Positions 1 to 64,000 of a stretch of DNA of 64,000 bases are shown one piece after another. The position numbers were made by a program, and so were the translations under genes. Below the pieces are notes generated by a model, which saw only the letters and a list, made by a program, of their open reading frames with translations, searched no databases and was not told where the DNA came from. Source of the stretch: Blautia sp. MSJ-19 (GTDB taxonomy: Bacteria; Bacillota; Clostridia; Lachnospirales; Lachnospiraceae); NCBI RefSeq assembly GCF_018918125.1, contig NZ_JAHLQA010000027.1:62001-126000 (forward strand), written 5' to 3'. Numbering within the stretch: the first letter of the stretch is position 1; each line of letters starts with the position of its first letter.

Positions 1-1777
1 TGAGAATTTCCTCTTCCTGCATACTTAATGTTACAATCAGCGGAGGATTCAGATACTGAGAATCAATCGAATGTTCCCGGAACTGTTTCACCATACGCTC
101 ATAATATACTTTTTCGTGAGCAGCATGCTGATCAATAATATAAAAATTATCTTCAAACTGTACCAGCCAGTAAGTATCAAAAATCTGTCCAATCAGTTCA
201 ATACGACTTCTGGATTCCGGTACAAGCAGTTTTTCCTCAAAGAGTTCAAGCTGCTGTGGAGGGGCCTGTTCCTCTTTTACCGGTATCTCCTCCGGCTGTT
301 CCGCTTTTTCTTCAAGCATTTCCGGTATTTCCGGTTGAACAGCCTTTTTCTCCGACTGTCCGGTTTCTCTCAGTACTGTTTCCTCTATCTTCTGTACTGA
401 TACCGTCTGTTCTTCAGACTTTGATTTATCCTGTTGCTCTGCTTTTTCGCCTTCGGTATTTACTTTTTCTTTTACTTTTTCCAGGAAATTCTCCGGCAAC
501 TTTGGCACAGTCTGTCTTTCTGCCAGTTTCTTCTCTTCATCTAATTTCTGATTTTCACGCAGTGTCCCGCTGAACATTTTTTCTTCATCTTTCGAAAAAG
601 TTGAACGATAGGGAGCTGTCGGTTCTTTAACAACTGGCTTCCTCTCTGCAGATAACGCTGGCTTTTGTACTCCATACAGTTCCGCGCGGCGCTTCTGCTC
701 AAATGGTTCCGGTACCTCGGCACGCGATACCTTTTCCGCCTTTTCTTCTTTCGCAGAAGAACTGTCTACAGATACTTTCGGAATCATTTCTCTTTTTGTT
801 AATGCCGCCCGTACTGTATCATAAACCGCATCATAAACTTCCTGCTCTCTGGCAAAACGGACTTCCCTCTTTGCCGGATGCACATTAACATCCAGATCAT
901 TCCCCTCCATTTCCATTCGAAGGGATACAAACGGAAATTTATGCTGCATCAGAAATCCTCTGTAGGCATTTTCGATTGCTTTTGTAATGATATTATTTTT
1001 GACGTATCTTCCATTAATATAATAATTTTCAAAGGAACGATTACCTCTTGCAATCTCCGGTTTTCCAACAAAGCCTTCAATCTTCATAAAGGAATTTTCC
1101 TGAGAAACTTCCAGAAGTGCTCTGGCAATTTCTCTTCCGTAAACACTGTAAATAACATCCTTCACACTATAGTTCCCGGATGTATGCAGTTTCACCTGTT
1201 TATTCTGAATATATTTAAAAGAGATCTCCGGATGGGACAATGCAAGCTGTTCCATCAGTGTGTGGATGTAATTTGCCTCCGTCATATCAGACTTCAGGAA
1301 CTTGCTTCTTGCCGGTGTATTATAAAAAAGATTACGAACCAGAAAGGTTGTTCCCTCCGGTGCACCCAGTTCTTCCAGAGAATGTTCCTGACCACCTTCG
1401 ATCACATAGCGGGAACCGCTGACAGACGAAGGTGTTTTTGTAATCAGTTCTACCTGTGAAACTGCTGCAATACTGGAAAGTGCCTCGCCGCGAAAACCCA
1501 GCGATGCGATATGCTCCAGGTCCTCTACTTTTTCAATCTTACTGGTCGCATGCCGCAGAAATGCAAGAGGAATCTGCTCTGCCTCCATTCCTGATCCGTT
1601 GTCTGTAATACGGATCAATTTCTTACCGCCATCGGCAATCTCTACGGTTACTGCCGTTGCTCCTGCATCTATCGCATTCTCTACAAGCTCTTTTACAACA
1701 GAGGAAGGGCGTTCTACCACCTCTCCTGCTGCAATCTTATCAATTGTGTTCTGGTCTAAAACTGCAATTTTTCTCAA
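1..1777 (-). CDS. mutL: DNA mismatch repair protein MutL (3' part outside window)
   Basis: MutL couples mismatch recognition by MutS to strand removal; it is a GHKL ATPase with a C-terminal dimerisation/endonuclease domain. The N-terminal ATPase motifs are visible: KIAAGEVVERPSSVVKELVE near residues 15-35, a DNGSGM motif and the GFRGEAL motif. A charged, proline/glutamate-rich linker follows, and then the start of the C-terminal dimerisation domain (IDQHAAHEKV) before the window ends, so the stop is not seen. I chose the TTG codon at 1777 because GGAGG lies 5 bases upstream. An in-frame ATG at 1789 has no ribosome binding site of its own and in fact contains that GGAGG. It follows mutS on the same strand with a ~70-base gap, the usual miaB-mutS-mutL order of clostridia. 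Confidence 0.96.
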   Translation of the reverse strand, partial: MRKIAVLDQNTIDKIAAGEVVERPSSVVKELVENAIDAGATAVTVEIADGGKKLIRITDNGSGMEAEQIPLAFLRHATSKIEKVEDLEHIASLGFRGEALSSIAAVSQVELITKTPSSVSGSRYVIEGGQEHSLEELGAPEGTTFLVRNLFYNTPARSKFLKSDMTEANYIHTLMEQLALSHPEISFKYIQNKQVKLHTSGNYSVKDVIYSVYGREIARALLEVSQENSFMKIEGFVGKPEIARGNRSFENYYINGRYVKNNIITKAIENAYRGFLMQHKFPFVSLRMEMEGNDLDVNVHPAKREVRFAREQEVYDAVYDTVRAALTKREMIPKVSVDSSSAKEEKAEKVSRAEVPEPFEQKRRAELYGVQKPALSAERKPVVKEPTAPYRSTFSKDEEKMFSGTLRENQKLDEEKKLAERQTVPKLPENFLEKVKEKVNTEGEKAEQQDKSKSEEQTVSVQKIEETVLRETGQSEKKAVQPEIPEMLEEKAEQPEEIPVKEEQAPPQQLELFEEKLLVPESRSRIELIGQIFDTYWLVQFEDNFYIIDQHAAHEKVYYERMVKQFREHSIDSQYLNPPLIVTLSMQEEEIL

Positions 1778-1846
1778 AGCAACCTCCATTTATCGGAATG
1801 ATACCTACGAAAAATAACATTCCCGAAGTACTCCTGTTCCTGATCG

Positions 1847-4489
1847 TTACCAGCGATTTTTGATCTTGTTCTGTAAGTTATATAAAATATTCATAGCTTC
1901 CATTGGTGTCAGATGTGTCATATCCAGATCTCGAATCTCATCCACGATATCATTATCCTGTACCGTATCAAACAATGACATCTGTGCCATATCTACCTGA
2001 TCATACACAATCTTCTGTTTCTTCTTTGGTGCAGTCAGATCCTTGACTGCTGCAGTAATGTCCGCATCGCTGAGCTCATCTACCAGTTCTTTGGCACGGT
2101 TAATGACTGAATCCGGCACACCCGCAAGCTTGGCTACCTGAATGCCGTAGCTCTTGTCCGCACCGCCCTTGACAATCTTACGAAGGAACACAATATCATC
2201 GCCCTTTTCCTTGACTGCAATACAATAATTATTGACTCCCGGAATCTTGCCTTCCAGTTCTGTCAATTCATGATAATGTGTTGCAAATAAAGTCTTGGCA
2301 CCACAGAGCTTTGTATTGCTGATATGCTCGATCACCGACCATGCGATTGCCAGACCGTCAAACGTACTTGTGCCTCGTCCGATCTCATCCAGAATCAGTA
2401 AACTTTTGGATGTGGCGTTTCGAAGGATGTTCGCCACCTCAGTCATCTCTACCATAAAAGTACTCTGCCCGCTTGCAAGGTCATCCGATGCGCCAACACG
2501 AGTAAAGATACGGTCTACGATGCCAATATTTGCTTTTTCTGCCGGGACAAAGCTTCCGATCTGTGCCATCAGAACGATCAGAGCCGTCTGGCGCATATAG
2601 GTTGATTTACCTGCCATATTCGGCCCAGTGATAATGGAAACTCGTTTTTTCTGATTATCCAGATATGTATCATTGGCAATAAACATATCATTTTCGATCA
2701 TCTGCTCTACAACCGGATGACGACCATTTTTGATATCCAGGACACCATTTTCATTAATCTTTGGTTTTACGAAATTATTTCTTTCTGCTACCAGTGCAAG
2801 TGAAGCAAAAACATCCAGTGCTGCAATCGCTTTGGCAGTTTTCTGTATACGGACAACTTCCTGTCCGACTTTATCACGCACATCTGCAAACAATTCATAC
2901 TCCAGTGCATACAGACGATCTTCTGCGCCCAGAATCAGATCTTCCAGATCTTTGAGTTCCTGCGTGATATAACGCTCTGCATTCGTAAGTGTCTGTTTGC
3001 GGACATAATTATCCGGCACCTGATCTTTAAAAGAATTCGTTACTTCCAGTGCATATCCGAATACACGACTGTATTTGATCTTCAGCGTTTTAATGCCTGT
3101 ACGCTCTTTTTCCCTGGCTTCCAGTTCTGCCAGCCACTTCTTGCCATCGGTTCTTGATCGACGGTATTTATCTACATCTGCATTGTATCCTTCACGGATA
3201 ATGCCGCCATCTTTCTGCGCCAGAGGCGGTTCATCTGTAATCGCACGCTTGATCAGATCGGTTACATCCTCCAATGGATCCATATCTTCAAAGATCTGTT
3301 TCAGAATCGGAGCTTCAAACTCCTTTAGCACCTGGCGGATATACGGAATCATTTCCAGCGAAGACGCAAACGCAACCATGTCTCTCGGATTCGCAGACTG
3401 ATAACTGATGTGGCTGATCAGACGTTCCAGGTCATAGATCGGATTCAGATACTCACGTATTTCATCACGTAGCATCGGTTTCTGTGTCAATTCTTCAACT
3501 GCTGCCAGTCTGCGGTTAATCTCTTCTGCATCAATCAGCGGCTGTTCTACATACCCACGAAGAGTACGTGCTCCCATGGCCGTCCTGGTCTTATCCAGTA
3601 CCCAGAGAAGGGATCCCCGTTTCTGTTTTTCACGAAGTGTCTCAACCAGCTCCAGATTACGACGGCTGGAGCTGTCAATCAGCATAAATTTATCAGCAGT
3701 ATATGGATGAATCGTTGCCATATGCGACAGAGCTGTCTTCTGTGTTTCATTTAAGTACTGGAAAAGTGCACCCGCTGCAATCACACCGCTGTCGTAATCC
3801 TGCAGTCCAAGTCCTTCCAGTGTATTTACATGAAAATGTTCTTTTAGAGTACGCTGACAAAGACTGTCATCAAAATACCAGTTGTCTAATGGAAAAATAC
3901 AGATTCGAAGACGGTCTTTCAAATCTTCTGTATCAACTCCGCTCATAAAAAAAGCGTCATTACAGATAATTTCCGCAGGAACAAATTTGTTGATCTCATC
4001 AAGAAGTTTCTGAGGTTTGTCCACTTCTGTGAGGAAACAGTCTCCTGTGGTGATATCTGCAATGGCACATCCGAAATGATCTTCCATGGAAACAATTGAC
4101 ATCAGGTAATTGTTTCTGGATTCATCCAGTGATGTAGCATCCAGAGTTGTTCCCGGTGTGACTACACGGATAACTTCTCTTTTAACAAGCCCCTTTGCTT
4201 TCTTCGGGTCTTCTACCTGCTCGCAGATTGCCACTTTATGTCCTTTTTCAATCAGGCGCTTGATGTACGTTTCCGCTGCGTGAAACGGAATTCCACACAT
4301 TGGTGCCCGCTCTTCCAGACCGCAGTCCTTGCCTGTCAGAGTCAGTTCCAGCTCCTTCGAGACAAGAAGCGCATCATCAAAAAACATCTCATAAAAATCA
4401 CCAAGGCGATAAAAAAGGATACAGTCCTTATAACTCTCTTTTGTTTTGCAGTACTCTCTCATCATCGGTGACATGTTCTTACTACTCAT
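1847..4489 (-). CDS. mutS: DNA mismatch repair protein MutS
   Basis: MutS recognises base mismatches and small loops. The 880-residue length is normal for bacterial MutS1. The N-terminal mismatch-binding domain carries the Phe-x-Glu context (YRLGDFYEMFFDDA, residues ~27-40). Connector, lever and clamp domains follow. The C-terminal ATPase has a Walker A of the form GPNMAGKSTYMRQ (~residue 620), the signature STFMVEM, Walker B LLILDEIGRGTS, and FATHYHEL. The start ATG has GGAG four bases upstream. The gene is followed by mutL, and its upstream side borders an accessory islet that separates it from dus and miaB. No truncation or missing key residue was seen. Confidence 0.98.
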   Translation of the reverse strand: MSSKNMSPMMREYCKTKESYKDCILFYRLGDFYEMFFDDALLVSKELELTLTGKDCGLEERAPMCGIPFHAAETYIKRLIEKGHKVAICEQVEDPKKAKGLVKREVIRVVTPGTTLDATSLDESRNNYLMSIVSMEDHFGCAIADITTGDCFLTEVDKPQKLLDEINKFVPAEIICNDAFFMSGVDTEDLKDRLRICIFPLDNWYFDDSLCQRTLKEHFHVNTLEGLGLQDYDSGVIAAGALFQYLNETQKTALSHMATIHPYTADKFMLIDSSSRRNLELVETLREKQKRGSLLWVLDKTRTAMGARTLRGYVEQPLIDAEEINRRLAAVEELTQKPMLRDEIREYLNPIYDLERLISHISYQSANPRDMVAFASSLEMIPYIRQVLKEFEAPILKQIFEDMDPLEDVTDLIKRAITDEPPLAQKDGGIIREGYNADVDKYRRSRTDGKKWLAELEAREKERTGIKTLKIKYSRVFGYALEVTNSFKDQVPDNYVRKQTLTNAERYITQELKDLEDLILGAEDRLYALEYELFADVRDKVGQEVVRIQKTAKAIAALDVFASLALVAERNNFVKPKINENGVLDIKNGRHPVVEQMIENDMFIANDTYLDNQKKRVSIITGPNMAGKSTYMRQTALIVLMAQIGSFVPAEKANIGIVDRIFTRVGASDDLASGQSTFMVEMTEVANILRNATSKSLLILDEIGRGTSTFDGLAIAWSVIEHISNTKLCGAKTLFATHYHELTELEGKIPGVNNYCIAVKEKGDDIVFLRKIVKGGADKSYGIQVAKLAGVPDSVINRAKELVDELSDADITAAVKDLTAPKKKQKIVYDQVDMAQMSLFDTVQDNDIVDEIRDLDMTHLTPMEAMNILYNLQNKIKNRW

Positions 4490-4503
4490 AAAACTCCTTA
4501 TTT

Positions 4504-4589
4504 ATGCGGCTTTACGCCGCCTTTATCTTAAATCTGACCATGTTTTTGACACAGTAAAATTTGTTTTTTATGACTGTGTATAAACATGG
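4504..4589. repeat. Imperfect inverted repeat and hairpin upstream of mutS
   Basis: Two arms (4538-4555 and 4573-4589) form an imperfect inverted repeat sharing CCATGTTT and ACACAGT, separated by 17 A/T-rich bases. A short GC-rich hairpin (GCGGC, 5-base loop, GCCGC) follows at 4504-4518, inside the probable mutS leader. The arms could be ends of a small decayed mobile element or a leader RNA structure; the sequence alone does not decide. Confidence 0.4.
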
Positions 4590-5030
4590 CCAGGCAGTGG
4601 TTAGTTACATTTTTGAAACTTATTAAGTTTAACATAAATAAACAATGGGTTCAAGATGTCGTGATGAGAAAATTTTCGATTTCAACGCTTAATATATATT
4701 AAACCTTTACTTTTAACTGACACCAATCATAAATTTAATGATTTTTTATTCCACTAAGTTTGCAATAGATCTTTTGCTTGAAATGATTGTATCAGGATTT
4801 TTCAATTAAGACAATACTTCTGCTCTTCATATGTTATGCATTGATAACTGATACTTTTTCCCATCGTCTCTTGTAATTTTCGCGAACCTACATATGAAAA
4901 AAGCCTGTCATCACCCTCAAATTTTTCTATGGTCAACAGCAAGCTTCCTACTATTGCATCAACTCATTCCCTTTTCTCTGCACTGCCCCATAATCATCCC
5001 CCGCAACCTGTCCATCTCTGATATTTTTCT
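4590..5030. other. AT-rich non-coding stretch between mutS and islet
   Basis: About 440 bases without a credible gene on either strand. Short open frames lack ribosome binding sites and family resemblance. The stretch is A/T-rich, ends where the duplicated Rpn-linked segment begins, and looks like decayed accessory DNA. Confidence 0.5.
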
Positions 5031-5080
5031 CCAGATTTCTCAGCCCCTTGTAAATATCCCTCTGAAATTTAATCCTGCAA

Positions 5081-5116
5081 TAAAAAATGGCGAGATGCAT
5101 ATTGTAACACCCCGCC
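5081..5116 (-). terminator. Rho-independent terminator of Rpn remnant
   Basis: On the minus strand a 9-bp stem GGCGGGGTG/CATCTCGCC (with G-U pairs) and a 10-base loop is followed by ATTTTTTATT. It is nearly identical to the terminator at 6712-6747. Confidence 0.75.
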
Positions 5117-5165
5117 AATTATCTGATTTGCACAAAATTCGCATAATCAAATCAATTCTTACATT

Positions 5166-5427
5166 TTATGCTGACAATGACTCAGCATTTTTTATAATAT
5201 CTTGAATCTGCTTTTCATCTACTCCAGCCACGTCCGCGATCTGAGCAGCTGTATAACCTTTATTGTACATTTTCATGATCATTTCCCGTTTGCCCATTTC
5301 AATTCCTGTTTCAATTCCAGTTTCTTTAATTTTCTGGCTCAAATTACACATAATACTCACATTCTCTCTGAAATCCTTTTCTATTGGAATCGCATATTCA
5401 TTTCCAACAACATTTATATCGTTTTTC
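5166..5427 (-). pseudogene. Rpn-family nuclease remnant, C-terminal fragment
   Basis: The fragment encodes the last ~85 residues of an Rpn/PD-(D/E)XK transposase-like nuclease. It matches the C-terminus of the complete neighbour at 6797-7753: GNEYAIP, EKDFRE, VSIMCNLS and KGYTAAQIADVA..DEKQI are all shared. The readable frame begins before the internal ATG at 5360, and homology continues to about 5427, where it stops a few bases from the 3' end of the GNAT gene. The catalytic N-terminal domain is absent, so it cannot be a functional nuclease. An intact small protein starting at 5360 (64 residues) is possible but less likely than a decayed copy. Confidence 0.75.
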
Positions 5428-5435
5428 TTATTCCT

Positions 5436-6020
5436 TTAAAAAGTTTTAAGTAATTGAATATACTTCGTCTGATCTTTTTCTGAATATCTTTCTCCGAATA
5501 TTCTAAAACGGTTTATATCATTTTGGTAAAACTTCAAAAGCTGCGGTTTTTCTTCGCATTCAAGATATACAACTCCTCCACCAATCTGATGCTGTACATT
5601 CTCTAAAACTTCAAAAGCCGCATCCATCAACTGAACTCCAGTAATAGTTGCTATATCTGTATATTGATAGTTCTTCCCAAATTGACCAATCAGAAATGCA
5701 GATAATGTTAATTCGCCCGTTTCTTCATCTGCCTGTGCATATCTCTGCAATTTCTTCCTTACAGTACCAGACAATTCTTGTCCCATAACCTGCAGTGCTT
5801 TATGTGTTACTGCAAAAATACCATGTATTCTACATTCATCATCTACTAAAAGATATGTAATTGAGGTTTTCCTTTTGGCAAATTCAATTGCATTTTTTCG
5901 CATAAACTCTTCTATTTCCAGATTTTTCGGACATGAAAACTCAGAGAGGACAACCTTCAAATTGTCCTCTCCAATCACATCCATAAAATCCAAAATATTC
6001 ATGACTGCATAATTGCTCAC
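5436..6020 (-). CDS. GNAT-like acetyltransferase, candidate toxin
   Basis: A 194-residue protein with the pattern of a GNAT N-acetyltransferase: a central beta segment GELTLSAFLIGQFGKN (~residues 103-118), the acceptor-loop helix region, and a C-terminal VVYLECEEKPQLLKFYQNDINRFRIFGER like the last strand and helix of GNAT toxins. The start is a GTG at 6020 whose first base overlaps the TAG stop of the preceding 60-residue gene (TAGTG), with AAAGGG upstream, so translation is probably coupled. A small basic gene plus GNAT enzyme resembles type II GNAT toxin-antitoxin modules that acetylate aminoacyl-tRNA. That function is inferred from architecture; the substrate is unknown. Confidence 0.7.
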   Translation of the reverse strand: MSNYAVMNILDFMDVIGEDNLKVVLSEFSCPKNLEIEEFMRKNAIEFAKRKTSITYLLVDDECRIHGIFAVTHKALQVMGQELSGTVRKKLQRYAQADEETGELTLSAFLIGQFGKNYQYTDIATITGVQLMDAAFEVLENVQHQIGGGVVYLECEEKPQLLKFYQNDINRFRIFGERYSEKDQTKYIQLLKTF

Positions 6021-6202
6021 TATTTCTGCCCTTTCTGTGCAAAAAATCTTCTAACAGCGTTCACATCTGTAAGTACCGGAATCGTTGGTGCAGAAGGCTT
6101 ACGTTTCGGATCACGACTGGATGCTTCCAGTGCATTTGCAAGTACTTCTGCTTTTTTTGAATCCTTAATAACAACATTAGTTAAAATACTTGATGTAGCC
6201 AT
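6020..6202 (-). CDS. Small basic protein, candidate antitoxin of GNAT pair
   Basis: This 60-residue protein has a strong AGGAGGTG site before its ATG. Its N-terminal half (SSILTNVVIKDSKKAEVLANALE) looks helical, and it has a basic, proline-containing middle (RDPKRKPSAP). I recognise no named DNA-binding fold, but size, position immediately upstream and the one-base overlap with the GNAT gene fit an antitoxin. Alternatively it may be an unrelated partner peptide. A promoter is readable just upstream. Confidence 0.65.
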   Translation of the reverse strand: MATSSILTNVVIKDSKKAEVLANALEASSRDPKRKPSAPTIPVLTDVNAVRRFFAQKGQK

Positions 6203-6251
6203 AACAACACCTCCTCTTTGCTGGCTATAGATTTATAATCTCTTTTTCTTT

Positions 6252-6280
6252 ATTATATACAAATGCCGTGTAATAATCAA
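6252..6280 (-). promoter_or_regulatory. Promoter of GNAT pair
   Basis: Minus strand TTGATT (6275-6280), 17-base spacer, TATAAT (6252-6257), about 50 bases before the 60-residue gene. Confidence 0.7.
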
Positions 6281-6662
6281 CCGGCGAAATTTATTTAATA
6301 GTTTATATAAAAATAGATAATTGCAAATTCGTTTCTCAGTGCCATGCAATCATCAGAAAAAAATGTCTAGGTTGTTTTATGACCACATTTTTACCCAGTT
6401 TTTGTTACTACTTGAGCATATTCCCTACCACTGAGTACCATTTACCGATAGAAGTTCATGAGTCGTTAACCCGCATATTTCCTGTATTTATGCGGGTTAA
6501 CGTAGATACCGAAATTTCACTGCCACATTTTCAGTATATATTTTTAACATATCTCTCATTTTAGTATTTATTTTTATATCCCATCGCCATGGACGCCATA
6601 TATCTGCAATAGCCGGAAATATGCATCTAGAAATAACATCAATAAATTTCAACAACTCTTTT
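6281..6662. other. Non-coding spacer with one perfect hairpin
   Basis: About 380 bases between the GNAT-pair promoter and repeat copy B. I see no credible gene: a plus-strand 61-codon frame at 6379 has no ribosome binding site. The only structured element is the inverted repeat at 6464-6502. Confidence 0.5.
6464..6502. repeat. Perfect 14-bp inverted repeat
   Basis: Arms CGTTAACCCGCATA (6464-6477) and its exact complement (6489-6502) flank an 11-base loop. No T-run follows on either strand, so it is not a standard terminator. It may be a mobile-element end, a protein-binding palindrome or a repeat family member. Confidence 0.7.
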
Positions 6663-7054
6663 CCAGATTCCTCAGCCCTTTGTAAATATTTCTCTGAAAT
6701 TTAATCCTGTAATAAAAATGGCGAGATGCTTATCGTAACACCCCGCCGAACATCCGATTTGCATAAGATCCGCATAATCAGGTCAATTTTTACATTTTAT
6801 ACTGGCAATAACTCAGCATTTTTTATAATCTCTTTTATCTGCTTTTCGTCCATTTCAGCCACATCCGCGATCTGAGCAGCTGTATAACCCTTTTTGTACA
6901 TACTTATAACAAATTTTAATGTTGTTGCTTTTGTTGCAGCTTCAGTTGCATCTTCTCTAATTCCCAAGCTTAAATTACACATAATACTCACATCCTCTCT
7001 GAAATCTTTTTCCATTGGAATCGCATATTCATTTCCAATGATATCCAGTTTTTC
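6663..7054. repeat. Direct repeat copy B (3' part of intact Rpn gene)
   Basis: Partner of 5031-5427. It covers the terminator and roughly the last 85 codons of the complete Rpn-family gene. Confidence 0.75.
6712..6747 (-). terminator. Rho-independent terminator of Rpn gene
   Basis: Minus strand stem GGCGGGGTG (6739-6747) with CATCTCGCC (6720-6728), 10-base loop, then ATTTTTATT. It lies about 50 bases after the Rpn stop. Confidence 0.8.
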
Positions 7055-7753
7055 GTTTACTGTTAAATCCTGAGATAATAATGCCCCCAGTAATCTATGT
7101 AACTCGTATTTCTCCTCATGCTTCGGAAGTTCTTCAGCAAGTCCAATCATTACGATATTAATTAAGTCCAGTTTACCTTTCCATGCATGGGAATTTACAA
7201 TACTGTCTTTCATCAGGTGAATATGTTCCAGACTATTTTCCGGCATATTCATACAGACCCAAATGGAATAGACTCGCTTGATATCATTATAATTTGAATT
7301 TGAAAAATCTCTTTCCTTTTGTGATGAAATCATACGGCTTACATAAAAGATTGCCCGATTCAATATATCGTACCCATTTGGTTCGTCCTTTTGAGCTTCT
7401 ACATTGATAATAATCTGCGACAATCCATCCTTCATCCTGACATAGAATATAATGTCAAATCGTATCATTCCCTCATGAAGTTCCGGGTTTTCAGAATTAA
7501 GACCAACCACACGAGATTCATCATTTTTAATAACAGTATTAGTAAGACCAGTTTCTATCGGGACAGTGTTAATAAATGGTTCGCCTTCAATGTAAGAAAC
7601 CACATCTTTCGGATCCATCCCTGCAAATTCATCAACGGTCTTTACTAATATATGGGCCAGTATACTTTTCTGACCAAGTAATCGTTTCGCACTTTCATCA
7701 TATTGTGCGTCTTTATCTGTCGTAAGAATCGTATTTTTGATTTCTGTATTCAA
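6797..7753 (-). CDS. Rpn family PD-(D/E)XK nuclease/putative transposase
   Basis: A complete 318-residue member of the Rpn (recombination-promoting nuclease) family. The nuclease core shows FDIIFYVRMKDG followed by IIINVEAQKDE (~residues 99-125), the Asp and Glu-x-Gln pattern of PD-(D/E)XK enzymes. A DRA/YISRMIS-type helix (LNRAIFYVSRMIS) and the SIWVCMNMP strand follow. The C-terminus ends in a TAAQIADVAEMDEKQI helix-turn-helix-like motif shared with the decayed copy at 5166. Family members promote RecA-independent recombination or act as phase-variable nucleases; no terminal repeats or target duplication were seen here, so it is not an insertion sequence. It has its own promoter and terminator. 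Confidence 0.88.
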   Translation of the reverse strand: MNTEIKNTILTTDKDAQYDESAKRLLGQKSILAHILVKTVDEFAGMDPKDVVSYIEGEPFINTVPIETGLTNTVIKNDESRVVGLNSENPELHEGMIRFDIIFYVRMKDGLSQIIINVEAQKDEPNGYDILNRAIFYVSRMISSQKERDFSNSNYNDIKRVYSIWVCMNMPENSLEHIHLMKDSIVNSHAWKGKLDLINIVMIGLAEELPKHEEKYELHRLLGALLSQDLTVNEKLDIIGNEYAIPMEKDFREDVSIMCNLSLGIREDATEAATKATTLKFVISMYKKGYTAAQIADVAEMDEKQIKEIIKNAELLPV

Positions 7754-7807
7754 AAGTCTTTCTCCTTTTCTACAGCACTTCTAAAACTATTCTTCGGCTA
7801 TATATTT

Positions 7808-7836
7808 ATTATACTCTAAATCTGTATTTTCAACAA
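7808..7836 (-). promoter_or_regulatory. Promoter of Rpn gene
   Basis: Minus strand TTGTTG (7831-7836), 17-base spacer, TATAAT (7808-7813). Confidence 0.6.
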
Positions 7837-7860
7837 CATCCAATTGTCTATAGATTTTCT

Positions 7861-7928
7861 GCCCTAAATTTTTTATTTAAATTCCACCGCCAGCTTATGC
7901 AGTGGAATTTAAATAAAAAATTTAGGGC
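7861..7928. repeat. Perfect 27-bp-arm inverted repeat between divergent promoters
   Basis: The arms 7861-7887 and 7902-7928 are exact reverse complements, beginning GCCCTAAAT and ending ATTTAGGGC, with a 14-base loop. TTTTG follows on the plus strand, but the element lies between two divergent genes where a terminator is not expected. It sits outside both -35 boxes. Possible roles are a MITE-like repeat, a barrier to read-through, or an extruding cruciform. Confidence 0.85.
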
Positions 7929-7949
7929 TTTTGTTCTGGTAGATTTTTC

Positions 7950-7980
7950 TTTACAAAACTCTCCAAATTCATGTTATACT
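7950..7980 (+). promoter_or_regulatory. Promoter of the 8020 surface protein gene
   Basis: TTTACA (7950-7955) and TATACT (7975-7980) with a 19-base spacer; TTACAA one base downstream gives 18. GGGAG precedes the ATG at 8020. Confidence 0.55.
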
Positions 7981-8019
7981 GATAGAAAATAATCATTACA
8001 CATAAAAGAGGGAGTATTT

Positions 8020-8520
8020 ATGAGATACAGAGATGAAGTTCATATCGCGATCATGACACTTTTGTTCTGCTGTGCCATGTTTGCTGTCTATGCGATTGTT
8101 CCAAAAGATGCTGCGGTTGCTGCCAGGGCCAGGGCAACAATAACAGAAGCACCTGAAACAGCTGCCGAAGCAGAGGCGATCCGTTCTTCGCAGGAGGAAG
8201 ATGCCGGATTTACAATCTATACCGAAGAAAGCAATTATGACTATAATGATTCGGATTCTTCCGATAATACCACTTCAGATTCTTCTGATCAGACTTATTA
8301 TGATCCGGGAACAGATACTTCTGACAGTGATGTTGTGGATGAAGATGCCTCTACCCCAGGAAGTACTGATCCGGCAGATCAGATTGATTATCCGTCAGAC
8401 GACACCACAAACGATACTACAGACACTATTGATTCTTCGGATGATACCTGGGAGTATTTTCCATCTGACACAACAGATACCTCCGACAGCGATGTTGCAG
8501 ATGAAGATAATGCATTTTAA
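8020..8520 (+). CDS. Small membrane-anchored Asp/Ser/Thr-rich protein
   Basis: A 166-residue protein of unknown function. It has one N-terminal hydrophobic segment (IAIMTLLFCCAMFAVYAIV, ~residues 10-28), then an Ala/Glu stretch, then a long low-complexity, strongly acidic tail of DSSD, DTTD and TSDSD repeats from residue ~75 to the end. The tail is probably disordered and outside the membrane. It is one of few plus-strand genes, is monocistronic with its own promoter and terminator, and borders the accessory islet. No catalytic motif was seen. Confidence 0.8.
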   Translation: MRYRDEVHIAIMTLLFCCAMFAVYAIVPKDAAVAARARATITEAPETAAEAEAIRSSQEEDAGFTIYTEESNYDYNDSDSSDNTTSDSSDQTYYDPGTDTSDSDVVDEDASTPGSTDPADQIDYPSDDTTNDTTDTIDSSDDTWEYFPSDTTDTSDSDVADEDNAF

Positions 8521-8526
8521 AAACAG

Positions 8527-8577
8527 AAAAGGAAAGGTCAGGAGCTGTGTATTATTGCTCTGAACCTTTCCTTTTTA
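8527..8577 (+). terminator. Terminator (bidirectional-looking) after 8020 gene
   Basis: AAAAGGAAAGGT...ACCTTTCCTTTTT forms a long stem with an inner AGGAGC/GCTCTG part, followed by T-rich sequence. The A-rich 5' flank means it may also end dus transcription from the other strand. Confidence 0.85.
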
Positions 8578-8588
8578 TTTCTGTATTC

Positions 8589-9539
8589 TTACTGTTTCTG
8601 TACACCGGTATAACGGCAGTTGGCAAACAATTCGTTCACCGCACTTTCGTATACTGCACATTTCTCGCTCTTTTTGATCTTCTTTGCATACTTCTTACTG
8701 TCTTCAAACATCGGTGCCAGATAAAACCAAAGCTCTTTCATCTTAAACAGCACATTCCTGTCTCCTGACACTTCTTCACGATATGTATGATACAAAAGAT
8801 CATGAAACTTACGGATATCTGTCTTTTCCGCCGCCTTTCCTCCTTTGATTTCCAGGGCCAGAGACGGATCAGCAAGTACCCCACGTCCCATCATAAAGCA
8901 CTCCACCTCTGGAAAACGATCTTTAATCCTGCGAAAAGCATCTGGTGAAAAAATATCCCCATTATAGCAAATCGGATTCTGACTGCATACCAGAGCCTCA
9001 CCAAACATCTCCAGATCAGGCGTGTTCTTATAAAAATCTTTCTGAACTCTCGGATGAATGATCAGTTCTTCCATAGGAAAACGATTATAGATTTTCATCA
9101 GACGAGAAAATCCTTTTGCATCTTCCATTCCAAGACGTGTTTTCACAGAAATCTTCATCTCTGTTCCACTAAAGATCTTATCCAGAAAACGCTCCAGTTC
9201 CTCTGGTCTCTCAAGGAATCCTGCACCACATCCCTTTGTGACTACCGTTTTTGACGGACAGCCAAGATTCAGATTTACTTCCTGATAGCCATATTCCTGC
9301 AGCTGACTCGCCGTGCGAAGAAAATCCTCTGCATTTCTAGTCAATATCTGTGGCACTGTATACATTCCTGCATTGTTTTCCGGTGAAATATCCTTTTTTT
9401 CTCTTCCACTGAAATTCAGATTCTGCTTTGCTCTGATAAACGGAATAAAATATTTGTCAAAACCATCAAAGCACTGAAACAGTGCTCTGCGGTAAATATA
9501 ATTTGTAATTCCCTCCAGTGGTGCAAGATATAACCTCAT
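8589..9539 (-). CDS. dus: tRNA-dihydrouridine synthase family protein
   Basis: An FMN-dependent TIM-barrel enzyme that reduces uridine in the tRNA D-loop. The 316-residue protein opens with the Dus hallmark LAPLEGITNYIYR. It carries NLNLGCPSKTVVTKGCGAG around residues 92-110, whose GCP cysteine is the expected catalytic residue, then KTRLGM, IIHPRVQKDFY and CYNGDIFS (phosphate/FMN site), and MMGRGVLADPSL. The final ~70 residues are the helical tRNA-binding domain. It is somewhat divergent, so the tRNA position modified cannot be assigned. It ends the miaB-DUF6465-dus row. Confidence 0.92.
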   Translation of the reverse strand: MRLYLAPLEGITNYIYRRALFQCFDGFDKYFIPFIRAKQNLNFSGREKKDISPENNAGMYTVPQILTRNAEDFLRTASQLQEYGYQEVNLNLGCPSKTVVTKGCGAGFLERPEELERFLDKIFSGTEMKISVKTRLGMEDAKGFSRLMKIYNRFPMEELIIHPRVQKDFYKNTPDLEMFGEALVCSQNPICYNGDIFSPDAFRRIKDRFPEVECFMMGRGVLADPSLALEIKGGKAAEKTDIRKFHDLLYHTYREEVSGDRNVLFKMKELWFYLAPMFEDSKKYAKKIKKSEKCAVYESAVNELFANCRYTGVQKQ

Positions 9540-9542
9540 AGA

Positions 9543-10001
9543 TTATAAATTTCCAAGGTCTACCTTGTATTCGTCAGAACCTTCCTGATTTACAGTATAA
9601 TATGCTGCTCTTCTTTCTGCATTGATGTAAATGCAGATATCTCCTGTCAGACCTTTGTCTGCTACTGCTTTTTTAACTGCCTTTTCTACATCTTTCAGAG
9701 ATACATTTGTCTCAAAGATTTCAAGAGATACCTCTTTTACTTTTGCGCCTGCTGCTTTGCGAACAGCCTTTGTAGCTGTCTTAGCTGCAGTTTTAGTTGC
9801 AGTCTTTACAGTTTTTTCTGCTTTCTGAACTGCTTCCGGAGCTTTGGCAGCAACTTCTTTTACTACTTCTGCTGTCTTCTCAGCCGGTGCAGCCTCTTCT
9901 ACTTTTTTTGCTGCTGCTTTTACAGTTTCTTTAACCTTTGCTGCTGTCTCTGTGATTGCTTCTGTTGATTTTGCTGTGGTTCTTACACTTTTTTTTCTCA
10001 T
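9543..10001 (-). CDS. DUF6465 family protein with Ala/Lys-rich N-terminus
   Basis: A 152-residue protein whose first ~80 residues are repetitive Ala/Lys/Thr/Glu, resembling histone H1-like or apolipoprotein-type amphipathic repeats. A compact C-terminal domain from ~85 (VSLEIFETNVSLKDVEKAVKKA...ICIYINAERRAAYYTVN) is the DUF6465 domain common in Lachnospiraceae. I chose the ATG at 10001 because AGGAGG lies 8 bases upstream; an upstream in-frame extension lacks a site. Function is unknown. The lysine-rich half could bind nucleic acid or the cell envelope; this is inference. Confidence 0.85.
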   Translation of the reverse strand: MRKKSVRTTAKSTEAITETAAKVKETVKAAAKKVEEAAPAEKTAEVVKEVAAKAPEAVQKAEKTVKTATKTAAKTATKAVRKAAGAKVKEVSLEIFETNVSLKDVEKAVKKAVADKGLTGDICIYINAERRAAYYTVNQEGSDEYKVDLGNL

Positions 10002-10054
10002 AATATTTTCCTCCTGTAAACAATTACAACTGTTTGTTGTATCGCTTCTTCGTA

Positions 10055-10084
10055 ACAGTACCACAAAACATCGTGACCTGTCAA
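10055..10084 (-). promoter_or_regulatory. Candidate promoter of DUF6465 gene
   Basis: Minus strand TTGACA (10079-10084), 18-base spacer, TACTGT (10055-10060). The -10 is weak. Confidence 0.45.
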
Positions 10085-10106
10085 ATTTATCCATTTTTTT
10101 ATTCAA

Positions 10107-11540
10107 TTATTCTTCCACGAGCGATCCCATATAATAGAATCCGTGGCATTCGTCCAGATTTACTTTGACATACCTGCCAAGAAGATCTGCGCTTCCCGGG
10201 AAATGTACAAGAAGATTGTATTCCGTTCTTCCTGTAAATATTCCTTTTTCTTTGCTTTCTTCTTCTACCAGAACTTCCTGTACAGTACCTTCAAATCTTG
10301 ACGAACGTCTGCGTCCCTCCTGCTGTACCAGTGCAAGCAGACGATTAAAACGTTCTTTTGCCACATCCTGAGGAACCTGATTATCCATCTTGGCAGCAGG
10401 TGTATCACTTCTCTTCGAATACAGGAATGTGAATGCTGTATCATAGCCGCATTTTGCAACCACATCCAGTGTTTCCTGGAAATCTTCTTCTGTTTCTCCC
10501 GGAAAACCGACAATGATATCCGTTGTCAGAGAAATATCCGGAATCGCTGTGCGAATTCTGTTTACCAGATCCAGATATTTTTCTTTGTCATACCGTCTGT
10601 TCATGATCTTAAGAATGCGACTGCTTCCTGACTGTAACGGAAGATGCAGATGATGACAGATTTTTTTGCTCTTTGCCATTACTGCGATCAGTTCGTCTGA
10701 CAGATCCTTCGGATGAGAAGTCATAAAACGGATACGTTTCAGTCCTTCTACGTCTTCCAGCATTTCCAGAAGCTGGGCAAATGTCACCGGGTGTTCCAGT
10801 GTCTTGCCATAAGAGTTTACATTCTGCCCCAGCAGCATAACCTCAGATACACCGTCTGATACCAGTCGCTTTACCTCTTTGACGATTGCTTCCGGCTCAC
10901 GACTGCGTTCACGTCCTCTTACATACGGAACGATACAATAACTACAGAAGTTATTGCAGCCAAACATAATATTAACCCCTGACTTAAAAGTATAATTTCT
11001 CTCCGTCGGAAGGTCTTCTACAATCTGGTCTGTTCCCTCCCAGATATCTACAATCTGCTGTTCTGACTGCAGCATATCGTAAAACAGTTCTGCATACTTA
11101 AAAATATTATGTGTACCAAATACCAGATTGACAAATGGATAGGACTTTTTAATCTTATCCACCACATGCTGCTCCTGCATCATACATCCAAAAAGGATGA
11201 TCTTCATATCCGGATTGCGGTCTTTCAGGCTGTGCAGATGTCCCAGTCTGCCATATACCTTGAGGTTTGCGTTTTCACGAACTGTACAGGTATTATAGAT
11301 GACTACATCCGCATCTTCCTTATCCTGTCTGTGGTAGCCGATCTCATCCATGATTCCTGCTACTGCTTCAGACTGCTTTTCGTTCATCTGACATCCAAAT
11401 GTAGTCAGACAATATGTCAGCGGTCGTCCAAGCGTATTGGATTTCTGGGCAGTCAGAGCCTGCGCAAGTTCTATAAAAGAACGCTGACGCAGAGTCTCCT
11501 CTGCACTTGTATTCTGTCCTTTTGAGGATTCGTTTATCAT
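10107..11540 (-). CDS. miaB: tRNA-2-methylthio-N6-dimethylallyladenosine synthase MiaB
   Basis: A radical-SAM methylthiotransferase that adds the 2-methylthio group to i6A37 of tRNA. The N-terminal UPF0004 domain has TFGCQMNEKQSE and two further cluster cysteines (NTCTVRENA, FGCMMQ). The radical-SAM motif is CNNFCSYCIVPYVRGRERSR, then LLGQNVNSYG, and the protein ends in a TRAM domain. The ATG at 11540 was chosen because AAGGAG precedes it by nine bases; the frame is open to 11618 without a site. The 477-residue length is typical. It normally precedes mutS in clostridia; here dus and the islet intervene. Confidence 0.96.
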   Translation of the reverse strand: MINESSKGQNTSAEETLRQRSFIELAQALTAQKSNTLGRPLTYCLTTFGCQMNEKQSEAVAGIMDEIGYHRQDKEDADVVIYNTCTVRENANLKVYGRLGHLHSLKDRNPDMKIILFGCMMQEQHVVDKIKKSYPFVNLVFGTHNIFKYAELFYDMLQSEQQIVDIWEGTDQIVEDLPTERNYTFKSGVNIMFGCNNFCSYCIVPYVRGRERSREPEAIVKEVKRLVSDGVSEVMLLGQNVNSYGKTLEHPVTFAQLLEMLEDVEGLKRIRFMTSHPKDLSDELIAVMAKSKKICHHLHLPLQSGSSRILKIMNRRYDKEKYLDLVNRIRTAIPDISLTTDIIVGFPGETEEDFQETLDVVAKCGYDTAFTFLYSKRSDTPAAKMDNQVPQDVAKERFNRLLALVQQEGRRRSSRFEGTVQEVLVEEESKEKGIFTGRTEYNLLVHFPGSADLLGRYVKVNLDECHGFYYMGSLVEE

Positions 11541-11631
11541 TTCGTATGACTCCTTCATTCTATAAACATACTGATTCTTGACAAATCGCTTTGAACTGTA
11601 CAGTTTTTCTGCATTCAAAGCACTATTATTT

Positions 11632-11694
11632 AATATACAGGAATTTATCTGTCAGTGCAAGCATTTCTGCACTGTCAAGGGAATATTCTTGACA
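11632..11694 (-). promoter_or_regulatory. miaB promoter region with two inverted repeats
   Basis: Minus strand TTGCAC (11655-11660), 17-base spacer, TATATT (11632-11637). A 10-bp inverted repeat with one mismatch (11650-11659 and 11668-11677, TGTCAGTGCA type) covers the -35. A second palindrome TGTCAAG..CTTGACA lies at 11673-11694. These may be operators or the terminator structures of the M14-like gene ending at 11700. Confidence 0.45.
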
Positions 11695-11699
11695 ATGTG

Positions 11700-12602
11700 T
11701 TACAGAGAAAAAAGATATTCTAACGGCAAAGTATGTATTTCTCTGTATTCTGTCTGCTCCTGTGTCGAAAACTCCTGCCGTTCTCCTGAAGGAATCTCAA
11801 TCCGAAAAGATGGCTGACGGCAAATTTCTGCATAAAACTGCTCAGGAGATCCATATCCCCTTCTCCCTGCCGGGTCCACATCATCCAGATGATATTTCTT
11901 TTTGTCTGTTTTCAAGCCTGCTTCTTTCTGCAGATGCCGCGCCAGACGATAATTCTTCTGATTTGTGGCAAACGACTGAGATTGTCGAAAATATACAATA
12001 CATCTTTCAGCATATCCAAAAGACAGAAGACCTCTGCCCGGACATTCCTGAAACACCCTGATCAGTGCTTTCGTCTCATTCTCACTTGCCGGCTGTCGAT
12101 GAATCTGCTTTCTTCGATAATAATGTGTTGGAAAATTTTTTCGAAGATCAATGCCCCTGCCATTGCAGGCAAATTCTTTGCACGGAATCTCCTGCATCCG
12201 GAGCATCTGTCGATAAATCGGATTGCGAATCGCAAAAAAATCTTTTTCATAAATTTCATATCCATCCGGATTCAAAAGTGGAATAAAATAAATCGACCAT
12301 TTTTCCAGCAATTCTCTAAGATCATAAAGTTCTTCTAACTTCCATTTGTTTTCCCATGCTCTGGCATATTCTTTGAGCATCCCAAGTAAATAGAATGGCA
12401 TCTGCCTGTCCAGACCATGTAAGCCTGCAAGACAGAAAATGCCTGTGGCTCCATGTCCCAGTTTTACCATCGGAATCATCCGGTCATCGTGACTTTTTCC
12501 AATCACCTGAAACTGCGCTACTTCTGTATAGCGTCCTGCCGTTTCCCACATTTCATAATAAAGATTCTCATAAGTACAGAATGTTGTAGCTGTATTGATC
12601 AT
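11700..12602 (-). CDS. M14 carboxypeptidase-like protein, probably inactive
   Basis: About 300 residues with the fold signature of M14 zinc peptidases: IFCLAGLHGLDRQMPFYLL (~residues 55-73), FIPLLNPDGYE, and GIDLRKNFPTHY. The usual zinc ligands are eroded. HxxE is HGLD, so the Glu is Asp, and the second-histidine strand reads LLSFGYAERCIVYF with no His. The C-terminal FRIEIPSGERQEF keeps a Glu where the catalytic Glu would lie. A regulatory or glycan/peptide-binding pseudoenzyme is possible. I took the ATG at 12602, with a GAGGGA-type site upstream; an ATG at 12635 is the alternative. Confidence 0.75.
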   Translation of the reverse strand: MINTATTFCTYENLYYEMWETAGRYTEVAQFQVIGKSHDDRMIPMVKLGHGATGIFCLAGLHGLDRQMPFYLLGMLKEYARAWENKWKLEELYDLRELLEKWSIYFIPLLNPDGYEIYEKDFFAIRNPIYRQMLRMQEIPCKEFACNGRGIDLRKNFPTHYYRRKQIHRQPASENETKALIRVFQECPGRGLLSFGYAERCIVYFRQSQSFATNQKNYRLARHLQKEAGLKTDKKKYHLDDVDPAGRRGYGSPEQFYAEICRQPSFRIEIPSGERQEFSTQEQTEYREIHTLPLEYLFSL

Positions 12603-12657
12603 ATCTCTTCCCTCTGTGCGTATAGACAAATACATTTACAGGTTCCTGTACTATTAT

Positions 12658-12689
12658 ATGAAAAGAGACAGGCCAAAAGACCTGTCTCT
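12658..12689 (-). terminator. Terminator of surface protein gene
   Basis: Minus strand AGAGACAGG (complement of 12681-12689), 8-base loop, CCTGTCTCT, then TTTTC. It lies 20 bases after the stop. Confidence 0.9.
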
Positions 12690-12708
12690 GATAAATTCCT
12701 GTATTTAA

Positions 12709-14964
12709 TTACAGTTCCTCTTTTTTGCGTTTGCGAACAAGAATATATCCACCCGCAAGTAAGGAAAGTGCTGCCAGCGCAGACATTGTTCCGATCGGAG
12801 ACTCATCTGCAGTAGATACTGCGGATTTAGATGTGGAACCTGCATCTTTTTCGGATGCGGCTGCTGTTGCAGTTAATTCTGCCTCTGTAGCATCTCCATC
12901 TCCGGATCCGGAACCACTGCCGCCATTTCCGCTATTTGGTATCGGGGTTCCGGAAAGCTCGGCAATATATGCATTCCATTCTTCATCAGAAATCGTAGCC
13001 GGCGTAAAGGTCAGTGATTTTCCATCACTGGTTGTGATATAGTCGAGAACCTGTGGTTCCGTATCCTGCCACTCAGTGCCGTTATATACCTGTTTCTTAA
13101 GATAAATATAAATCGGATATGTTTTTCCTTCTTTGTTCTGCATACCCTTGGTAACGCCAATTCTCCATGTAGTATTCTGTGCAGCATTTGATTTCTTACT
13201 TGTAGTCCAGTATACCGGTACCCATCTGACATCGCCCTGAACCGGATTTTCATTATCCATACCGGCACCTTTTACTGAAAATTCATAGAATTTGCCAGGG
13301 AAGAATTTCAGCTCACCACTCAGTCCGGAAACCTCACTTTGAGAAGCTGTGTATTCTTTTGGTGCACGGGTAGTCACTGTCGCAGAAACCTTCGCCGGAC
13401 GTTTTTTCTTAAAGCTGCTTCCGTTCAGCTTCACTACACTCATCTTTGCAGTTGCACCGGAATTTGGTTTTGCACAAACCACGAGCCAGGAATCTTCTTC
13501 CGGTACCTTGGCTGCAGTGATGTTGATCTCACCACTGGAATCCATTGCATTTGTTGCGTCTTTGGCAATATACATATTCTGGATTGTTTTTGTGTCGGTT
13601 CCTGCATCTACATAGAAATAATACCATTTGCAGGCACCATCTACTGTCATGGTCAATGTTACCGTATTGTGATCTTTCCATTTCAGTGTCTTAGCTTTGT
13701 AGGACATCTTCAGTGGAACCGGTGTAGGTGTCGCTGTCGGTGCCTCTGTTGGTGTAACACTGCTGTTTACCTTCAATGCCACAGACAGACCATCCTCTGC
13801 CAGGGTCAGTGTATAATCTTCAGTCGCATATGCTATCTGTGCAACAGCTGCCTTGAAATTATCTGCTGTTAAAGCAGTACCGGCTTCATTGCTTCCGGCT
13901 CTCACAACCGTCAGTGCATCTGCAGCACTTTCATGTGTCAGAGTAAGATTAGAAGCAGTCAGGACATCTGTCACAACAACTGCCGCTGTGCCTGTCAGCC
14001 CGATCGTAACGGATTCGTTCTCTTTTCCAACGATCGTACCCTGCACATAAATGTCTGAATCACTGTAAACAGCCCCTTTGGCTCCACTGTTTCCTGTGAT
14101 CGTACCACCTTTCAGTACAACCTTGCCACCAACACTTGTAATTGCCGCACCATCTGCTGCAGAGTTATTATCCTGCAGTGTTACCGTACTGTCCATTCCA
14201 AATGCTGCTCCTGTGCCAACACTGACAATAGAACCGTCTACTGTATCAGCCTCTTCATCACTGATCTTTCCTGAAACCGTCAGAGAGGCTTCCTCTCCGG
14301 ATGTAAACTGTAATTCTCCGTTTTCACCTGTAACAGCAAACATGTCTCCTTTGAAATCAGCATTTCTTGTAATTGTTGCAGCCTTTGAATCGCCTTTTGC
14401 AGCTGCCTTAATGCAGATCTTTTTGCCATTAATATTTACTGTACTGGAAATCTCATAGGTATCGTTTACGTTAATAACTGTAGCCTTTGTCGCAGTCTCT
14501 GCATTGTATGCCGGTGCATACTGAGAATCAATCGCATCCTGAAGGCTTGAGAAATAATGATTTTTTGCCTCTGTTGTATCCGTTGCTTCTTCAGTAATAT
14601 AGATTCCGGTTTCCTCAGCAGATTCTTTTGGATCTGTCGTTGTTTCTTCGCTTTTATCTTCCGTTGTATCTTCTGTCTGAGTTTCAGCTGCAGGTGTCTG
14701 CTCTGTGCCGGCATCTTCGGCCGGAGTCTCAGTCGCAGGTGTTTCCTCTGCCGACGTTGTGTTTTCTGCCGGTGCTTCCGTTACAGGTGTTTCCTCTGCA
14801 GGTGTTTCTGCGTCTCCATCAGATAAATCTCCCTCAGTCGGTGTTTCTTCAGATGTCTCTGCTGTAGCTGCCACATCTCCTTCGGCGGCAAATACAGCTG
14901 CAGGTGTACCACTTGCTGCAAGTGCTCCTGCAAGAATAATTGCATATAACTGTTTTCGTCTCAA
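12709..14964 (-). CDS. Large secreted/cell-wall surface protein
   Basis: A ~751-residue exported protein. A TTG start at 14964 sits 7 bases after GGGAGG and gives a classical signal peptide (MRRKQLYAIILAGALAASG, cleavage near VFAAEG). In-frame ATGs upstream (to 15021) would add an unusual polar extension. Residues ~30-130 form a Glu/Thr/Pro repeat region (ETPAEE, TPATET). A right-handed-beta-like region follows with repeated short strands (GGKVVLKGGTITGNSGAKGAVYS), as in Pel/adhesin repeats. Two beta domains come next, then a Gly/Ser linker. The C-terminus is a wall-sorting-like tail, ESPIGT, a hydrophobic helix, then RKRKKEEL. The sorting pentapeptide is not LPxTG. It is probably an adhesin or glycan-interacting protein; the ligand is unknown. 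Confidence 0.82.
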   Translation of the reverse strand: MRRKQLYAIILAGALAASGTPAAVFAAEGDVAATAETSEETPTEGDLSDGDAETPAEETPVTEAPAENTTSAEETPATETPAEDAGTEQTPAAETQTEDTTEDKSEETTTDPKESAEETGIYITEEATDTTEAKNHYFSSLQDAIDSQYAPAYNAETATKATVINVNDTYEISSTVNINGKKICIKAAAKGDSKAATITRNADFKGDMFAVTGENGELQFTSGEEASLTVSGKISDEEADTVDGSIVSVGTGAAFGMDSTVTLQDNNSAADGAAITSVGGKVVLKGGTITGNSGAKGAVYSDSDIYVQGTIVGKENESVTIGLTGTAAVVVTDVLTASNLTLTHESAADALTVVRAGSNEAGTALTADNFKAAVAQIAYATEDYTLTLAEDGLSVALKVNSSVTPTEAPTATPTPVPLKMSYKAKTLKWKDHNTVTLTMTVDGACKWYYFYVDAGTDTKTIQNMYIAKDATNAMDSSGEINITAAKVPEEDSWLVVCAKPNSGATAKMSVVKLNGSSFKKKRPAKVSATVTTRAPKEYTASQSEVSGLSGELKFFPGKFYEFSVKGAGMDNENPVQGDVRWVPVYWTTSKKSNAAQNTTWRIGVTKGMQNKEGKTYPIYIYLKKQVYNGTEWQDTEPQVLDYITTSDGKSLTFTPATISDEEWNAYIAELSGTPIPNSGNGGSGSGSGDGDATEAELTATAAASEKDAGSTSKSAVSTADESPIGTMSALAALSLLAGGYILVRKRKKEEL

Positions 14965-15047
14965 CTTGAATCCTCCCATGGTGAGTCTTAAATATATCAT
15001 GGCATGTCCTTCAAACTTCAAAAGTTTGCATGTCTAAACTGTAACTC

Positions 15048-15076
15048 ATTATACACACGCAGCCTGTAATTGTCAA
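15048..15076 (-). promoter_or_regulatory. Consensus promoter of surface protein gene
   Basis: Minus strand TTGACA (15071-15076), 17-base spacer, TATAAT (15048-15053): a perfect sigma-A consensus implying high expression. The leader to the TTG start is about 75 bases and contains a small AAACTT/AAGTTT hairpin. Confidence 0.92.
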
Positions 15077-15103
15077 ATCACAGGTCTTCCCTTTCTGTGT
15101 GTC

Positions 15104-16354
15104 TTATCCTCGGATCTGTCCGTTTCCATAAATAATATACTTCGTTGTTGTCAGGGCAAGCAGTCCCATCGGTCCTCTGGCGTGGAGCTTCTGGGTGCTG
15201 ATGCCAATCTCAGCTCCGTATCCAAACTCAAATCCATCTGTAAATCGTGTGGAAGCATTGACATATACCGCCGCTGCATCTACCTCATCCAGGAATTTCT
15301 GAGCATTGGCATAGTTATTGGTGATGATTGCTTCGGAATGTCCTGTGTTATAACGGTTGATATGTGCAATCGCCTCGTCAACAGAATACACCACTTTGAT
15401 CGACAGTATGTAATCCAGATATTCCGTTCCCCAGTCTTCCTCTGTTGCCGCAACAGCACCAGGCATCAGCGGCATTGCTTCCTGATCTGCACGCATCTGA
15501 ACCTGCTTTTCTTTGAGTCGTTTTGCAAGAACCGGAAGAAGAGCGTCTTTGACATCTGCATGAACAAGCAGTGACTCACAGGCATTGCAGACCCCCACAC
15601 GCTGTGTCTTTGCATTCAGAATAATATTTACTGCCATGTCCAGATCTGCACTTTTATCTACATAAATGTGACAGTTTCCTGTACCAGTCTCAATGACCGG
15701 AATGGTACTCTGATTTACCACCGCCCTGATCAGTCCCTTACCACCACGTGGAATCAGCACATCTACATATTCATTCATTTTCATGAATTCCGCAGCGGTC
15801 TCTCTGGAAGTATCCTGAATCAACTGAATGGCATTTTCTGTTACACCGTTTGCCTTAAGTGTCTCACGGATACATGCGACAATAGCCTCATTAGAATGAA
15901 GCGCATCACTGCCGCCTTTAAGGATCACAACATTTCCCGTCTTAAAACAAAGGCCAAAAGCATCTGCCGTTACATTCGGGCGTGCCTCATAGATAATACC
16001 GATCACACCGAGCGGTACTCTTTTCTGACCGATCAAAAGCCCGTTCGGACGTTTCTTCATACCGGTCACTTCACCGATCGGATCTTCCAGTGCCACAAGC
16101 TGCTGCAGTCCTTCTGCCATTCCCTGAATCCTCTCCGGAGTCAGAAGCAGTCTGTCCACCAGCCCTTCCGGCATATCATTCGCTCTGCCATTCTCTACAT
16201 CTATGGCATTCGCTCTGATCAATTCTTCCGTGCATTCCACCAAATGCTCTGCTACTGCTGCAAGCACCTGATTCTTTTTGTCTGTGGTTATGGTACGCAG
16301 AGAATTTTCTGCTTCTTTTGCATTTTGTCCAAGCTGTAACAGCATTTCGTTCAT
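15104..16354 (-). CDS. proA: Gamma-glutamyl phosphate reductase
   Basis: The second step of proline synthesis: NADPH-dependent reduction of glutamyl-5-phosphate. The 416-residue length fits the family. Visible are [47 protein letters not shown], and the catalytic cysteine in [14 protein letters not shown], with [22 protein letters not shown] at the C-terminus. The ATG at 16354 was chosen because GGGGAGG precedes it by 7 bases. It is co-directional with proB, separated by the cyclo-ligase and DUF896 genes. Confidence 0.97.
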
Positions 16355-16386
16355 AACACAACCTCCCCGGGGCAACGCTGCCCGTT

Positions 16387-16941
16387 TTATTTAAGATGAT
16401 AAACTGATTTTTCGGTAACAATGAATTCCGGTGAAATGTCTGTAGGTTCTACCGGCACTTCCGGCAGCATCTGAAATTCAAATGCCACAGCCACACGTTT
16501 TACCTGTGGATGTTTTTCCAGAAAACGGTCATAAAAACCACCGCCATAACCAACTCTGTGGTTTGCCCGGTCAAAAGCAACTCCCGGCATGATCATCAGG
16601 GCATCCTCCCACTGAACGATTTCCCCTGTTGCCGGCTCCGGAATTCCAAAATACCCTTTTTCAAGCTGAGCAAAATCTGTCAGCTTATAAAAAAGCATAT
16701 CCTGACCTACTACTTTGGGAACAGCAACTTCTTTGCCATCTTTCCACGCTGCCTCTATGATGTACTTTGTCATAACTTCATGGTTATAATCTGCATAGGC
16801 AAGCATTCGCCGACAGTCCCTGTATTCCGGAAGTGCTGTCACTGCTTCAGCAATCTCTCTGCTCCAGTCAGCGATCTGCTGATCCGTATGTGCCTTTCTT
16901 GCTGCAAAAATCTGTTTTCTAATTTGCTTTTTTTCTTCCAT
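16387..16941 (-). CDS. 5-formyltetrahydrofolate cyclo-ligase
   Basis: Converts 5-formyl-THF to 5,10-methenyl-THF with ATP, returning stored folate to the one-carbon pool. A 184-residue protein with an N-terminal basic helix ([17 protein letters not shown]), a nucleotide-site region around [27 protein letters not shown], and a conserved C-terminal strand region. The ATG at 16941 follows GGGTGA by six bases; a GTG at 16950 is an alternative start. The start overlaps the end of the DUF896 gene, so translation is probably coupled. Confidence 0.93.
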
Positions 16942-17143
16942 ATTTTTCACCCAGATTTACAACTGAACCGTCTTTTTCTTTTACATCGATATTGTTTAAC
17001 TGTGCTTTGAGGTTCTTGCGCACCGCAGCCAGATATTCCTGACGCAGCTCCGCCTGTTCCTTTTTTTCTTCCTCAGTCAGACCCACACTTTTGGCTTTAT
17101 GTGCCAGCGCGTTGATGCGGTCGATCTTTATATTATCCATCAT
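16919..17143 (-). CDS. DUF896 (YnzC-like) small protein
   Basis: A 74-residue protein of the DUF896/YnzC family, two short helices with a conserved [33 protein letters not shown] block. B. subtilis YnzC lies in the SOS-linked yneA operon; its biochemical role is unsettled. A perfect AGGAGG lies 8 bases before the first of two tandem ATGs. It sits between proB and the cyclo-ligase and overlaps the latter. Confidence 0.93.
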
Positions 17144-17155
17144 GATTATTTCCTC

Positions 17156-18010
17156 CTAGAGAAGTTTTTCTATATAGTCGATCAGGAAAAATTCTTCTTT
17201 TTTGTCTCCTGCAAACAAAGTACCATACTTTCTTCCTTCCATGATCTTGTGGATCACATGAAAATCCCTGCCATTGGCAATGATCATATCCGCACCTGCT
17301 GCCGTCGCGATCTCTGCCGCCGTAAGTTTGGTTGCCATGCCTCCGGTACCCACTTTGCTCTTCGGTCCCTTACCCATGCTCAGCAGTTTCTCATCCAGCT
17401 TCTCAACCGTATCAATAAACTCCGCATCCGGATTCGTATTCGGGTCATCTGTAAAGAGTCCGTCAATGTCTGAAAGCAAAATCAGAAGATCTGCTCCGAT
17501 CAATCCTGCAATAACGGCTGACAGAGTATCATTATCTCCAAAAGATTCCAACATCTCCAGCTCATAGCTTGAAATGGAGTCATTTTCATTGACGACCGGA
17601 ATCGCTCCGAGTTCGAGCAGCTCTTCAAAAGTATTTCTCGCATTTCGACGGTTCAGATTATTGACCATGGTATTCTTGGTCATCAGAATCTGTGCCGCCA
17701 TCTGATTGTACTCTGAAAAAAGCTTCTGATAGATCATCATCAGACGTGCCTGTCCAACTGCAGAACATGCCTGTTTCTTTTTGAGTTCTGTCGGCTTCTC
17801 ATGCATGCCAAATGCAGATGCTCCGACTGCCACCGCACCGGAAGTGACCAGAACCACATCCTTGCCCTGGTTATGAAGATCACTTAACTCTCTAACCAGC
17901 ACTTCCAGTTTACGAAGATCCAGTTTATTAGTTTCCTTATGAATCAGGGAAGATGATCCTACCTTGATCACGATTCGCTTTTTGTCTTTGAGTAATTCAC
18001 GATAATTCAT
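17156..18010 (-). CDS. proB: Glutamate 5-kinase
   Basis: Phosphorylates glutamate to start proline synthesis. An amino-acid-kinase fold with KRIVIKVGSSSLIH at the N-terminus, LVTSGAVAVG, the NENDSIS substrate loop, FGDNDTLSA, and GTGGMATKLTAAEIATAAG near residue 220. At 284 residues it ends after the kinase domain and lacks the C-terminal PUA domain found in many longer homologues. GGAG precedes the ATG. Feedback inhibition by proline is known for the family; no leader attenuator was seen. Confidence 0.96.
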   Translation of the reverse strand: MNYRELLKDKKRIVIKVGSSSLIHKETNKLDLRKLEVLVRELSDLHNQGKDVVLVTSGAVAVGASAFGMHEKPTELKKKQACSAVGQARLMMIYQKLFSEYNQMAAQILMTKNTMVNNLNRRNARNTFEELLELGAIPVVNENDSISSYELEMLESFGDNDTLSAVIAGLIGADLLILLSDIDGLFTDDPNTNPDAEFIDTVEKLDEKLLSMGKGPKSKVGTGGMATKLTAAEIATAAGADMIIANGRDFHVIHKIMEGRKYGTLFAGDKKEEFFLIDYIEKLL

Positions 18011-18048
18011 GGTATTTATTCTCCAGTTATCTGTATTCTGTCCGTTTT

Positions 18049-18543
18049 TTATCTGGTAATCCCCAGATCTTCCAGTGCTTTTGCCTGTTTTGCTTCCATT
18101 ACTGCCGCTTCATCCGGTTCCATATGGTCATATCCCAGAAGGTGCAGCATGCTGTGCGCAAACAGGAAACTGAATTCTCTTTCTGTACTGTGGCCGTATT
18201 CTTCTGCCTGCGCATAAACCTTATCTACAGAAATCATCACATCTCCAAGGATCAGTTCCTCCGTATCCAGATCAAAATAACTGTCATCCCCTTCTATCAC
18301 GGAATAATCTGCCGGTGTCTCAAACGGGATCATCGGGAAAGAAAGTACATCTGTCGGTGCTCCGATCGAACGAAATTCCGCATTTACTCTCTTAATTTCT
18401 TCATTATCCGTAATCACAAGGTTCACACAGACATCATACGGACAGTGTTCTGTTTCCAGAATGTGTGCTGCCACCTTTGCTGCCAGTTTTTCATAATCAA
18501 TATCCAGTTTTCGTTCTGCTTCATAATCAATCTGAATAGTCAT
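18049..18543 (-). CDS. ybeY: Endoribonuclease YbeY
   Basis: A metal-dependent RNase for 16S rRNA 3' maturation and ribosome quality control. The 164-residue protein carries the zinc triad motif HSMLHLLGYDHMEPDE near residue 130 and the conserved RSIGAPTDVLSFPM strand. Its ATG overlaps the phoH stop by four bases (ATGA), so the two are translationally coupled, as in most Firmicutes. Confidence 0.96.
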   Translation of the reverse strand: MTIQIDYEAERKLDIDYEKLAAKVAAHILETEHCPYDVCVNLVITDNEEIKRVNAEFRSIGAPTDVLSFPMIPFETPADYSVIEGDDSYFDLDTEELILGDVMISVDKVYAQAEEYGHSTEREFSFLFAHSMLHLLGYDHMEPDEAAVMEAKQAKALEDLGITR

Positions 18544-19556
18544 TCTTTTTTCCTCCGAGCGGTCCTTGTACCACTGGTACTCCTGGACGGTTTCTGTTTC
18601 TTTTCATAATCATCATATGCCTGTACGATCTGCTGTACCAGCGGATGACGTACAACATCCTTGCTGGTAAGCTGACAGAATCCGATATCATCAATCTTCT
18701 TAAGTACTTTTGCTGCCACATCCAGACCGGAAACCGCGTCACGTGGAAGGTCTTTCTGGGAAGCATCTCCGGTGACAACTACTTTTGATCCGAATCCGAT
18801 ACGGGTCAGGAACATCTTCATCTGTGCCGGTGTCGTGTTCTGTGCTTCATCCAGGATAATAAATGCATTATCCAGTGTACGCCCTCTCATATATGCCAGC
18901 GGAGCTACTTCAATCAGTCCACGCTCCATATTCTTGGCAAAACTGTCTGCTCCCATGATCTGATACAGTGCATCATACAATGGCCGCAGATACGGATCCA
19001 CTTTGCTCTGGAGATCTCCCGGAAGAAATCCCAGCTTTTCACCTGCTTCAATCGCCGGTCTTGTCAGAATGATACGACTGACCTCCTCGTTTCGGAATGC
19101 CGTCACCGCCATTGCCATCGCAAGATATGTTTTTCCTGTTCCTGCCGGTCCAATGCCGAACACGATCATCTTTTTGCGGATCTGGTCGACATATTCCTGC
19201 TGTCCCAGTGTCTTGGGCTTGATCGGTCTGCCCTGTATAGTATTGCAGATAAAATCTTTATCTATCTCGGTAAGTACCTGGTTTCGTTCTTCCATGGCAA
19301 GTGACAGTGCATAACTGACATTCTGTCTGGTTATGGTATTGCCTCTTCCCGCAAGAACCACCAGCTCCTCTATAAGTTTCTTTGCCTGAGTGGCACTCTG
19401 CTCTGTACCCAGGATCTTCAGCATGCCGTCTCTGGATATCAGTGTAACATTTAATGTACGTTCAATCAGTTTCAGATGTTCGTCAAACTGACCGAACACA
19501 TTTCCCTCCAGATCTGCAGGCACCTGCGTGTACAGCTCAATAATACTGTTAGCCAT
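18540..19556 (-). CDS. phoH: PhoH family P-loop ATPase
   Basis: A 338-residue cytoplasmic ATPase linked to RNA metabolism by its fusion and neighbourhood to YbeY. An N-terminal KH-like segment precedes the PhoH core. Walker A is GPAGTGKTYLAMAMAV (~residue 142), followed by RPAIEAGEKLGFLPGD, Walker B FIILDEAQNTTPAQMK, and VVTGDASQKDLPR. The Arg/Lys-rich C-terminal tail (RTARRKKE) may contact RNA. It overlaps yqfD by eight bases. Confidence 0.96.
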   Translation of the reverse strand: MANSIIELYTQVPADLEGNVFGQFDEHLKLIERTLNVTLISRDGMLKILGTEQSATQAKKLIEELVVLAGRGNTITRQNVSYALSLAMEERNQVLTEIDKDFICNTIQGRPIKPKTLGQQEYVDQIRKKMIVFGIGPAGTGKTYLAMAMAVTAFRNEEVSRIILTRPAIEAGEKLGFLPGDLQSKVDPYLRPLYDALYQIMGADSFAKNMERGLIEVAPLAYMRGRTLDNAFIILDEAQNTTPAQMKMFLTRIGFGSKVVVTGDASQKDLPRDAVSGLDVAAKVLKKIDDIGFCQLTSKDVVRHPLVQQIVQAYDDYEKKQKPSRSTSGTRTARRKKE

Positions 19557-20775
19557 CCTCTGTTGTCCTTTCTGCAGGCTGCTCCGATATTTCTACAGGA
19601 GTCTCCTCTCCGATTTTTTCTATAATTTCCAAAAAACCTTTGCTGATACAGGTCTTGTGGTCAACCTCTATTTTAACATTATTTGCAGATATTTGAACCC
19701 CTTTTTGTATTAATTTTTCTTCATAAATCTGCAAAATCCCCCACGCACGCGCCCGAACCTCTTTCTCTGTATACTCTTTTTTTACAGACTGATACTGTTT
19801 TTTACTGATTTTCCCCACTGAAACCGGAAGTCGAAAACTTTCTGTAAGAAAAAGCGGATGCTCCTCTACCACATTTTGCCAGTGCTTCTGTTTCTGATCG
19901 CCAAACCCCAGATATAAGGTTCCCACTCGTATGTAAACGCCCTTTTTCTCCTCCCCTGTAGGTATTTCTGTCTCATACTGCAGTGGAATTTCCCGATAAT
20001 AGGCTTTTTTTCGTTTGATATAAATATCCGCATCCGCATGCACCGCTTCGTATCGCACAATCTCCTGACTGTCATTTTTCAGCTCCAGAAGACCGGAAAC
20101 CAAAATCTCTCCTCTGCCGCAGGTTTCACCCGGCTTTTTCTGTGGAACTCCCTCACGCGTAATGATCTTCACAATCTCTCCCTCTACGTCCGCGGTAATA
20201 TTGCATGGTGCACGTTCTTCGTTCTCCTTTTCCTGTACAAAGATTCCTTCTTTTACAGTCAGGAGAAGTTTTGTTCCCTCCAATTCCGCAGATACCCATG
20301 TAATATTCTGATATTTTTCCCGCACCGCCGCCGCAATTGCGCTGCAGTGGATCCGACGGCATGCCATGCCATGTACAATTCCCTGTTCCTCCAGAAAATG
20401 CAGGATCTCCGGTGTACTGTTCTTTACATTTCCCGTAATCTCAATATTCCATAACCTTCCGGACAAAAACATAAGAAGGACTGCACACAAAATGATTCCA
20501 AGAAAAAAAGCCTTTCTCTTTTTACTTCGGTAAAAAAAGAAGGGCAGTCCATGTTTTTCCAGAATATGTATTTTTACTTTTGTTTTTCTGCGAACAGGTG
20601 CAAGGCGAAAAAAATCTTTCACAGAAAACTCACACGTCAGGCTCTCGTCCTGTTCTCTGACGAGCCGGCTGATCCGAATTCCTCTTGCCCTGCACAAATT
20701 AAGGAAGCGCTCCGTCTGCGCGCCTCTGATCTGCAGGCACACCTGTCCTTCCCGAAATCCCCTCTGTCTGTTCAT
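19549..20775 (-). CDS. yqfD: Sporulation protein YqfD
   Basis: A 408-residue membrane protein needed for sporulation in B. subtilis. An N-terminal cytoplasmic region of ~85 residues precedes one transmembrane helix (AFFLGIILCAVLLMFLSG, ~residues 88-105). An extracytoplasmic part with POTRA/FtsQ-like strands follows (RLWNIEITGNVKNSTPEILHFL) and then VSAELEGTKLLLTVKEG. It overlaps phoH and follows yqfC, the conserved yqfC-yqfD-phoH-ybeY order. Expression is probably mother-cell specific. Confidence 0.93.
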   Translation of the reverse strand: MNRQRGFREGQVCLQIRGAQTERFLNLCRARGIRISRLVREQDESLTCEFSVKDFFRLAPVRRKTKVKIHILEKHGLPFFFYRSKKRKAFFLGIILCAVLLMFLSGRLWNIEITGNVKNSTPEILHFLEEQGIVHGMACRRIHCSAIAAAVREKYQNITWVSAELEGTKLLLTVKEGIFVQEKENEERAPCNITADVEGEIVKIITREGVPQKKPGETCGRGEILVSGLLELKNDSQEIVRYEAVHADADIYIKRKKAYYREIPLQYETEIPTGEEKKGVYIRVGTLYLGFGDQKQKHWQNVVEEHPLFLTESFRLPVSVGKISKKQYQSVKKEYTEKEVRARAWGILQIYEEKLIQKGVQISANNVKIEVDHKTCISKGFLEIIEKIGEETPVEISEQPAERTTEDG

Positions 20776-20785
20776 CCGCTCCCTC

Positions 20786-21061
20786 CTATCGTTCCAATAC
20801 TACTTCTGAAATCCTGCCTTCTATATGCATTTCCTCCGGAGTATAGCTTGGAATCGTCAGTCGTTTTCCCCGGATACGCAGTTTTCCACAAAAAGTCAGC
20901 AACAGGATCTCCTCACTCTGATAGCACAAAATGCTACGGTAATTGCATACCACCGCCTGCTGTAACCCGGTGATCGTGACCACCGTTTCTTTCATTGCCA
21001 GGTCCCTCGGAACTTCCAGAGAGGTTACCAGTTCTTCTTTCCACTGCTCCATTTTTTTCAT
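20786..21061 (-). CDS. yqfC: Sporulation protein YqfC
   Basis: A 91-residue YabP/YqfC family protein with the typical beta-rich pattern (VTITGLQQAVVCNYRSILCY, LLLTFCGKLRIRGKRL). I took the ATG at 21061, preceded by GGAGAGG at 8 bases; an upstream extension to 21112 reads through the hairpin. In B. subtilis the gene is in the sigma-E regulon. Here CGTACAAT lies in the loop of the hairpin just upstream, with an ACATAAA-like element about 13 bases before it, which resembles a sigma-E promoter. Confidence 0.9.
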   Translation of the reverse strand: MKKMEQWKEELVTSLEVPRDLAMKETVVTITGLQQAVVCNYRSILCYQSEEILLLTFCGKLRIRGKRLTIPSYTPEEMHIEGRISEVVLER

Positions 21062-21068
21062 TGCAAAA

Positions 21069-21107
21069 ACCTCTCCGGTACTTATCACTATTGTACGCCG
21101 GAGAGGT
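21069..21107 (-). terminator. Terminator-like hairpin containing yqfC ribosome binding site
   Basis: Perfect 10-bp arms ACCTCTCCGG and CCGGAGAGGT (minus strand), 19-base loop, followed by TTTTTG. It can end transcription of the DUF2284 gene. The 3' arm is also the yqfC Shine-Dalgarno, and the loop holds a possible sporulation -10. Confidence 0.7.
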
Positions 21108-21127
21108 CTCATTTATGTTCTTCTGTT

Positions 21128-21676
21128 TTACTGAAAAAGAACCATGGAAAACCAGAGAATCGTATTTCCTCCAAGATTATATTCCATCTGTTCTTTTTCT
21201 ACAATTTCACTGACAACTACACCATGACTTTCCAGACATGGATGCATCCTGTCCGGATGCCGGCATGGCTGTCCGTGAAGATATGCACATTCCTCGCAGA
21301 TATCACAGGATTCCGTTGAAAGCGTAAAAGTCTCAAATCCCTGTTCCTTCAGAAAGGCGGCAACCGCTGTCGTCAGTTCCTCATGCGCATCTCTTGTTTC
21401 GAGCATTTCCTGCATATTCATAATATCCGAAACTTCTGCCACACTGGAAAAGAACACTGCCTGACCGTATTTCCGTATCCTGTCTTCACATTCTTTGAGA
21501 GTTCCTACTGCCGGCGGACAGGCCCAGGTCGATCCATAACGTTCGCATTCCTGCTGACAGACAATCCTTACTCTGTCCTCAACCGTCAGATCTGAAGTGT
21601 TCAATATACGGTATTCGAAGATTGGATACTGTGCAATAAAGTCTTCAAATCGTTCAATATTCAGCTTATCCGCCAT
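21128..21676 (-). CDS. DUF2284 cysteine-rich metal-binding protein
   Basis: A 182-residue protein of the DUF2284 family, annotated as predicted metal-binding. Cysteines are arranged as CQQECERYGSTWACPP near residue 37-50 and as SCDICEEC..GQPCRHPDRMHPC near residue 122-145, suited to an Fe-S cluster or zinc. No enzymatic motif was seen. It is followed by the hairpin at 21069 and preceded by a cupin gene 15 bases upstream, so both are probably one transcript. Confidence 0.9.
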   Translation of the reverse strand: MADKLNIERFEDFIAQYPIFEYRILNTSDLTVEDRVRIVCQQECERYGSTWACPPAVGTLKECEDRIRKYGQAVFFSSVAEVSDIMNMQEMLETRDAHEELTTAVAAFLKEQGFETFTLSTESCDICEECAYLHGQPCRHPDRMHPCLESHGVVVSEIVEKEQMEYNLGGNTILWFSMVLFQ

Positions 21677-21691
21677 CAGACAATCCTCCGA

Positions 21692-22018
21692 TCAGTCCAG
21701 AATAATCAGTGCCATAAAGACCAGATCTTCATCTCCACTGTTTGTAAGTCCGTGTCCTTTGCCGTCCGGTGTGAATGTCACATCCCCTGCCTGTACCATG
21801 CGGAGTGTTCCATTGTCACTGTAAATCCCTTTTCCTGAAAGAATATAATACGTTTCACTTTCATTGTGATGTTCATGATATCCCAGAGAACATCCTGGTT
21901 CAAGCGTTACCTGCGCATACAGTCTGCATTTCCCGTTTAACTGTTTTTCATCAAGAAGGCGTTTGATCAGTGTATGTCCCTGTCCGCCTGCCATGTGTTC
22001 TACTCTTTCTGTTGTCAT
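21692..22018 (-). CDS. Cupin domain protein
   Basis: A single-domain 108-residue cupin. Motif 1 is GCSLGYHEHHNESETYYILSG with three His and one Glu for metal binding (~residues 41-60). Motif 2 is GDVTFTPDGKGHGLTNSGDEDL. Such proteins bind small carboxylates or sugars or act as dioxygenases/isomerases; the substrate cannot be told. It probably shares a transcript with the downstream DUF2284 gene. Confidence 0.93.
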   Translation of the reverse strand: MTTERVEHMAGGQGHTLIKRLLDEKQLNGKCRLYAQVTLEPGCSLGYHEHHNESETYYILSGKGIYSDNGTLRMVQAGDVTFTPDGKGHGLTNSGDEDLVFMALIILD

Positions 22019-22084
22019 ATCACATATCCTCCTTTTGTGGAAATTATTTATTACAAGCCGGAACTGCTCCGGTCTGCTGCCGTG

Positions 22085-22564
22085 TTATTTATGATAGGGC
22101 TCATGATTCAGGATCCTGTAACCGCGGTAGATCTGTTCCAGAAGAATCATCTGCATCAGCTGATGCGGAAATGTCATTCTGGAAAAGCTCAGTTTATAAT
22201 CTGCTCTTTTGAGCACCTCATTACCCAGTCCCAGAGAACCTCCGATCACAAATGCGATCGAGCTTTTGCCCTCCACACCCAGCCTTCCAATCTTCTCAGA
22301 AAGTTCTACGGAGTCCAGCATTTTGCCATCGATAGCAAGTGCAATCACATAATCCTGCTCCCGGATGTGTTTCATCAAACGTTCTGCTTCTGTGTTTTTA
22401 ATCTGCTCATTTAATGCCTCTGATGCTTTGTCTGGCGTTTTTTCATCCGGAACCTGGAAAAATGTCAGCTTACAGTAACGGCTCAGTCGTTTTGCATATT
22501 CCGCAATACCGTCATTAAGATACTTTTCTTTGATTTTTCCTACAGTTACGATCTTAATTTCCAT
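22085..22564 (-). CDS. rlmH: 23S rRNA pseudouridine-1915 N3-methyltransferase RlmH
   Basis: A SPOUT-family methyltransferase acting on helix 69 of 23S rRNA in assembled ribosomes. Exactly 159 residues, the family length, beginning MEIKIVTVGKIKEKYLNDGI. It has the trefoil-knot motif IAFVIGGSLGLG (~residue 100-111) and the invariant tail FSRMTFPHQLMQMILLEQIYRGYRI. It stands alone between ftsK/spoIIIE and the cupin gene. Confidence 0.98.
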   Translation of the reverse strand: MEIKIVTVGKIKEKYLNDGIAEYAKRLSRYCKLTFFQVPDEKTPDKASEALNEQIKNTEAERLMKHIREQDYVIALAIDGKMLDSVELSEKIGRLGVEGKSSIAFVIGGSLGLGNEVLKRADYKLSFSRMTFPHQLMQMILLEQIYRGYRILNHEPYHK

Positions 22565-22627
22565 TTTTTCTACTCCTGCTAATACTCACAGACTGTTTCG
22601 TGTTGATCCGGCTTTTTATCACCGGTA

Positions 22628-25459
22628 TTACAGATATTCCTCTATATAATTTTCAAATTCCTCAGCCGACATCAACACTTTACGAGGTTTCGTTCCCTCT
22701 TCCGGGCCAACCACACCCGCATCGCAGAGCTGATCCATGATCCTTGCAGCTCTGTTGAACCCAATCTTGAACATTCTCTGCAACATACCGATCGAAGCCT
22801 TTTCTTTTTCGATGATAAATTTACCTGCATCTACAAAATAAACATCTCTGTCATCTCCGGAAGAAGCTCCGCCGCCTGCAGCAGACGCCGTATTTACCTG
22901 CTGCTCAATCTGTGAGTTATACTGTGTTCCAGGATTCTTTTCCGCCAGAAAATCAACAATACTGCTGACTTCTTCATCTGATACAAATGCACCCTGTAAT
23001 CTGGCCGGTTTCTGGTATCCCTGCGGATAAAACAGCATATCTCCCTTACCAAGAAGCTTCTCAGCTCCATTCATATCCAGGATAGTTCTGGAATCCACAC
23101 CCGATGATACTGAAAATGCGATTCGGGACGGCATGTTTGCTTTGATCAGACCGGTAATGACATTTACAGACGGACGCTGTGTCGCAATGATCAGATGGAT
23201 GCCTGCTGCACGAGCCAGCTGTGCAAGACGACAGATCGCATCCTCCACTTCTCCCGGTGCAACCATCATAAGGTCTGCCAGCTCATCTACAATAATAATG
23301 ATCTGCGGCATTTTTTCCGGTCGCTCTTCCCCTTCCGGAATGCGCATTCCCTCAACTTTGCGATTATATTCCTGCAGATTACGTACACTGTATTCTGCAA
23401 ATGTATTATAACGACTCATCATCTCTGTCACTGCCCAGTTCAGTGCTCCCGCTGCTTTTTTCGGATCTGTAACAACCGGAATAAACAGGTGCGGAATACC
23501 GTTATAAACGCTCAGTTCTACGACCTTCGGATCGATCATGATCAGTTTGACATCCTCCGGTGATGCTTTGTAGAGAATGCTGATGATCAGTGTGTTGATA
23601 CATACAGATTTACCAGAACCGGTAGCACCTGCGATCAGCAGATGCGGCATCTTTGCAATATCCGTAACAACCGGTTTTCCGGCAATATCCTTACCTACTG
23701 CAAAAGACAGTTTGGATTTGGCTGTCTGAAATTCCTGAGACTGCAAAATCTCTCTCAGCATAACCGCATGATTTTCTTTATTTGGCACTTCAATACCTAC
23801 CGCCGCTTTGCCTGGTATCGGTGCCTCAATACGGATATCCGGTGTCGCAAGATTCAGCTTGATATCATCCGCAAGATTAACGATCTTGCTTACCTTGACT
23901 CCCATCTCCGGCTGCAACTCATAACGCGTAACCGTCGGTCCACAGCTTACATTCGTTACCGTGACATTTACACCAAAATTATGCAGCGTATCCTGCAGCT
24001 TCTTCGCCGTTTTGCGAAGATGCTCATCCGAATCTCCCTGCGATTTGCCATCTCCCCGCTTGAGCAGCTTCAACGGTGGATAATGATATTCTTTTTTGAT
24101 CACTTCATTCTGCTGAGTGATCTCTTTTTGGATATTCTGGATTCCGCTCTCAATCTCTTTCTGTGAAGATTTCGGGTTCCGAACCGGCTGTGAGGAAGCT
24201 TTTGACTCCGGCTGCGGTACCTCTTCCGGAACTGTTTCTGAAACAGGATCTGTGTAGGTTTCCTGCATTTCCTGCGCTGATAATTCCGGATAATCTTCCT
24301 GCATCTCCGGTTCCACAATCGCTTCCTGATATATATCCTGTTCCGGCACCGCCGACTCTTCTGATTCTTCCGCCTCCACATATGCTTCCTGTGGTTCTGC
24401 ACGATGAATCTCAAATTCGTCTGCCTGCGGAACAAGCTCTGTTATCGGCTCTTTCTCTAATGCCGGAAGCTCCGTCTGCATGCTTTCCTGTGGGGCAGCT
24501 TGCTCCGCCAGATTCCATCCTGCATCCTGTCCTTCTGATTCCACTACTGCCTGTTCTGTAATCTCAGTTTTTTCCTGTACAGGATTCTCAGGAGTTCTCT
24601 GTATTCTGCGTTTCTTTTTCTTTTTATCAATCGGAGGACTGAGCAGGGTTCCATCCAGAAATCCCGTATGTAAATCCTGCTCTTCTTCATTAACTCCATC
24701 TTTTGTCTTATCTTCTGCAAGTGCAGCTTCCAGTTCACGCATTTTCTGCGCATGACGTTCTTCTCTTTTCTGGCGGCGTTCCTGTTCGCGTATCTCTTTT
24801 TTGAGATCACGCTCCGGCTGGCCTTCCATATACATGTCACGTCCATCTTTTGCAAGTGCGCAAATAGCATCCCAGATACGGAACACAAACCCAAAGAAGG
24901 ATTTCTGCGTGATCAGAATCAGCGTGATCAGAAGCACAAGAACAACGATCACATATCCTCCAGCCGTTCCAAAAGCAGAGGTTGTGGAAATACAGATAGC
25001 CCCTCCGATCACGCCACCACCGGTGTGATATGTAGAGCTTTCGGCATAATATTCTGCCATGGTCGTACTCGACATATAACCTTCTGTCAGAAGCTGTGCA
25101 AGTCCGCATAAAAACACAAGAAAAACAAGTGCTGCAAGTGCCTTTTTGTATGCCAGCATATTTCCGCGGTTCGAAACAAGAAAAGCCGCCCCTCCAAATA
25201 TAACTATCGGAAAAATATAGGCAACAAGTCCCATAATTCCAAAAGATGCCTTACTGATCGCAGCACCAACCACACCACCCATGCCAAGATTGCTGATGAT
25301 CAGTATAATAGAAGCTGCCAGAACACTAAGCAGTATGATCTCTGTCTGAAATCCGGTTGTCACCCCTTGTTTCTGTGCCTGTTTTTTTCTGGTATTTTTT
25401 CTCCCGGAAGTGCTTCTGCCGCTTCCTTTTCGCTTATTCGATTTTTTTGCTGCTGCCAT
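22628..25459 (-). CDS. ftsK: DNA translocase FtsK/SpoIIIE
   Basis: A 943-residue septal DNA pump that moves chromosome ends across the division or sporulation septum. A basic N-terminus (KKSNKRKGSGRSTSGRKNTRKK) is followed by four to five membrane helices (~residues 40-190). A long acidic Glu/Gln/Pro linker spans ~200-450. The alpha-beta motor has Walker A AGATGSGKSVCIN (~610) and Walker B IIIVDELADLMM (~715), and the C-terminal gamma winged helix reads STSMLQRMFKIGFNRAARIMDQ-like (here ASIGMLQRMFKIGFNRAAR). It cannot be assigned to FtsK or SpoIIIE by sequence alone. Confidence 0.97.
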   Translation of the reverse strand: MAAAKKSNKRKGSGRSTSGRKNTRKKQAQKQGVTTGFQTEIILLSVLAASIILIISNLGMGGVVGAAISKASFGIMGLVAYIFPIVIFGGAAFLVSNRGNMLAYKKALAALVFLVFLCGLAQLLTEGYMSSTTMAEYYAESSTYHTGGGVIGGAICISTTSAFGTAGGYVIVVLVLLITLILITQKSFFGFVFRIWDAICALAKDGRDMYMEGQPERDLKKEIREQERRQKREERHAQKMRELEAALAEDKTKDGVNEEEQDLHTGFLDGTLLSPPIDKKKKKRRIQRTPENPVQEKTEITEQAVVESEGQDAGWNLAEQAAPQESMQTELPALEKEPITELVPQADEFEIHRAEPQEAYVEAEESEESAVPEQDIYQEAIVEPEMQEDYPELSAQEMQETYTDPVSETVPEEVPQPESKASSQPVRNPKSSQKEIESGIQNIQKEITQQNEVIKKEYHYPPLKLLKRGDGKSQGDSDEHLRKTAKKLQDTLHNFGVNVTVTNVSCGPTVTRYELQPEMGVKVSKIVNLADDIKLNLATPDIRIEAPIPGKAAVGIEVPNKENHAVMLREILQSQEFQTAKSKLSFAVGKDIAGKPVVTDIAKMPHLLIAGATGSGKSVCINTLIISILYKASPEDVKLIMIDPKVVELSVYNGIPHLFIPVVTDPKKAAGALNWAVTEMMSRYNTFAEYSVRNLQEYNRKVEGMRIPEGEERPEKMPQIIIIVDELADLMMVAPGEVEDAICRLAQLARAAGIHLIIATQRPSVNVITGLIKANMPSRIAFSVSSGVDSRTILDMNGAEKLLGKGDMLFYPQGYQKPARLQGAFVSDEEVSSIVDFLAEKNPGTQYNSQIEQQVNTASAAGGGASSGDDRDVYFVDAGKFIIEKEKASIGMLQRMFKIGFNRAARIMDQLCDAGVVGPEEGTKPRKVLMSAEEFENYIEEYL

Positions 25460-25541
25460 TCAGGCACCCCTCCTACTGTTGTCATATCGCAAAAAGTCTG
25501 CCGGAACCTCCGGTAACTTCGTCTGTCCTTCCTGTTCACCT

Positions 25542-26420
25542 TTACATGGTATAATTCACGATCAGAGAAACAATTCCCGCTGCAAAACAATAATATGCAA
25601 AATAGCGAAGTTTTCCCTTGTGCACCAGTTTCAGGCAGGAACGGATCACCAGAGATCCTGCCAATGCTGCCACAGACATACCAAGGACATAGGTAAATCC
25701 AAGACCGACCGTCATATCTGCTGAGCCAAACTGTCCAAGCTCCATACATAATGCACCAATGATTGCCGGAATGGATAAAATGTATGAATATTTCACTGCA
25801 AATGTACGGCTGAAACCACTCATCAGCCCTGCACTGATCGTCATACCGCTTCTGGATAATCCCGGAAATACAGAAAGTCCCTGACAGATTCCTATCCACA
25901 TGGCATTCGAAAAGCTGGCATCTTTGGCCGCTTTGGTTCCACCAAGCTGGCTCAGATCCACTACAAGCAGCAGGATTCCGGTGATCAGAATCCCTGCAAC
26001 AGGAATCAATTTGGACACAGAAGCCATTTCTACAAGCCGTCTTGCCGTATATCCCAGAAACATCGTCGGAATCATGGACAGCATAAGTAATACTGCAAAC
26101 TTACGATATATGTTGCAGATCAGTTTTGCATAGTGAAGATGCGCCCCGGTTCTTTTATTGTGGATATACAGACTGATATTCCCGATCAGGTCCATAAACA
26201 TCTCCAGTGTCTCCAGTGCAAGACGACGGATATCCTTCTGAAATGTCATAAAAATTGCTGCCAGCGTGCCCACATGAAGCATTGCCTCCAGGAGCACTCC
26301 CGCACCATGTTCCATTCCAAGAATATTCTGCACAAAACAAAGATGACCAAAGCTGCTGACTGGAAGAAACTCTGTAATCCCCTGCACAATGGCCAGTAAA
26401 ATAACAAATAAGACTGTCAT
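25542..26420 (-). CDS. uppP: Undecaprenyl-diphosphatase UppP/BacA
   Basis: An integral-membrane phosphatase that recycles undecaprenyl pyrophosphate for cell-wall synthesis and gives bacitracin tolerance. 292 residues with the two BacA boxes: QGITEFLPVSSFGHL at residues 13-27 and GLSVFPGLSRSGMTIS near ~178, containing the catalytic Glu, Ser/His and Arg. About eight hydrophobic helices are visible. A clear promoter lies 65-95 bases upstream. Confidence 0.96.
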   Translation of the reverse strand: MTVLFVILLAIVQGITEFLPVSSFGHLCFVQNILGMEHGAGVLLEAMLHVGTLAAIFMTFQKDIRRLALETLEMFMDLIGNISLYIHNKRTGAHLHYAKLICNIYRKFAVLLMLSMIPTMFLGYTARRLVEMASVSKLIPVAGILITGILLLVVDLSQLGGTKAAKDASFSNAMWIGICQGLSVFPGLSRSGMTISAGLMSGFSRTFAVKYSYILSIPAIIGALCMELGQFGSADMTVGLGFTYVLGMSVAALAGSLVIRSCLKLVHKGKLRYFAYYCFAAGIVSLIVNYTM

Positions 26421-26485
26421 ATTTTTATCCTTTTCTTTCGCTTAACCCATGCCTCATCCTATATCGTGGCACATAAATCCATGAC

Positions 26486-26514
26486 AGTATAACATATTTA
26501 GCCCAAACTGACAA
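26486..26514 (-). promoter_or_regulatory. Promoter of uppP
   Basis: Minus strand TTGTCA (26509-26514), 17-base spacer, TATACT (26486-26491). Confidence 0.8.
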
Positions 26515-26543
26515 GTCAGCAAACCTTGCTTCGGACTATCGAC

Positions 26544-26591
26544 AAAAAGCCTCCTGCACGCATCATCCATAATGCACACAGAAGGCTTTTT
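26544..26591 (-). terminator. Terminator after nfnB
   Basis: Minus strand AAAAAGCCTTCTG pairs with CAGGAGGCTTTTT around an inner GCAT/ATGC hairpin, ending in a T-run. Confidence 0.88.
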
Positions 26592-26604
26592 CTTAAATCA
26601 GATC

Positions 26605-27999
26605 TTATTTATTTTTCAGATATTCATCGATACCTTTTGCACCAGCCTTACCTGCACCCATAGCAAGGATTACAGTAGCTGCACCTGTAACAGCATCTCC
26701 ACCGGCGTATACGCCGTCTTTGGATGTCTTACCGGTTTCTTCCTCAGCAACGATACATCTTCTCTTGTTGATCTCAAGTCCCTTGGTTGTAGAAGAGATC
26801 AGCGGGTTCGGGGAAGTACCAAGTGACATGATAACTGTATCCACATCCATGTCATACTCAGATCCCGGAATCTCTACAGGACGACGTCTTCCGGAAGCAT
26901 CCGGCTCGCCAAGTTCCATCTTGACAACCTTCATGCCATTTACATGTCCGTTTTCATCAACAAGGATTTCCTTCGGATTGGTAAGAAGGTCAAAGATGAT
27001 TCCCTCTTCTTTTGCGTGATGAACTTCTTCTGCTCGTGCAGGAAGCTCTGCTTCACTTCTTCTGTACACGATATGTACTTCTGCACCAAGTCTGAGAGCT
27101 GTTCTTGCAGCATCCATAGCTACGTTACCGCCGCCAACAACAGCCACTTTCTTGCCTGCAGCGATCGGTGTATCATAAGAATCATCAAAAGCTTTCATCA
27201 GGTTGCTTCTTGTCAGATATTCATTTGCAGAGAATACACCACTTGCGTTCTCTCCCGGGATTCCCATGAACATCGGAAGACCTGCACCGGAACCGATGAA
27301 TACAGCTTCAAATCCTTCGTCTTCAATCAGCTGATCGATGGTTGTGGATTTGCCGATGACAACGTTTGTTTCAAATTTAACGCCAAGTTCTTTGACTTTT
27401 TCGATTTCTTTCTTAACAACTTTCTGTTTTGGAAGACGGAATTCCGGAATACCATAAACAAGAACTCCACCCAGCTCATGAAGAGCTTCGAATACTGTTA
27501 CATCATAACCTGCTTTTGCAAGGTCACCTGCACAGGTAAGTCCGGAAGGACCAGAACCGATAACAGCAACTTTATGTCCGTTCTTAACTTCTGCTCCGGC
27601 TGGTTTGATGTCATGTTCCAGAGCATAGTCAGCAACGAATCTCTCCAGTTTACCGATAGAAACAGCTTCACCCTTCTTACCGCGGATACACTGTCCCTCA
27701 CACTGAGACTCCTGAGGACATACACGTCCGCAGATAGCCGGAAGTGCAGAAGATAATCCGATCACTTTGTATGCTTCTTCCATGTTGCCTTCTTTGATCT
27801 GTTCAATGAATCCAGGAATATTGATGGATACCGGACATCCCTCTACGCATTTTGGTTTCTTGCAGCCCAGACATCTCTGTGCTTCTTCCATTGCTTCTTC
27901 CTGATTATATCCGAGACAAACCTCTTCAAAGTTTGTTGCACGTACCTTCGGATCCTGTTCTCTTACAGGTACTTTTTTTAACATTTTTGCATCTGCCAT
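26605..27999 (-). CDS. nfnB: NfnB-like/glutamate synthase small-subunit-like NADPH flavoenzyme
   Basis: A 464-residue flavoprotein of the GltD/NfnB group. The N-terminal Fe-S domain has CLGCKKPKCVEGCPV (~45-59) and CGRVCPQESQCEGQC (~91-105). An FAD Rossmann motif GSGPSGLTCAGDLAKAGYDV (~148) and an NADPH motif GGGNVAMDAARTALRLGAEV (~290) follow. Its start overlaps the stop of the partner subunit (TAATG). The gene beside it encodes the FNR-like subunit, so an NADH-dependent ferredoxin:NADP oxidoreductase (NfnAB, flavin-based bifurcation) is more likely than glutamate synthase. No large glutamate synthase subunit is nearby. Confidence 0.9.
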   Translation of the reverse strand: MADAKMLKKVPVREQDPKVRATNFEEVCLGYNQEEAMEEAQRCLGCKKPKCVEGCPVSINIPGFIEQIKEGNMEEAYKVIGLSSALPAICGRVCPQESQCEGQCIRGKKGEAVSIGKLERFVADYALEHDIKPAGAEVKNGHKVAVIGSGPSGLTCAGDLAKAGYDVTVFEALHELGGVLVYGIPEFRLPKQKVVKKEIEKVKELGVKFETNVVIGKSTTIDQLIEDEGFEAVFIGSGAGLPMFMGIPGENASGVFSANEYLTRSNLMKAFDDSYDTPIAAGKKVAVVGGGNVAMDAARTALRLGAEVHIVYRRSEAELPARAEEVHHAKEEGIIFDLLTNPKEILVDENGHVNGMKVVKMELGEPDASGRRRPVEIPGSEYDMDVDTVIMSLGTSPNPLISSTTKGLEINKRRCIVAEEETGKTSKDGVYAGGDAVTGAATVILAMGAGKAGAKGIDEYLKNK

Positions 28000-28886
28000 T
28001 ACTTGTCACCTCCGCACTGTCCGCATCCACCGTGGTGGGTATCGCCTTCCTGAAGCTTCAGTAATGCACGACCTTCTTCAGTCTTGTACATCTGGCTTCT
28101 CTTCATAGCCTGATCGAAATCTACGAGATGTCCGTCAAATTCCGGTCCGTCTACACAGGCAAATTTGATCTCATCGCCAACCTGAAGACGACAGGCACCA
28201 CACATACCTGTTCCGTCAACCATGATCGGGTTCATGCTGACAATTGTATGGATACCAAGCTTTTTGGTAAGAAGACAGACAAATTTCATCATGATCATCG
28301 GTCCGATCGCAACGCAGACATCATAGCTCTTTCCTTCATTTGTAACAAGGTCTTCCAGAGTCTTTGTTACCATACCGGAACGTCCATAAGATCCGTCATC
28401 TGTTGTAACATAAAGGTTGGAAACAGCTGCAAGTTCTTTTTCAAGAATAACCATATCCTTTGTTTTGGAACCAAGGATTACGTCTGCAGTAATGCCATGC
28501 TCATGAAGCCATTTTACCTGTGGATAAACAGGTGCAGTACCAACACCTCCGGCGATAAATACCATTTTCTTTTTCTTCAGTTCTTCGATGTCTTCATGAA
28601 CGAATTCAGAAGGACATCCCAGAGGTCCTACAAAATCGCGGAAAGCATCTCCTGCTTTTAATTCGGACATCTTGATCGTAGATGCTCCGACTTCCTGGAA
28701 TACGATTGTTACAGTTCCTTCTTCACGATCATAATCACAGATCGTAAGTGGGATTCTCTCACCCTTCTCATCCATTTTTACGATGATGAATTGTCCTGGC
28801 TGACAATGGCTTGCAACACGCGGTGCGTGTACGACCATAAGATGAATCTTAGCTGCCAGTGTCTCAGCTTTTAAAATCTTATACAT
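27999..28886 (-). CDS. nfnA: NfnA-like FAD/NAD-binding Fe-S subunit
   Basis: A 295-residue member of the sulfide dehydrogenase/dihydroorotate dehydrogenase electron-transfer subunit family. The FAD-binding beta-barrel occupies residues ~5-95 (HCQPGQFIIVKMDEKGERIPLTI), and NAD-binding has VFIAGGVGTAPVYPQVKWL (~111-129). A C-terminal [2Fe-2S] region follows, with GTGMCGACRLQVGDEIKFACVD. The extra C-terminus ends GGCGQCGGDK, an unusual cysteine/glycine tail. It is coupled to nfnB by a one-base overlap, with its own promoter upstream. Confidence 0.9.
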   Translation of the reverse strand: MYKILKAETLAAKIHLMVVHAPRVASHCQPGQFIIVKMDEKGERIPLTICDYDREEGTVTIVFQEVGASTIKMSELKAGDAFRDFVGPLGCPSEFVHEDIEELKKKKMVFIAGGVGTAPVYPQVKWLHEHGITADVILGSKTKDMVILEKELAAVSNLYVTTDDGSYGRSGMVTKTLEDLVTNEGKSYDVCVAIGPMIMMKFVCLLTKKLGIHTIVSMNPIMVDGTGMCGACRLQVGDEIKFACVDGPEFDGHLVDFDQAMKRSQMYKTEEGRALLKLQEGDTHHGGCGQCGGDK

Positions 28887-28925
28887 TGTTTCCCTCCTAG
28901 CATATTTTCATTCAATCCTCTAATA

Positions 28926-28954
28926 ATAATACGCTAAAATCCGCTATATGACAA
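28926..28954 (-). promoter_or_regulatory. Promoter of nfnAB
   Basis: Minus strand TTGTCA (28949-28954), 17-base spacer, TATTAT (28926-28931); AGGAGGGAAACA precedes the ATG. Confidence 0.8.
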
Positions 28955-28999
28955 GGGAAACATTTATAAAGATGCATAAATTTGATTATTTTTTCACAA

Positions 29000-29713
29000 T
29001 TATTTATATTTTATCTTTTTTTCGTCAATCATCTGATGCAGTTTCGACAGTGCTTCCCGGATTCCTCCCACCTCATCGATCAGGCCTTCCCGGACAGCTT
29101 CTTTTCCTTCCAGAAGCGTTCCCACATCTTTGACCAGCTGGCTGGTATCCAGCATCAGTTCCTCCAGACGCTCCTGAGACGCTCCCGAATGTTCCGCAAT
29201 AAAGCCCGTGATACGGTCCTGAATCTTTTCCATATTACGGTAAGTCTGTGCAACTCCGATAAACATACCGCTTGAACGCACCGGATGAATCACCATCGTA
29301 GCGCTTGGCACCACAAAAGAATAATCCGCGGATACTGCCATCGGCACACCGATGGAATGTCCTCCTCCAAGTACCAGCGATACAGTCGGAATACTCAAAG
29401 ACGCAATCATTTCCGCAATCGCGAGACCGGCCTCTACATCTCCACCCACAGTATTCAACAAAATCAGCAGTCCTTCTATCTTTTCATCGTCCTCAATCAT
29501 CGCAAGCTTCGGAAGAACATGTTCATATTTGGTCGTTTTACTCTGAGACGGCGCCGCATCATGTCCCTCCACTTCACCGATGATCGTCAGAAGTTCAATA
29601 TGATGCCTCTTCGGATTCTGGTCAAGTGTCAGCTCTCCCATCTCCCTGATCTGTTCATTCTGTTTTTCTTCCTTATTTAATTCCTGTTGTTTTTTATCTT
29701 CGTTTTCGGACAT
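29000..29713 (-). CDS. ClpP/TepA-like serine protease
   Basis: A 237-residue ClpP-fold protein of the TepA/YmfB group. After a polar, Lys/Glu-rich N-terminus (~1-35) come LLNTVGGDVEAGLAIAEMI (oxyanion region), the nucleophile GGGHSIGVPMAVSAD with Ser ~123, and the base VIHPVRSSG with His ~143. No signal peptide or membrane helix is present, so it is cytoplasmic. In bacilli the homologue lies near spoIIIE, and here ftsK is nearby. Its Shine-Dalgarno lies inside a terminator-like hairpin. Confidence 0.88.
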   Translation of the reverse strand: MSENEDKKQQELNKEEKQNEQIREMGELTLDQNPKRHHIELLTIIGEVEGHDAAPSQSKTTKYEHVLPKLAMIEDDEKIEGLLILLNTVGGDVEAGLAIAEMIASLSIPTVSLVLGGGHSIGVPMAVSADYSFVVPSATMVIHPVRSSGMFIGVAQTYRNMEKIQDRITGFIAEHSGASQERLEELMLDTSQLVKDVGTLLEGKEAVREGLIDEVGGIREALSKLHQMIDEKKIKYK

Positions 29714-29716
29714 AAA

Positions 29717-29753
29717 AATACCTCCATGAAATGTAAAACTTCATGAAGGTATT
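29717..29753 (-). terminator. Hairpin: yebC terminator overlapping tepA-like ribosome binding site
   Basis: Minus strand AATACCTTCATGAA, 9-base loop, TTCATGGAGGTATT (14-bp stem, one mismatch), then TTTATG. The 3' arm holds GGAGG of the next gene and the T-run abuts its ATG. Confidence 0.75.
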
Positions 29754-29780
29754 CTGTGTAAAATCACTGATTGTTATACA

Positions 29781-30524
29781 TCATTCGTTCCAGTTTGTCC
29801 AGACATCTGTGACATCATCATCCTCATCGAGAAGATCCAGTGTTCTCTGCAGGTTCTTGACATCCTTTTCATCTGTAAGATCTACATAAGTCTGCGGAAC
29901 CATGGCAACCTGAGCTTCTACCATCGGGATGCCCGCCTTTTCCAGTGCTTCACGTACAGCACTGAAATCATCCGGAGCGGTAAGCACTTCAAAGCTGTCT
30001 TCTTCTTCGTTGAAATCCTCAGCGCCTGCATCCAGAGCTGTCATCATAAGCTCATCTGCATCCATCTCGCCGCACTCGTCTTCCAGTTCTTCTTTGTCAA
30101 TGATGATCTGACCTTTCTGATCGAACATGAAAGATACACATCCCTGTGTTCCAATGCTTCCGTAGCCTTTTGTGAATGCATTTCTTACATTACTTGCAGT
30201 ACGGTTCTTGTTGTCAGTCAGAGTCTCAACGATGATCGCAACACCATTCGGTCCATATCCTTCGTATGTAGCACGCTCATAACTGTCAGCAGAATCTGCA
30301 CCGGCAGCTTTCTTGATGCCACGCTCGATCGTATCATTCGGCATGTTGTTTGCTTTTGCTTTTGCAATTACATCGCGAAGCTTGCTGTTGTTGTTCGGGT
30401 CCGGGCCGCCTGCTTTGACAGCCATAACGATCTCACGTCCGATAACGGTAAATACTTTACCTTTTTTGGCATCATTTTTTTCCTTTTTGTGCTTTATGTT
30501 TGCGAATTTTGAATGTCCTGACAT
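29781..30524 (-). CDS. yebC: YebC/PmpR family regulator
   Basis: A 247-residue member of the YebC/PmpR family, beginning [22 protein letters not shown], with [26 protein letters not shown] in domain 2 and an acidic C-terminus. Members are described as transcription regulators and, more recently, as factors relieving ribosome stalling on proline runs. The start lies 31 bases inside the 3' end of the CBS-domain gene, so the two form an operon. Confidence 0.97.
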
Positions 30525-31441
30525 TTCTCACTCTCTCCTTTTGTTTCTTTGTCATTTATTTTTTCGGCTCTTACTCTTCCTATTGTTCTGTTTCCAAGAG
30601 AAAGAATCTTAAATCTGTAGCCGTTTGCAACGATTTCTCTGTCCAGATCTTCGCTGGTCGGAATATGCCCCAGAAATGCGATCAGATACCCGTTCAGCGT
30701 CTCTACCGGCACATCGCCAAAATCAATGTCCAGTTCCTGTGCAACATCCTCCAGGCTCGCAAGCCCGTCTATGATAATGCTGTTGTCAACCTGCGTGCGG
30801 AATGTATCTCTGCTCTCATCGTATTCATCAAAAATATCTCCGACGATCTCTTCCAGGATGTCTTCCATGGTAACAATCCCGGCAGTCTGCCCATACTCGT
30901 CAACCACCACCGCCATATGTACCTGTCTTGCCTGCATCGTACGGAATAACTGTCCGATATTTCGTGTCTCCGGAACAAACGTTGCCTCCCGGATCAGGCC
31001 TGGAAGTTCTTTTAATGGTTTGAATTTTGCCCACGGATTCTGCGTATAAAATTTCAGTGCATCTTTGTAATGGATCAGCCCACGGATATCATCCATGTCC
31101 TCTCCACAGACCGGATAGCGCGAATTTCCTTCTTCTATCATATGGTCCACAACATATTTGAGCAGATCCTCCAGCGAAAAAGCAGCCACGCTGCTTCTGT
31201 GCGTCATCACCGCTCCGACTTCTTTGTCCTCGAAGTCAAAAATATTCTGGATCATCTCCGCCTCATCTTTCTGAAGCACACCCTTTTCATGCGCCTCATC
31301 AACCATGGAAATGATCTCTTTTTCTGTCACGGCATCCCGCTGCTTTCCTGTAAGAGCATGTAGGATACCGGATAATATTTCTGTGATCCAGTCGGCAATT
31401 CCCGCCAGCCCCCTGCGGGGCAATCGACTGCCATCGTCCAT
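30494..31441 (-). CDS. CBS/CorC-domain hemolysin family protein lacking membrane domain
   Basis: A 315-residue protein with two CBS motifs ([17 protein letters not shown] at ~75-90 and the [29 protein letters not shown] region at ~170-200) and a C-terminal CorC/HlyC domain. The long CNNM/DUF21 transmembrane domain normally ahead of these is missing; only ~25 mildly hydrophobic residues precede. It is probably a cytoplasmic CorC-like protein regulating Mg/Co efflux. A strong promoter lies 37-65 bases upstream, and the gene overlaps yebC. Confidence 0.9.
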
Positions 31442-31477
31442 TCTTTCCTGTCCTTCCGTAATCTGTTATACTGCTAA

Positions 31478-31506
31478 AATATAGCACTTTGCCTTCTGTT
31501 CGTCAA
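31478..31506 (-). promoter_or_regulatory. Promoter of CBS/CorC-yebC operon
   Basis: Minus strand TTGACG (31501-31506), 17-base spacer, TATATT (31478-31483). It lies directly after the mazF stop. Confidence 0.8.
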
Positions 31507-31516
31507 GGATAACCGC

Positions 31517-31864
31517 CTAAAAAGTAAGCTCAAGGCTGATTTCAAGGGCATGATTGACCCGATCCAGCATTGCCTGGTCCAGATGACACACCTTATCTTT
31601 CAACCTTTTTTTATCGATCGTACGCAACTGCTCGAGCAAGATCACCGAGTCCTTTTCTATTCCATACGAAGAGGCATCGATTTCTATATGTGTCGGCAGT
31701 TTCGCTTTATTCATCTTAGACGTAATCGCAGCACAGATGACCGTTGGACTGTGTCGGTTCCCGACATCATTCTGAATGATCAGAACGGGACGGACACCTC
31801 CCTGCTCGCTTCCCACGACCGGTCTTAAATCTGCATAAAAAATATCCCCTCTTTTAATTACCAC
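31517..31864 (-). CDS. mazF: MazF/PemK-type endoribonuclease toxin (EndoA)
   Basis: A 115-residue single-domain MazF/NdoA toxin cleaving mRNA at short motifs. It begins [23 protein letters not shown] (loop binding RNA) and continues [25 protein letters not shown] and [15 protein letters not shown], with catalytic Arg and Thr positions retained. The start is a GTG at 31864 after GGAG. The location just downstream of alr matches B. subtilis alr-ndoAI-ndoA, but no antitoxin-sized frame lies between alr and this gene (172 bases). The antitoxin may be encoded elsewhere. Confidence 0.94.
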
Positions 31865-32036
31865 ACAATCACACTCCGATACTTTTGCAGTTATACATTC
31901 ATGATCTGAAATAGCTGCATACTTTTTTCTCTGGAATCAGTATTTCCACTTTTTCTTCTGTGTATACATGCGTGGTATTTCTGCTGCTGTCTTTTTTTAG
32001 ACAGCCCTTTCTTCCGGTCCCGCCGGTCAGTTCTGT

Positions 32037-33203
32037 TTATTCAAAGAAGGTCAGATCTCCCCATTCTCTGCCGTCTTTTATATAGACTCTCGGTACACGT
32101 TTACTGATATCACAGGCAAACTCATAAGAGAAACGCCCTGACAGATCGCCAAACGTCTCCATACTGATGCATTCTTCCCCGTCATTTCCAATCAGTGTAA
32201 CCTCATCCCCGTGTTTCACATCCGGAATGTGAGTCACATCTACCATAAACTGATCCATACAGACTCTTCCGAGAATCGGTGCCTTCTGTCCATGGATCAG
32301 CACCCAGCCCTTATTGGAAAGGCTTCTCGGATATCCATCTGCATAGCCGACCGGGATCGTTGCAACACGGAGATCTTTTTCTGAAGCAAATGTTCCGCCA
32401 TAGCTGACCGGTGTTCCCGCCGGCAGGTCTTTCACGTAAGAAATATGACTCTTAAGCTCCATAGCCGGAATCAGTTTCACAATGTCTCTCTCCACCTCAT
32501 CAGACGGATAAAGACCATAGATCGTAATTCCTGCACGCACTGCATTCAGATTTGCTTCCGGCATACGAATGATTCCCGCACTGTTCGAGCAGTGTTTCAT
32601 CGGAATCTGCACACCTGCTTTTTCCAGCAGTTTCACAAACTCCTGATAACGATCAAGCTGTTCTACAGCCGGCGCCTTGTCAGTCTCGTCTGCTCTTGCA
32701 AAATGCGTAAACAATCCCTCGATCTCCACATTTGGAAGTGCCGCGATCTTTTTGATCACTTCAACGCTCTCCGGTTTATCTGCAAATCCAATACGGCTCA
32801 TTCCCGTATCCAGACCAATATGGATATGTACCTGTCTGCCCTGACGGACTGCCTCCTGTGACAGTGCAGCTGCCATTTCATATTCACAGACCGCCATGCG
32901 TACTTCTCTTTTGATCAGATCTCTGAAATACTCCTCAAACACCAGGCCCAGAATCAGTACCGGTTTCTGAATGCCGGCATCTTTGAGCTGAATTGCTTCC
33001 TCTGCAGTTGCAGTTGCAAATCCCCAGATATACTTGTAACCTTCTACCAGCCGTGCAATTGCTTCTGCACCATGTCCATAGCCGTCCGCTTTGATAACTG
33101 CCACGATCTGCGTCCCATCCGCAATGTTTTTTTTCATTTCTTCAAAATTGTGTGCTATGGCATCCAGTGAAACTACTGCTTTTACTCGTTCAAATTTTTT
33201 CAT
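32037..33203 (-). CDS. alr: Alanine racemase
   Basis: A PLP-dependent enzyme making D-alanine for peptidoglycan. 388 residues; the PLP lysine motif AVIKADGYGHGAEAIAR is at residues 34-50. The second catalytic base Tyr lies in GTPVSYGGTF (~residue 265), with PVGYADGYPR and GRVCMDQFMVDVT following. It lies 15 bases after the NAD(P)HX repair gene, forming a nnrDE-alr-mazF row. Confidence 0.97.
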   Translation of the reverse strand: MKKFERVKAVVSLDAIAHNFEEMKKNIADGTQIVAVIKADGYGHGAEAIARLVEGYKYIWGFATATAEEAIQLKDAGIQKPVLILGLVFEEYFRDLIKREVRMAVCEYEMAAALSQEAVRQGRQVHIHIGLDTGMSRIGFADKPESVEVIKKIAALPNVEIEGLFTHFARADETDKAPAVEQLDRYQEFVKLLEKAGVQIPMKHCSNSAGIIRMPEANLNAVRAGITIYGLYPSDEVERDIVKLIPAMELKSHISYVKDLPAGTPVSYGGTFASEKDLRVATIPVGYADGYPRSLSNKGWVLIHGQKAPILGRVCMDQFMVDVTHIPDVKHGDEVTLIGNDGEECISMETFGDLSGRFSYEFACDISKRVPRVYIKDGREWGDLTFFE

Positions 33204-33218
33204 AATACGCTCCTCTTC

Positions 33219-34748
33219 CTATCTGCCATCTGCAGATATTTCCGTATTCTGTTTATTTTTTAAAACTTCTGCTGCTCCTCGTATGATATCGCCGGCTTTC
33301 ATTCCCGCCATTCCGGTTTTTCCTGCTGCCAGATCTCCTGCCACTCCATGTAGAAGAACGCCCAGAGCTGCTTTTTCTCCATGTGAGATTTCTCCCGTGC
33401 TATGTAGAAACATAGCTTCCACTCCCGCCAGAATCCCGGATAATACATCGCCGCTTCCGGCAGTCGCCATTCCCGGATTTCCTGCCGGGCTGATCCAGAC
33501 TGTACCTCCCGGTGCACTGATCACTGTACAGGCATCCTTCAATACACATATTGTTCCCAGTTCAGACGCAAGCTCCCTGGCCGCGCCAATCCGGTCACTC
33601 TGTATCTCAGAAACTGTCTTTCCTGTCAGTCTGCTCATCTCACCGATATGCGGTGTCAAAATCACATGCGTTCCCAGATATTTTTTCCATTTAGGATGCT
33701 GTGCAAGCAGATTCAGTCCATCCGCATCCAATACTACCGGTTTTCCGGAATGATGTGCCGCCTCTAAAAACCAGTGTACTTTTGCCGCAGCCTCCTCCGT
33801 TGTTCCGATGCCCGGACCGATAACCAGTATATCTCCCCAGTCAAATGCCTTCTGAAAATCGCTGTCGCACGTCAGCATCGCTTCCGGAAGCATCGTCTGC
33901 AACGGAATCCGATTTGCCTCCGCTGTCACGATCCGCACCATTCCCGCCCCGGATGCAAACGCTCCGGATGCACTCAGAAATGCCGCTCCGCACATCCCGG
34001 GACTGCCTGCCACCACCAGCACTTTTCCGAATGTCCCTTTATTTCCATCCGGTTCCTTTGCAGGAAACTGCCGGATATCACTTTCTTCCAACAGCCACTG
34101 CCGAACCTGCTCGTCCTGCATTCCGTAAATACCAACATCTGCGACAACAACCTGGCCTGCCAGTTTCTTTCCCGGATACATCCAGAGTCCTGCTTTTGGA
34201 AAAGCAAACGTCACTGTCAGATCTGCCCGGAATGCCGTGCCCAGTTCCGCACCCGTATTTCCATCTACTCCGGAAGGAATATCCACAGCCACTTTCCATG
34301 CTCTTTTTTGATTCAGGACATCGATCACTTCTCTGTAGATGCCTTGTACCGGTCTCGTCAGACCAACGCCGAAAATGGCATCTACTATAGTAGTATATTC
34401 CTCTGCTTCCAGGTTATTCACAACAGGTACCTGATAATTAGCCGCAATCATAAGCTGGCGTTTCAGTTCCTCTGTCCTGTGATCCGGATTGCCGAGGAGA
34501 TAAATTGCCGTATCATATCCATGCAAGTGCAAGATACGGGCAATCGCCACGCCATCACCGCCATTATTGCCACTGCCACAGACACAGAGGATTTTTTCTA
34601 CCTGTTTTGAAGAACAAAATCGAGTTTCCATCTGTTCCACGACCTTCAGTGCAGCCCTCTCCATCAATACGCATGAAGGAACCCCCATCTGTTCGATCGT
34701 ATTTCCATCCAGTGCCTTCATCTCTCTGCACATCACCATCTGCTTCAT
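33219..34748 (-). CDS. nnr: Bifunctional NAD(P)HX epimerase/dehydratase
   Basis: A metabolite-repair enzyme for hydrated NADH/NADPH. The N-terminal YjeF_N epimerase (~1-215) has CGSGNNGGDGVAIAR and VDIPSGVDGNTG. The C-terminal ADP-dependent dehydratase (~225-500) has GKVLVVAGSPGMCGAA, VLDADGLNLLA, LTPHIGEMSRL and the GNPGMATAGSGDVLSG signature. 509 residues is the full bifunctional length. A GAGGTG-type site precedes the ATG. Confidence 0.96.
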   Translation of the reverse strand: MKQMVMCREMKALDGNTIEQMGVPSCVLMERAALKVVEQMETRFCSSKQVEKILCVCGSGNNGGDGVAIARILHLHGYDTAIYLLGNPDHRTEELKRQLMIAANYQVPVVNNLEAEEYTTIVDAIFGVGLTRPVQGIYREVIDVLNQKRAWKVAVDIPSGVDGNTGAELGTAFRADLTVTFAFPKAGLWMYPGKKLAGQVVVADVGIYGMQDEQVRQWLLEESDIRQFPAKEPDGNKGTFGKVLVVAGSPGMCGAAFLSASGAFASGAGMVRIVTAEANRIPLQTMLPEAMLTCDSDFQKAFDWGDILVIGPGIGTTEEAAAKVHWFLEAAHHSGKPVVLDADGLNLLAQHPKWKKYLGTHVILTPHIGEMSRLTGKTVSEIQSDRIGAARELASELGTICVLKDACTVISAPGGTVWISPAGNPGMATAGSGDVLSGILAGVEAMFLHSTGEISHGEKAALGVLLHGVAGDLAAGKTGMAGMKAGDIIRGAAEVLKNKQNTEISADGR

Positions 34749-34780
34749 TCTCTTCGCACCTCACCCGTTCCATGCACAAA

Positions 34781-34836
34781 AGGCCATTACGCAGCCTCCC
34801 TTTATAAGGAGACGGTAACAGCCTGTCCTGCGTAAT
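34781..34836 (-). terminator. Probable terminator after rex
   Basis: Minus strand ATTACGCAG (34828-34836) pairs with CTGCGTAAT (34786-34794), enclosing an inner CTCC..GGGAG hairpin, then GGCCTTTTG. It could instead be a leader structure for the next gene. Confidence 0.6.
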
Positions 34837-34860
34837 TATTCACTTTATAATAAGTGCTGC

Positions 34861-35514
34861 TTATTTCTCATCGTTCAGATGTTCCTGACGATACTGACTC
34901 AGATTGTAGGATAATGTCATAAGACTCTCCGAAAGATGTACGTTCTCTACGATCACATCATCCGGTGTATCCAGATCAATATGTGCAAAATTCCAGATTG
35001 CCTTGATTCCATTTTCAATCAGAATCTCTGCCATATCCCGTGCCTTGTTCTTAGGCAATGTCAGAATTGCAATCTCGATGTTATTTTCTTTCATAAAAAA
35101 TGGAAGATCACTGATCATCTGAATCTCAATTCCTCTGACAGCAATACCCTCAAGCACTGGATTGACATCAAAAATACCAGCAAGCTTGAAGCCTCTTTTT
35201 TCGAATTCTACATAGTTGGCAAGTGCCTGTCCCAGATTACCGGCACCGACAATGATCATCGGATGTACTGTATCCAGCCCAAGGATCTTACCAATCTCTG
35301 TATAAAGATATTTTACATTATATCCGTATCCCTGCTGCCCGAATCCGCCGAAATTATTCAGGTCCTGACGGATCTGTGACGCCGTGACACGCATTTTCTT
35401 ACTAAGATCGTTGGAAGAAATTCTTTCTACATTGTCTTCCAGAAGCTCGCCAAGGTATCTATAGTAACGCGGCAGTCTCTTAATTACAGCTTTTGAAATC
35501 TGTTTTGTTTCCAC
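34861..35514 (-). CDS. rex: Redox-sensing transcriptional repressor Rex
   Basis: Senses the NADH/NAD ratio and represses fermentation and respiration genes. 217 residues; an N-terminal winged helix (RLPRYYRYLGELLEDNVERISSNDLSKKM) with the conserved VTASQIRQDLNNFGGFGQQGYGYNV block. The Rossmann domain has IVGAGNLGQALANY (~90). The C-terminal swapped helix ends the protein. The start is a GTG at 35514 after GGGAGGG, and the promoter is consensus-like. Confidence 0.97.
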   Translation of the reverse strand: METKQISKAVIKRLPRYYRYLGELLEDNVERISSNDLSKKMRVTASQIRQDLNNFGGFGQQGYGYNVKYLYTEIGKILGLDTVHPMIIVGAGNLGQALANYVEFEKRGFKLAGIFDVNPVLEGIAVRGIEIQMISDLPFFMKENNIEIAILTLPKNKARDMAEILIENGIKAIWNFAHIDLDTPDDVIVENVHLSESLMTLSYNLSQYRQEHLNDEK

Positions 35515-35543
35515 CGTTGTCCCTCCCTTATACTTTCCTGTTA

Positions 35544-35572
35544 ATTATAACGAAATGTTATTTTCTTGTCAA
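35544..35572 (-). promoter_or_regulatory. Promoter of rex
   Basis: Minus strand TTGACA (35567-35572), 17-base spacer, TATAAT (35544-35549): perfect consensus. Confidence 0.93.
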
Positions 35573-35578
35573 TCAATG

Positions 35579-35595
35579 TTGTGAAATATATACAA
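35579..35595. promoter_or_regulatory. Possible Rex operator between divergent promoters
   Basis: TTGTGAAATATATACAA resembles a Rex site (TTGTgAA..ttcACAA) but has 9 rather than 10 bases between TTGT and ACAA and an imperfect right half. It lies between the -35 boxes of rex and the ABC-F gene, where autoregulation would be expected. Confidence 0.35.
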
Positions 35596-35611
35596 TTTTC
35601 AATGTTTTTCC

Positions 35612-35640
35612 TTTACAAAGGGGCTTTTTACTTTTATAAT
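35612..35640 (+). promoter_or_regulatory. Promoter of ABC-F gene
   Basis: TTTACA (35612-35617), 17-base spacer, TATAAT (35635-35640); GGAGG precedes the ATG at 35672. Confidence 0.9.
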
Positions 35641-35671
35641 CATACCGTATATTTACTTTGGAGGAATAGAT

Positions 35672-37588
35672 ATGATCTTATCATGCCAGGGTATCTCCAA
35701 ATCCTTTGGTGAAAAAGTGATTCTGGAAGATGCCTCTTTTCATATAGAAGAACGCGAAAAAGCCGCTCTGATCGGTAACAACGGTGCCGGCAAGACCACC
35801 CTGCTGCGCATTATAATGGAAGAAATCCATGCGGATGCCGGACAGGTCGTACTTGCCAGAGACAAGCGGATCGGATATCTTGCACAGTATCAGGATGTGC
35901 AGGGGCACCGCAGCGTATACGAAGAACTTCTCAGCACCAAGCAGTATATCCTTGATATGGAGGACCGTCTCCGCGCTATGGAAGTTCAGATGAAAAACGC
36001 CTCCGGCGAAGAGCTGGAGCGTCTGATGAATTCTTATACACGCCTGACACATGAATTCGAACTGGAAAACGGATATGCTTACAAAAGTGAACTGATGGGA
36101 GTCCTGAACGGTCTCGGATTTACGGAAGAAGATTTTAACAAACAGGTTGCCACACTTTCCGGCGGGCAGAAGACCCGTGTTGCTCTCGGCAAACTGCTGA
36201 TCTCCAAACCAGATATTCTTCTTCTCGATGAGCCTACCAACCATCTGGACATGGAAAGTATCGCGTGGCTGGAAACTTACCTGCTCAACTATCCGGGAGC
36301 TGTTTTTATTGTATCTCATGACCGCTATTTTCTGGATAAAGTCGTCACAAAAGTCATCGAGATCGAAGCCGGGCAGGTTCGCATGTACAGTGGCAATTAT
36401 TCTGCCTACGCAGAGAAAAAAGCCCAGCTCCGTGATGCACAGTACAAGGCATATCTCAACCAGCAGCGCGAGATCAAGCATCAGGAAGCCGTCATCGTCA
36501 AGCTGAAATCATTTAACAGAGAGAAATCCATCAAACGTGCAGAAAGCCGCGAAAAAATGCTTGGTAAGATCCAGCGTATTGACAAGCCAGTTGAAGTGCA
36601 AAGCCAGATGCGTCTTTCTCTGGAACCTCGTGTCGTCAGTGGCAACGACGTTCTGACCGTAGAAGAGCTTGCAAAAAGCTTCCCACAGCAGAAACTCTTT
36701 TCCGGTATTTCCTTCCAGATCAAGCGCGGCGAACGCGTTGCTCTGATCGGAAACAACGGAACCGGCAAAACCACCATGTTAAAGATTCTCAATGGTCTTC
36801 TTGATGCAGATGCCGGAAGTTTTTCTCTCGGTGCTAAAGTCCAGATCGGCTACTATGATCAGGAACATCATGTACTCCATGCAGAAAAGACGATTTTCCA
36901 GGAAATTTCTGATACGTACCCGACTCTCACAGAAACAGAAATCCGCAACATGCTTGCAGCTTTTCTCTTTACCGGTGATGATGTATTCAAAGAGATCTCC
37001 TCTCTCTCCGGTGGGGAACGTGGACGTGTCTCTCTCGCAAAACTGATGCTCTCAGAAGCAAACTTTCTGATTCTCGATGAGCCTACCAACCATCTGGATA
37101 TTGCCTCCAAAGAAATTCTGGAGGAAGCACTCAACAGCTATACCGGAACGGTGCTGTATGTATCGCATGACCGATATTTCATCAACCAGACAGCAACCCG
37201 TATCCTGGATCTGACCAACCAGTCCGTTGTCAATTATATCGGTGATTACGATTATTACCTGGAGAAAAAAGAAGAACTTACTGAAAAGTATGCACCAACC
37301 GTACAGGAAAGCGCAGCTGAAATCAAAGAAGAAGCTCCTTCCGAAGGCAAGCTCACCTGGCAGCAGCAAAAAGAAGAGCAGGCTCGAAAGCGCAAACAGG
37401 AAAACGAGCTCAAAAAAGTCGAGAAACGCATTGAAGAACTTGAGACCCGCGACAAAGAAATCGATGATACGCTTGTCCTTCCGGATGTCTGCACCAATGT
37501 CGGACGCTGTGCCGAACTGAGCCGCGAAAAAGACAAAATCCAGCAGGAACTGGAAGAACTGTATGAAAAATGGGAGGAACTTGCCTGA
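35672..37588 (+). CDS. ABC-F family ATP-binding protein
   Basis: A soluble tandem-ATPase of the ABC-F family, acting at the ribosome in translation or antibiotic protection. 638 residues: first ATPase with GNNGAGKTTLLR (~36-47), TLSGGQKTRVALGKLL and LLLDEPTNHLDMESI. The linker (~245-310) is charged and helical, the P-site interaction segment. The second ATPase has GNNGTGKTTMLK (~363-374), SSLSGGERGRVSLAK and FLILDEPTNHLD. A C-terminal coiled coil (~560-638, KRKQENELKKVEKRIEELE) resembles the Uup/YdiF type. Resistance or housekeeping role cannot be told; no leader attenuator was seen. Confidence 0.95.
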   Translation: MILSCQGISKSFGEKVILEDASFHIEEREKAALIGNNGAGKTTLLRIIMEEIHADAGQVVLARDKRIGYLAQYQDVQGHRSVYEELLSTKQYILDMEDRLRAMEVQMKNASGEELERLMNSYTRLTHEFELENGYAYKSELMGVLNGLGFTEEDFNKQVATLSGGQKTRVALGKLLISKPDILLLDEPTNHLDMESIAWLETYLLNYPGAVFIVSHDRYFLDKVVTKVIEIEAGQVRMYSGNYSAYAEKKAQLRDAQYKAYLNQQREIKHQEAVIVKLKSFNREKSIKRAESREKMLGKIQRIDKPVEVQSQMRLSLEPRVVSGNDVLTVEELAKSFPQQKLFSGISFQIKRGERVALIGNNGTGKTTMLKILNGLLDADAGSFSLGAKVQIGYYDQEHHVLHAEKTIFQEISDTYPTLTETEIRNMLAAFLFTGDDVFKEISSLSGGERGRVSLAKLMLSEANFLILDEPTNHLDIASKEILEEALNSYTGTVLYVSHDRYFINQTATRILDLTNQSVVNYIGDYDYYLEKKEELTEKYAPTVQESAAEIKEEAPSEGKLTWQQQKEEQARKRKQENELKKVEKRIEELETRDKEIDDTLVLPDVCTNVGRCAELSREKDKIQQELEELYEKWEELA

Positions 37589-37610
37589 GTGCAGCCCTCC
37601 CACAATATAT

Positions 37611-37660
37611 GAGCCACTGTATCACCTCATCGCAGCGAAGATACAGTGGCTCTTTCTTTT
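37611..37660 (+). terminator. Terminator of ABC-F gene
   Basis: Perfect 13-bp stem GAGCCACTGTATC/GATACAGTGGCTC, 16-base loop, then TTTCTTTTAT. Confidence 0.95.
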
Positions 37661-37668
37661 ATATTTAA

Positions 37669-38877
37669 TTACAGCATTTTTTCCAGTGCTTCTCTGATCG
37701 CAAGGATAAAGTCACGGCTGTTCAGAACCGTCGGGTTCTCAATGCTGGTGATCAGTGCAAGGTCTTTTGTCATCTTTCCGCTTTCAATCGTAGAAAGTGT
37801 TGCTTCTTCCAGTTTGTCAGCAAACTGTGCAAGTGCCTGATTTCCATCCAGTTCTCCACGTTTGCGGAGTGCACCGGTCCATGCAAAGATCGTTGCAACG
37901 GAGTTGGTGGAAGTTTCTTTGCCCTCCAGGTGACGGTAATAATGTCTCTGTACAGTTCCATGGGCAGCTTCATACTCATAGTATCCCTGAGGAGAAACCA
38001 GAACAGAAGTCATCATTGCAAGAGAACCAAATGCAGAAGAAACCATATCGCTCATAACATCTCCATCATAGTTCTTGCATGCCCAGATAAATCCGCCCTC
38101 TGCTTTCATAACACGAGCTACGATATCGTCGATCAGGCTGTAGAAATAAGTAAGTCCTGCTTCTTCAAATTTTTCTTTGAATTCTGCATCAAATACTTTC
38201 TGGAAAATCTCTTTGAATTTGGCATCATATGTCTTGGAAATCGTATCTTTGGCTCCAAACCATACATCCTGCTTTGTATCCAGTGCATAATTGAAACAGC
38301 TTCTTGCAAAGCTTTCAATAGATGCTGTCATGTTGTGCATACCCATTGCCACACCCGGTGCTTTGAACTCCTGCACCAGAGCACGTTTTTCCTCTCCATC
38401 TTCGGAAGTATACACCAGTTCTACTTTTCCCGGTTTGTCAATGTACATCTCTGTATTTTTGTAAATATCTCCATATGCATGACGGGCAAGTGTGATCGGT
38501 TTTTTCCAGTTGCGCACACATGGTTCGATTCCCTTTACCACGATCGGTGCACGAAATACAGTACCGTCCAGAATCGCACGAATCGTACCGTTCGGGCTCT
38601 TGTACATTTTTTTCAGATCATATTCATCCATACGTGCATGGTTCGGTGTGATAGTTGCACATTTTACTGCTACGCCATATTTCTTGGTTGCCTCTGCCGC
38701 ATCAATCGTAACCTGATCATCTGTTTCATTACGATAATTCAGACCAAGGTCATAATACTCTGTATTCAGGTCAATAAATGGAAGAAGGAGTTCTTCTTTG
38801 ATCATTTTCCAGAGAATTCTTGTCATCTCATCTCCGTCCATCTCTACCAGCGGTGTCGTCATTTGAATTTTTTCCAT
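37669..38877 (-). CDS. icd: NADP-dependent isocitrate dehydrogenase
   Basis: A homodimeric eukaryotic-type (subfamily II) isocitrate dehydrogenase producing 2-oxoglutarate and NADPH. 402 residues: [24 protein letters not shown] near the N-terminus, [33 protein letters not shown] substrate loop, [25 protein letters not shown], and [30 protein letters not shown]. The start ATG at 38877 follows AAGGGAG; the frame stays open upstream to 38976 without a site. Monocistronic, with a 17-bp-spaced promoter. Confidence 0.97.
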
Positions 38878-38913
38878 AATACTTCTCCCTTGCTTGATAT
38901 CCGATTTCCTCCT

Positions 38914-38942
38914 ATTGTAGCCGAAAAAAAGATTTCCGTCAA
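38914..38942 (-). promoter_or_regulatory. Promoter of icd
   Basis: Minus strand TTGACG (38937-38942), 17-base spacer, TACAAT (38914-38919). Confidence 0.83.
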
Positions 38943-39025
38943 TACTTTCAGCCTTTACTATGGTAAATTCATGCATTTTTGTTTATACAATACTGTATTT
39001 TCCCTATATCTTCCTTAAAATTCTA

Positions 39026-39862
39026 CTACAATGTCAAAAGCTTTTGGCAGTTCAACTTTCCCCACCCCTGCTGATTCCGGGGCAGTCCCAAATCGTCACA
39101 ACTTTCCTTCAACATCATTTTGATTTCCATATTGGTCAGCAACGGATCTTTTTCCAACGCAAGCGCTACCGCCCCGGAAACTAACGGTGTCGACATAGAC
39201 GTACCGCTTTTCATGGCATACTGATTCCCGGCTCCCGGCGCACATGCCATAATCTGACGTCCCGGTGCTACCAGATCCGGTTTGCATACACACTCAAATG
39301 TAGGTCCACGTCCGGAAACTGCCTTTTTGCCGGTCAGCATGTCGCTGGAGCCCACGGTGATCACTTTTTTACTGCATCCGGGTGCCGTCACACTTCCCGC
39401 TTCCGGCCCCTGATTTCCCGCCGCCGCTACTACAACCAGACCTTCATCCCACAGTTTCTCCACACCCTGTATCAGAACGTCCTGTTCACTCCGTGTCCTG
39501 TAGGTCGTTCCAACCGAAATATTCACGATCCGTATCTGATACTGCTTCCGTTTCTGCAGAATCCATCGAAACGCCTGTAATACGTCTTCTTTCTTTCCGT
39601 TTCCAAAGCGGTCCAGGACTTTCAGAGACACAAGTGATACTCCGGGTGCCACTCCTTTGTATCTTCCCATGGATGCAATTCCACTTCCTGCCAGAATTCC
39701 TGCCACGCAGGTACCATGTCCATTGTCATCATATGGTATTCTTTTATGTGCAATAAAATCCTCAAAAGCACAGATTCTGCTGTCAAAATCTATATGAGAA
39801 AAGATTCCTGTGTCAAGAATTGCCACCCCGATTCCTTTTCCTGTATAAAACGACTGATTCAT
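39026..39862 (-). CDS. S8 (subtilisin) family serine peptidase
   Basis: A compact 278-residue subtilase with the complete triad: Asp in GVAILDTGIFSHIDF (~13-27), His in DDNGHGTCVAGILAGSG (~46), and Ser in MKSGTSMSTPLVSGAVALAL (~219). The oxyanion Asn is in VVAAAGNQGPEAGS. No signal peptide or propeptide is visible: the catalytic domain starts almost at residue 1, as in intracellular subtilisins. GGAG lies 7 bases before the ATG. Substrates are unknown. Confidence 0.94.
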   Translation of the reverse strand: MNQSFYTGKGIGVAILDTGIFSHIDFDSRICAFEDFIAHKRIPYDDNGHGTCVAGILAGSGIASMGRYKGVAPGVSLVSLKVLDRFGNGKKEDVLQAFRWILQKRKQYQIRIVNISVGTTYRTRSEQDVLIQGVEKLWDEGLVVVAAAGNQGPEAGSVTAPGCSKKVITVGSSDMLTGKKAVSGRGPTFECVCKPDLVAPGRQIMACAPGAGNQYAMKSGTSMSTPLVSGAVALALEKDPLLTNMEIKMMLKESCDDLGLPRNQQGWGKLNCQKLLTL

Positions 39863-39931
39863 GCATATACTCCAAAAAGAGGGATCTATATTGCTATTAT
39901 ATTCCAGTCACAGATAAAGGGGGTGTACTTT

Positions 39932-40096
39932 TTGCTCATTATCGGCCTTATCGCATTTTTCTGTCTTCAGACCTTTGTGCTGTTCTGCTGCCTCGCTGCC
40001 GGAAACGATCCCGGCTCCCAGGAAATTTCTGACCAGGAACAGTTGGAGTATATACAGATGTGGTTAAAAAAACACCGGAAACATCCGGTGAATTAA
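39932..40096 (+). CDS. Small single-pass membrane protein
   Basis: A 54-residue protein starting at a TTG eight bases after AAAGGGGG. An N-terminal membrane helix (LIIGLIAFFCLQTFVLFCCL) is followed by a polar cytoplasmic tail (SDQEQLEYIQMWLKKHRKH). Similar short proteins are common but unnamed in Lachnospiraceae, as far as I recall. It is convergent with the gene ending at 40136 and its last codons overlap that gene's terminator. Confidence 0.6.
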   Translation: MLIIGLIAFFCLQTFVLFCCLAAGNDPGSQEISDQEQLEYIQMWLKKHRKHPVN

Positions 40097-40131
40097 ATAA
40101 AAAAAGGGGGAAAGCCTGACGACTTTCCTCC
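40066..40131 (-). terminator. Two tandem terminators of the 40136 gene
   Basis: Minus strand: GGAGGAAAG/CTTTCCCCC with one mismatch, then seven Ts (40098-40131). Next, CACCGG, 6-base loop, CCGGTG, then seven Ts (40066-40090). The second lies inside the 3' end of the convergent small plus-strand gene. Confidence 0.85.
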
Positions 40132-40135
40132 AATC

Positions 40136-40483
40136 TTACTGTTTCTCTGTATCCTGTGCAGAAGATTTCTCTGAATCAGATGACTCACTCTTATCTTCTT
40201 TTGCACTGTCCTTCGTTGCTTCGCTGTCTTCATCTGCATTTGCATCATTGTTTCTGACAGCCGCATCCTCAGGTGCATCCGTAGGTTTTGTAATGGTAAT
40301 GCCGCCAAGATCTTCTACTGTCTCCTGTTTGGAAAGACTTTCTTTGTAGGCATCCCGCTCAGCTCTCTTGCTGCGATTATCCTTCACCAACAGTGCCAGA
40401 CAAACAATCAGAAGCACCACGACCACATAATAACCAAAGGAAGACCAAAAATTCTTTCTATGTCTGTGTGAACTCTGTGCCAT
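40136..40483 (-). CDS. Membrane-anchored acidic protein of unknown function
   Basis: 115 residues: a basic N-terminus (SSHRHRKNFWSSF), one membrane helix (GYYVVVVLLIVCLALLV, ~17-33), then a KDNRSKRAERDAYKE helix and a disordered acidic Ser/Glu/Asp tail. It lies 17 bases after the secreted protein gene at 40501 and probably shares its transcript. No domain recognised. Confidence 0.8.
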   Translation of the reverse strand: MAQSSHRHRKNFWSSFGYYVVVVLLIVCLALLVKDNRSKRAERDAYKESLSKQETVEDLGGITITKPTDAPEDAAVRNNDANADEDSEATKDSAKEDKSESSDSEKSSAQDTEKQ

Positions 40484-40500
40484 TTAGATATCCCTTTTCT

Positions 40501-41106
40501 TTATTCAGTAACGCTTGTTTTTTCAAGAAGTGTAACTGCTCCAAGGAACGGAAGAGTAACTTCGATCTCACCTGTCTCCGGATCGATTCCGTCGATTGTG
40601 ATAAAGCATACTTCTCCTGTTTCCGGATTAACCAGCATCAGGATCAGATCTTCTGCTTTTTTGTCTTTTGCAGTTTCCATTGTAAGTTTTGCTGTGATCT
40701 TGCCTTCATCATCAATTGTATATGTGAGCTGATCACCGATCTGCGCTGCCAGGTCAACGAATTCTGTAGTAAATTTGTAGTCTGCCAGGTCAATTTTTTC
40801 ACCGGATTCTGTCTCTACATTGTGAACGTCTGCAACACCCAGTGTTGTAGCAGCTTCTTCAACAGAAATCACCTGGTTCTCATCGTTTACTGCTTCCAGA
40901 ACAGTCTTTACTTCCTGAATTGTAGTATAGGTGTCCAGATCTTTGACATCAATTGTTTTTACTACAAGTTTTGCATCTGTAGGAAGACCAGAAACAACCT
41001 GCGGAGCTTCCGGCATGATCTGTCCGATACTTGTTGCAGCAAAGGCAGGCACGGACATGCTTACTACCATTGCAGCGATTACACCTAACATGATTTTTCT
41101 CTTCAT
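40501..41106 (-). CDS. Secreted protein of unknown function
   Basis: 201 residues with a clear signal peptide (MKRKIMLGVIAAMVVSMSVPAFAA, cleavage ~24). The mature part is acidic and beta-rich with repeated Glu/Asp-Gly turns (TIDDEGKITAKLTM, NPETGEVCFITIDGIDPETGEIEVTLPFLG). There is no sorting signal and no cysteine pairs. AGGAGG precedes the ATG. It may be a small extracellular or wall-associated protein co-expressed with its membrane neighbour. Confidence 0.85.
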   Translation of the reverse strand: MKRKIMLGVIAAMVVSMSVPAFAATSIGQIMPEAPQVVSGLPTDAKLVVKTIDVKDLDTYTTIQEVKTVLEAVNDENQVISVEEAATTLGVADVHNVETESGEKIDLADYKFTTEFVDLAAQIGDQLTYTIDDEGKITAKLTMETAKDKKAEDLILMLVNPETGEVCFITIDGIDPETGEIEVTLPFLGAVTLLEKTSVTE

Positions 41107-41172
41107 ATTAGTAATACCTCCTTAGTTTTGCTTGATTATTGATTATTTATAACAAGGCACCAAATGTACCCG

Positions 41173-42225
41173 TCATACTTTTTCATAGAACAGGTCGAGA
41201 ATCAGTTTCTGCAAGGCATCCTGATCTGCGTAAAATTCATCATGGAGCTCGCCCTCCTTATCCTGTCCCTGTAACTGAATAAAACTATCGTCTGTGAGCT
41301 GTGATGATTTGATCAGCTTCACAAGACTAATATACTGACTTCTGGTAATGCTGGTCTGCAGATAATCCTTCATAGAATCCATGGAATCCCACATTTTTTC
41401 CAGCTGGCTCTGATTCATGGACTGCACTTTATTCATATATGCCGTCGCATATGCCCTCTGGCGTTCCATTCGACCATCGTTACTGAATGCTTCTTCTGTA
41501 TCTCTTGAGCGAAGAAATGGTGTAATTGTCGTATCATCCAGCGTCACCTGCGCACCTTCATACATATCGGGATATTCTTCTTCCAGATCACTGTTTGGCA
41601 CGGTAACTGTAACGCCACCTACCAAATTGTTGATATAAGGCATCGAATCCAGATTCGTCACCACATAACGATTGATCGGTATTCCGCCAAACAGAAGAGA
41701 AACCGCTTCGCAGAGATTCTGACAACTTACTTCGCCGCCATCCCCATAAGTATACGCATAACCGATATGTGTTTTGTAAAGTCCCAGATCCGTACCATCC
41801 AGAGCATACTTCCGGATATCCGTAATCGTATCTCTGTTAACCGAAACCACAGACATTCTGGCATTTTTTTCATCCATGACCACAAGCTGAATGCTGTCAG
41901 CACGTGCCTTGTTTCCATACTGAACCTTGGCTTCCATCTTGCCCTCGGAATCCACACCGGCATACAAAATAGTAGTAACACGGTTATTATACCGATATTT
42001 TTCTCCATTGTAAACAATATCTCTGTATCCGCTTCCAACATTATGGGAATTTCCGGCGGTCACCTGCATACTCTTCTGAGACTGCAACTGTCGATATATT
42101 CCAAATGCAGCCACGGCAAGCACACAGACACAGATCAAAATGCTTCCTACCATCTGCTGACGACGGTTTTTATGCCTGCGATGGTGGTGATGATGCCGTC
42201 TCCTGTTATTTCTTTGACTTTGCAT
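41173..42225 (-). CDS. LytR-CpsA-Psr (LCP) family glycopolymer ligase
   Basis: A membrane protein that transfers lipid-linked capsule or teichoic polymers to peptidoglycan. Start ATG at 42225 (MQSQRNN) after AGGA, overlapping the kinase gene by 20 bases. A frame open further upstream merely reads the kinase repeat in another phase. A very basic His/Arg-rich N-terminus (RRRHHHHHRRHKNRR) precedes one membrane helix (~28-45). The LCP domain has RADSIQLVVMDEKNARMSVVSVNRDT, GGVTVTVPN and LRSRDTEEAFSNDGRMERQRAY. It belongs to the Wzz-kinase-LCP operon. Confidence 0.92.
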   Translation of the reverse strand: MQSQRNNRRRHHHHHRRHKNRRQQMVGSILICVCVLAVAAFGIYRQLQSQKSMQVTAGNSHNVGSGYRDIVYNGEKYRYNNRVTTILYAGVDSEGKMEAKVQYGNKARADSIQLVVMDEKNARMSVVSVNRDTITDIRKYALDGTDLGLYKTHIGYAYTYGDGGEVSCQNLCEAVSLLFGGIPINRYVVTNLDSMPYINNLVGGVTVTVPNSDLEEEYPDMYEGAQVTLDDTTITPFLRSRDTEEAFSNDGRMERQRAYATAYMNKVQSMNQSQLEKMWDSMDSMKDYLQTSITRSQYISLVKLIKSSQLTDDSFIQLQGQDKEGELHDEFYADQDALQKLILDLFYEKV

Positions 42226-43060
42226 CTTTCTTCTTCCTGTTTCCGGATGAACCCTTTCTGTCTCCTGAATCACTTCGCTCGCCATATCCATAGCCATAAC
42301 CGTAGCCATATCCATAGCCATAACCGTAGCCATATCCATAGCCATAACCGTAACGACGTTCAGAAAGCATTACTTTATTGACAACTGCCCCAAGCATATT
42401 GATTCCGGCGTATTCCATCTGTCGTCTCGCTTTATCTGCCTGTGCACGGTCTGTCATACCACTCTCGATCACAAGAACGGTACCATCACACTGTTTCGCG
42501 ATCAGAAGACCATCAATAACCAGATTCAGCGGCGGTGTATCTACAATTACATAGTCATAAATACTCTTTAAGAACTGCATCAGTTCCTGAAACAGCGGAC
42601 CGGAAACAAGTGCACTCGGATTCGGAGCTTTTGCCCCGGTAAAAATAATATCCATCCATGGGTCATCCGTATGATAAATGATTTTTTCCTTTGAAAGTTC
42701 TCCGCAAAGATATTCGCTGAGACCTTTTTTGTCACCCATAATATCATAGCGTACCTGAATCGTAGAGTTTCGGATGTCTCCATCCAGATAAAGAACTCTC
42801 TTCTCCAGATCCGCCAGACTCTTGGCAAGACGGAATGCTATGGAAGATTTGCCCTCATGTGCCAGCGAACTGGTAATCGCAACTGCTTTGATGTTATTTC
42901 CACTAAGCTGAATATTACCACGAAGAACGTTAATCGCCTCATTCACACCAAAAGGTACTTTACTGATCTTTGGTTTGATCACCTCTGTCTGCTGTCCCAT
43001 CGGACGATTCTCCCTAATGAGATCGTCAAACAGAGCTTTCATTCTATCGTCTCTCTCCAT
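42206..43060 (-). CDS. BY-family tyrosine kinase (CpsD/EpsB type) with (Tyr-Gly)12 tail
   Basis: A bacterial tyrosine kinase controlling capsule/exopolysaccharide export with its Wzz partner. 284 residues: Walker A is divergent (TSSLAHEGKSSIAFRLA, ~residues 62-78), Walker A' VLYLDGDIRNS, and Walker B YDYVIVDTPPLN. The C-terminal tyrosine cluster is an unbroken run of twelve Tyr-Gly pairs encoded by three exact 24-bp units, followed by a basic Lys/Arg/Ser tail. Two bases separate it from the Wzz gene. Confidence 0.93.
   Translation of the reverse strand: MERDDRMKALFDDLIRENRPMGQQTEVIKPKISKVPFGVNEAINVLRGNIQLSGNNIKAVAITSSLAHEGKSSIAFRLAKSLADLEKRVLYLDGDIRNSTIQVRYDIMGDKKGLSEYLCGELSKEKIIYHTDDPWMDIIFTGAKAPNPSALVSGPLFQELMQFLKSIYDYVIVDTPPLNLVIDGLLIAKQCDGTVLVIESGMTDRAQADKARRQMEYAGINMLGAVVNKVMLSERRYGYGYGYGYGYGYGYGYGYGYGYGERSDSGDRKGSSGNRKKKDAKSKK
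42281..42352 (-). repeat. 3 x 24-bp tandem repeat encoding Tyr-Gly
   Basis: Three identical 24-base units (42281-42304, 42305-42328, 42329-42352) each encode four Tyr-Gly pairs. The unit length is a multiple of three, so copy-number change would keep frame and alter tyrosine number. Confidence 0.95.
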
Positions 43061-43062
43061 AC

Positions 43063-43824
43063 TTAATCTTTTTTCTCCTCAAAATATGGTACAACTGCAA
43101 GAACCGGCATACGCAGATTCTTACGTACATCGTCCTCTGTCTTTAATGTATTGTCTGTCATGAACTTCACGCAGATCAGGCCACATGCGAGCACAATACC
43201 AAGAAGTGCGCCCATAGCCACATCCTTTGACAATCCGGATGTCACTTCCTCAACAGCCTCAGCCTCTGAATAATCAATAACCGTAGGTTCACTGTTTCCG
43301 ATTACCTGATAGATACGGTCAATTCCGATATTCATAAGGGAATTGGCAATATCCCGGCAAAGTTCGATATCGCCACAGGTCACTGTGATCGTGATAATAT
43401 GTGAATCCTGCGGATTGCTGACAGAAACCAGTTTGCTCAGCTGTTTATAATCCAGATCCAGATCCAGATCCTTGATTACCTGCTTTAATACATTACGACT
43501 CTTGATGATGTTTGCATAGTCTTCTGTAAGTTCTGAACTGATCTGCAGATCTGAAACAGAAATCACAGATTCATTACTGGTAATGAAAATAGAAGCATCT
43601 GCCTGATAAGACGGCTGCTTCAAAAATGTATGATAGACTCCCATCAGTAATGCTCCAATCAGCATCGCCATCAGAATCACCTTCCAGCGGTCTACCATCA
43701 CCCAGAACAGTTCCTGCAGATCGATCACATCTCCCTGCTGCATACGATTGCCTGATGACAGCGTTGCCGCCTGTGCACTCGCGGCAGTCGTTTTGGCCTG
43801 GAACTCTCTTTCCTTTTTATCCAT
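43063..43824 (-). CDS. Wzz/CpsC-type polysaccharide chain-length regulator
   Basis: A 253-residue membrane adaptor and activator of the BY-kinase. The N-terminal cytoplasmic part has IDLQELFWVMVDRWKVILMAMLIGALLMG, with a first helix at ~50-68. The extracellular Wzz domain carries YQADASIFITSNE. A second helix (VAMGALLGIVLACGLICVKFM, ~203-223) is followed by the kinase-activating tail ending VLAVVPYFEEKKD. First gene of the operon, with a promoter upstream. Confidence 0.93.
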   Translation of the reverse strand: MDKKEREFQAKTTAASAQAATLSSGNRMQQGDVIDLQELFWVMVDRWKVILMAMLIGALLMGVYHTFLKQPSYQADASIFITSNESVISVSDLQISSELTEDYANIIKSRNVLKQVIKDLDLDLDYKQLSKLVSVSNPQDSHIITITVTCGDIELCRDIANSLMNIGIDRIYQVIGNSEPTVIDYSEAEAVEEVTSGLSKDVAMGALLGIVLACGLICVKFMTDNTLKTEDDVRKNLRMPVLAVVPYFEEKKD

Positions 43825-43883
43825 AACTCTCCTCTCACACCTTTTCTGTTATATTCATCGCGTCTTTTCGACATTTTGTGATT

Positions 43884-43912
43884 ATTATAGCACACCATTT
43901 CTGATATGTCAG
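43884..43912 (-). promoter_or_regulatory. Promoter of Wzz-kinase-LCP operon
   Basis: Minus strand CTGACA (43907-43912), 17-base spacer, TATAAT (43884-43889). Confidence 0.83.
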
Positions 43913-43936
43913 CATTAAAAACATGAAATTTATGTA

Positions 43937-43981
43937 CAAAAAAAGCAAAAATCCCCGTCGTTTCCAGTTATTTTTGCTTTT
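43937..43981 (-). terminator. Terminator of XRE regulator gene
   Basis: Minus strand AAAAGCAAAAAT pairs with ATTTTTGCTTTT around a ~17-base loop, followed by T-rich sequence. Confidence 0.75.
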
Positions 43982-43993
43982 CCTATCGTTTTT

Positions 43994-44407
43994 TTATTTT
44001 CCCGAAGCATGTTCTTCACAGAACAATTTCAGCATTTTAAGGTACATTTCCAGATGCTCTTTCTGTGTCCGGGAGCACTTTCTGTATAAAAGAAGAAGTT
44101 CTTTTTCTTTCTTATTCAGATCTCCCGTGTTCTCCAGTACCATATTCTCTCCCAGAATTTCCATCATGGAAACATCCAGCGCATTGCATAATTTGTAAAC
44201 TGTATAAAGGTATGGTTTGGTTTTGCCCGATAACAGCTCATGAAGCGTTGAGGGTGATACCTCTGCATCTTTTGCCAGCGCATAATACGACATTCCCCGG
44301 TCATCGCATAACTTTTTGATATGCCGGATCAGCTCCTCACACTTCTCCTCCGGATGATACCGGCAGTTTTCCCAGTTTTTCTCTTTCTTTCTCTTTTCCT
44401 CCTGCAT
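43994..44407 (-). CDS. XRE-family helix-turn-helix regulator
   Basis: 137 residues: a charged N-terminal extension (~1-25), then a Cro/cI HTH (IRHIKKLCDDRGMSYYALAKDAEVSPSTLHELLSG, ~27-62) with KTKPYLYTVYKLCNALDVSMMEIL. A C-terminal helical part (YRKCSRTQKEHLEMYLKMLKLF) is probably for dimerisation. It lies directly upstream of the Wzz operon on the same strand, but a terminator separates them. It is a candidate local regulator of capsule genes (inference). Confidence 0.9.
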   Translation of the reverse strand: MQEEKRKKEKNWENCRYHPEEKCEELIRHIKKLCDDRGMSYYALAKDAEVSPSTLHELLSGKTKPYLYTVYKLCNALDVSMMEILGENMVLENTGDLNKKEKELLLLYRKCSRTQKEHLEMYLKMLKLFCEEHASGK

Positions 44408-44596
44408 TTTGCATACCTCTTCCGTAATTATTGATGCAAATACGTGTCGAATATATGCACCTATAACTATATACGTAAGAAATCGGAAAAAATCACTCTG
44501 AAAAATGAAATTTTTTCTTTACAGCAAACTATCCGCCAAGGTTTTCATAGCCCTGCAATAATTTTTTAACAAAAAAACTATCTTCTATTCCCTGAT

Positions 44597-44938
44597 TCAG
44601 TGCCCCTTTTTATCGCGAAGAAAAATACAGTTTTCCTGGCTTCCAACTGATAAAAAGTATCTGGTCGGTCCATATCTGCACTGCAGTGGTTTTACATCAT
44701 TAATACTGCACAGATTGTCAGCATCCAGGAAACAACATTTTTGCCCTATTTCCATATAATAAATTTTTAAGCGAATGGTGTCACTCTGTAAAACTCTTTC
44801 ATGGCAGTATTCCTTCAGGAATTTCTTTGTCGATACATTTAAATATCCGGCAATGTTCACCACATCTTCCGGATAGATCATCACAATGCCCTGGTTTTTA
44901 CAGCATTCCCCACATTTTTTACAAACAAAATCTTCCAT
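44597..44938 (-). CDS. YkgJ-type cysteine cluster protein
   Basis: A 113-residue zinc- or iron-binding protein with the family pattern: CKKCGECCKNQG at residues 6-17, KCCFLDADNLCSIND and PLQCRYGP. Family members bind an Fe-S cluster or zinc; function is uncertain. The ATG at 44938 is preceded by AGGAAG and lies 20 bases inside the end of the preceding membrane-protein gene, so translation is coupled. An ATG at 45001 is an unlikely longer start. Confidence 0.88.
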   Translation of the reverse strand: MEDFVCKKCGECCKNQGIVMIYPEDVVNIAGYLNVSTKKFLKEYCHERVLQSDTIRLKIYYMEIGQKCCFLDADNLCSINDVKPLQCRYGPTRYFLSVGSQENCIFLRDKKGH

Positions 44939-45569
44939 CCTTGTCTTCCTGCTTAACATACCTTTCTGCACTTGAATAATCCGCAAAAACTTTCTTCCCA
45001 AAAGACAACTTCATTTTCTGCCATATATTTAATCTGTCAAATTTATATAATACCATTGACTTTGTCAACATTCTTTTTTTATCGTAGAATTCCCGATGTT
45101 CATATGCCATATTATTCATCTGATAATAGGCGCCGCTGAGACAATTATATACAGAATCTGATCTTTTCACCTGAAAAAGGAGACTTCCCACCACAGAGGA
45201 ATACTGATTATCAATCGTATAATAACAGGCAATTTCGGATTCCCGAATAGCCCCTTCTCCTCTCAGGACAGAAACCGGGTTGCTGCTATTGCTGCTGTAG
45301 TGTTGAATATTAAGAAATAATCTGGTCTTTTTCTGTTTGATCCTGTACAGCTCTATCACGGTGTCTTTGCCTGAATAAGACTTAAAAACCGTCAGCCAGT
45401 ATCCATCAACACTACAGTTATACTTCTGATAATGATGGTTTTTGACCTTGTCCACACCATACTTTATTATTCCGCTGCATATCGCAATAATAAGGGTACT
45501 TACAACACCCTGCCAGAACCCCATATCCCGGAAATAATCTTTCAACATAGTAACAACCCATGTAACCAT
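44919..45569 (-). CDS. Membrane-anchored beta-rich protein, unknown
   Basis: 216 residues with a single N-terminal helix (GFWQGVVSTLIIAICSGIIKYGV, ~17-39). The soluble domain is beta-rich, with a VDGYWLTVFKSYSGKDTVIELYRIKQ opening that recalls small lipocalin-like barrels (Gly-x-Trp near the first strand) and a C-terminal helix. No enzyme motif. The architecture of a short membrane anchor plus small barrel is also seen in Cap15-type effectors, but no nucleotidyltransferase is nearby, so that is only a thought. It lies between a 33-residue ORF and the YkgJ-like gene. Confidence 0.7.
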   Translation of the reverse strand: MVTWVVTMLKDYFRDMGFWQGVVSTLIIAICSGIIKYGVDKVKNHHYQKYNCSVDGYWLTVFKSYSGKDTVIELYRIKQKKTRLFLNIQHYSSNSSNPVSVLRGEGAIRESEIACYYTIDNQYSSVVGSLLFQVKRSDSVYNCLSGAYYQMNNMAYEHREFYDKKRMLTKSMVLYKFDRLNIWQKMKLSFGKKVFADYSSAERYVKQEDKDGRFCL

Positions 45570-45578
45570 CGTTTCTTA

Positions 45579-45680
45579 TCACTTATCCTCTTTTTCTTCT
45601 CGTTCTTTTTTGTCTACTTCTTCTGCAACTTTTACTATTCTGTCCATAAAAATTTCAACCTTTCCCGGTCCCTCGCCCAT
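45579..45680 (-). CDS. 33-residue acidic/basic small ORF
   Basis: A short frame starting at an ATG five bases after GAGGGGGTG, encoding MGEGPGKVEIFMDRIVKVAEE then a Lys/Glu helix. The strong site and the 9-base gap to the next gene suggest it is translated, either as a small protein or as a leader coupling translation to the membrane protein downstream. I recognise no family. Confidence 0.5.
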   Translation of the reverse strand: MGEGPGKVEIFMDRIVKVAEEVDKKEREEKEDK

Positions 45681-45749
45681 TTCTTCACCCCCTCTTCTTA
45701 AAAATAACTGTTAAGCATATTGAAAATATATAATCATATTATAACAGTT

Positions 45750-46673
45750 CTACGTTTTGTCCTGGCCAAACGCCTCTTTATGTAATAAGAAGTAATACAG
45801 ATTTTGCATATTGATATTTTCCAGACCTCTAAATGTATAAATCTTTTTATCTGTCGTTTCATCCGGACTATAATTTTCATTTGAAGTTGTTGAAATCGAT
45901 TGATGCATTGGATATTTCTTCCCTTTGATCTTTCCAACTTCAAACAATTGCACATATATTTTCTCCAGTTTTTCCGGAAATGAAATCGCAAATTCAAGCT
46001 TTTTGATTTTAGCACCAAAATTCCATGGAAAAAAGTAAATAACCTCTTTACTTGAAAAATCAAAGGACTCCTTCGTTGACATTAATAATTCTATTTTATC
46101 AATCTTATTTCCACTTTTCACAGCCTCTTTTGGTATATTCCAATGACAAAGGTATACTCCATTCCCACTATAAAATACATTATCTGTCAGCAACGGTATC
46201 GTATGTTTTTCATTATTTACATACACGATCAATTGCTGGTTTTTGATTTTCCCTCTGTCAATTCCTGTATAAAAATAGAAATCATTTTCTTTAACATTTT
46301 CTATTCCTTCCAGTCTCCATGTCATATCACAGTCAATTTTATTGCCATCATTTTTTAAATCATACAGCACCGACACTTTTTCAATATAAAATGCATTCCC
46401 CTTTTTCATCAAATCATAATATAGTAGTAATTTGGGAGCTATATTAAATTTATTTTCATATAATTCCAGAAAAAGATAACGTACAAATTTATACCTGCGT
46501 TCTATCGGATAACTCTTTATCCAATAATACCCTGATATCAAACTTGAAATTACCACGATTGCTATGCACACATATAATACAAACGACTCATGGTCCAATA
46601 AAAGAGCCAGAAGCCCCACTATTGCAGAAATGCCACTTGCAACAGTTCCTATTTTATTCCAATTCTTTTCCAT
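45750..46673 (-). CDS. Two-helix membrane protein with beta-rich domain, unknown
   Basis: 307 residues: two N-terminal membrane helices (IGTVASGISAIVGLLALLL and FVLYVCIAIVVISSLISGYYW, ~7-50) joined by a short turn. A ~230-residue cytoplasmic domain of predicted strands follows (FYIEKVSVLYDLKNDG, LEFAISFPEKLEKIYVQLFEVGK). A/T-rich with weak ribosome binding, suggesting acquired DNA. Two helices plus a beta-rich module is typical of membrane effectors or sensors; the family is not recognised. Confidence 0.72.
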   Translation of the reverse strand: MEKNWNKIGTVASGISAIVGLLALLLDHESFVLYVCIAIVVISSLISGYYWIKSYPIERRYKFVRYLFLELYENKFNIAPKLLLYYDLMKKGNAFYIEKVSVLYDLKNDGNKIDCDMTWRLEGIENVKENDFYFYTGIDRGKIKNQQLIVYVNNEKHTIPLLTDNVFYSGNGVYLCHWNIPKEAVKSGNKIDKIELLMSTKESFDFSSKEVIYFFPWNFGAKIKKLEFAISFPEKLEKIYVQLFEVGKIKGKKYPMHQSISTTSNENYSPDETTDKKIYTFRGLENINMQNLYYFLLHKEAFGQDKT

Positions 46674-46783
46674 ATTGTTCGTAACTCACCAGCCTTTCGC
46701 AAACATCAGAAAATTCCATTCTTTAAATCCTGAAATTATTTCTTTTTATATTTTACCATATCTCCCCTGCTTCCACTCATTCG

Positions 46784-48271
46784 TTATACCGAATCACTCG
46801 TTCTTTCTTTCGACATATTTCGCCATTTATCCATCACATAAAAAATCGCAACTCCAGCAGCCACCCCAAGCACCCCACCAAGGGTATTACCAAACAGGTC
46901 ATCCAGTTCTGCAATCCCCAATCCAGTAAAGTACTGTATCGATTCAATCGCACCTGACAGTGCCAGCGCAGTGAGCCACACCTTTTTCTTCCCAAAGATT
47001 GCATAAAGTCCTGTTCCAAACGGAATAAACAACCAGACATTATTGAGCACGTCTACCCGAATCTTCCAACTGGTCAGGAATGTGTCCGCATAGGAAAAGA
47101 GGACCAGATTTGCACGGACATCACCAATTTCTCGAAACATCAGTGTTTCATAAAAAATAAATAACACATAAAACAGCAAACCAGCAATTCGCAGCTTTTG
47201 TGGAATCAGGCAAAAAAGAATGCACAGTACAATACCAACTATAACTACCATAACCGGATAAGCATTGAGAAGGTTATCTATACACAGCTTAACCTGTCCA
47301 TTCTTATTTAAATAAAGCGAGATTTCCCCGACACGTTGTATTCCATATTGGCCTTTATTCAGGGCCACCGGATTGCCGGATGCATCAAAATACATGTTTG
47401 TTTTTTCGTTTCCATCACGATAATAAGTTTTTTTCAAAATCACATAACCATCCTTTGTTGCCGCAGGCTCTCCATCCTGATTTAAAAAAGTCACCTGAAT
47501 AATGCGGTTATATTCATCATAAGTATACGCCTCTCCAGCCTGTCCCGCTTGCAGACGAACAGCTTTGCCCTTTATATCATAATAAAACTTCTGCGCAATA
47601 CGATTTTCTTCATCCAGAATACGTTTTTCCTGAGCAAAGCCACTGAGATTAACGGTCGGAAGTCCATTCATATCCAAGTAAATTATTCCGGTAGTACGAC
47701 CCTCTTTGTCATATATTCTGTGCAATCCATAATATCCCCCTGTACACATCACCGCATTCATATCTGTATCATAATACATATCATCCACTGCATGCCACAA
47801 ATCATCAAAAGACCGGACAATCACTGCATAACCAGATCCCGTTTTCATTGGATTTCCTTCTGCATCCAGATACGTAAGAATATCTGTCTTCCCTCTGTGC
47901 TTATAAGAGATTCCGAAATATCCCCAACAATCTGTCGGTTCTCCATTTTCATCCAGATACCGTTCTTCCAACAGCCTTCCTTCTGTATCTTTCGTCCGGA
48001 CCAGGGTCGCATAATGTCTGTCAATTGCATAAGTAATCTTTCCTTCACCATCCACATAACTTGTTCTGGTAACATTTCCTTCCGTTGTCTCTACCTGTGT
48101 CAATCCGGCTGATACCGCTCCTTTGTCATGATTCACAGTTTTTCCCGAATCAAGAAAATAAACTGAAAAAATCACAAACAGAACAAGTATTGCCCATAAA
48201 ATTTTATATTTTCCTTTCATATTTAAATAATATCTTTTCCCTGCTTTTCTATTCTTAATACATCTTCTCAT
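46784..48271 (-). CDS. VanZ-domain protein with extracellular repeat region
   Basis: 495 residues. After an N-terminal helix (ILWAILVLFVIFSVYFL, ~25-41) come ~280 extracellular residues with recurring ~45-residue units, each around YLDxxGxP...GY.G (YLDENGEPTDCWGYFG, YLDAEGNPMKTGSGYA, YLDMNGLPTVNLSGFA). Four to five membrane helices follow, ending in the VanZ core NVWLFIPFGTGLYAIFG and ESIQYFTGLGIAELDDLFGNTLGGVLG. VanZ-like proteins are linked to glycopeptide/teicoplanin tolerance, but most are uncharacterised. The start could be the ATG at 48220 instead; neither has a strong site. Confidence 0.82.
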   Translation of the reverse strand: MRRCIKNRKAGKRYYLNMKGKYKILWAILVLFVIFSVYFLDSGKTVNHDKGAVSAGLTQVETTEGNVTRTSYVDGEGKITYAIDRHYATLVRTKDTEGRLLEERYLDENGEPTDCWGYFGISYKHRGKTDILTYLDAEGNPMKTGSGYAVIVRSFDDLWHAVDDMYYDTDMNAVMCTGGYYGLHRIYDKEGRTTGIIYLDMNGLPTVNLSGFAQEKRILDEENRIAQKFYYDIKGKAVRLQAGQAGEAYTYDEYNRIIQVTFLNQDGEPAATKDGYVILKKTYYRDGNEKTNMYFDASGNPVALNKGQYGIQRVGEISLYLNKNGQVKLCIDNLLNAYPVMVVIVGIVLCILFCLIPQKLRIAGLLFYVLFIFYETLMFREIGDVRANLVLFSYADTFLTSWKIRVDVLNNVWLFIPFGTGLYAIFGKKKVWLTALALSGAIESIQYFTGLGIAELDDLFGNTLGGVLGVAAGVAIFYVMDKWRNMSKERTSDSV

Positions 48272-48553
48272 AGATACTTCTTGTGCCTTTCATACTTCAG
48301 CTATTTCAAATTTGTAATGCTATTATAATACATTTTTCTCCGATACACCTATACACAATTTCATGTAATGTCATCTTATATGTTTTTTCATTTTAAATAA
48401 CATTTTTATCTCTTTTTATCATTTTTCTTTTTTATTTGCTATTATTATTGACATTTCAAGATATATCTGCTACGATAAGCCTGTTTAAGGCAGAAACAAC
48501 TCAGACTAGAATCGCATACAAAATTCATAAACAATAAGATTTGGAGAAAACAC
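48272..48553. other. Divergent intergenic region, 282 bases
   Basis: Separates the VanZ gene and the HTH-Ugd gene. It is A/T-rich with long pyrimidine runs (48390-48440). It contains the Ugd promoter at 48448-48476; no further gene or strong hairpin was seen. Confidence 0.6.
48448..48476 (+). promoter_or_regulatory. Promoter of HTH-Ugd gene
   Basis: TTGACA (48448-48453), 17-base spacer, TACGAT (48471-48476). The leader is about 70 bases, with GGAG before the ATG. Confidence 0.75.
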
Positions 48554-50026
48554 ATGAAAAAATTATCTGTTACCAAAATGGCTGATACAATCGTCGCCAA
48601 AAGAAAAGCACAAAAACTCACGCAGGCACAGCTTGCAGAAATGACTAATATCAACAGAGGTATGATCAGCCGTCTGGAAAGCTGCGACTATACCCCGTCC
48701 ATCGATCAGCTTCAGGCTATTGCAGAAGTGCTTGGTTTCGAAGTCACTGACTTATTTGAAGATGATAAACCGGCAGTAAATACCTACACTCTTGACAAAA
48801 AATACAATATCGCAGTTGCCGGTACCGGTTATGTAGGTCTCTCTATCGCCACTCTTCTTTCACAGCACAACCACGTAACAGCTGTCGATATCATTCCTGA
48901 AAAAGTTGATCTCATCAACAACAGAAAATCTCCAATCCAGGATGACTATATCGAAATGTATCTTGCAGAAAAGGATCTCGACCTCACCGCTACACTGGAT
49001 GGTGAAGAAGCATACAAAAATGCTGATTTCGTTGTAATCGCAGCACCAACAAACTATGACAGCAAAAAGAACTTCTTTGACTGCTCTGCAGTAGAAGCTG
49101 TTATCGAACTCGTATTAAAAGTAAATCCTGATGCAACCATGATCATCAAATCCACCATCCCGGTTGGCTATACTGCTTCTGTAAGAGAAAAATACAACAC
49201 CAAAAATATCATCTTCAGCCCGGAATTCCTTCGTGAATCGAAAGCACTGTATGATAACCTCTATCCATCACGAATCATTGTATCCTGTGATGAAGATTCC
49301 GCAGAAAAAGCACATACTTTTGCAGCCCTTCTCCAGCAGGGAGCTATCAAAGAAAACATTGATACCCTGTTCATGGGCTTCACAGAAGCAGAGGCTGTTA
49401 AACTTTTTGCAAACACTTACCTTGCTCTCCGTGTATCCTATTTCAATGAGCTTGATACTTATGCAGAAACAAAGGGATTAAACACACAACAGATCATTGA
49501 TGGTGTCTGCCTGGATTCTCGTATCGGATCTCATTACAACAACCCAAGCTTTGGATATGGCGGATACTGCCTGCCAAAAGATACCAAACAGTTACTCGCA
49601 AACTTTGATAATGTTCCACAGAATATGATCTCCGCGATTGTGGAAAGTAACAGAACAAGAAAAGACTACATCGCTGAACAAGTGCTTGAGATGGCCGGTG
49701 CATATGAAGCAAACAGCTCCTGGGATCCAAGCAAAGAGGGCGAAAAAGTCATCGGTGTATATCGTCTGACCATGAAGAGCAATTCCGATAACTTCCGCCA
49801 GTCTTCTATCCAGGGTGTTATGAAGAGAATCAAAGCAAAAGGTGCTACTGTTATCATTTATGAGCCAACACTGAAAGATGGCGAAACATTCTATGGTTCT
49901 GAAGTAGTAAACGATCTTAAGAAATTCAAAAAGAAAAGCCAGGCAATCATCGCCAACAGATATGATTCCTGTCTGGACGATGTGAAAGAAAAAGTATATA
50001 CAAGAGATATCTTTAAGAGAGATTAA
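48554..50026 (+). CDS. XRE HTH fused to UDP-glucose 6-dehydrogenase
   Basis: A 490-residue fusion. Residues ~8-70 are a Cro/cI helix-turn-helix ([43 protein letters not shown]). From ~83 onward is a complete UDP-glucose/GDP-mannose dehydrogenase: NAD motif [18 protein letters not shown], central [33 protein letters not shown], the catalytic-Cys motif [14 protein letters not shown], and a C-terminal UDP-binding domain. It oxidises UDP-glucose to UDP-glucuronate for capsule. The HTH suggests DNA binding, perhaps autoregulation or control of the neighbouring capsule genes; this is inference. Confidence 0.93.
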
Positions 50027-50033
50027 TTTTTTA

Positions 50034-50065
50034 CTGCCAGCAGAGGCTATCTGCTGGCAGTTTTC
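50034..50065 (+). terminator. Terminator of HTH-Ugd gene
   Basis: Perfect 11-bp stem CTGCCAGCAGA/TCTGCTGGCAG, 5-base loop, then TTTTC. Confidence 0.93.
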
Positions 50066-50118
50066 ATGTAATCACACCTATCTTTTTTAGATTCTGTCCT
50101 TGTTCGTATTATAATTTT

Positions 50119-51960
50119 TTAAAAACTTCTAATTCGTGCCACTCGGTTTAACTTGTCCAGCAAATATATCTTATCCTTTTCTGATGCAGTACCTTGTTCC
50201 AGTTTTTTTATAATATATTTTTCACCGATTCCCATATCCTGTGCTATCTGGTATAAGAGGCCCACGACAGAAACTCCAGTTCCAATACCCGGAATGAAAC
50301 CGCCTGCTGAAAGAATATAATTCCAGGCAGTACCCGCATCCATCTTTTCCAATCCTGCCTCTGCAATTGCATTATTGTATTCTTTTACCTTTTCTGTGCG
50401 CTTTGCCGGATCAAGAGAAGTCAGATCTTCCAATATTCTTTTCAGCGTATGCGAAGTATGATATTTTTTCTCATATGCCAGAATATGCTTCATATCTACA
50501 GAATTTTCTGGTTTCAGCAAATAGATACTCTGTTTCTCTTCGTCAACTTTCTTACTGTATTCCTCCATATTTTCCAATTGACCTTTTCCCAGGTAATTGT
50601 ACATATTCAGGATATTGCCAAGTATTGTTGCAACTCCTGTATCTGAGTAGCTGCCACTTTCATTCTCTACATAAAACGGGAAATAGGTAGCCTGGAGTGC
50701 AGTGGCAATGTGTATGGACGGAGCATTCACTGTCAGTTCAAACTCTATATTTTTGCGGTCCCTCTCCGGAAGACGTACCAGCTTATTTGCCCCTATACTA
50801 GACAATGCAAACGGACCATAACTTGTCAGCATTTCAAAACTCTCTGTTTTGGTTCTTATCGGCCATAAAAGCATATCTGAAAACATCTTTATCTGTGGAT
50901 TTTGAGTTTTTATGCTCATTTTACAGAGTCCCTGCAGAAACTCTTCTTTTCCTTTCCAGATTTCCATGTATTGTTTTTCAAGTTCGCAATAATACATCGC
51001 CAGCAGGGCATTTATTCCTCTTTTTGAAACAACACAATTCGAATCTATACCATATAAATCTTCCAGAATTTTCCTGTTATATCTATTCTCTGTGTTTGGC
51101 AGCAAAAGCACCAGCTTTTTCTGTTCTACCAATTCATATAAATCCTGTATCGTTAAATGCTGCTGTTCAAGAAATTTGTCAAAATTCATATCCAGCGGAA
51201 AGGCTATGTAAACTTTGTCGTACAGCAATACCGCACTTCGAATATTAATATTTTTATTTTGCCATACTCCAAAATCCATATAGCATTTTGTCTGGTCCGA
51301 ATCAAAAAAACGCAGAGATTCTCTGGTCATATCACCAGAATATATTTTATTTACATTATCAAACCAGAATTCAGAATCTTCCACAGAAAATTTGTAGTGG
51401 CTATCTGTACATGCCAGATTGACCTCATTCACATATAAAGGATCCTGCGGACTCTGATCTACATATATTTCCACATCCGAAAAACCAATCTGCATATTCA
51501 GCACAAAATCTTTTATCTCCGTTTCCTTTTCCGGTGGTATCTGTTTTCCCAGACATATTTCCAGTCTTATGCCATCTTCATGGTGCACTTCTACCTTCCG
51601 AAAATCAGTATCTGTAAAACGGCTTATGAGCAAACTTTCCAGCATCCTAAGCGTAAGAAAAAATCCCTCATTATCTGTAACATTCGCTAATGGGGAAATT
51701 TCTCTGATACTATTCTCAGGTTTCTCACTCACCACTTCTACCCAGTCACCCACATTACGAATATTGCTGTCAAAATTTTGTTTTATTTCTTTGTACAATT
51801 CTTTGTAATTCAGAAGCTGTATACTGTACTGTCCTGATTCCAGTAAATATATTCTGGTCTCCAGACCATAATACTCCATTCTCAACCTTAAGTCCGCACG
51901 TTTTATACGTCCACAATGACGAAGTGCGGTCTGCATCTCTTCGGTAATTCCGTTACTCAT
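50119..51960 (-). CDS. Unknown protein downstream of RADAR genes, hydrophobic C-terminal segment
   Basis: 613 residues, no family recognised. The ATG at 51960 follows AGGTGAAG; a GTG at 51969 is an alternative. Most of the protein is soluble alpha/beta (VEVHHEDGIRLEICLGKQ, LLYDKVYIAFPLDM). Near residue 560 a Gly-rich hydrophobic stretch (YILSAGGFIPGIGTGVSVVG and onward) could insert in a membrane or form a pore. A basic helix (KDKIYLLDKLNRVARIRSF) ends it. As last gene of the operon after rdrB it occupies the slot where RADAR operons carry membrane accessory genes (Csx27-like rdrC or SLATT rdrD), but it is larger and unlike either. Effector or accessory role is inference. Confidence 0.75.
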   Translation of the reverse strand: MSNGITEEMQTALRHCGRIKRADLRLRMEYYGLETRIYLLESGQYSIQLLNYKELYKEIKQNFDSNIRNVGDWVEVVSEKPENSIREISPLANVTDNEGFFLTLRMLESLLISRFTDTDFRKVEVHHEDGIRLEICLGKQIPPEKETEIKDFVLNMQIGFSDVEIYVDQSPQDPLYVNEVNLACTDSHYKFSVEDSEFWFDNVNKIYSGDMTRESLRFFDSDQTKCYMDFGVWQNKNINIRSAVLLYDKVYIAFPLDMNFDKFLEQQHLTIQDLYELVEQKKLVLLLPNTENRYNRKILEDLYGIDSNCVVSKRGINALLAMYYCELEKQYMEIWKGKEEFLQGLCKMSIKTQNPQIKMFSDMLLWPIRTKTESFEMLTSYGPFALSSIGANKLVRLPERDRKNIEFELTVNAPSIHIATALQATYFPFYVENESGSYSDTGVATILGNILNMYNYLGKGQLENMEEYSKKVDEEKQSIYLLKPENSVDMKHILAYEKKYHTSHTLKRILEDLTSLDPAKRTEKVKEYNNAIAEAGLEKMDAGTAWNYILSAGGFIPGIGTGVSVVGLLYQIAQDMGIGEKYIIKKLEQGTASEKDKIYLLDKLNRVARIRSF

Positions 51961-51980
51961 TTTCTTCACCTGATTTATTT

Positions 51981-52079
51981 CTACCCACGTTTGACTATCG
52001 CATTCTTCCCTCGAAATGCAATACCAATTTTAATAATAGGATCAACACCTGCATGTTTTTTACTTTGATTCTTTATCAT
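51981..52079 (-). CDS. Possible 32-residue basic ORF coupled to rdrB
   Basis: The ATG overlaps the rdrB stop (TGATG) and the frame ends 20 bases before the next gene. It encodes a basic peptide beginning MIKNQSKKHAGVDPIIKIG. No independent ribosome binding site exists, so it would depend on re-initiation. It may be chance, or a small coupled peptide. Confidence 0.35.
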   Translation of the reverse strand: MIKNQSKKHAGVDPIIKIGIAFRGKNAIVKRG

Positions 52080-54625
52080 CAAAAAACTTGATTAATCCCC
52101 ATTTTTCTCACATAATCAATCCATTCATAAATATCCTCAATATCATATAAAGAATTCATATCATCATCTGTTGCCTTCTTTAGTGCCAAAGTCATCAAAG
52201 CATATTCGTTTTCCAACAATGTATCAAATACCCCTTGATCATCTGTGTTTATTGAAACGCAGATATTTTCACCTGGGTTTGTTTCTTTCAACTTTCTAGA
52301 ATTAAATCTTAAAATCGGATGTTCTTCATACTTCTTTATTGTGCCAATTAAGTAATTTGAAGATGGATTTGTTTCAATGCCAATTCCCTGACAAGCAAGT
52401 TCTGAAATCATTTTATCCTGCACAGCACGGACTAATTTAATATATTCCTTCGTTATTTTAAATTCAGTTATTTCATCTCCTTTTTCCCGAACCTTTTTAT
52501 TAAAATGATAATAATAATACAAATCCCTATACCGCTTATTTCTTCGAAGATCATTATCTACACGTGGGTTAAAACGAAATCTATCGAAATAGACCAATTC
52601 CGTTTTGCTCAAAGCTGTATTAAATTCTTTTTCTTCTAATCTATAGCTCTGAGGATTGTCTCCTCTTAACTTCCAGCTTTGATAATATTCATGTATTGAT
52701 GGACAGGTACCATTTCTAATATTGTTCTCATAAATTTCTTTATACAATGATGTATACTTTTCAATCATTTTCGTTTTTAACTTTTCTTCTAATGAACAGC
52801 CTAATTCGCCAGACTTACAATACAACCAGACAATATCATCCAAAAGAATTTGTTTTGAAAGAACAACCTTATATCCCTTCATTTCATAATATTTTTCAGG
52901 AGAGATTCCAAGAGCTAAAGCATGTCCCAACCTGCTGCCCCTCCGAAAATTACAAAACAGCAATACTTCATCAATTGCCCGTAAACCATCCGGAATATCA
53001 AAGAAATCCTCACCAACATGATATGTCATTTGAAGGTTTTGTACATCATCACAATTATGAAAGCAAGAGCCATTTTCAGTCTTCACTCTTTTCGCAGTTA
53101 AATAACGATATACCTGTCCAAATACTTCTGGGCGACACGCAATTTCACTGGAGCATGCATCAATCCCTTTAATATGTCGATTAATCTCTCCATTTTTGTC
53201 TAACATCGCCACTATACTTCTTGCCTGGCGCGCTGCCATTTTGCGTACGTTATTATTTCGCGGCACTCCATCCTTAAATGATTCATCAAACAATTTCGGA
53301 AAATGTAAAACATATATCAACTTGCCATATCCATCATTTACAGGTTCTGATTTTACAATGTGCTCATATTTTTTCAAACTTTTAATCAATTTTGCAGAAG
53401 TATTTTTCGGACAAATTCTTGCTTCTAATGAAAGCACATTTTTCTTTGACAAAGATTCATTCAATGCCAAACGCACTAATTCATCCTCATATGGCTTATG
53501 CCCTTCAATAAAATACTCTTTTCGATCCTGATAATCTGAAAAATTGGCAAATCCAATTTTTTTATTGTTCTGAATCAATTCCCCCCTGAAATCTGTTCGC
53601 ATAATTAAATAAGCATAAAATACATTTTTTTGATATCTATCAAAATGTCCTGTTAAAACACTTCTATAACAGCAATATAAAAACTTACGCTCTCCAGCCA
53701 ATAACCGACACACATCTTCGTTGTACTTCATCATTTCATTTTCCAACGCATAATCTAAAACCACCCCATTAATTTCAGCTCCATAAAGATTCCCAGCCAT
53801 AACAATCAGATTTTGAATATCACTTGTTATTTCCCGTAATGATATTCCTTTTTCAACTTTTTTCACCAATACTTCTGCATTTTCAAACATATATGTATTT
53901 TCTTTCAGCAAGAAAAATAAATATACTCTGTACAAAGCAGCTCTCAGACACTCCGTATAAAAATCCTCTTTTTCACCTCTTTTATCAAAACTGTCATTAC
54001 GCTGTATCTGCATAGTTTTTGTTATTTTCTTAAACTCAGTGTTTCTTCCTGAAATATGATTCATCAAGCATAACCAGTTTAATTCAAAAATTTTTGTGGA
54101 ACCATTAAGATGAAAATGATTTTCCGCCACTCCCTGATTCAAAATATTATGTAATCTGACATTATCACTTCTAATAATTGGAAGCCAAGCAAAGTACTGG
54201 GTATTATATCCTTTTTTCCAGTCATCATACGCTAGGTATGCACAGGTAAAAAAATCCTGGCCAATCAGCAATGAAATTTCTCGCCAACGCAACAATTGAT
54301 CAAATTTACATTTTATCTCCTTTCCATCCAAATGCAGCATCTGATTCGCCAGAGAAAACACCAACTGAAATACTCCTATATTATTATTCAGATTATTTTT
54401 CCAACTATCAGTCTCTGTTTTCATTTGATTACACATAAACAAATAATTATTTTTACGCTCATCATCTGTTGCACACGAAAACACGTCAGCCGAATATCGC
54501 ATGTAAATGTCTTGGGCAATCTTACTATAGGAGCAGTAATCAACCAGTTCATTCTGACTTTTTACCACATACATATATGGAATTTTCTGAAATGCAATTT
54601 CTATATTTCCACGTTCTATATCCAT
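52079..54625 (-). CDS. rdrB: RdrB-like adenosine deaminase of a RADAR anti-phage system
   Basis: 848 residues, the size of RADAR RdrB and far longer than metabolic adenosine deaminase. Deaminase motifs in order: ENHFHLNGS (H170, H172; zinc ligands), YHVGEDF (H536, E539; zinc ligand and proton shuttle), RRGSRLGHALALG (H568), and SINTDDQG (D795/D796). Large helical insertions lie between them. In known RADAR, RdrB forms a cage with RdrA and deaminates adenosine in RNA and/or ATP to inosine during phage infection, halting growth. The ATG overlaps the rdrA stop (TAATG). The gene is A/T-rich relative to housekeeping genes here, consistent with transfer. Confidence 0.88.
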   Translation of the reverse strand: MDIERGNIEIAFQKIPYMYVVKSQNELVDYCSYSKIAQDIYMRYSADVFSCATDDERKNNYLFMCNQMKTETDSWKNNLNNNIGVFQLVFSLANQMLHLDGKEIKCKFDQLLRWREISLLIGQDFFTCAYLAYDDWKKGYNTQYFAWLPIIRSDNVRLHNILNQGVAENHFHLNGSTKIFELNWLCLMNHISGRNTEFKKITKTMQIQRNDSFDKRGEKEDFYTECLRAALYRVYLFFLLKENTYMFENAEVLVKKVEKGISLREITSDIQNLIVMAGNLYGAEINGVVLDYALENEMMKYNEDVCRLLAGERKFLYCCYRSVLTGHFDRYQKNVFYAYLIMRTDFRGELIQNNKKIGFANFSDYQDRKEYFIEGHKPYEDELVRLALNESLSKKNVLSLEARICPKNTSAKLIKSLKKYEHIVKSEPVNDGYGKLIYVLHFPKLFDESFKDGVPRNNNVRKMAARQARSIVAMLDKNGEINRHIKGIDACSSEIACRPEVFGQVYRYLTAKRVKTENGSCFHNCDDVQNLQMTYHVGEDFFDIPDGLRAIDEVLLFCNFRRGSRLGHALALGISPEKYYEMKGYKVVLSKQILLDDIVWLYCKSGELGCSLEEKLKTKMIEKYTSLYKEIYENNIRNGTCPSIHEYYQSWKLRGDNPQSYRLEEKEFNTALSKTELVYFDRFRFNPRVDNDLRRNKRYRDLYYYYHFNKKVREKGDEITEFKITKEYIKLVRAVQDKMISELACQGIGIETNPSSNYLIGTIKKYEEHPILRFNSRKLKETNPGENICVSINTDDQGVFDTLLENEYALMTLALKKATDDDMNSLYDIEDIYEWIDYVRKMGINQVF

Positions 54626-57360
54626 TATTTACCCTCGTTGTATTTGCTATAAAGTTTCGCTATATTTTTATATTCCTCATTCAGTTCTTTTGTTATATCT
54701 AATTTAGGATTTTCTACTTCGTATTCCGCAACTCTTCGATAATAATCAAGCAAATAATTGCGTGTCTTTATAAAATCAGCATGCTCCTCAATTTTTTCAT
54801 CTTCATGTTTTAACTGATAACATTTCATATTATGAAGCATATTTCTAACATTTTTCATAACATTATCAGAAGATTTATTTATCAAATAAGTTGATACACT
54901 TTGTAGTGGCTCATTCGGAAGAATTTCAAACTTCAAAGAATCCATCATCTTTTTTACTTTATTTTGTTTTTGATTTTCCTCATATGATATAGATTCTTCT
55001 ATACTTCGTTGTAATAATTCTGCATATAGTTCGCTAATACTAATTACAACCTCTTCTCCATCTGAATCTCTCAATACTAAATTATTAAGTTTCTCTCTAA
55101 AATCCTCATTAATATATTCTCTGTAAAAGCGTTCTATATTTCTAAAAAATTGATCCACAACGGCTCTTGTCTTCCCACGCTCATCTTTGCTACCACCTTC
55201 TTTAGACTGTCTGTTTTTCCAACAGTATTCGTGGAATCTCATTATTAAATCTATATTAGAAAAAATTGTTCTAAAAGCTTGAATTTTGTTAAAATTATCA
55301 TTCTCAATCTTATCAGCAACTTTTTGAAATTCCACTTTACTAACTCCTAATATCTCTATATTTAACTTTTTGTATAAGCTTTCCAGGCTACAAATCCCAA
55401 CAATATAATTTTCCAAACATATTTGTACTGTATTATTTAATCTATAATTTGAAAAAATTATACATGTGTTGTATATATATCTAGGCATTGGTGGATTTTC
55501 TCCATTTGCCGGAACCCATACACAAATATTAGAGAAAAGTCCCAGTAACATCCAATTAATAATCTTATATTCTTTCTCCTTATAATTTTCAGTTAATTTT
55601 GATATATAATCTTTGTTAGAATCTAACAGTTCATTATTTATATTAAATGCATTTCCTATTTTTCTTGAAATAATATTATATACACTAATTGTTGAAAAGG
55701 CGAATCTGGATCTTACACTTTGATTTTCATCAGCTGGAAGCATATCATCAAATGAAGGTCCCCATATGTAACCACCTATGAATTTCCCAAAGGCTTCATT
55801 GCTTTTGCTTCTTTGCAACTTATTTAGTCTAATTGTATACAATATTTCGAACATATAAACAAATTTGTCTGCTTTTTTGTCAAACATGCTATTCTTATAT
55901 GTATTAAACCAATTCAATATCCAGAAAAAACAGTTTCCTGTTTCCATCTGAAAAGTTGCTGATGGAAGCTCATTTTTTTTATCAGTTTTTTTATAATGTT
56001 TATCCAACCAATACCAAACCTCTGAGTTTAACTGTAAATATGGCAACCTAATCGAATTCTGCACTTCTTTATAATTCTCCAACTGACAATTCTGTGGAAT
56101 CCATTCTTTTTCATAGTACTCCGTAAATTTCTCAATATTTTCCAGAAATTCACTATCGTTTTCCGGAACTTTCATATCTCCAAGAAGAATAATCAAATTC
56201 ACAGTGTCTCGTAAATTATCTGGTTGCAACCAGTTCATTTTTTCTTCATTCAATAAAAATCGCATTCCGGTTTTCATATATATCAAATCCAATAAAGAGG
56301 CATTCAATGAATTCGTCATCTTATCCTCATAAATAATTTCCTCATTTTTCTTCTGGTAGCTAATTTTCGCATTTTCTATATATCTTACATTTGGCAGATA
56401 AATCCTTCTCGACTTTGGAATCAATTTTGCAATATAACGCTCAGCCATATCTTTAACATCAATACTTGTGCCTGCAATCTTTCCTTGATTTTTCAAAACA
56501 TTACTATAATTTTTGAAGTTCTCTTCCTGCACACAAAGCTGCAATTGTTCCACTTTAAGTGCCATTACAATAACAATATCCGGAATAATCAAGTACTTTC
56601 GTATCTGTTCAGCCATTTTATATGCATTAGCATTGCACATGTCTAAATCATCGATCGCAATGAGAAGTTTTTTGGAAGTGTATCCTGTATGTGTTTCGTC
56701 TTTTAGCATATAATCCAAATATAGCTTTACTAATTTACTCAAATCCCGTCTTAACCGCAGGCTTTCTCCCATTTTCGATATTTTTTCTATACTTCCCTCA
56801 TAATCATATTCCTCTTCTAACATTTTTACAGGATCATTGAGAAGAGAAATATCCTTATATACTTTTTGGAATTCCTGTAATAATTGTTCTCTCTTATACT
56901 TATCAAATTGTTCCGGAAAGGCATCATACTTATCATAAAATTTACGGTAAAGTGAAGCAATAATAATATCTAAGACATTATGTACATTATCAAAAGCTGA
57001 GGGATCAATAACAATAGGTTCTGAGAAAATAGTATTTTTCACACTCTCGCACTGCTCAAATATAGCAACATTTTTTCGCCCCTTCCCCTCGTATACTTCT
57101 TTATCATATACTGCTTTAATAAAAGTAAACATTGCGCTGCTTTTACCTTCTCCTCTTTCTCCACAAAAAGCGATAATATTATTCTCAGTCTCTGCCTTCA
57201 TCCAATCTGCCAGGTTCTCCTTCTCATTATTTGCTACAATATCATCTAGCATGGCAGCAGCTTCCAGATATTGATTATAAAAAATGTCTTTTTCTTCAAT
57301 CTTATCTTTAAGACTTAATTTGAATTCCTGTCCTTTAATTACAGTTAATACTTTTTCCAT
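54625..57360 (-). CDS. rdrA: RdrA-like P-loop ATPase of a RADAR anti-phage system
   Basis: 911 residues, matching RdrA length. The N-terminal ATPase has Walker A FCGERGEGKSSAMFTF (~65-80) and Walker B KLLIAIDDLDMCN (~231-243), with sensor-like IVIVMALKVEQL after it: an AAA+/KAP-type core. The remaining ~600 residues are helical with no membrane segment. In RADAR, RdrA oligomerises and associates with RdrB; ATP binding and hydrolysis are needed for defence. AAGGAG lies 10 bases upstream of the ATG, 47 bases after the MBL gene. Very A/T-rich. Without the deaminase neighbour it would be called only KAP-like. Confidence 0.85.
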   Translation of the reverse strand: MEKVLTVIKGQEFKLSLKDKIEEKDIFYNQYLEAAAMLDDIVANNEKENLADWMKAETENNIIAFCGERGEGKSSAMFTFIKAVYDKEVYEGKGRKNVAIFEQCESVKNTIFSEPIVIDPSAFDNVHNVLDIIIASLYRKFYDKYDAFPEQFDKYKREQLLQEFQKVYKDISLLNDPVKMLEEEYDYEGSIEKISKMGESLRLRRDLSKLVKLYLDYMLKDETHTGYTSKKLLIAIDDLDMCNANAYKMAEQIRKYLIIPDIVIVMALKVEQLQLCVQEENFKNYSNVLKNQGKIAGTSIDVKDMAERYIAKLIPKSRRIYLPNVRYIENAKISYQKKNEEIIYEDKMTNSLNASLLDLIYMKTGMRFLLNEEKMNWLQPDNLRDTVNLIILLGDMKVPENDSEFLENIEKFTEYYEKEWIPQNCQLENYKEVQNSIRLPYLQLNSEVWYWLDKHYKKTDKKNELPSATFQMETGNCFFWILNWFNTYKNSMFDKKADKFVYMFEILYTIRLNKLQRSKSNEAFGKFIGGYIWGPSFDDMLPADENQSVRSRFAFSTISVYNIISRKIGNAFNINNELLDSNKDYISKLTENYKEKEYKIINWMLLGLFSNICVWVPANGENPPMPRYIYNTCIIFSNYRLNNTVQICLENYIVGICSLESLYKKLNIEILGVSKVEFQKVADKIENDNFNKIQAFRTIFSNIDLIMRFHEYCWKNRQSKEGGSKDERGKTRAVVDQFFRNIERFYREYINEDFREKLNNLVLRDSDGEEVVISISELYAELLQRSIEESISYEENQKQNKVKKMMDSLKFEILPNEPLQSVSTYLINKSSDNVMKNVRNMLHNMKCYQLKHEDEKIEEHADFIKTRNYLLDYYRRVAEYEVENPKLDITKELNEEYKNIAKLYSKYNEGK

Positions 57361-57407
57361 ACTGTATCTTCTCCTTCTTATTTAGTATATTCATAAAAAT
57401 TTTATCT

Positions 57408-58538
57408 TTATAATTCTAATTTATAATATCCATTTTCCCCTACTCTCACCTCCTTTTCCGAATATTCTTTTCTTAAGTGTTCTAATTTTTTATTACAATC
57501 ATAGTTAAATATCATTCTCTTACATTTCTCTGACCTGGCAAATTCCAAAAGTACATCCAAGTTTGGATGATCGTGTTTTTGCCCATCCGTTGAAAACAAA
57601 ACATTGTCCACATTTAATGCCTTTATTGTTTCTGTAGTTATGTTTTTATCAGATCCATGATGTGGCAATTTCACGCAATCAAATTTAATCCTATCCCATT
57701 GCGGAATTCTTTCAAGACACTGCTCGGCTACCGCATCTCCCAAAAACAATAAACGATATTTTTTGCTTTTTTTACTGGTATATTCTAAGTATAACGCAAT
57801 TGAAGATTTATTCGTGACACTAGGATCATTCGTTCCAGAAGCGAATCTCTTTGCTTTTTCGCTACTGCAAAAACGCTCAAAGGCTGTTCCATAACGCAGC
57901 GAATCTCCTTTTTCTTCCGGTAGATATTTTATATCTAAAAACTGATTCCACTTCTTTTCCAAATTTTCCAATTCACATTTTCCTGGATTCAATACACGTG
58001 CCGACAAATATGGGTCAGATAGCAAAACTGCATCTGCACTACTGTGCACCGCATTTCCCCCATAATGGCAATTCCATTTTTGTTTCCATCTCTTCTCCAG
58101 CAATTCTGTTAATGTTTGCCCTTGAGAATATCCAATGTCCATTCCTCTAACATTAGTTTCACAAACTACATTTAATTTACAGACTTCATTAAATACACTT
58201 TCCTCATCATTACGTGAAATCTGCTTTTTCTGCCCTGTAAATAAATGTTCGTAACCGTTATACCAGATTTCGCCTATTTCAATCTGAAGGTTTCCTCTCT
58301 CTAAAGCCTGAAGCAATGCAATAATTCCCATAATATGGTCATTATCAATATGTGTTACTACCAGTAAATCAATTTTTTTCCCTTGGGCTCCCAGCTTTTT
58401 CAAGCTGGAAGCTAAGGAATTCTCAAATGTGTCTTTAAATCCTCCATCTATAAGGATCCGATAATCAATCTCTTGAAAGGTAATTAATACACAATCTCCT
58501 GCTTTTGCCGGAAACAGTTCAATCTCTACTTCACTCAT
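57408..58538 (-). CDS. MBL-fold metallohydrolase (ComEC/Rec2-like) in RADAR operon
   Basis: 376 residues from the ATG at 58538, which overlaps the giant gene's stop by 8 bases and has GAGGGG upstream; the frame is open to 58592. All metal motifs are present: AKAGDCVLI and ILIDGG at the N-terminus, THIDNDHIMG (HxDxDH), the LLFLGDA strand, and KLPHHGSDKN, with DGQKHDHPN as the final His region. This is the ComEC C-terminal-domain type of MBL, soluble here, with a ~100-residue helical insertion between the second and third motifs. A nuclease or nucleotide phosphodiesterase activity is plausible. It is co-translated with the giant protein, so the two probably act together. Confidence 0.88.
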   Translation of the reverse strand: MSEVEIELFPAKAGDCVLITFQEIDYRILIDGGFKDTFENSLASSLKKLGAQGKKIDLLVVTHIDNDHIMGIIALLQALERGNLQIEIGEIWYNGYEHLFTGQKKQISRNDEESVFNEVCKLNVVCETNVRGMDIGYSQGQTLTELLEKRWKQKWNCHYGGNAVHSSADAVLLSDPYLSARVLNPGKCELENLEKKWNQFLDIKYLPEEKGDSLRYGTAFERFCSSEKAKRFASGTNDPSVTNKSSIALYLEYTSKKSKKYRLLFLGDAVAEQCLERIPQWDRIKFDCVKLPHHGSDKNITTETIKALNVDNVLFSTDGQKHDHPNLDVLLEFARSEKCKRMIFNYDCNKKLEHLRKEYSEKEVRVGENGYYKLEL

Positions 58539-61500
58539 CTTCCCCTCTTCGCTGTACAATTTTGCAAAAATCTTCACAGTACTCAATTCCAAACCTTCTT
58601 ACTGTTTCCCGAACGGGAATTTCTGTATCCGTTACTAAAGAAAGCGGGAGACTGTTTTCACTTAACAGCTGATTCCATATATTTATCAAAATTCTAGTCT
58701 CCGATTTTTCCAACTTATCCTTGGCTGTATGGCTTCCTGCTCCTGGAGTTAAAATACGTCCCATTATAGAAAGAGCTTTCATTATATGACTTTTTCCAAG
58801 GATCTGTACATGAAATTTTTCACAATCATCCCAACATCCACAACTCAAAAGAATACATTCTACAACCACTTGCAGGTCTCTGTTACAAGCTGTATGCATT
58901 TTAAGACCTTTGCACGTAATCTTAAGATTTTCTATCTGCTGGGGTGACAACTGACCACTAAATGCCTCATTCTCTTCTCCAAGATTGTTTTCTCCACGCA
59001 TCGACAGCTGATTTAACCGAAGCCAAAGGCCGTCTTTTTCTTTAGACGATAGCAACCACTCTTTTAACAGAATTTCCTGGTAGATAGAACTTCCACACCC
59101 AATCCCAAGCATTCTTGTCAGATGAACAGAAAGTGGTTTTGCTATATTTCCTAAAACATCATTTCCAGCTTTTCCCTCAATCACATCCAACAGTAAAATT
59201 GCAGAAATAACTGTAACTACATCCATTTGTTTTACACAATTCTTTTCTTCTGCTTTAAAACCAGACGCAAGGAATTTTCCTTCATTTTCAAGCCATGCGC
59301 CTAAAGTAAGCCGAATAAATTCATACAGTTCAGAAAAATTTAACTCGCTATGTATTTTCTTGGATGAAATACTGTATAAATATACCAATTGTTCTGAAGT
59401 ACGATTTGAATCCCGTAATAACTCATAATTCAATATTCCTTCATCTGCATCTTTTTCCGCCTGATCTTTCATACAGCGATAACGCTCAAAACATAGTGGA
59501 ACTTCCTTTTTAAACCTGAACAGATTTAATTTTCGAAATCTGCCCATGTCATCTTCGAGCGAAATATTTCCTATAGCATGGTATACCCAAGGTGTAAGGT
59601 GCAGAGACATTCTTCTCTCTCCATATGAAAAAGCAATAACACAATCCGCCTGTTTTTTACTGATTTCAATTGGAAGTACTATTTCCCTTTTACAGTCATA
59701 CTCTATTTCTGAATATAAATAAATCAAGTCACCTTTTGGATATAATTCAGCTAAATAACAATATCTTCCAGTTTCATCAGTTTCCACCATTGCAACAGGA
59801 ATTGCACGATATCTTGTTCCGTCTGTTTTCAAAACAGCGTACTTTTGTTCATTTTGCCATGTTCCAGTCAAAGATAGAAAACCGCTGCTGAGACATTTAG
59901 CAAATCTGTTTTTGCGTCTGGATAACCCTTCCCAAAGAGCTTCCAAAGAAACAAGTTTTGCCCTTGATGCCTTGGAAGCTGGAAGCCAGCGTAAAGCCAG
60001 ATTATCCTTTGTCCTGCATAAAATACCATCTGCTGCTTTTATGCAAAACAACATCTGAACCTCCACTCTGTCTTTTTCCAGAACCTCTTGCAGACCACTA
60101 TGCCAGCCATCCTCTTCTTTGTGAATCCAGAAACTTATTTTTTCTTCTTTCAGCTTGTTTACGACTACTGATGTTTTTTCGCCTTCAATTCCAGGCAAAA
60201 TATTCTGTGCCGGTATTCTGAAAATCGCTTTTCCTGCTCGTACTACAATTTCTTGTAAAGAGTTTCTCGCATTTCTCACGCCAACACATATACAACAAAC
60301 TTTGGTTCCACATGGCAATTCATCCATATTCGGCTGCTGATAATATACCCACGCCTCCAACATACCTTTTTGTACACGTACATTATTTACTGTCATTGGC
60401 AACGTCAAACTGCTTTTCTGCATCCATTTCTTATTTACACTGTCAAACAAATCCTCGCACAACCATTCTGCATTCTTCCACAGTTCTTTATGTGCAGGCT
60501 TGATTCGCACTGAATTCCATCCTGGAGCAGTCATAAACTTATTAGCAAAATTGACAAATAATACGTTACCACTTCGGATTTCCTTTCCTTCTTTCAGAAA
60601 GAATACGCCATTATCAGCAGTAATACAGGATAACTCCGAGTCTCTTAAATCCTCTTTTACTTTTATCGGCAGAACAACTGGCCACAAATCATCCCCTAAT
60701 ACAACTCCATCACCATCTATGCTCTTTACAGGCAGAAAAGTCTCCTTAACGCCCATTCCAGCTCTGCCGCCAAATTTTATGTCTTTCAGGATTAATTTTT
60801 TCTGATTTCCAGAAAAGCCTTCATCTTGACATAACTGTAATCTATCACCAGGCGACAGCATATCTGTCCATAAACCAGACAAAAGAACCTTTTTCTCACC
60901 TGCAAAGAGATATACAACAGGAATTTCTATTAATTTTCCAGGAAAGACTTCGATCCAGACAGTATTTTCTGTTATACCTGCAATTGGATATTCCCCATTT
61001 TCTTCAGGAAAGCCATTTTCAATAATGGATCTTACAGGAAAACCATACTTCAGGAATTCCTCCCTCTGATATCGCAGTTTTCCTCGTTTATCTGGGAAAA
61101 GAACGATTTCATCATATTTTTTCCCATCTGGCAATGGCCATGCTTCCAGATAATTTCTAGTTTCATTATAAAAAGCCGTTTTTCTGTCATGGTAATACCA
61201 GCGCCCTTTTTTCACGCGCTTAACAAGTTCTGAAATTTTTCCATCCCAGAAAGAAATCCGCTCCCAACCCACATTTTCTATTTTTTCACTTTGATTAAAA
61301 TAACGCAGTTCTGGCTTCTCTCCATCTTTCAGACCTAGTCTTGCCGAAGAAAATTTCCAATTGTCTTTTCTATGTATCTCTGTATTTTCATTTTTTTCTT
61401 CTTTTACCAGATACTCTACTCTCGGAATCGGTTCTAAAATTTTCTTTTCAAACAATGCTCTGTCGGATATCAAAATCTGAGGTAATCCAGCAACTGTGAA

Positions 61501-64000
61501 TTGATTTTTATCTAATCTTTTATTTAGTTCCTCCCATTCTCCACTTTGCAAATCAGCAGAATTTCTCTCTATGCTACAAAGCTGCCTATATGCTTTTGCA
61601 GCACCATCCATAATCAAAAGTTCTGCCGGACGTCCTTTTTCAGATAAATATCTTCCATCACCAGGAAGAATCACCTTTCCTTTCAGATTCTCGTCTTCCA
61701 TCCATAAATAGGCTAAAGTTCCCTGACTAAAATTGCCTCCAACCACGTCATTTGCCAAACGAATGAGAATTCCCGGTGCAACTTCTGCTATTATCTGTTT
61801 ATTCTCATTCCCTAATGTAACCAGACACTCTTCCTGACTGTTTGATACCCATTTTTTCAGACTTTCCACAGCTCGTTTTGGAGTAGAGATAACATTTCCA
61901 TCCCACACACTCATACTCGCATTTGCTTCATTTAATTTTTTAAGACGTACAAGCATTTTACATCCATAATACTTGCGCTTATTTTCACGATATAGAATCC
62001 TTAATTTACTTTCGTCCACAGAAAATTGTCTTCTTAAAACATTTACCTGCATTTGAGGATTTTCTTTTTCATCCGGTAACTCATTTGGCAGGAAAAGAGA
62101 AATCATATAATCATTATTTAGCTTATTTTTCTGTACCCCATTATCTGATCCAGCAACTTTGATTTCTCCTGCAGCCATACAAACTGTTTTACCTTCTAAG
62201 AATGTTATTCCACCATTCTTTCCATTTAGAGGTAAATATGTAAAAATCAGACTTGTAACACGATTCCTTTCACCAGTATCTTTTAACAGTGCAAAAATAA
62301 GCTTGGTATTTTCCTCATAGCCCTCTTCTTCCAACAACGTCTGAATGCTCTCTTCCTCAAGAAACGCGCTACTGGTTTTATAAAATTCCCATCCTGTTCC
62401 TGATTGAAAATCAGTTTCTGTTACTGAAACTCTTTCTATGGAAATTTTTCTCAGTTCCAAATCCCGTCGAATTTCCAGTAACTGAATAACTCCTCCATTT
62501 TCACCAAAACTGTCATCCCAAATCCTGCTTTCAACCTGGCGTTCAATAGCACTATATTCTATCTGGATTCTCCAACCATGCCTGCCCTCGCCTTTTATCA
62601 TAGAGAAATATTTTATTTTGTCCCCATAGAACAATATAGTATTAATTTTATTTCCATCTATATCTAAAATATCGTCTTCTTCCACCAGAAGACAGTATCC
62701 ATATCCCCATTCAAATCTTAAGCGATTTTGTTCATCCAATCCAGCATAATACAGATTTGTATGAATTTTATCACCACTTATAATGTTAAACTCTCCTGCC
62801 AGTTTATCGTCTACATAAAATGGTGTGGCTTCATGACAGGAAGCAATCCACTCACCATTTTTCTGCAAAAGCAGTGCCCGAACACGATTTTTGGAATAGT
62901 ATCTTCCAAGTATCCATGGTCTATCCTCTTTAACAAAAGAAACTTTATCCGTCCATCTATCCCTGAGCGTTCCTTTTTCTATATCGCATGGAACCTTCAA
63001 GCCATGGAGCCGAAGTTTTCGCTTCCCATTTTCATTAACCTCAGTTCCGATTACATGATAATCGCCTCCATTTATCCACTCTTGATATGTTTCACTTATC
63101 AGCGCATTCGCCTTCTCCAAGTACTCCTTTTTATTCTTTTCCAAACTGATACTACGGCTGTAAAATCCGCGGCGCATGTCATAAAATTTCGTATTTCCTT
63201 CTGTAGTGAATAAGTAGACATCCGCATATACTGCCCAGTTTTTTCCCTTCTCTACGTCATCGAACTCTCCCCAGCGGCAATCTCCATAATACTCTTTTCC
63301 GTCCAAAGACAGTCTTACAAGATTCTTATGCTTCGCATACGGAAATACTTCCCATGAATAATTTCTTTTTCGTACATTGGTAACAAAGCCTTTTCCTGTT
63401 CTGACTCCGCAAATTGAATTTTCTTCATATTTCTGTACCCTATCCGTATTCCATACATATAAAAATGGACGCTCCCTGTCCTGTGTAACCATACACGGTC
63501 CATATCCCGGGACATTCATATTCCTACTTACATAAATTCCCTGAACCTCTGCCCTTTTATCAGCTCTATGATCTTCAATCTGCCAGAGCGCCCTGACCTG
63601 TATTTTTCTGAAAACGCTTTTAAATATCCATTTTCCATCCTTCTGTCTGCTTGCGGTTACCGGTGTTCCTAGTGATTTTGGTCTGCTCGCAAACGCAGAC
63701 ACTGGAGCCTTGATCTCTTTTATTTCATTTCCAGTTTTCAGCCATAATGCCAATTCAAGTTTACTTACATCCACATCTGAAGTATTTACTTTATCTGAAA
63801 ACAGAGATACAATTCCATCAAGATCACCTTCATACTGGCTTAATGCAGGAATATCTATTCCCTCATATTCAGCTTCCTGATCAATCGGTTTTAATTCCAC
63901 ACATTCTACCACACATAAGCGTTTCGATATCATTTCTACCGCCAGATTGTTTGCAGCTTCCATAGATAACGACTCTGATGCACAGTCCACTCTCAGCCCA
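58531..64000 (-). CDS. Giant multi-domain protein, 5' end outside window
   Basis: At least 1,820 residues; the frame is open at the right edge (preceding codons read GLRV), so the start lies beyond it. No family recognised. Numbered from the GTG at 63990, about 1,450 residues are beta-rich with many aromatic-rich strands and short repeats of the form (E)V.PG..I.I (EVAPGILIRL ~735, EVFPGKLIEIP ~1015, VVRAGKAIFRIP ~1248) and GD.I/GDRLQL turns, suggesting a string of small barrels. The last ~330 residues are helical (ELYEFIRLTLGAWLENEG, VVTVISAILLLDVIEG). There is no signal peptide in the visible part and no Walker or nuclease motif. First visible gene of the RADAR-like operon; possibly a scaffold or phage sensor (inference). 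Confidence 0.8.
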   Translation of the reverse strand, partial: GLRVDCASESLSMEAANNLAVEMISKRLCVVECVELKPIDQEAEYEGIDIPALSQYEGDLDGIVSLFSDKVNTSDVDVSKLELALWLKTGNEIKEIKAPVSAFASRPKSLGTPVTASRQKDGKWIFKSVFRKIQVRALWQIEDHRADKRAEVQGIYVSRNMNVPGYGPCMVTQDRERPFLYVWNTDRVQKYEENSICGVRTGKGFVTNVRKRNYSWEVFPYAKHKNLVRLSLDGKEYYGDCRWGEFDDVEKGKNWAVYADVYLFTTEGNTKFYDMRRGFYSRSISLEKNKKEYLEKANALISETYQEWINGGDYHVIGTEVNENGKRKLRLHGLKVPCDIEKGTLRDRWTDKVSFVKEDRPWILGRYYSKNRVRALLLQKNGEWIASCHEATPFYVDDKLAGEFNIISGDKIHTNLYYAGLDEQNRLRFEWGYGYCLLVEEDDILDIDGNKINTILFYGDKIKYFSMIKGEGRHGWRIQIEYSAIERQVESRIWDDSFGENGGVIQLLEIRRDLELRKISIERVSVTETDFQSGTGWEFYKTSSAFLEEESIQTLLEEEGYEENTKLIFALLKDTGERNRVTSLIFTYLPLNGKNGGITFLEGKTVCMAAGEIKVAGSDNGVQKNKLNNDYMISLFLPNELPDEKENPQMQVNVLRRQFSVDESKLRILYRENKRKYYGCKMLVRLKKLNEANASMSVWDGNVISTPKRAVESLKKWVSNSQEECLVTLGNENKQIIAEVAPGILIRLANDVVGGNFSQGTLAYLWMEDENLKGKVILPGDGRYLSEKGRPAELLIMDGAAKAYRQLCSIERNSADLQSGEWEELNKRLDKNQFTVAGLPQILISDRALFEKKILEPIPRVEYLVKEEKNENTEIHRKDNWKFSSARLGLKDGEKPELRYFNQSEKIENVGWERISFWDGKISELVKRVKKGRWYYHDRKTAFYNETRNYLEAWPLPDGKKYDEIVLFPDKRGKLRYQREEFLKYGFPVRSIIENGFPEENGEYPIAGITENTVWIEVFPGKLIEIPVVYLFAGEKKVLLSGLWTDMLSPGDRLQLCQDEGFSGNQKKLILKDIKFGGRAGMGVKETFLPVKSIDGDGVVLGDDLWPVVLPIKVKEDLRDSELSCITADNGVFFLKEGKEIRSGNVLFVNFANKFMTAPGWNSVRIKPAHKELWKNAEWLCEDLFDSVNKKWMQKSSLTLPMTVNNVRVQKGMLEAWVYYQQPNMDELPCGTKVCCICVGVRNARNSLQEIVVRAGKAIFRIPAQNILPGIEGEKTSVVVNKLKEEKISFWIHKEEDGWHSGLQEVLEKDRVEVQMLFCIKAADGILCRTKDNLALRWLPASKASRAKLVSLEALWEGLSRRKNRFAKCLSSGFLSLTGTWQNEQKYAVLKTDGTRYRAIPVAMVETDETGRYCYLAELYPKGDLIYLYSEIEYDCKREIVLPIEISKKQADCVIAFSYGERRMSLHLTPWVYHAIGNISLEDDMGRFRKLNLFRFKKEVPLCFERYRCMKDQAEKDADEGILNYELLRDSNRTSEQLVYLYSISSKKIHSELNFSELYEFIRLTLGAWLENEGKFLASGFKAEEKNCVKQMDVVTVISAILLLDVIEGKAGNDVLGNIAKPLSVHLTRMLGIGCGSSIYQEILLKEWLLSSKEKDGLWLRLNQLSMRGENNLGEENEAFSGQLSPQQIENLKITCKGLKMHTACNRDLQVVVECILLSCGCWDDCEKFHVQILGKSHIMKALSIMGRILTPGAGSHTAKDKLEKSETRILINIWNQLLSENSLPLSLVTDTEIPVRETVRRFGIEYCEDFCKIVQRRGEDE

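Follow-up and report, generated by a model that had tools for sequence, protein, structure and literature searches.

A divergent RADAR pair behind a protease-giant-nuclease gene row in Blautia sp. MSJ-19, probably two adjacent systems and not a single expanded RADAR

The 64,000-nucleotide stretch of Blautia sp. MSJ-19 that we analysed (the window; positions 62001-126000 of contig C10) ends in a row of minus-strand genes in which rdrA and rdrB, by their sequences a divergent but real RADAR pair, directly follow genes for a trypsin-like protein, a giant protein and an MBL-fold hydrolase. We read this row as two neighbouring systems, a trypsin-giant-pro-nuclease variant lying upstream of RADAR, and not as one expanded RADAR, and give this reading a probability of about 0.7. 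We favour it because the 13 other RADAR loci surveyed all lack the MBL, giant and trypsin genes and the 23 loci with relatives of the MBL, the giant or a 613-residue protein all lack rdrAB; because the order protease-(middle gene)-MBL recurs on plasmids and in Canu; because the MBL groups with trypsin-partnered MBLs (95/95); and because a relative of the giant follows a CHAT protease without rdr genes. Against it we count the tight packing of the five genes, the uniqueness of the upstream trio, the altered trypsin site, the short second loop of the MBL and the gene order in two loci that carry its closest relatives (L059 and L060).

Read 5' to 3', the row runs trypsin-like gene, giant, MBL, rdrA, rdrB, a 32-codon fragment and the gene of 613 residues (Table 1). 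An earlier interpretation made from the DNA letters and their open reading frames (the sequence-only reading) had described these genes as tightly coupled; they are real and close-packed, and what it observed is borne out with refinements. Eighteen bases separate the trypsin-like gene from the giant and 47 bases the MBL from rdrA, while the two overlaps it described are both present, 8 bases between giant and MBL (ATGAGTGA) and the single base shared by rdrA and rdrB as TAATG. The giant, for which more than 1,800 residues had been claimed, is indeed a large frame, but the window shows only its C-terminal 1,819 of 3,049 residues; a 613-residue protein does follow rdrB on the same strand, but 118 bases downstream and without overlap. 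ATG 58538 is the most likely start of the MBL gene, which the mechanical list of open reading frames places at TTG 58592. Since four of the six long frames match known families or solved structures (trypsin, MBL, RdrA and RdrB), they are genes and not chance frames.

Table 1. Features of the gene row, with the gene found upstream of rdrA in other RADAR loci.
Feature	Position	Strand	Basis or remark
Trypsin-like gene, 572 aa	C10:131417-129699, outside the window	-	trypsin domain match
Giant, 3,049 aa	window 58531..64000, starting beyond it at C10:129680 (= L002:9680)	-	open frame
MBL-fold hydrolase, predicted gated pro-nuclease, 376 aa	57408..58538	-	NCBIfam/PADLOC matches, metal motifs, Ile135
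rdrA, RADAR AAA+ ATPase, 911 aa	54625..57360	-	RdrA structure matches, Walker A/B
rdrB, RADAR adenosine deaminase, 848 aa	52079..54625	-	NCBIfam, PADLOC and PDB RdrB matches
32-codon fragment, AAA-ATPase_like/PDDEXK_9 tail	51981..52079	-	C-terminal residues shared with L003:12849-14696
613-aa protein	50119..51960, ATG 51960	-	open frame, family searches without match
407-473-aa gene	L049:11121-12398, L050:16286-17509, L051:11042-12418, L053:16948-18369		upstream of rdrA

The first five genes, from trypsin to rdrB, are packed in the manner of a single transcript, and their co-transcription is plausible because the gaps between them hold no terminator-like site in a sequence scan, such scans not being evidence of function. 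GC3 lies between 0.267 and 0.310 throughout these five genes and does not clearly set rdrAB apart from the giant module, so that we dropped it as a discriminator between the two; the difference in whole-gene GC arises mainly at codon positions 1 and 2. A VanZ-like gene in direct repeat flanks the island (window 46777-47728 and L002:11701-12650, 89% over 952 bases), which suggests an insertion or duplication around it. A gene on the opposite strand (48554-50061) separates the island from the window copy of this repeat; it encodes a nucleotide-sugar dehydrogenase whose N-terminal part is a helix-turn-helix domain, and a terminator-like hairpin of 12 pairs lies at 50033-50061.

The RADAR assignment made by the sequence-only reading holds, as both proteins match known RADAR proteins by profile. 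Searched as a single sequence with phmmer, RdrA matches solved RdrA structures at 1.4e-4 and 2e-4, and a 7-member profile reaches 3.9e-18 and 5e-18 against 8fnt and 8hr7; Walker A (GERGEGKS) and Walker B (IDDLD) are intact, and no RdrA match was found in PADLOC or NCBIfam. RdrB matches the NCBIfam RdrB model at 9e-57 (193.2 bits, below the equivalog cut-off of 800), the PADLOC RdrB model at 4.2e-34 and the PDB RdrB entry 8fnw at 1.8e-22 as a single sequence; a 9-member profile reaches 3.6e-55 against solved RdrB. Its zinc histidines (H170, H172, H536, H568) and catalytic E539, which correspond to the residues named in the accessible text of PMC9994260, are intact. We judge that the adjacency of the two genes, the structure matches and the active site outweigh the missed 800-bit, name-assigning cut-off. 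The pair thus shares with RADAR as solved (8FNT/8FNV/8FNW, 8HR7) the overlapping order of an RdrA-type ATPase and an RdrB-type deaminase, the Walker A/B motifs and the His4-Glu deaminase site; it differs in the divergence of both sequences, in its place behind a protease-giant-nuclease module and in the absence of a SLATT match among the proteins scanned.

RADAR operons can hold small companion genes, named rdrC and rdrD. In the RADAR locus of an Aureibacter plasmid, a SLATT-annotated gene directly follows rdrB (L047:19608-20315), an arrangement not seen in the window. Immediately 5' of rdrA, four of the six RADAR loci from relatives carry a gene of 407-473 aa (Table 1), for which Pfam TPR reaches its cut-off in L051 and is weaker in L049, L050 and L053; it is a possible accessory of this RADAR branch. 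In a further relative, L052, rdrA is apparently split into two consecutive frames before rdrB (8888-9982 and 7372-8880, 364 and 502 aa), the first of which alone appears among the RdrA profile matches listed.

The MBL matches NCBIfam Avs1a at 4.9e-72 (242.8 bits, below the cut-off of 420) and the PADLOC models LmuA (3.9e-69) and RTasMBL (6.6e-43), and contains the metal motifs THIDNDH, LGDA and PHHGS. By these similarities it is a member, with its metal site, of the Avs1a/LmuA/RTasMBL family of gated pro-nucleases. The accessible text of Tuck et al. (2025; PMC12799240) describes how trypsin-like or caspase partners activate members of this family in Avs1, Lamassu, Hachiman, DRT and Canu; in those of Hachiman and Avs1, the nuclease is gated by two insertions and the partner protease cuts after conserved isoleucines, while the insertions of the Canu nuclease carry conserved glycines. 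The proposal that the MBL is a second enzymatic output is supported by these matches and by that paper. In an alignment of 19 MBLs, the first gating insertion is present in the window protein, with Ile135 at the gating-loop-1 column and Gly next to it. This column holds Ile in 7 of the 11 other trypsin-partnered rows (Tyr, Tyr, Leu and Met in the remaining four) and Phe or Met, then Gly, in the four caspase-partnered rows, the trypsin partners having been confirmed by a trypsin profile whose building set excludes three of them. The second gating insertion is short and has no isoleucine region. In a tree with long branches, the window MBL falls together with those of L059 and L060, both trypsin-partnered and from the same bacterial family; in these two loci the MBL lies upstream of the protease, opposite to the order seen here.

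Among the relatives searched, 91 of 194 match the MBL, mostly by short and weak hits, many of them in frames of 700-900 residues, as would be expected for ComEC; the MBL loci drawn from relatives are the six best genomes of these 91. In the relative L058, the MBL gene is broken by a transposase-like gene (L058:9051-12774). Another nuclease-protease locus, L059:3208-10468, combines MBL, a 452-aa trypsin-like protein and a third, large protein of 1,591 aa that matches TPR weakly, without rdrAB.

The trypsin-like protein matches Pfam Trypsin at 9.3e-9 and a PADLOC LmuA-type model at 2e-17, and covers only positions 5-163 of the 1,924-position Avs1b model. It keeps His53 and Ser172 of the active site; at the Asp102 and Gly193 columns it has Met and Leu, respectively (chymotrypsin numbering, in which the active-site positions are His57, Asp102, Gly193 and Ser195). 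Gly193 is present in all nine other aligned trypsins and an acid stands at the Asp102 column in eight of them, Glu in L060 and L069, the exception being L059. Its protease activity is uncertain because of these two substitutions, which may have weakened or abolished it. The C-terminal 364 aa match none of the 193 other genomes, and this part has no detectable homology with the CHAT C-terminal region (best BLASTP E 0.58, hhalign probability 0.2%). A search of plasmids with the protein gave no match. As a tblastn query it is poor, hitting none of 36 loci and missing known trypsin genes too, so that its absence by tblastn is uninformative and we used profiles of trypsin, MBL, giant, RdrA and RdrB on six-frame translations.

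The giant is a frame unbroken over all its codons, without a Pfam or PADLOC match over its whole length; its last 1,819 residues have no PDB match, and its last 2,949 residues no homologue in 193 other relatives or in 396 other genomes of the family. On plasmids it matches only two Streptomyces records, whose giants are 99.9-100% identical over the part compared. The 3,142-aa protein of Streptomyces sp. Alt3 (near-identical in NBC_01201) aligns colinearly with it in three pieces that together reach from residue 2 to residue 2,894 (2-332, 960-1367 and 1494-2894, at E 6.6e-5, 6.9e-11 and 1.5e-44); as these searches used one sequence and the relative is about 22% identical, distant giants can escape them. 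In Alt3, as here, a protease-type gene lies immediately 5' of the giant, but it encodes a CHAT domain and not a trypsin, and the 29.7-kb Streptomyces stretch has no rdr, MBL or trypsin matches. The position of the giant would suit a scaffold or regulator acting between protease and pro-nuclease.

We surveyed the linkage from both sides. The RADAR set (n = 13) comprises six loci from relatives among 194 genomes (L003, the Blautia wexlerae contig of genome G058, and L049-L053) and every plasmid record with RdrB, seven in number (L047 and L078-L083); the opposite set (n = 23) comprises 19 MBL loci (six relatives and 13 of 50 plasmid records), one giant locus and three of the 613-residue type. By tblastn, RdrB is found in 13/13 and RdrA in 12/13 of the RADAR set. 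Profile searches find no MBL, giant or trypsin in any of these 13 loci, and tblastn likewise finds no MBL or giant there and no 613-type gene; some of the stretches are short (L049 is a 14.6-kb contig), so that linkage at longer range may be missed. Conversely, neither rdrA nor rdrB occurs in any of the 23 opposite loci by tblastn or profile, and the trypsin profile matches 12 of the 19 MBL loci and not one RADAR locus. Even the closest RADAR loci, with RdrA 49-51% identical to that of the window, lack the MBL, giant, trypsin and 613-type genes, and the nearest rdrAB, that of Blautia wexlerae (RdrA 49%, RdrB 67%), is preceded by a DUF6088-type gene and not by an MBL. No accession is common to the MBL and RdrB plasmid records (40 listed of 50 for MBL, all 7 for RdrB).

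In a phylum sample, RdrB matches 5 of 398 genomes, namely the window's own and four with short C-terminal deaminase-motif matches (E 3.6e-4 to 9.6e-4); the frames of these four, 321-376 aa long, are what ordinary adenosine deaminases would give. RdrA has weak matches in G113, G118, G129 and G074, without an RdrB match in the stretches fetched there. Viral contigs gave no lead with giant, RdrB, MBL and 613 queries (six short peptides each, close relatives only). The trypsin-giant-MBL-rdrAB linkage is thus seen once, and the exact trypsin-giant-MBL trio was found nowhere else. These counts speak against the idea that the extra genes are part of RADAR: in the loci surveyed, relatives of giant and MBL occur without rdrAB and rdrAB occurs without them, a pattern that the sequence-only reading had itself associated with chance clustering. 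To judge from these sequences, the linkage looks like that of neighbours in a defence island. The rdrAB pair is seen free-standing, and the upstream trio would be so too, to go by its parts.

The 613-residue protein has no family match. Its relatives, of 622-624 aa, lie on Photobacterium and Salmonella plasmids (23-24% over ~370 aa, best E 5e-11), where an RnlA-type toxin gene or an integrase gene is nearby and RADAR is not (three of four matched records fetched, one unannotated); a single weak match in G021 gave no lead. Its GC3 is 0.365, against the lower range of the five genes upstream, and on the Kyte-Doolittle scale of hydropathy none of its 19-residue stretches averages more than 1.52. 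The 32-codon fragment that separates it from rdrB has IKIGIAFRGKNA(I/V)VKR in common with the C-terminus of the L003:12849-14696 protein, composed of PF09820 and PF08011 (AAA-ATPase_like/PDDEXK_9), and we read it as a scar of past recombination. The gene is probably a third, unrelated neighbour outside both systems. We rejected it as a RADAR effector in view of its relatives apart from RADAR, the foreign fragment after rdrB, the GC3 shift and the lack of a strong membrane segment; the membrane effector proposed earlier is likewise unsupported.

The upstream module resembles known nuclease-protease systems in parts. With the pairs in the accessible text of PMC12799240 (HamM/HamA, Avs1a/Avs1b, Lamassu, DRT), it shares the MBL family, a first gating insertion with its isoleucine and a trypsin-like gene in the same row. 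In the trypsin cases of Tuck et al. described there, protease and defence-associated core enzyme form a single fusion and the nuclease lies upstream; here the MBL is downstream with a 3,049-aa gene between, the protease is a separate gene fused to no known core protein, the trypsin site is altered and the second gating loop shortened. Canu (caspase CanA, CanB, nuclease CanC), in the same text, has the protease-middle protein-nuclease order with close or overlapping genes, but a caspase in place of the trypsin domain. Four plasmid loci show this caspase-middle gene-MBL order, with middle genes of 1.3-1.5 kb, far smaller than the giant, and Phe or Met followed by Gly at the column of Ile135; in two other plasmid loci an S8 peptidase directly precedes the MBL, with one extra gene after it in one of them. 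From Avs1 (AVAST type 1) the module differs in that the giant has no PADLOC match, the trypsin spans only the start of the Avs1b model and an Avs1c match is absent among the proteins scanned.

Under the reading of two neighbouring systems, two anti-phage systems would follow one another in the same orientation and probably share transcription, the upstream one apparently a protease-activated DNA-cutting module. Either the giant or the C-terminal region of the protease itself (about 350 aa) would sense a phage cue; alternatively, the giant would hold the protease, which frees the nuclease. The protease would then cut the MBL gating loop, and the nuclease would degrade DNA and stop the infected cell. 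For RADAR, RdrA rings would dock on the RdrB shell, with conversion of ATP/dATP to ITP/dITP.

Two functional alternatives have to be weighed. RADAR may have gained the nuclease-protease pair as part of one merged system, RdrA or RdrAB triggering the protease-giant so that ATP-to-ITP conversion is joined by DNA cleavage. The tight packing from trypsin to rdrB and the plausible single transcript are consistent with such a merger, as is the fact that unrelated systems have acquired the pair more than once (Avs1, Lamassu, Hachiman and DRT, in the accessible text of PMC12799240). However, the arrangement is seen once and in none of the 13 other RADAR loci, and whereas the trypsins of that text are fused to a defence-associated core enzyme, the one here is fused to neither RdrA nor RdrB; we consider the merger unlikely. 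Quite unlikely, in our view, is that the upstream module is a relic or non-proteolytic, with a pseudo-protease, an MBL under the giant or another trigger, and RADAR as the working system. The Met and Leu at columns conserved in most other trypsins argue for it, but His53 and Ser172 remain, L059 likewise lacks the acid while L060 and L069 carry Glu at that column, the giant's frame is unbroken, and the MBL retains its metal motifs and Ile135.

The full version of the sequence-only reading, in which the five genes and a 613-aa membrane effector make up one expanded RADAR, is very improbable: the common strand and short distances fit it, but the relatives of the 613-aa protein occur apart from RADAR, a foreign fragment intervenes after rdrB, GC3 differs, and no strong membrane segment is present.

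RADAR is not named in the main text of PMC12799240 (0 occurrences), and we found no paper describing RADAR with this module in the literature searched, supplements, preprints and most subscription journals lying outside its reach. If a functional merger were true, it would be the first with RADAR in that literature. The trypsin-type partner stands apart here, with the giant between it and the nuclease, and a CHAT-domain gene precedes another member of the giant's family; were a single scaffold family to accompany two unrelated protease folds, the giant's role would become testable. The place of the module next to RADAR provides a natural setting in which to ask whether modules of this kind are recruited to new systems merely by inserting into their operons.
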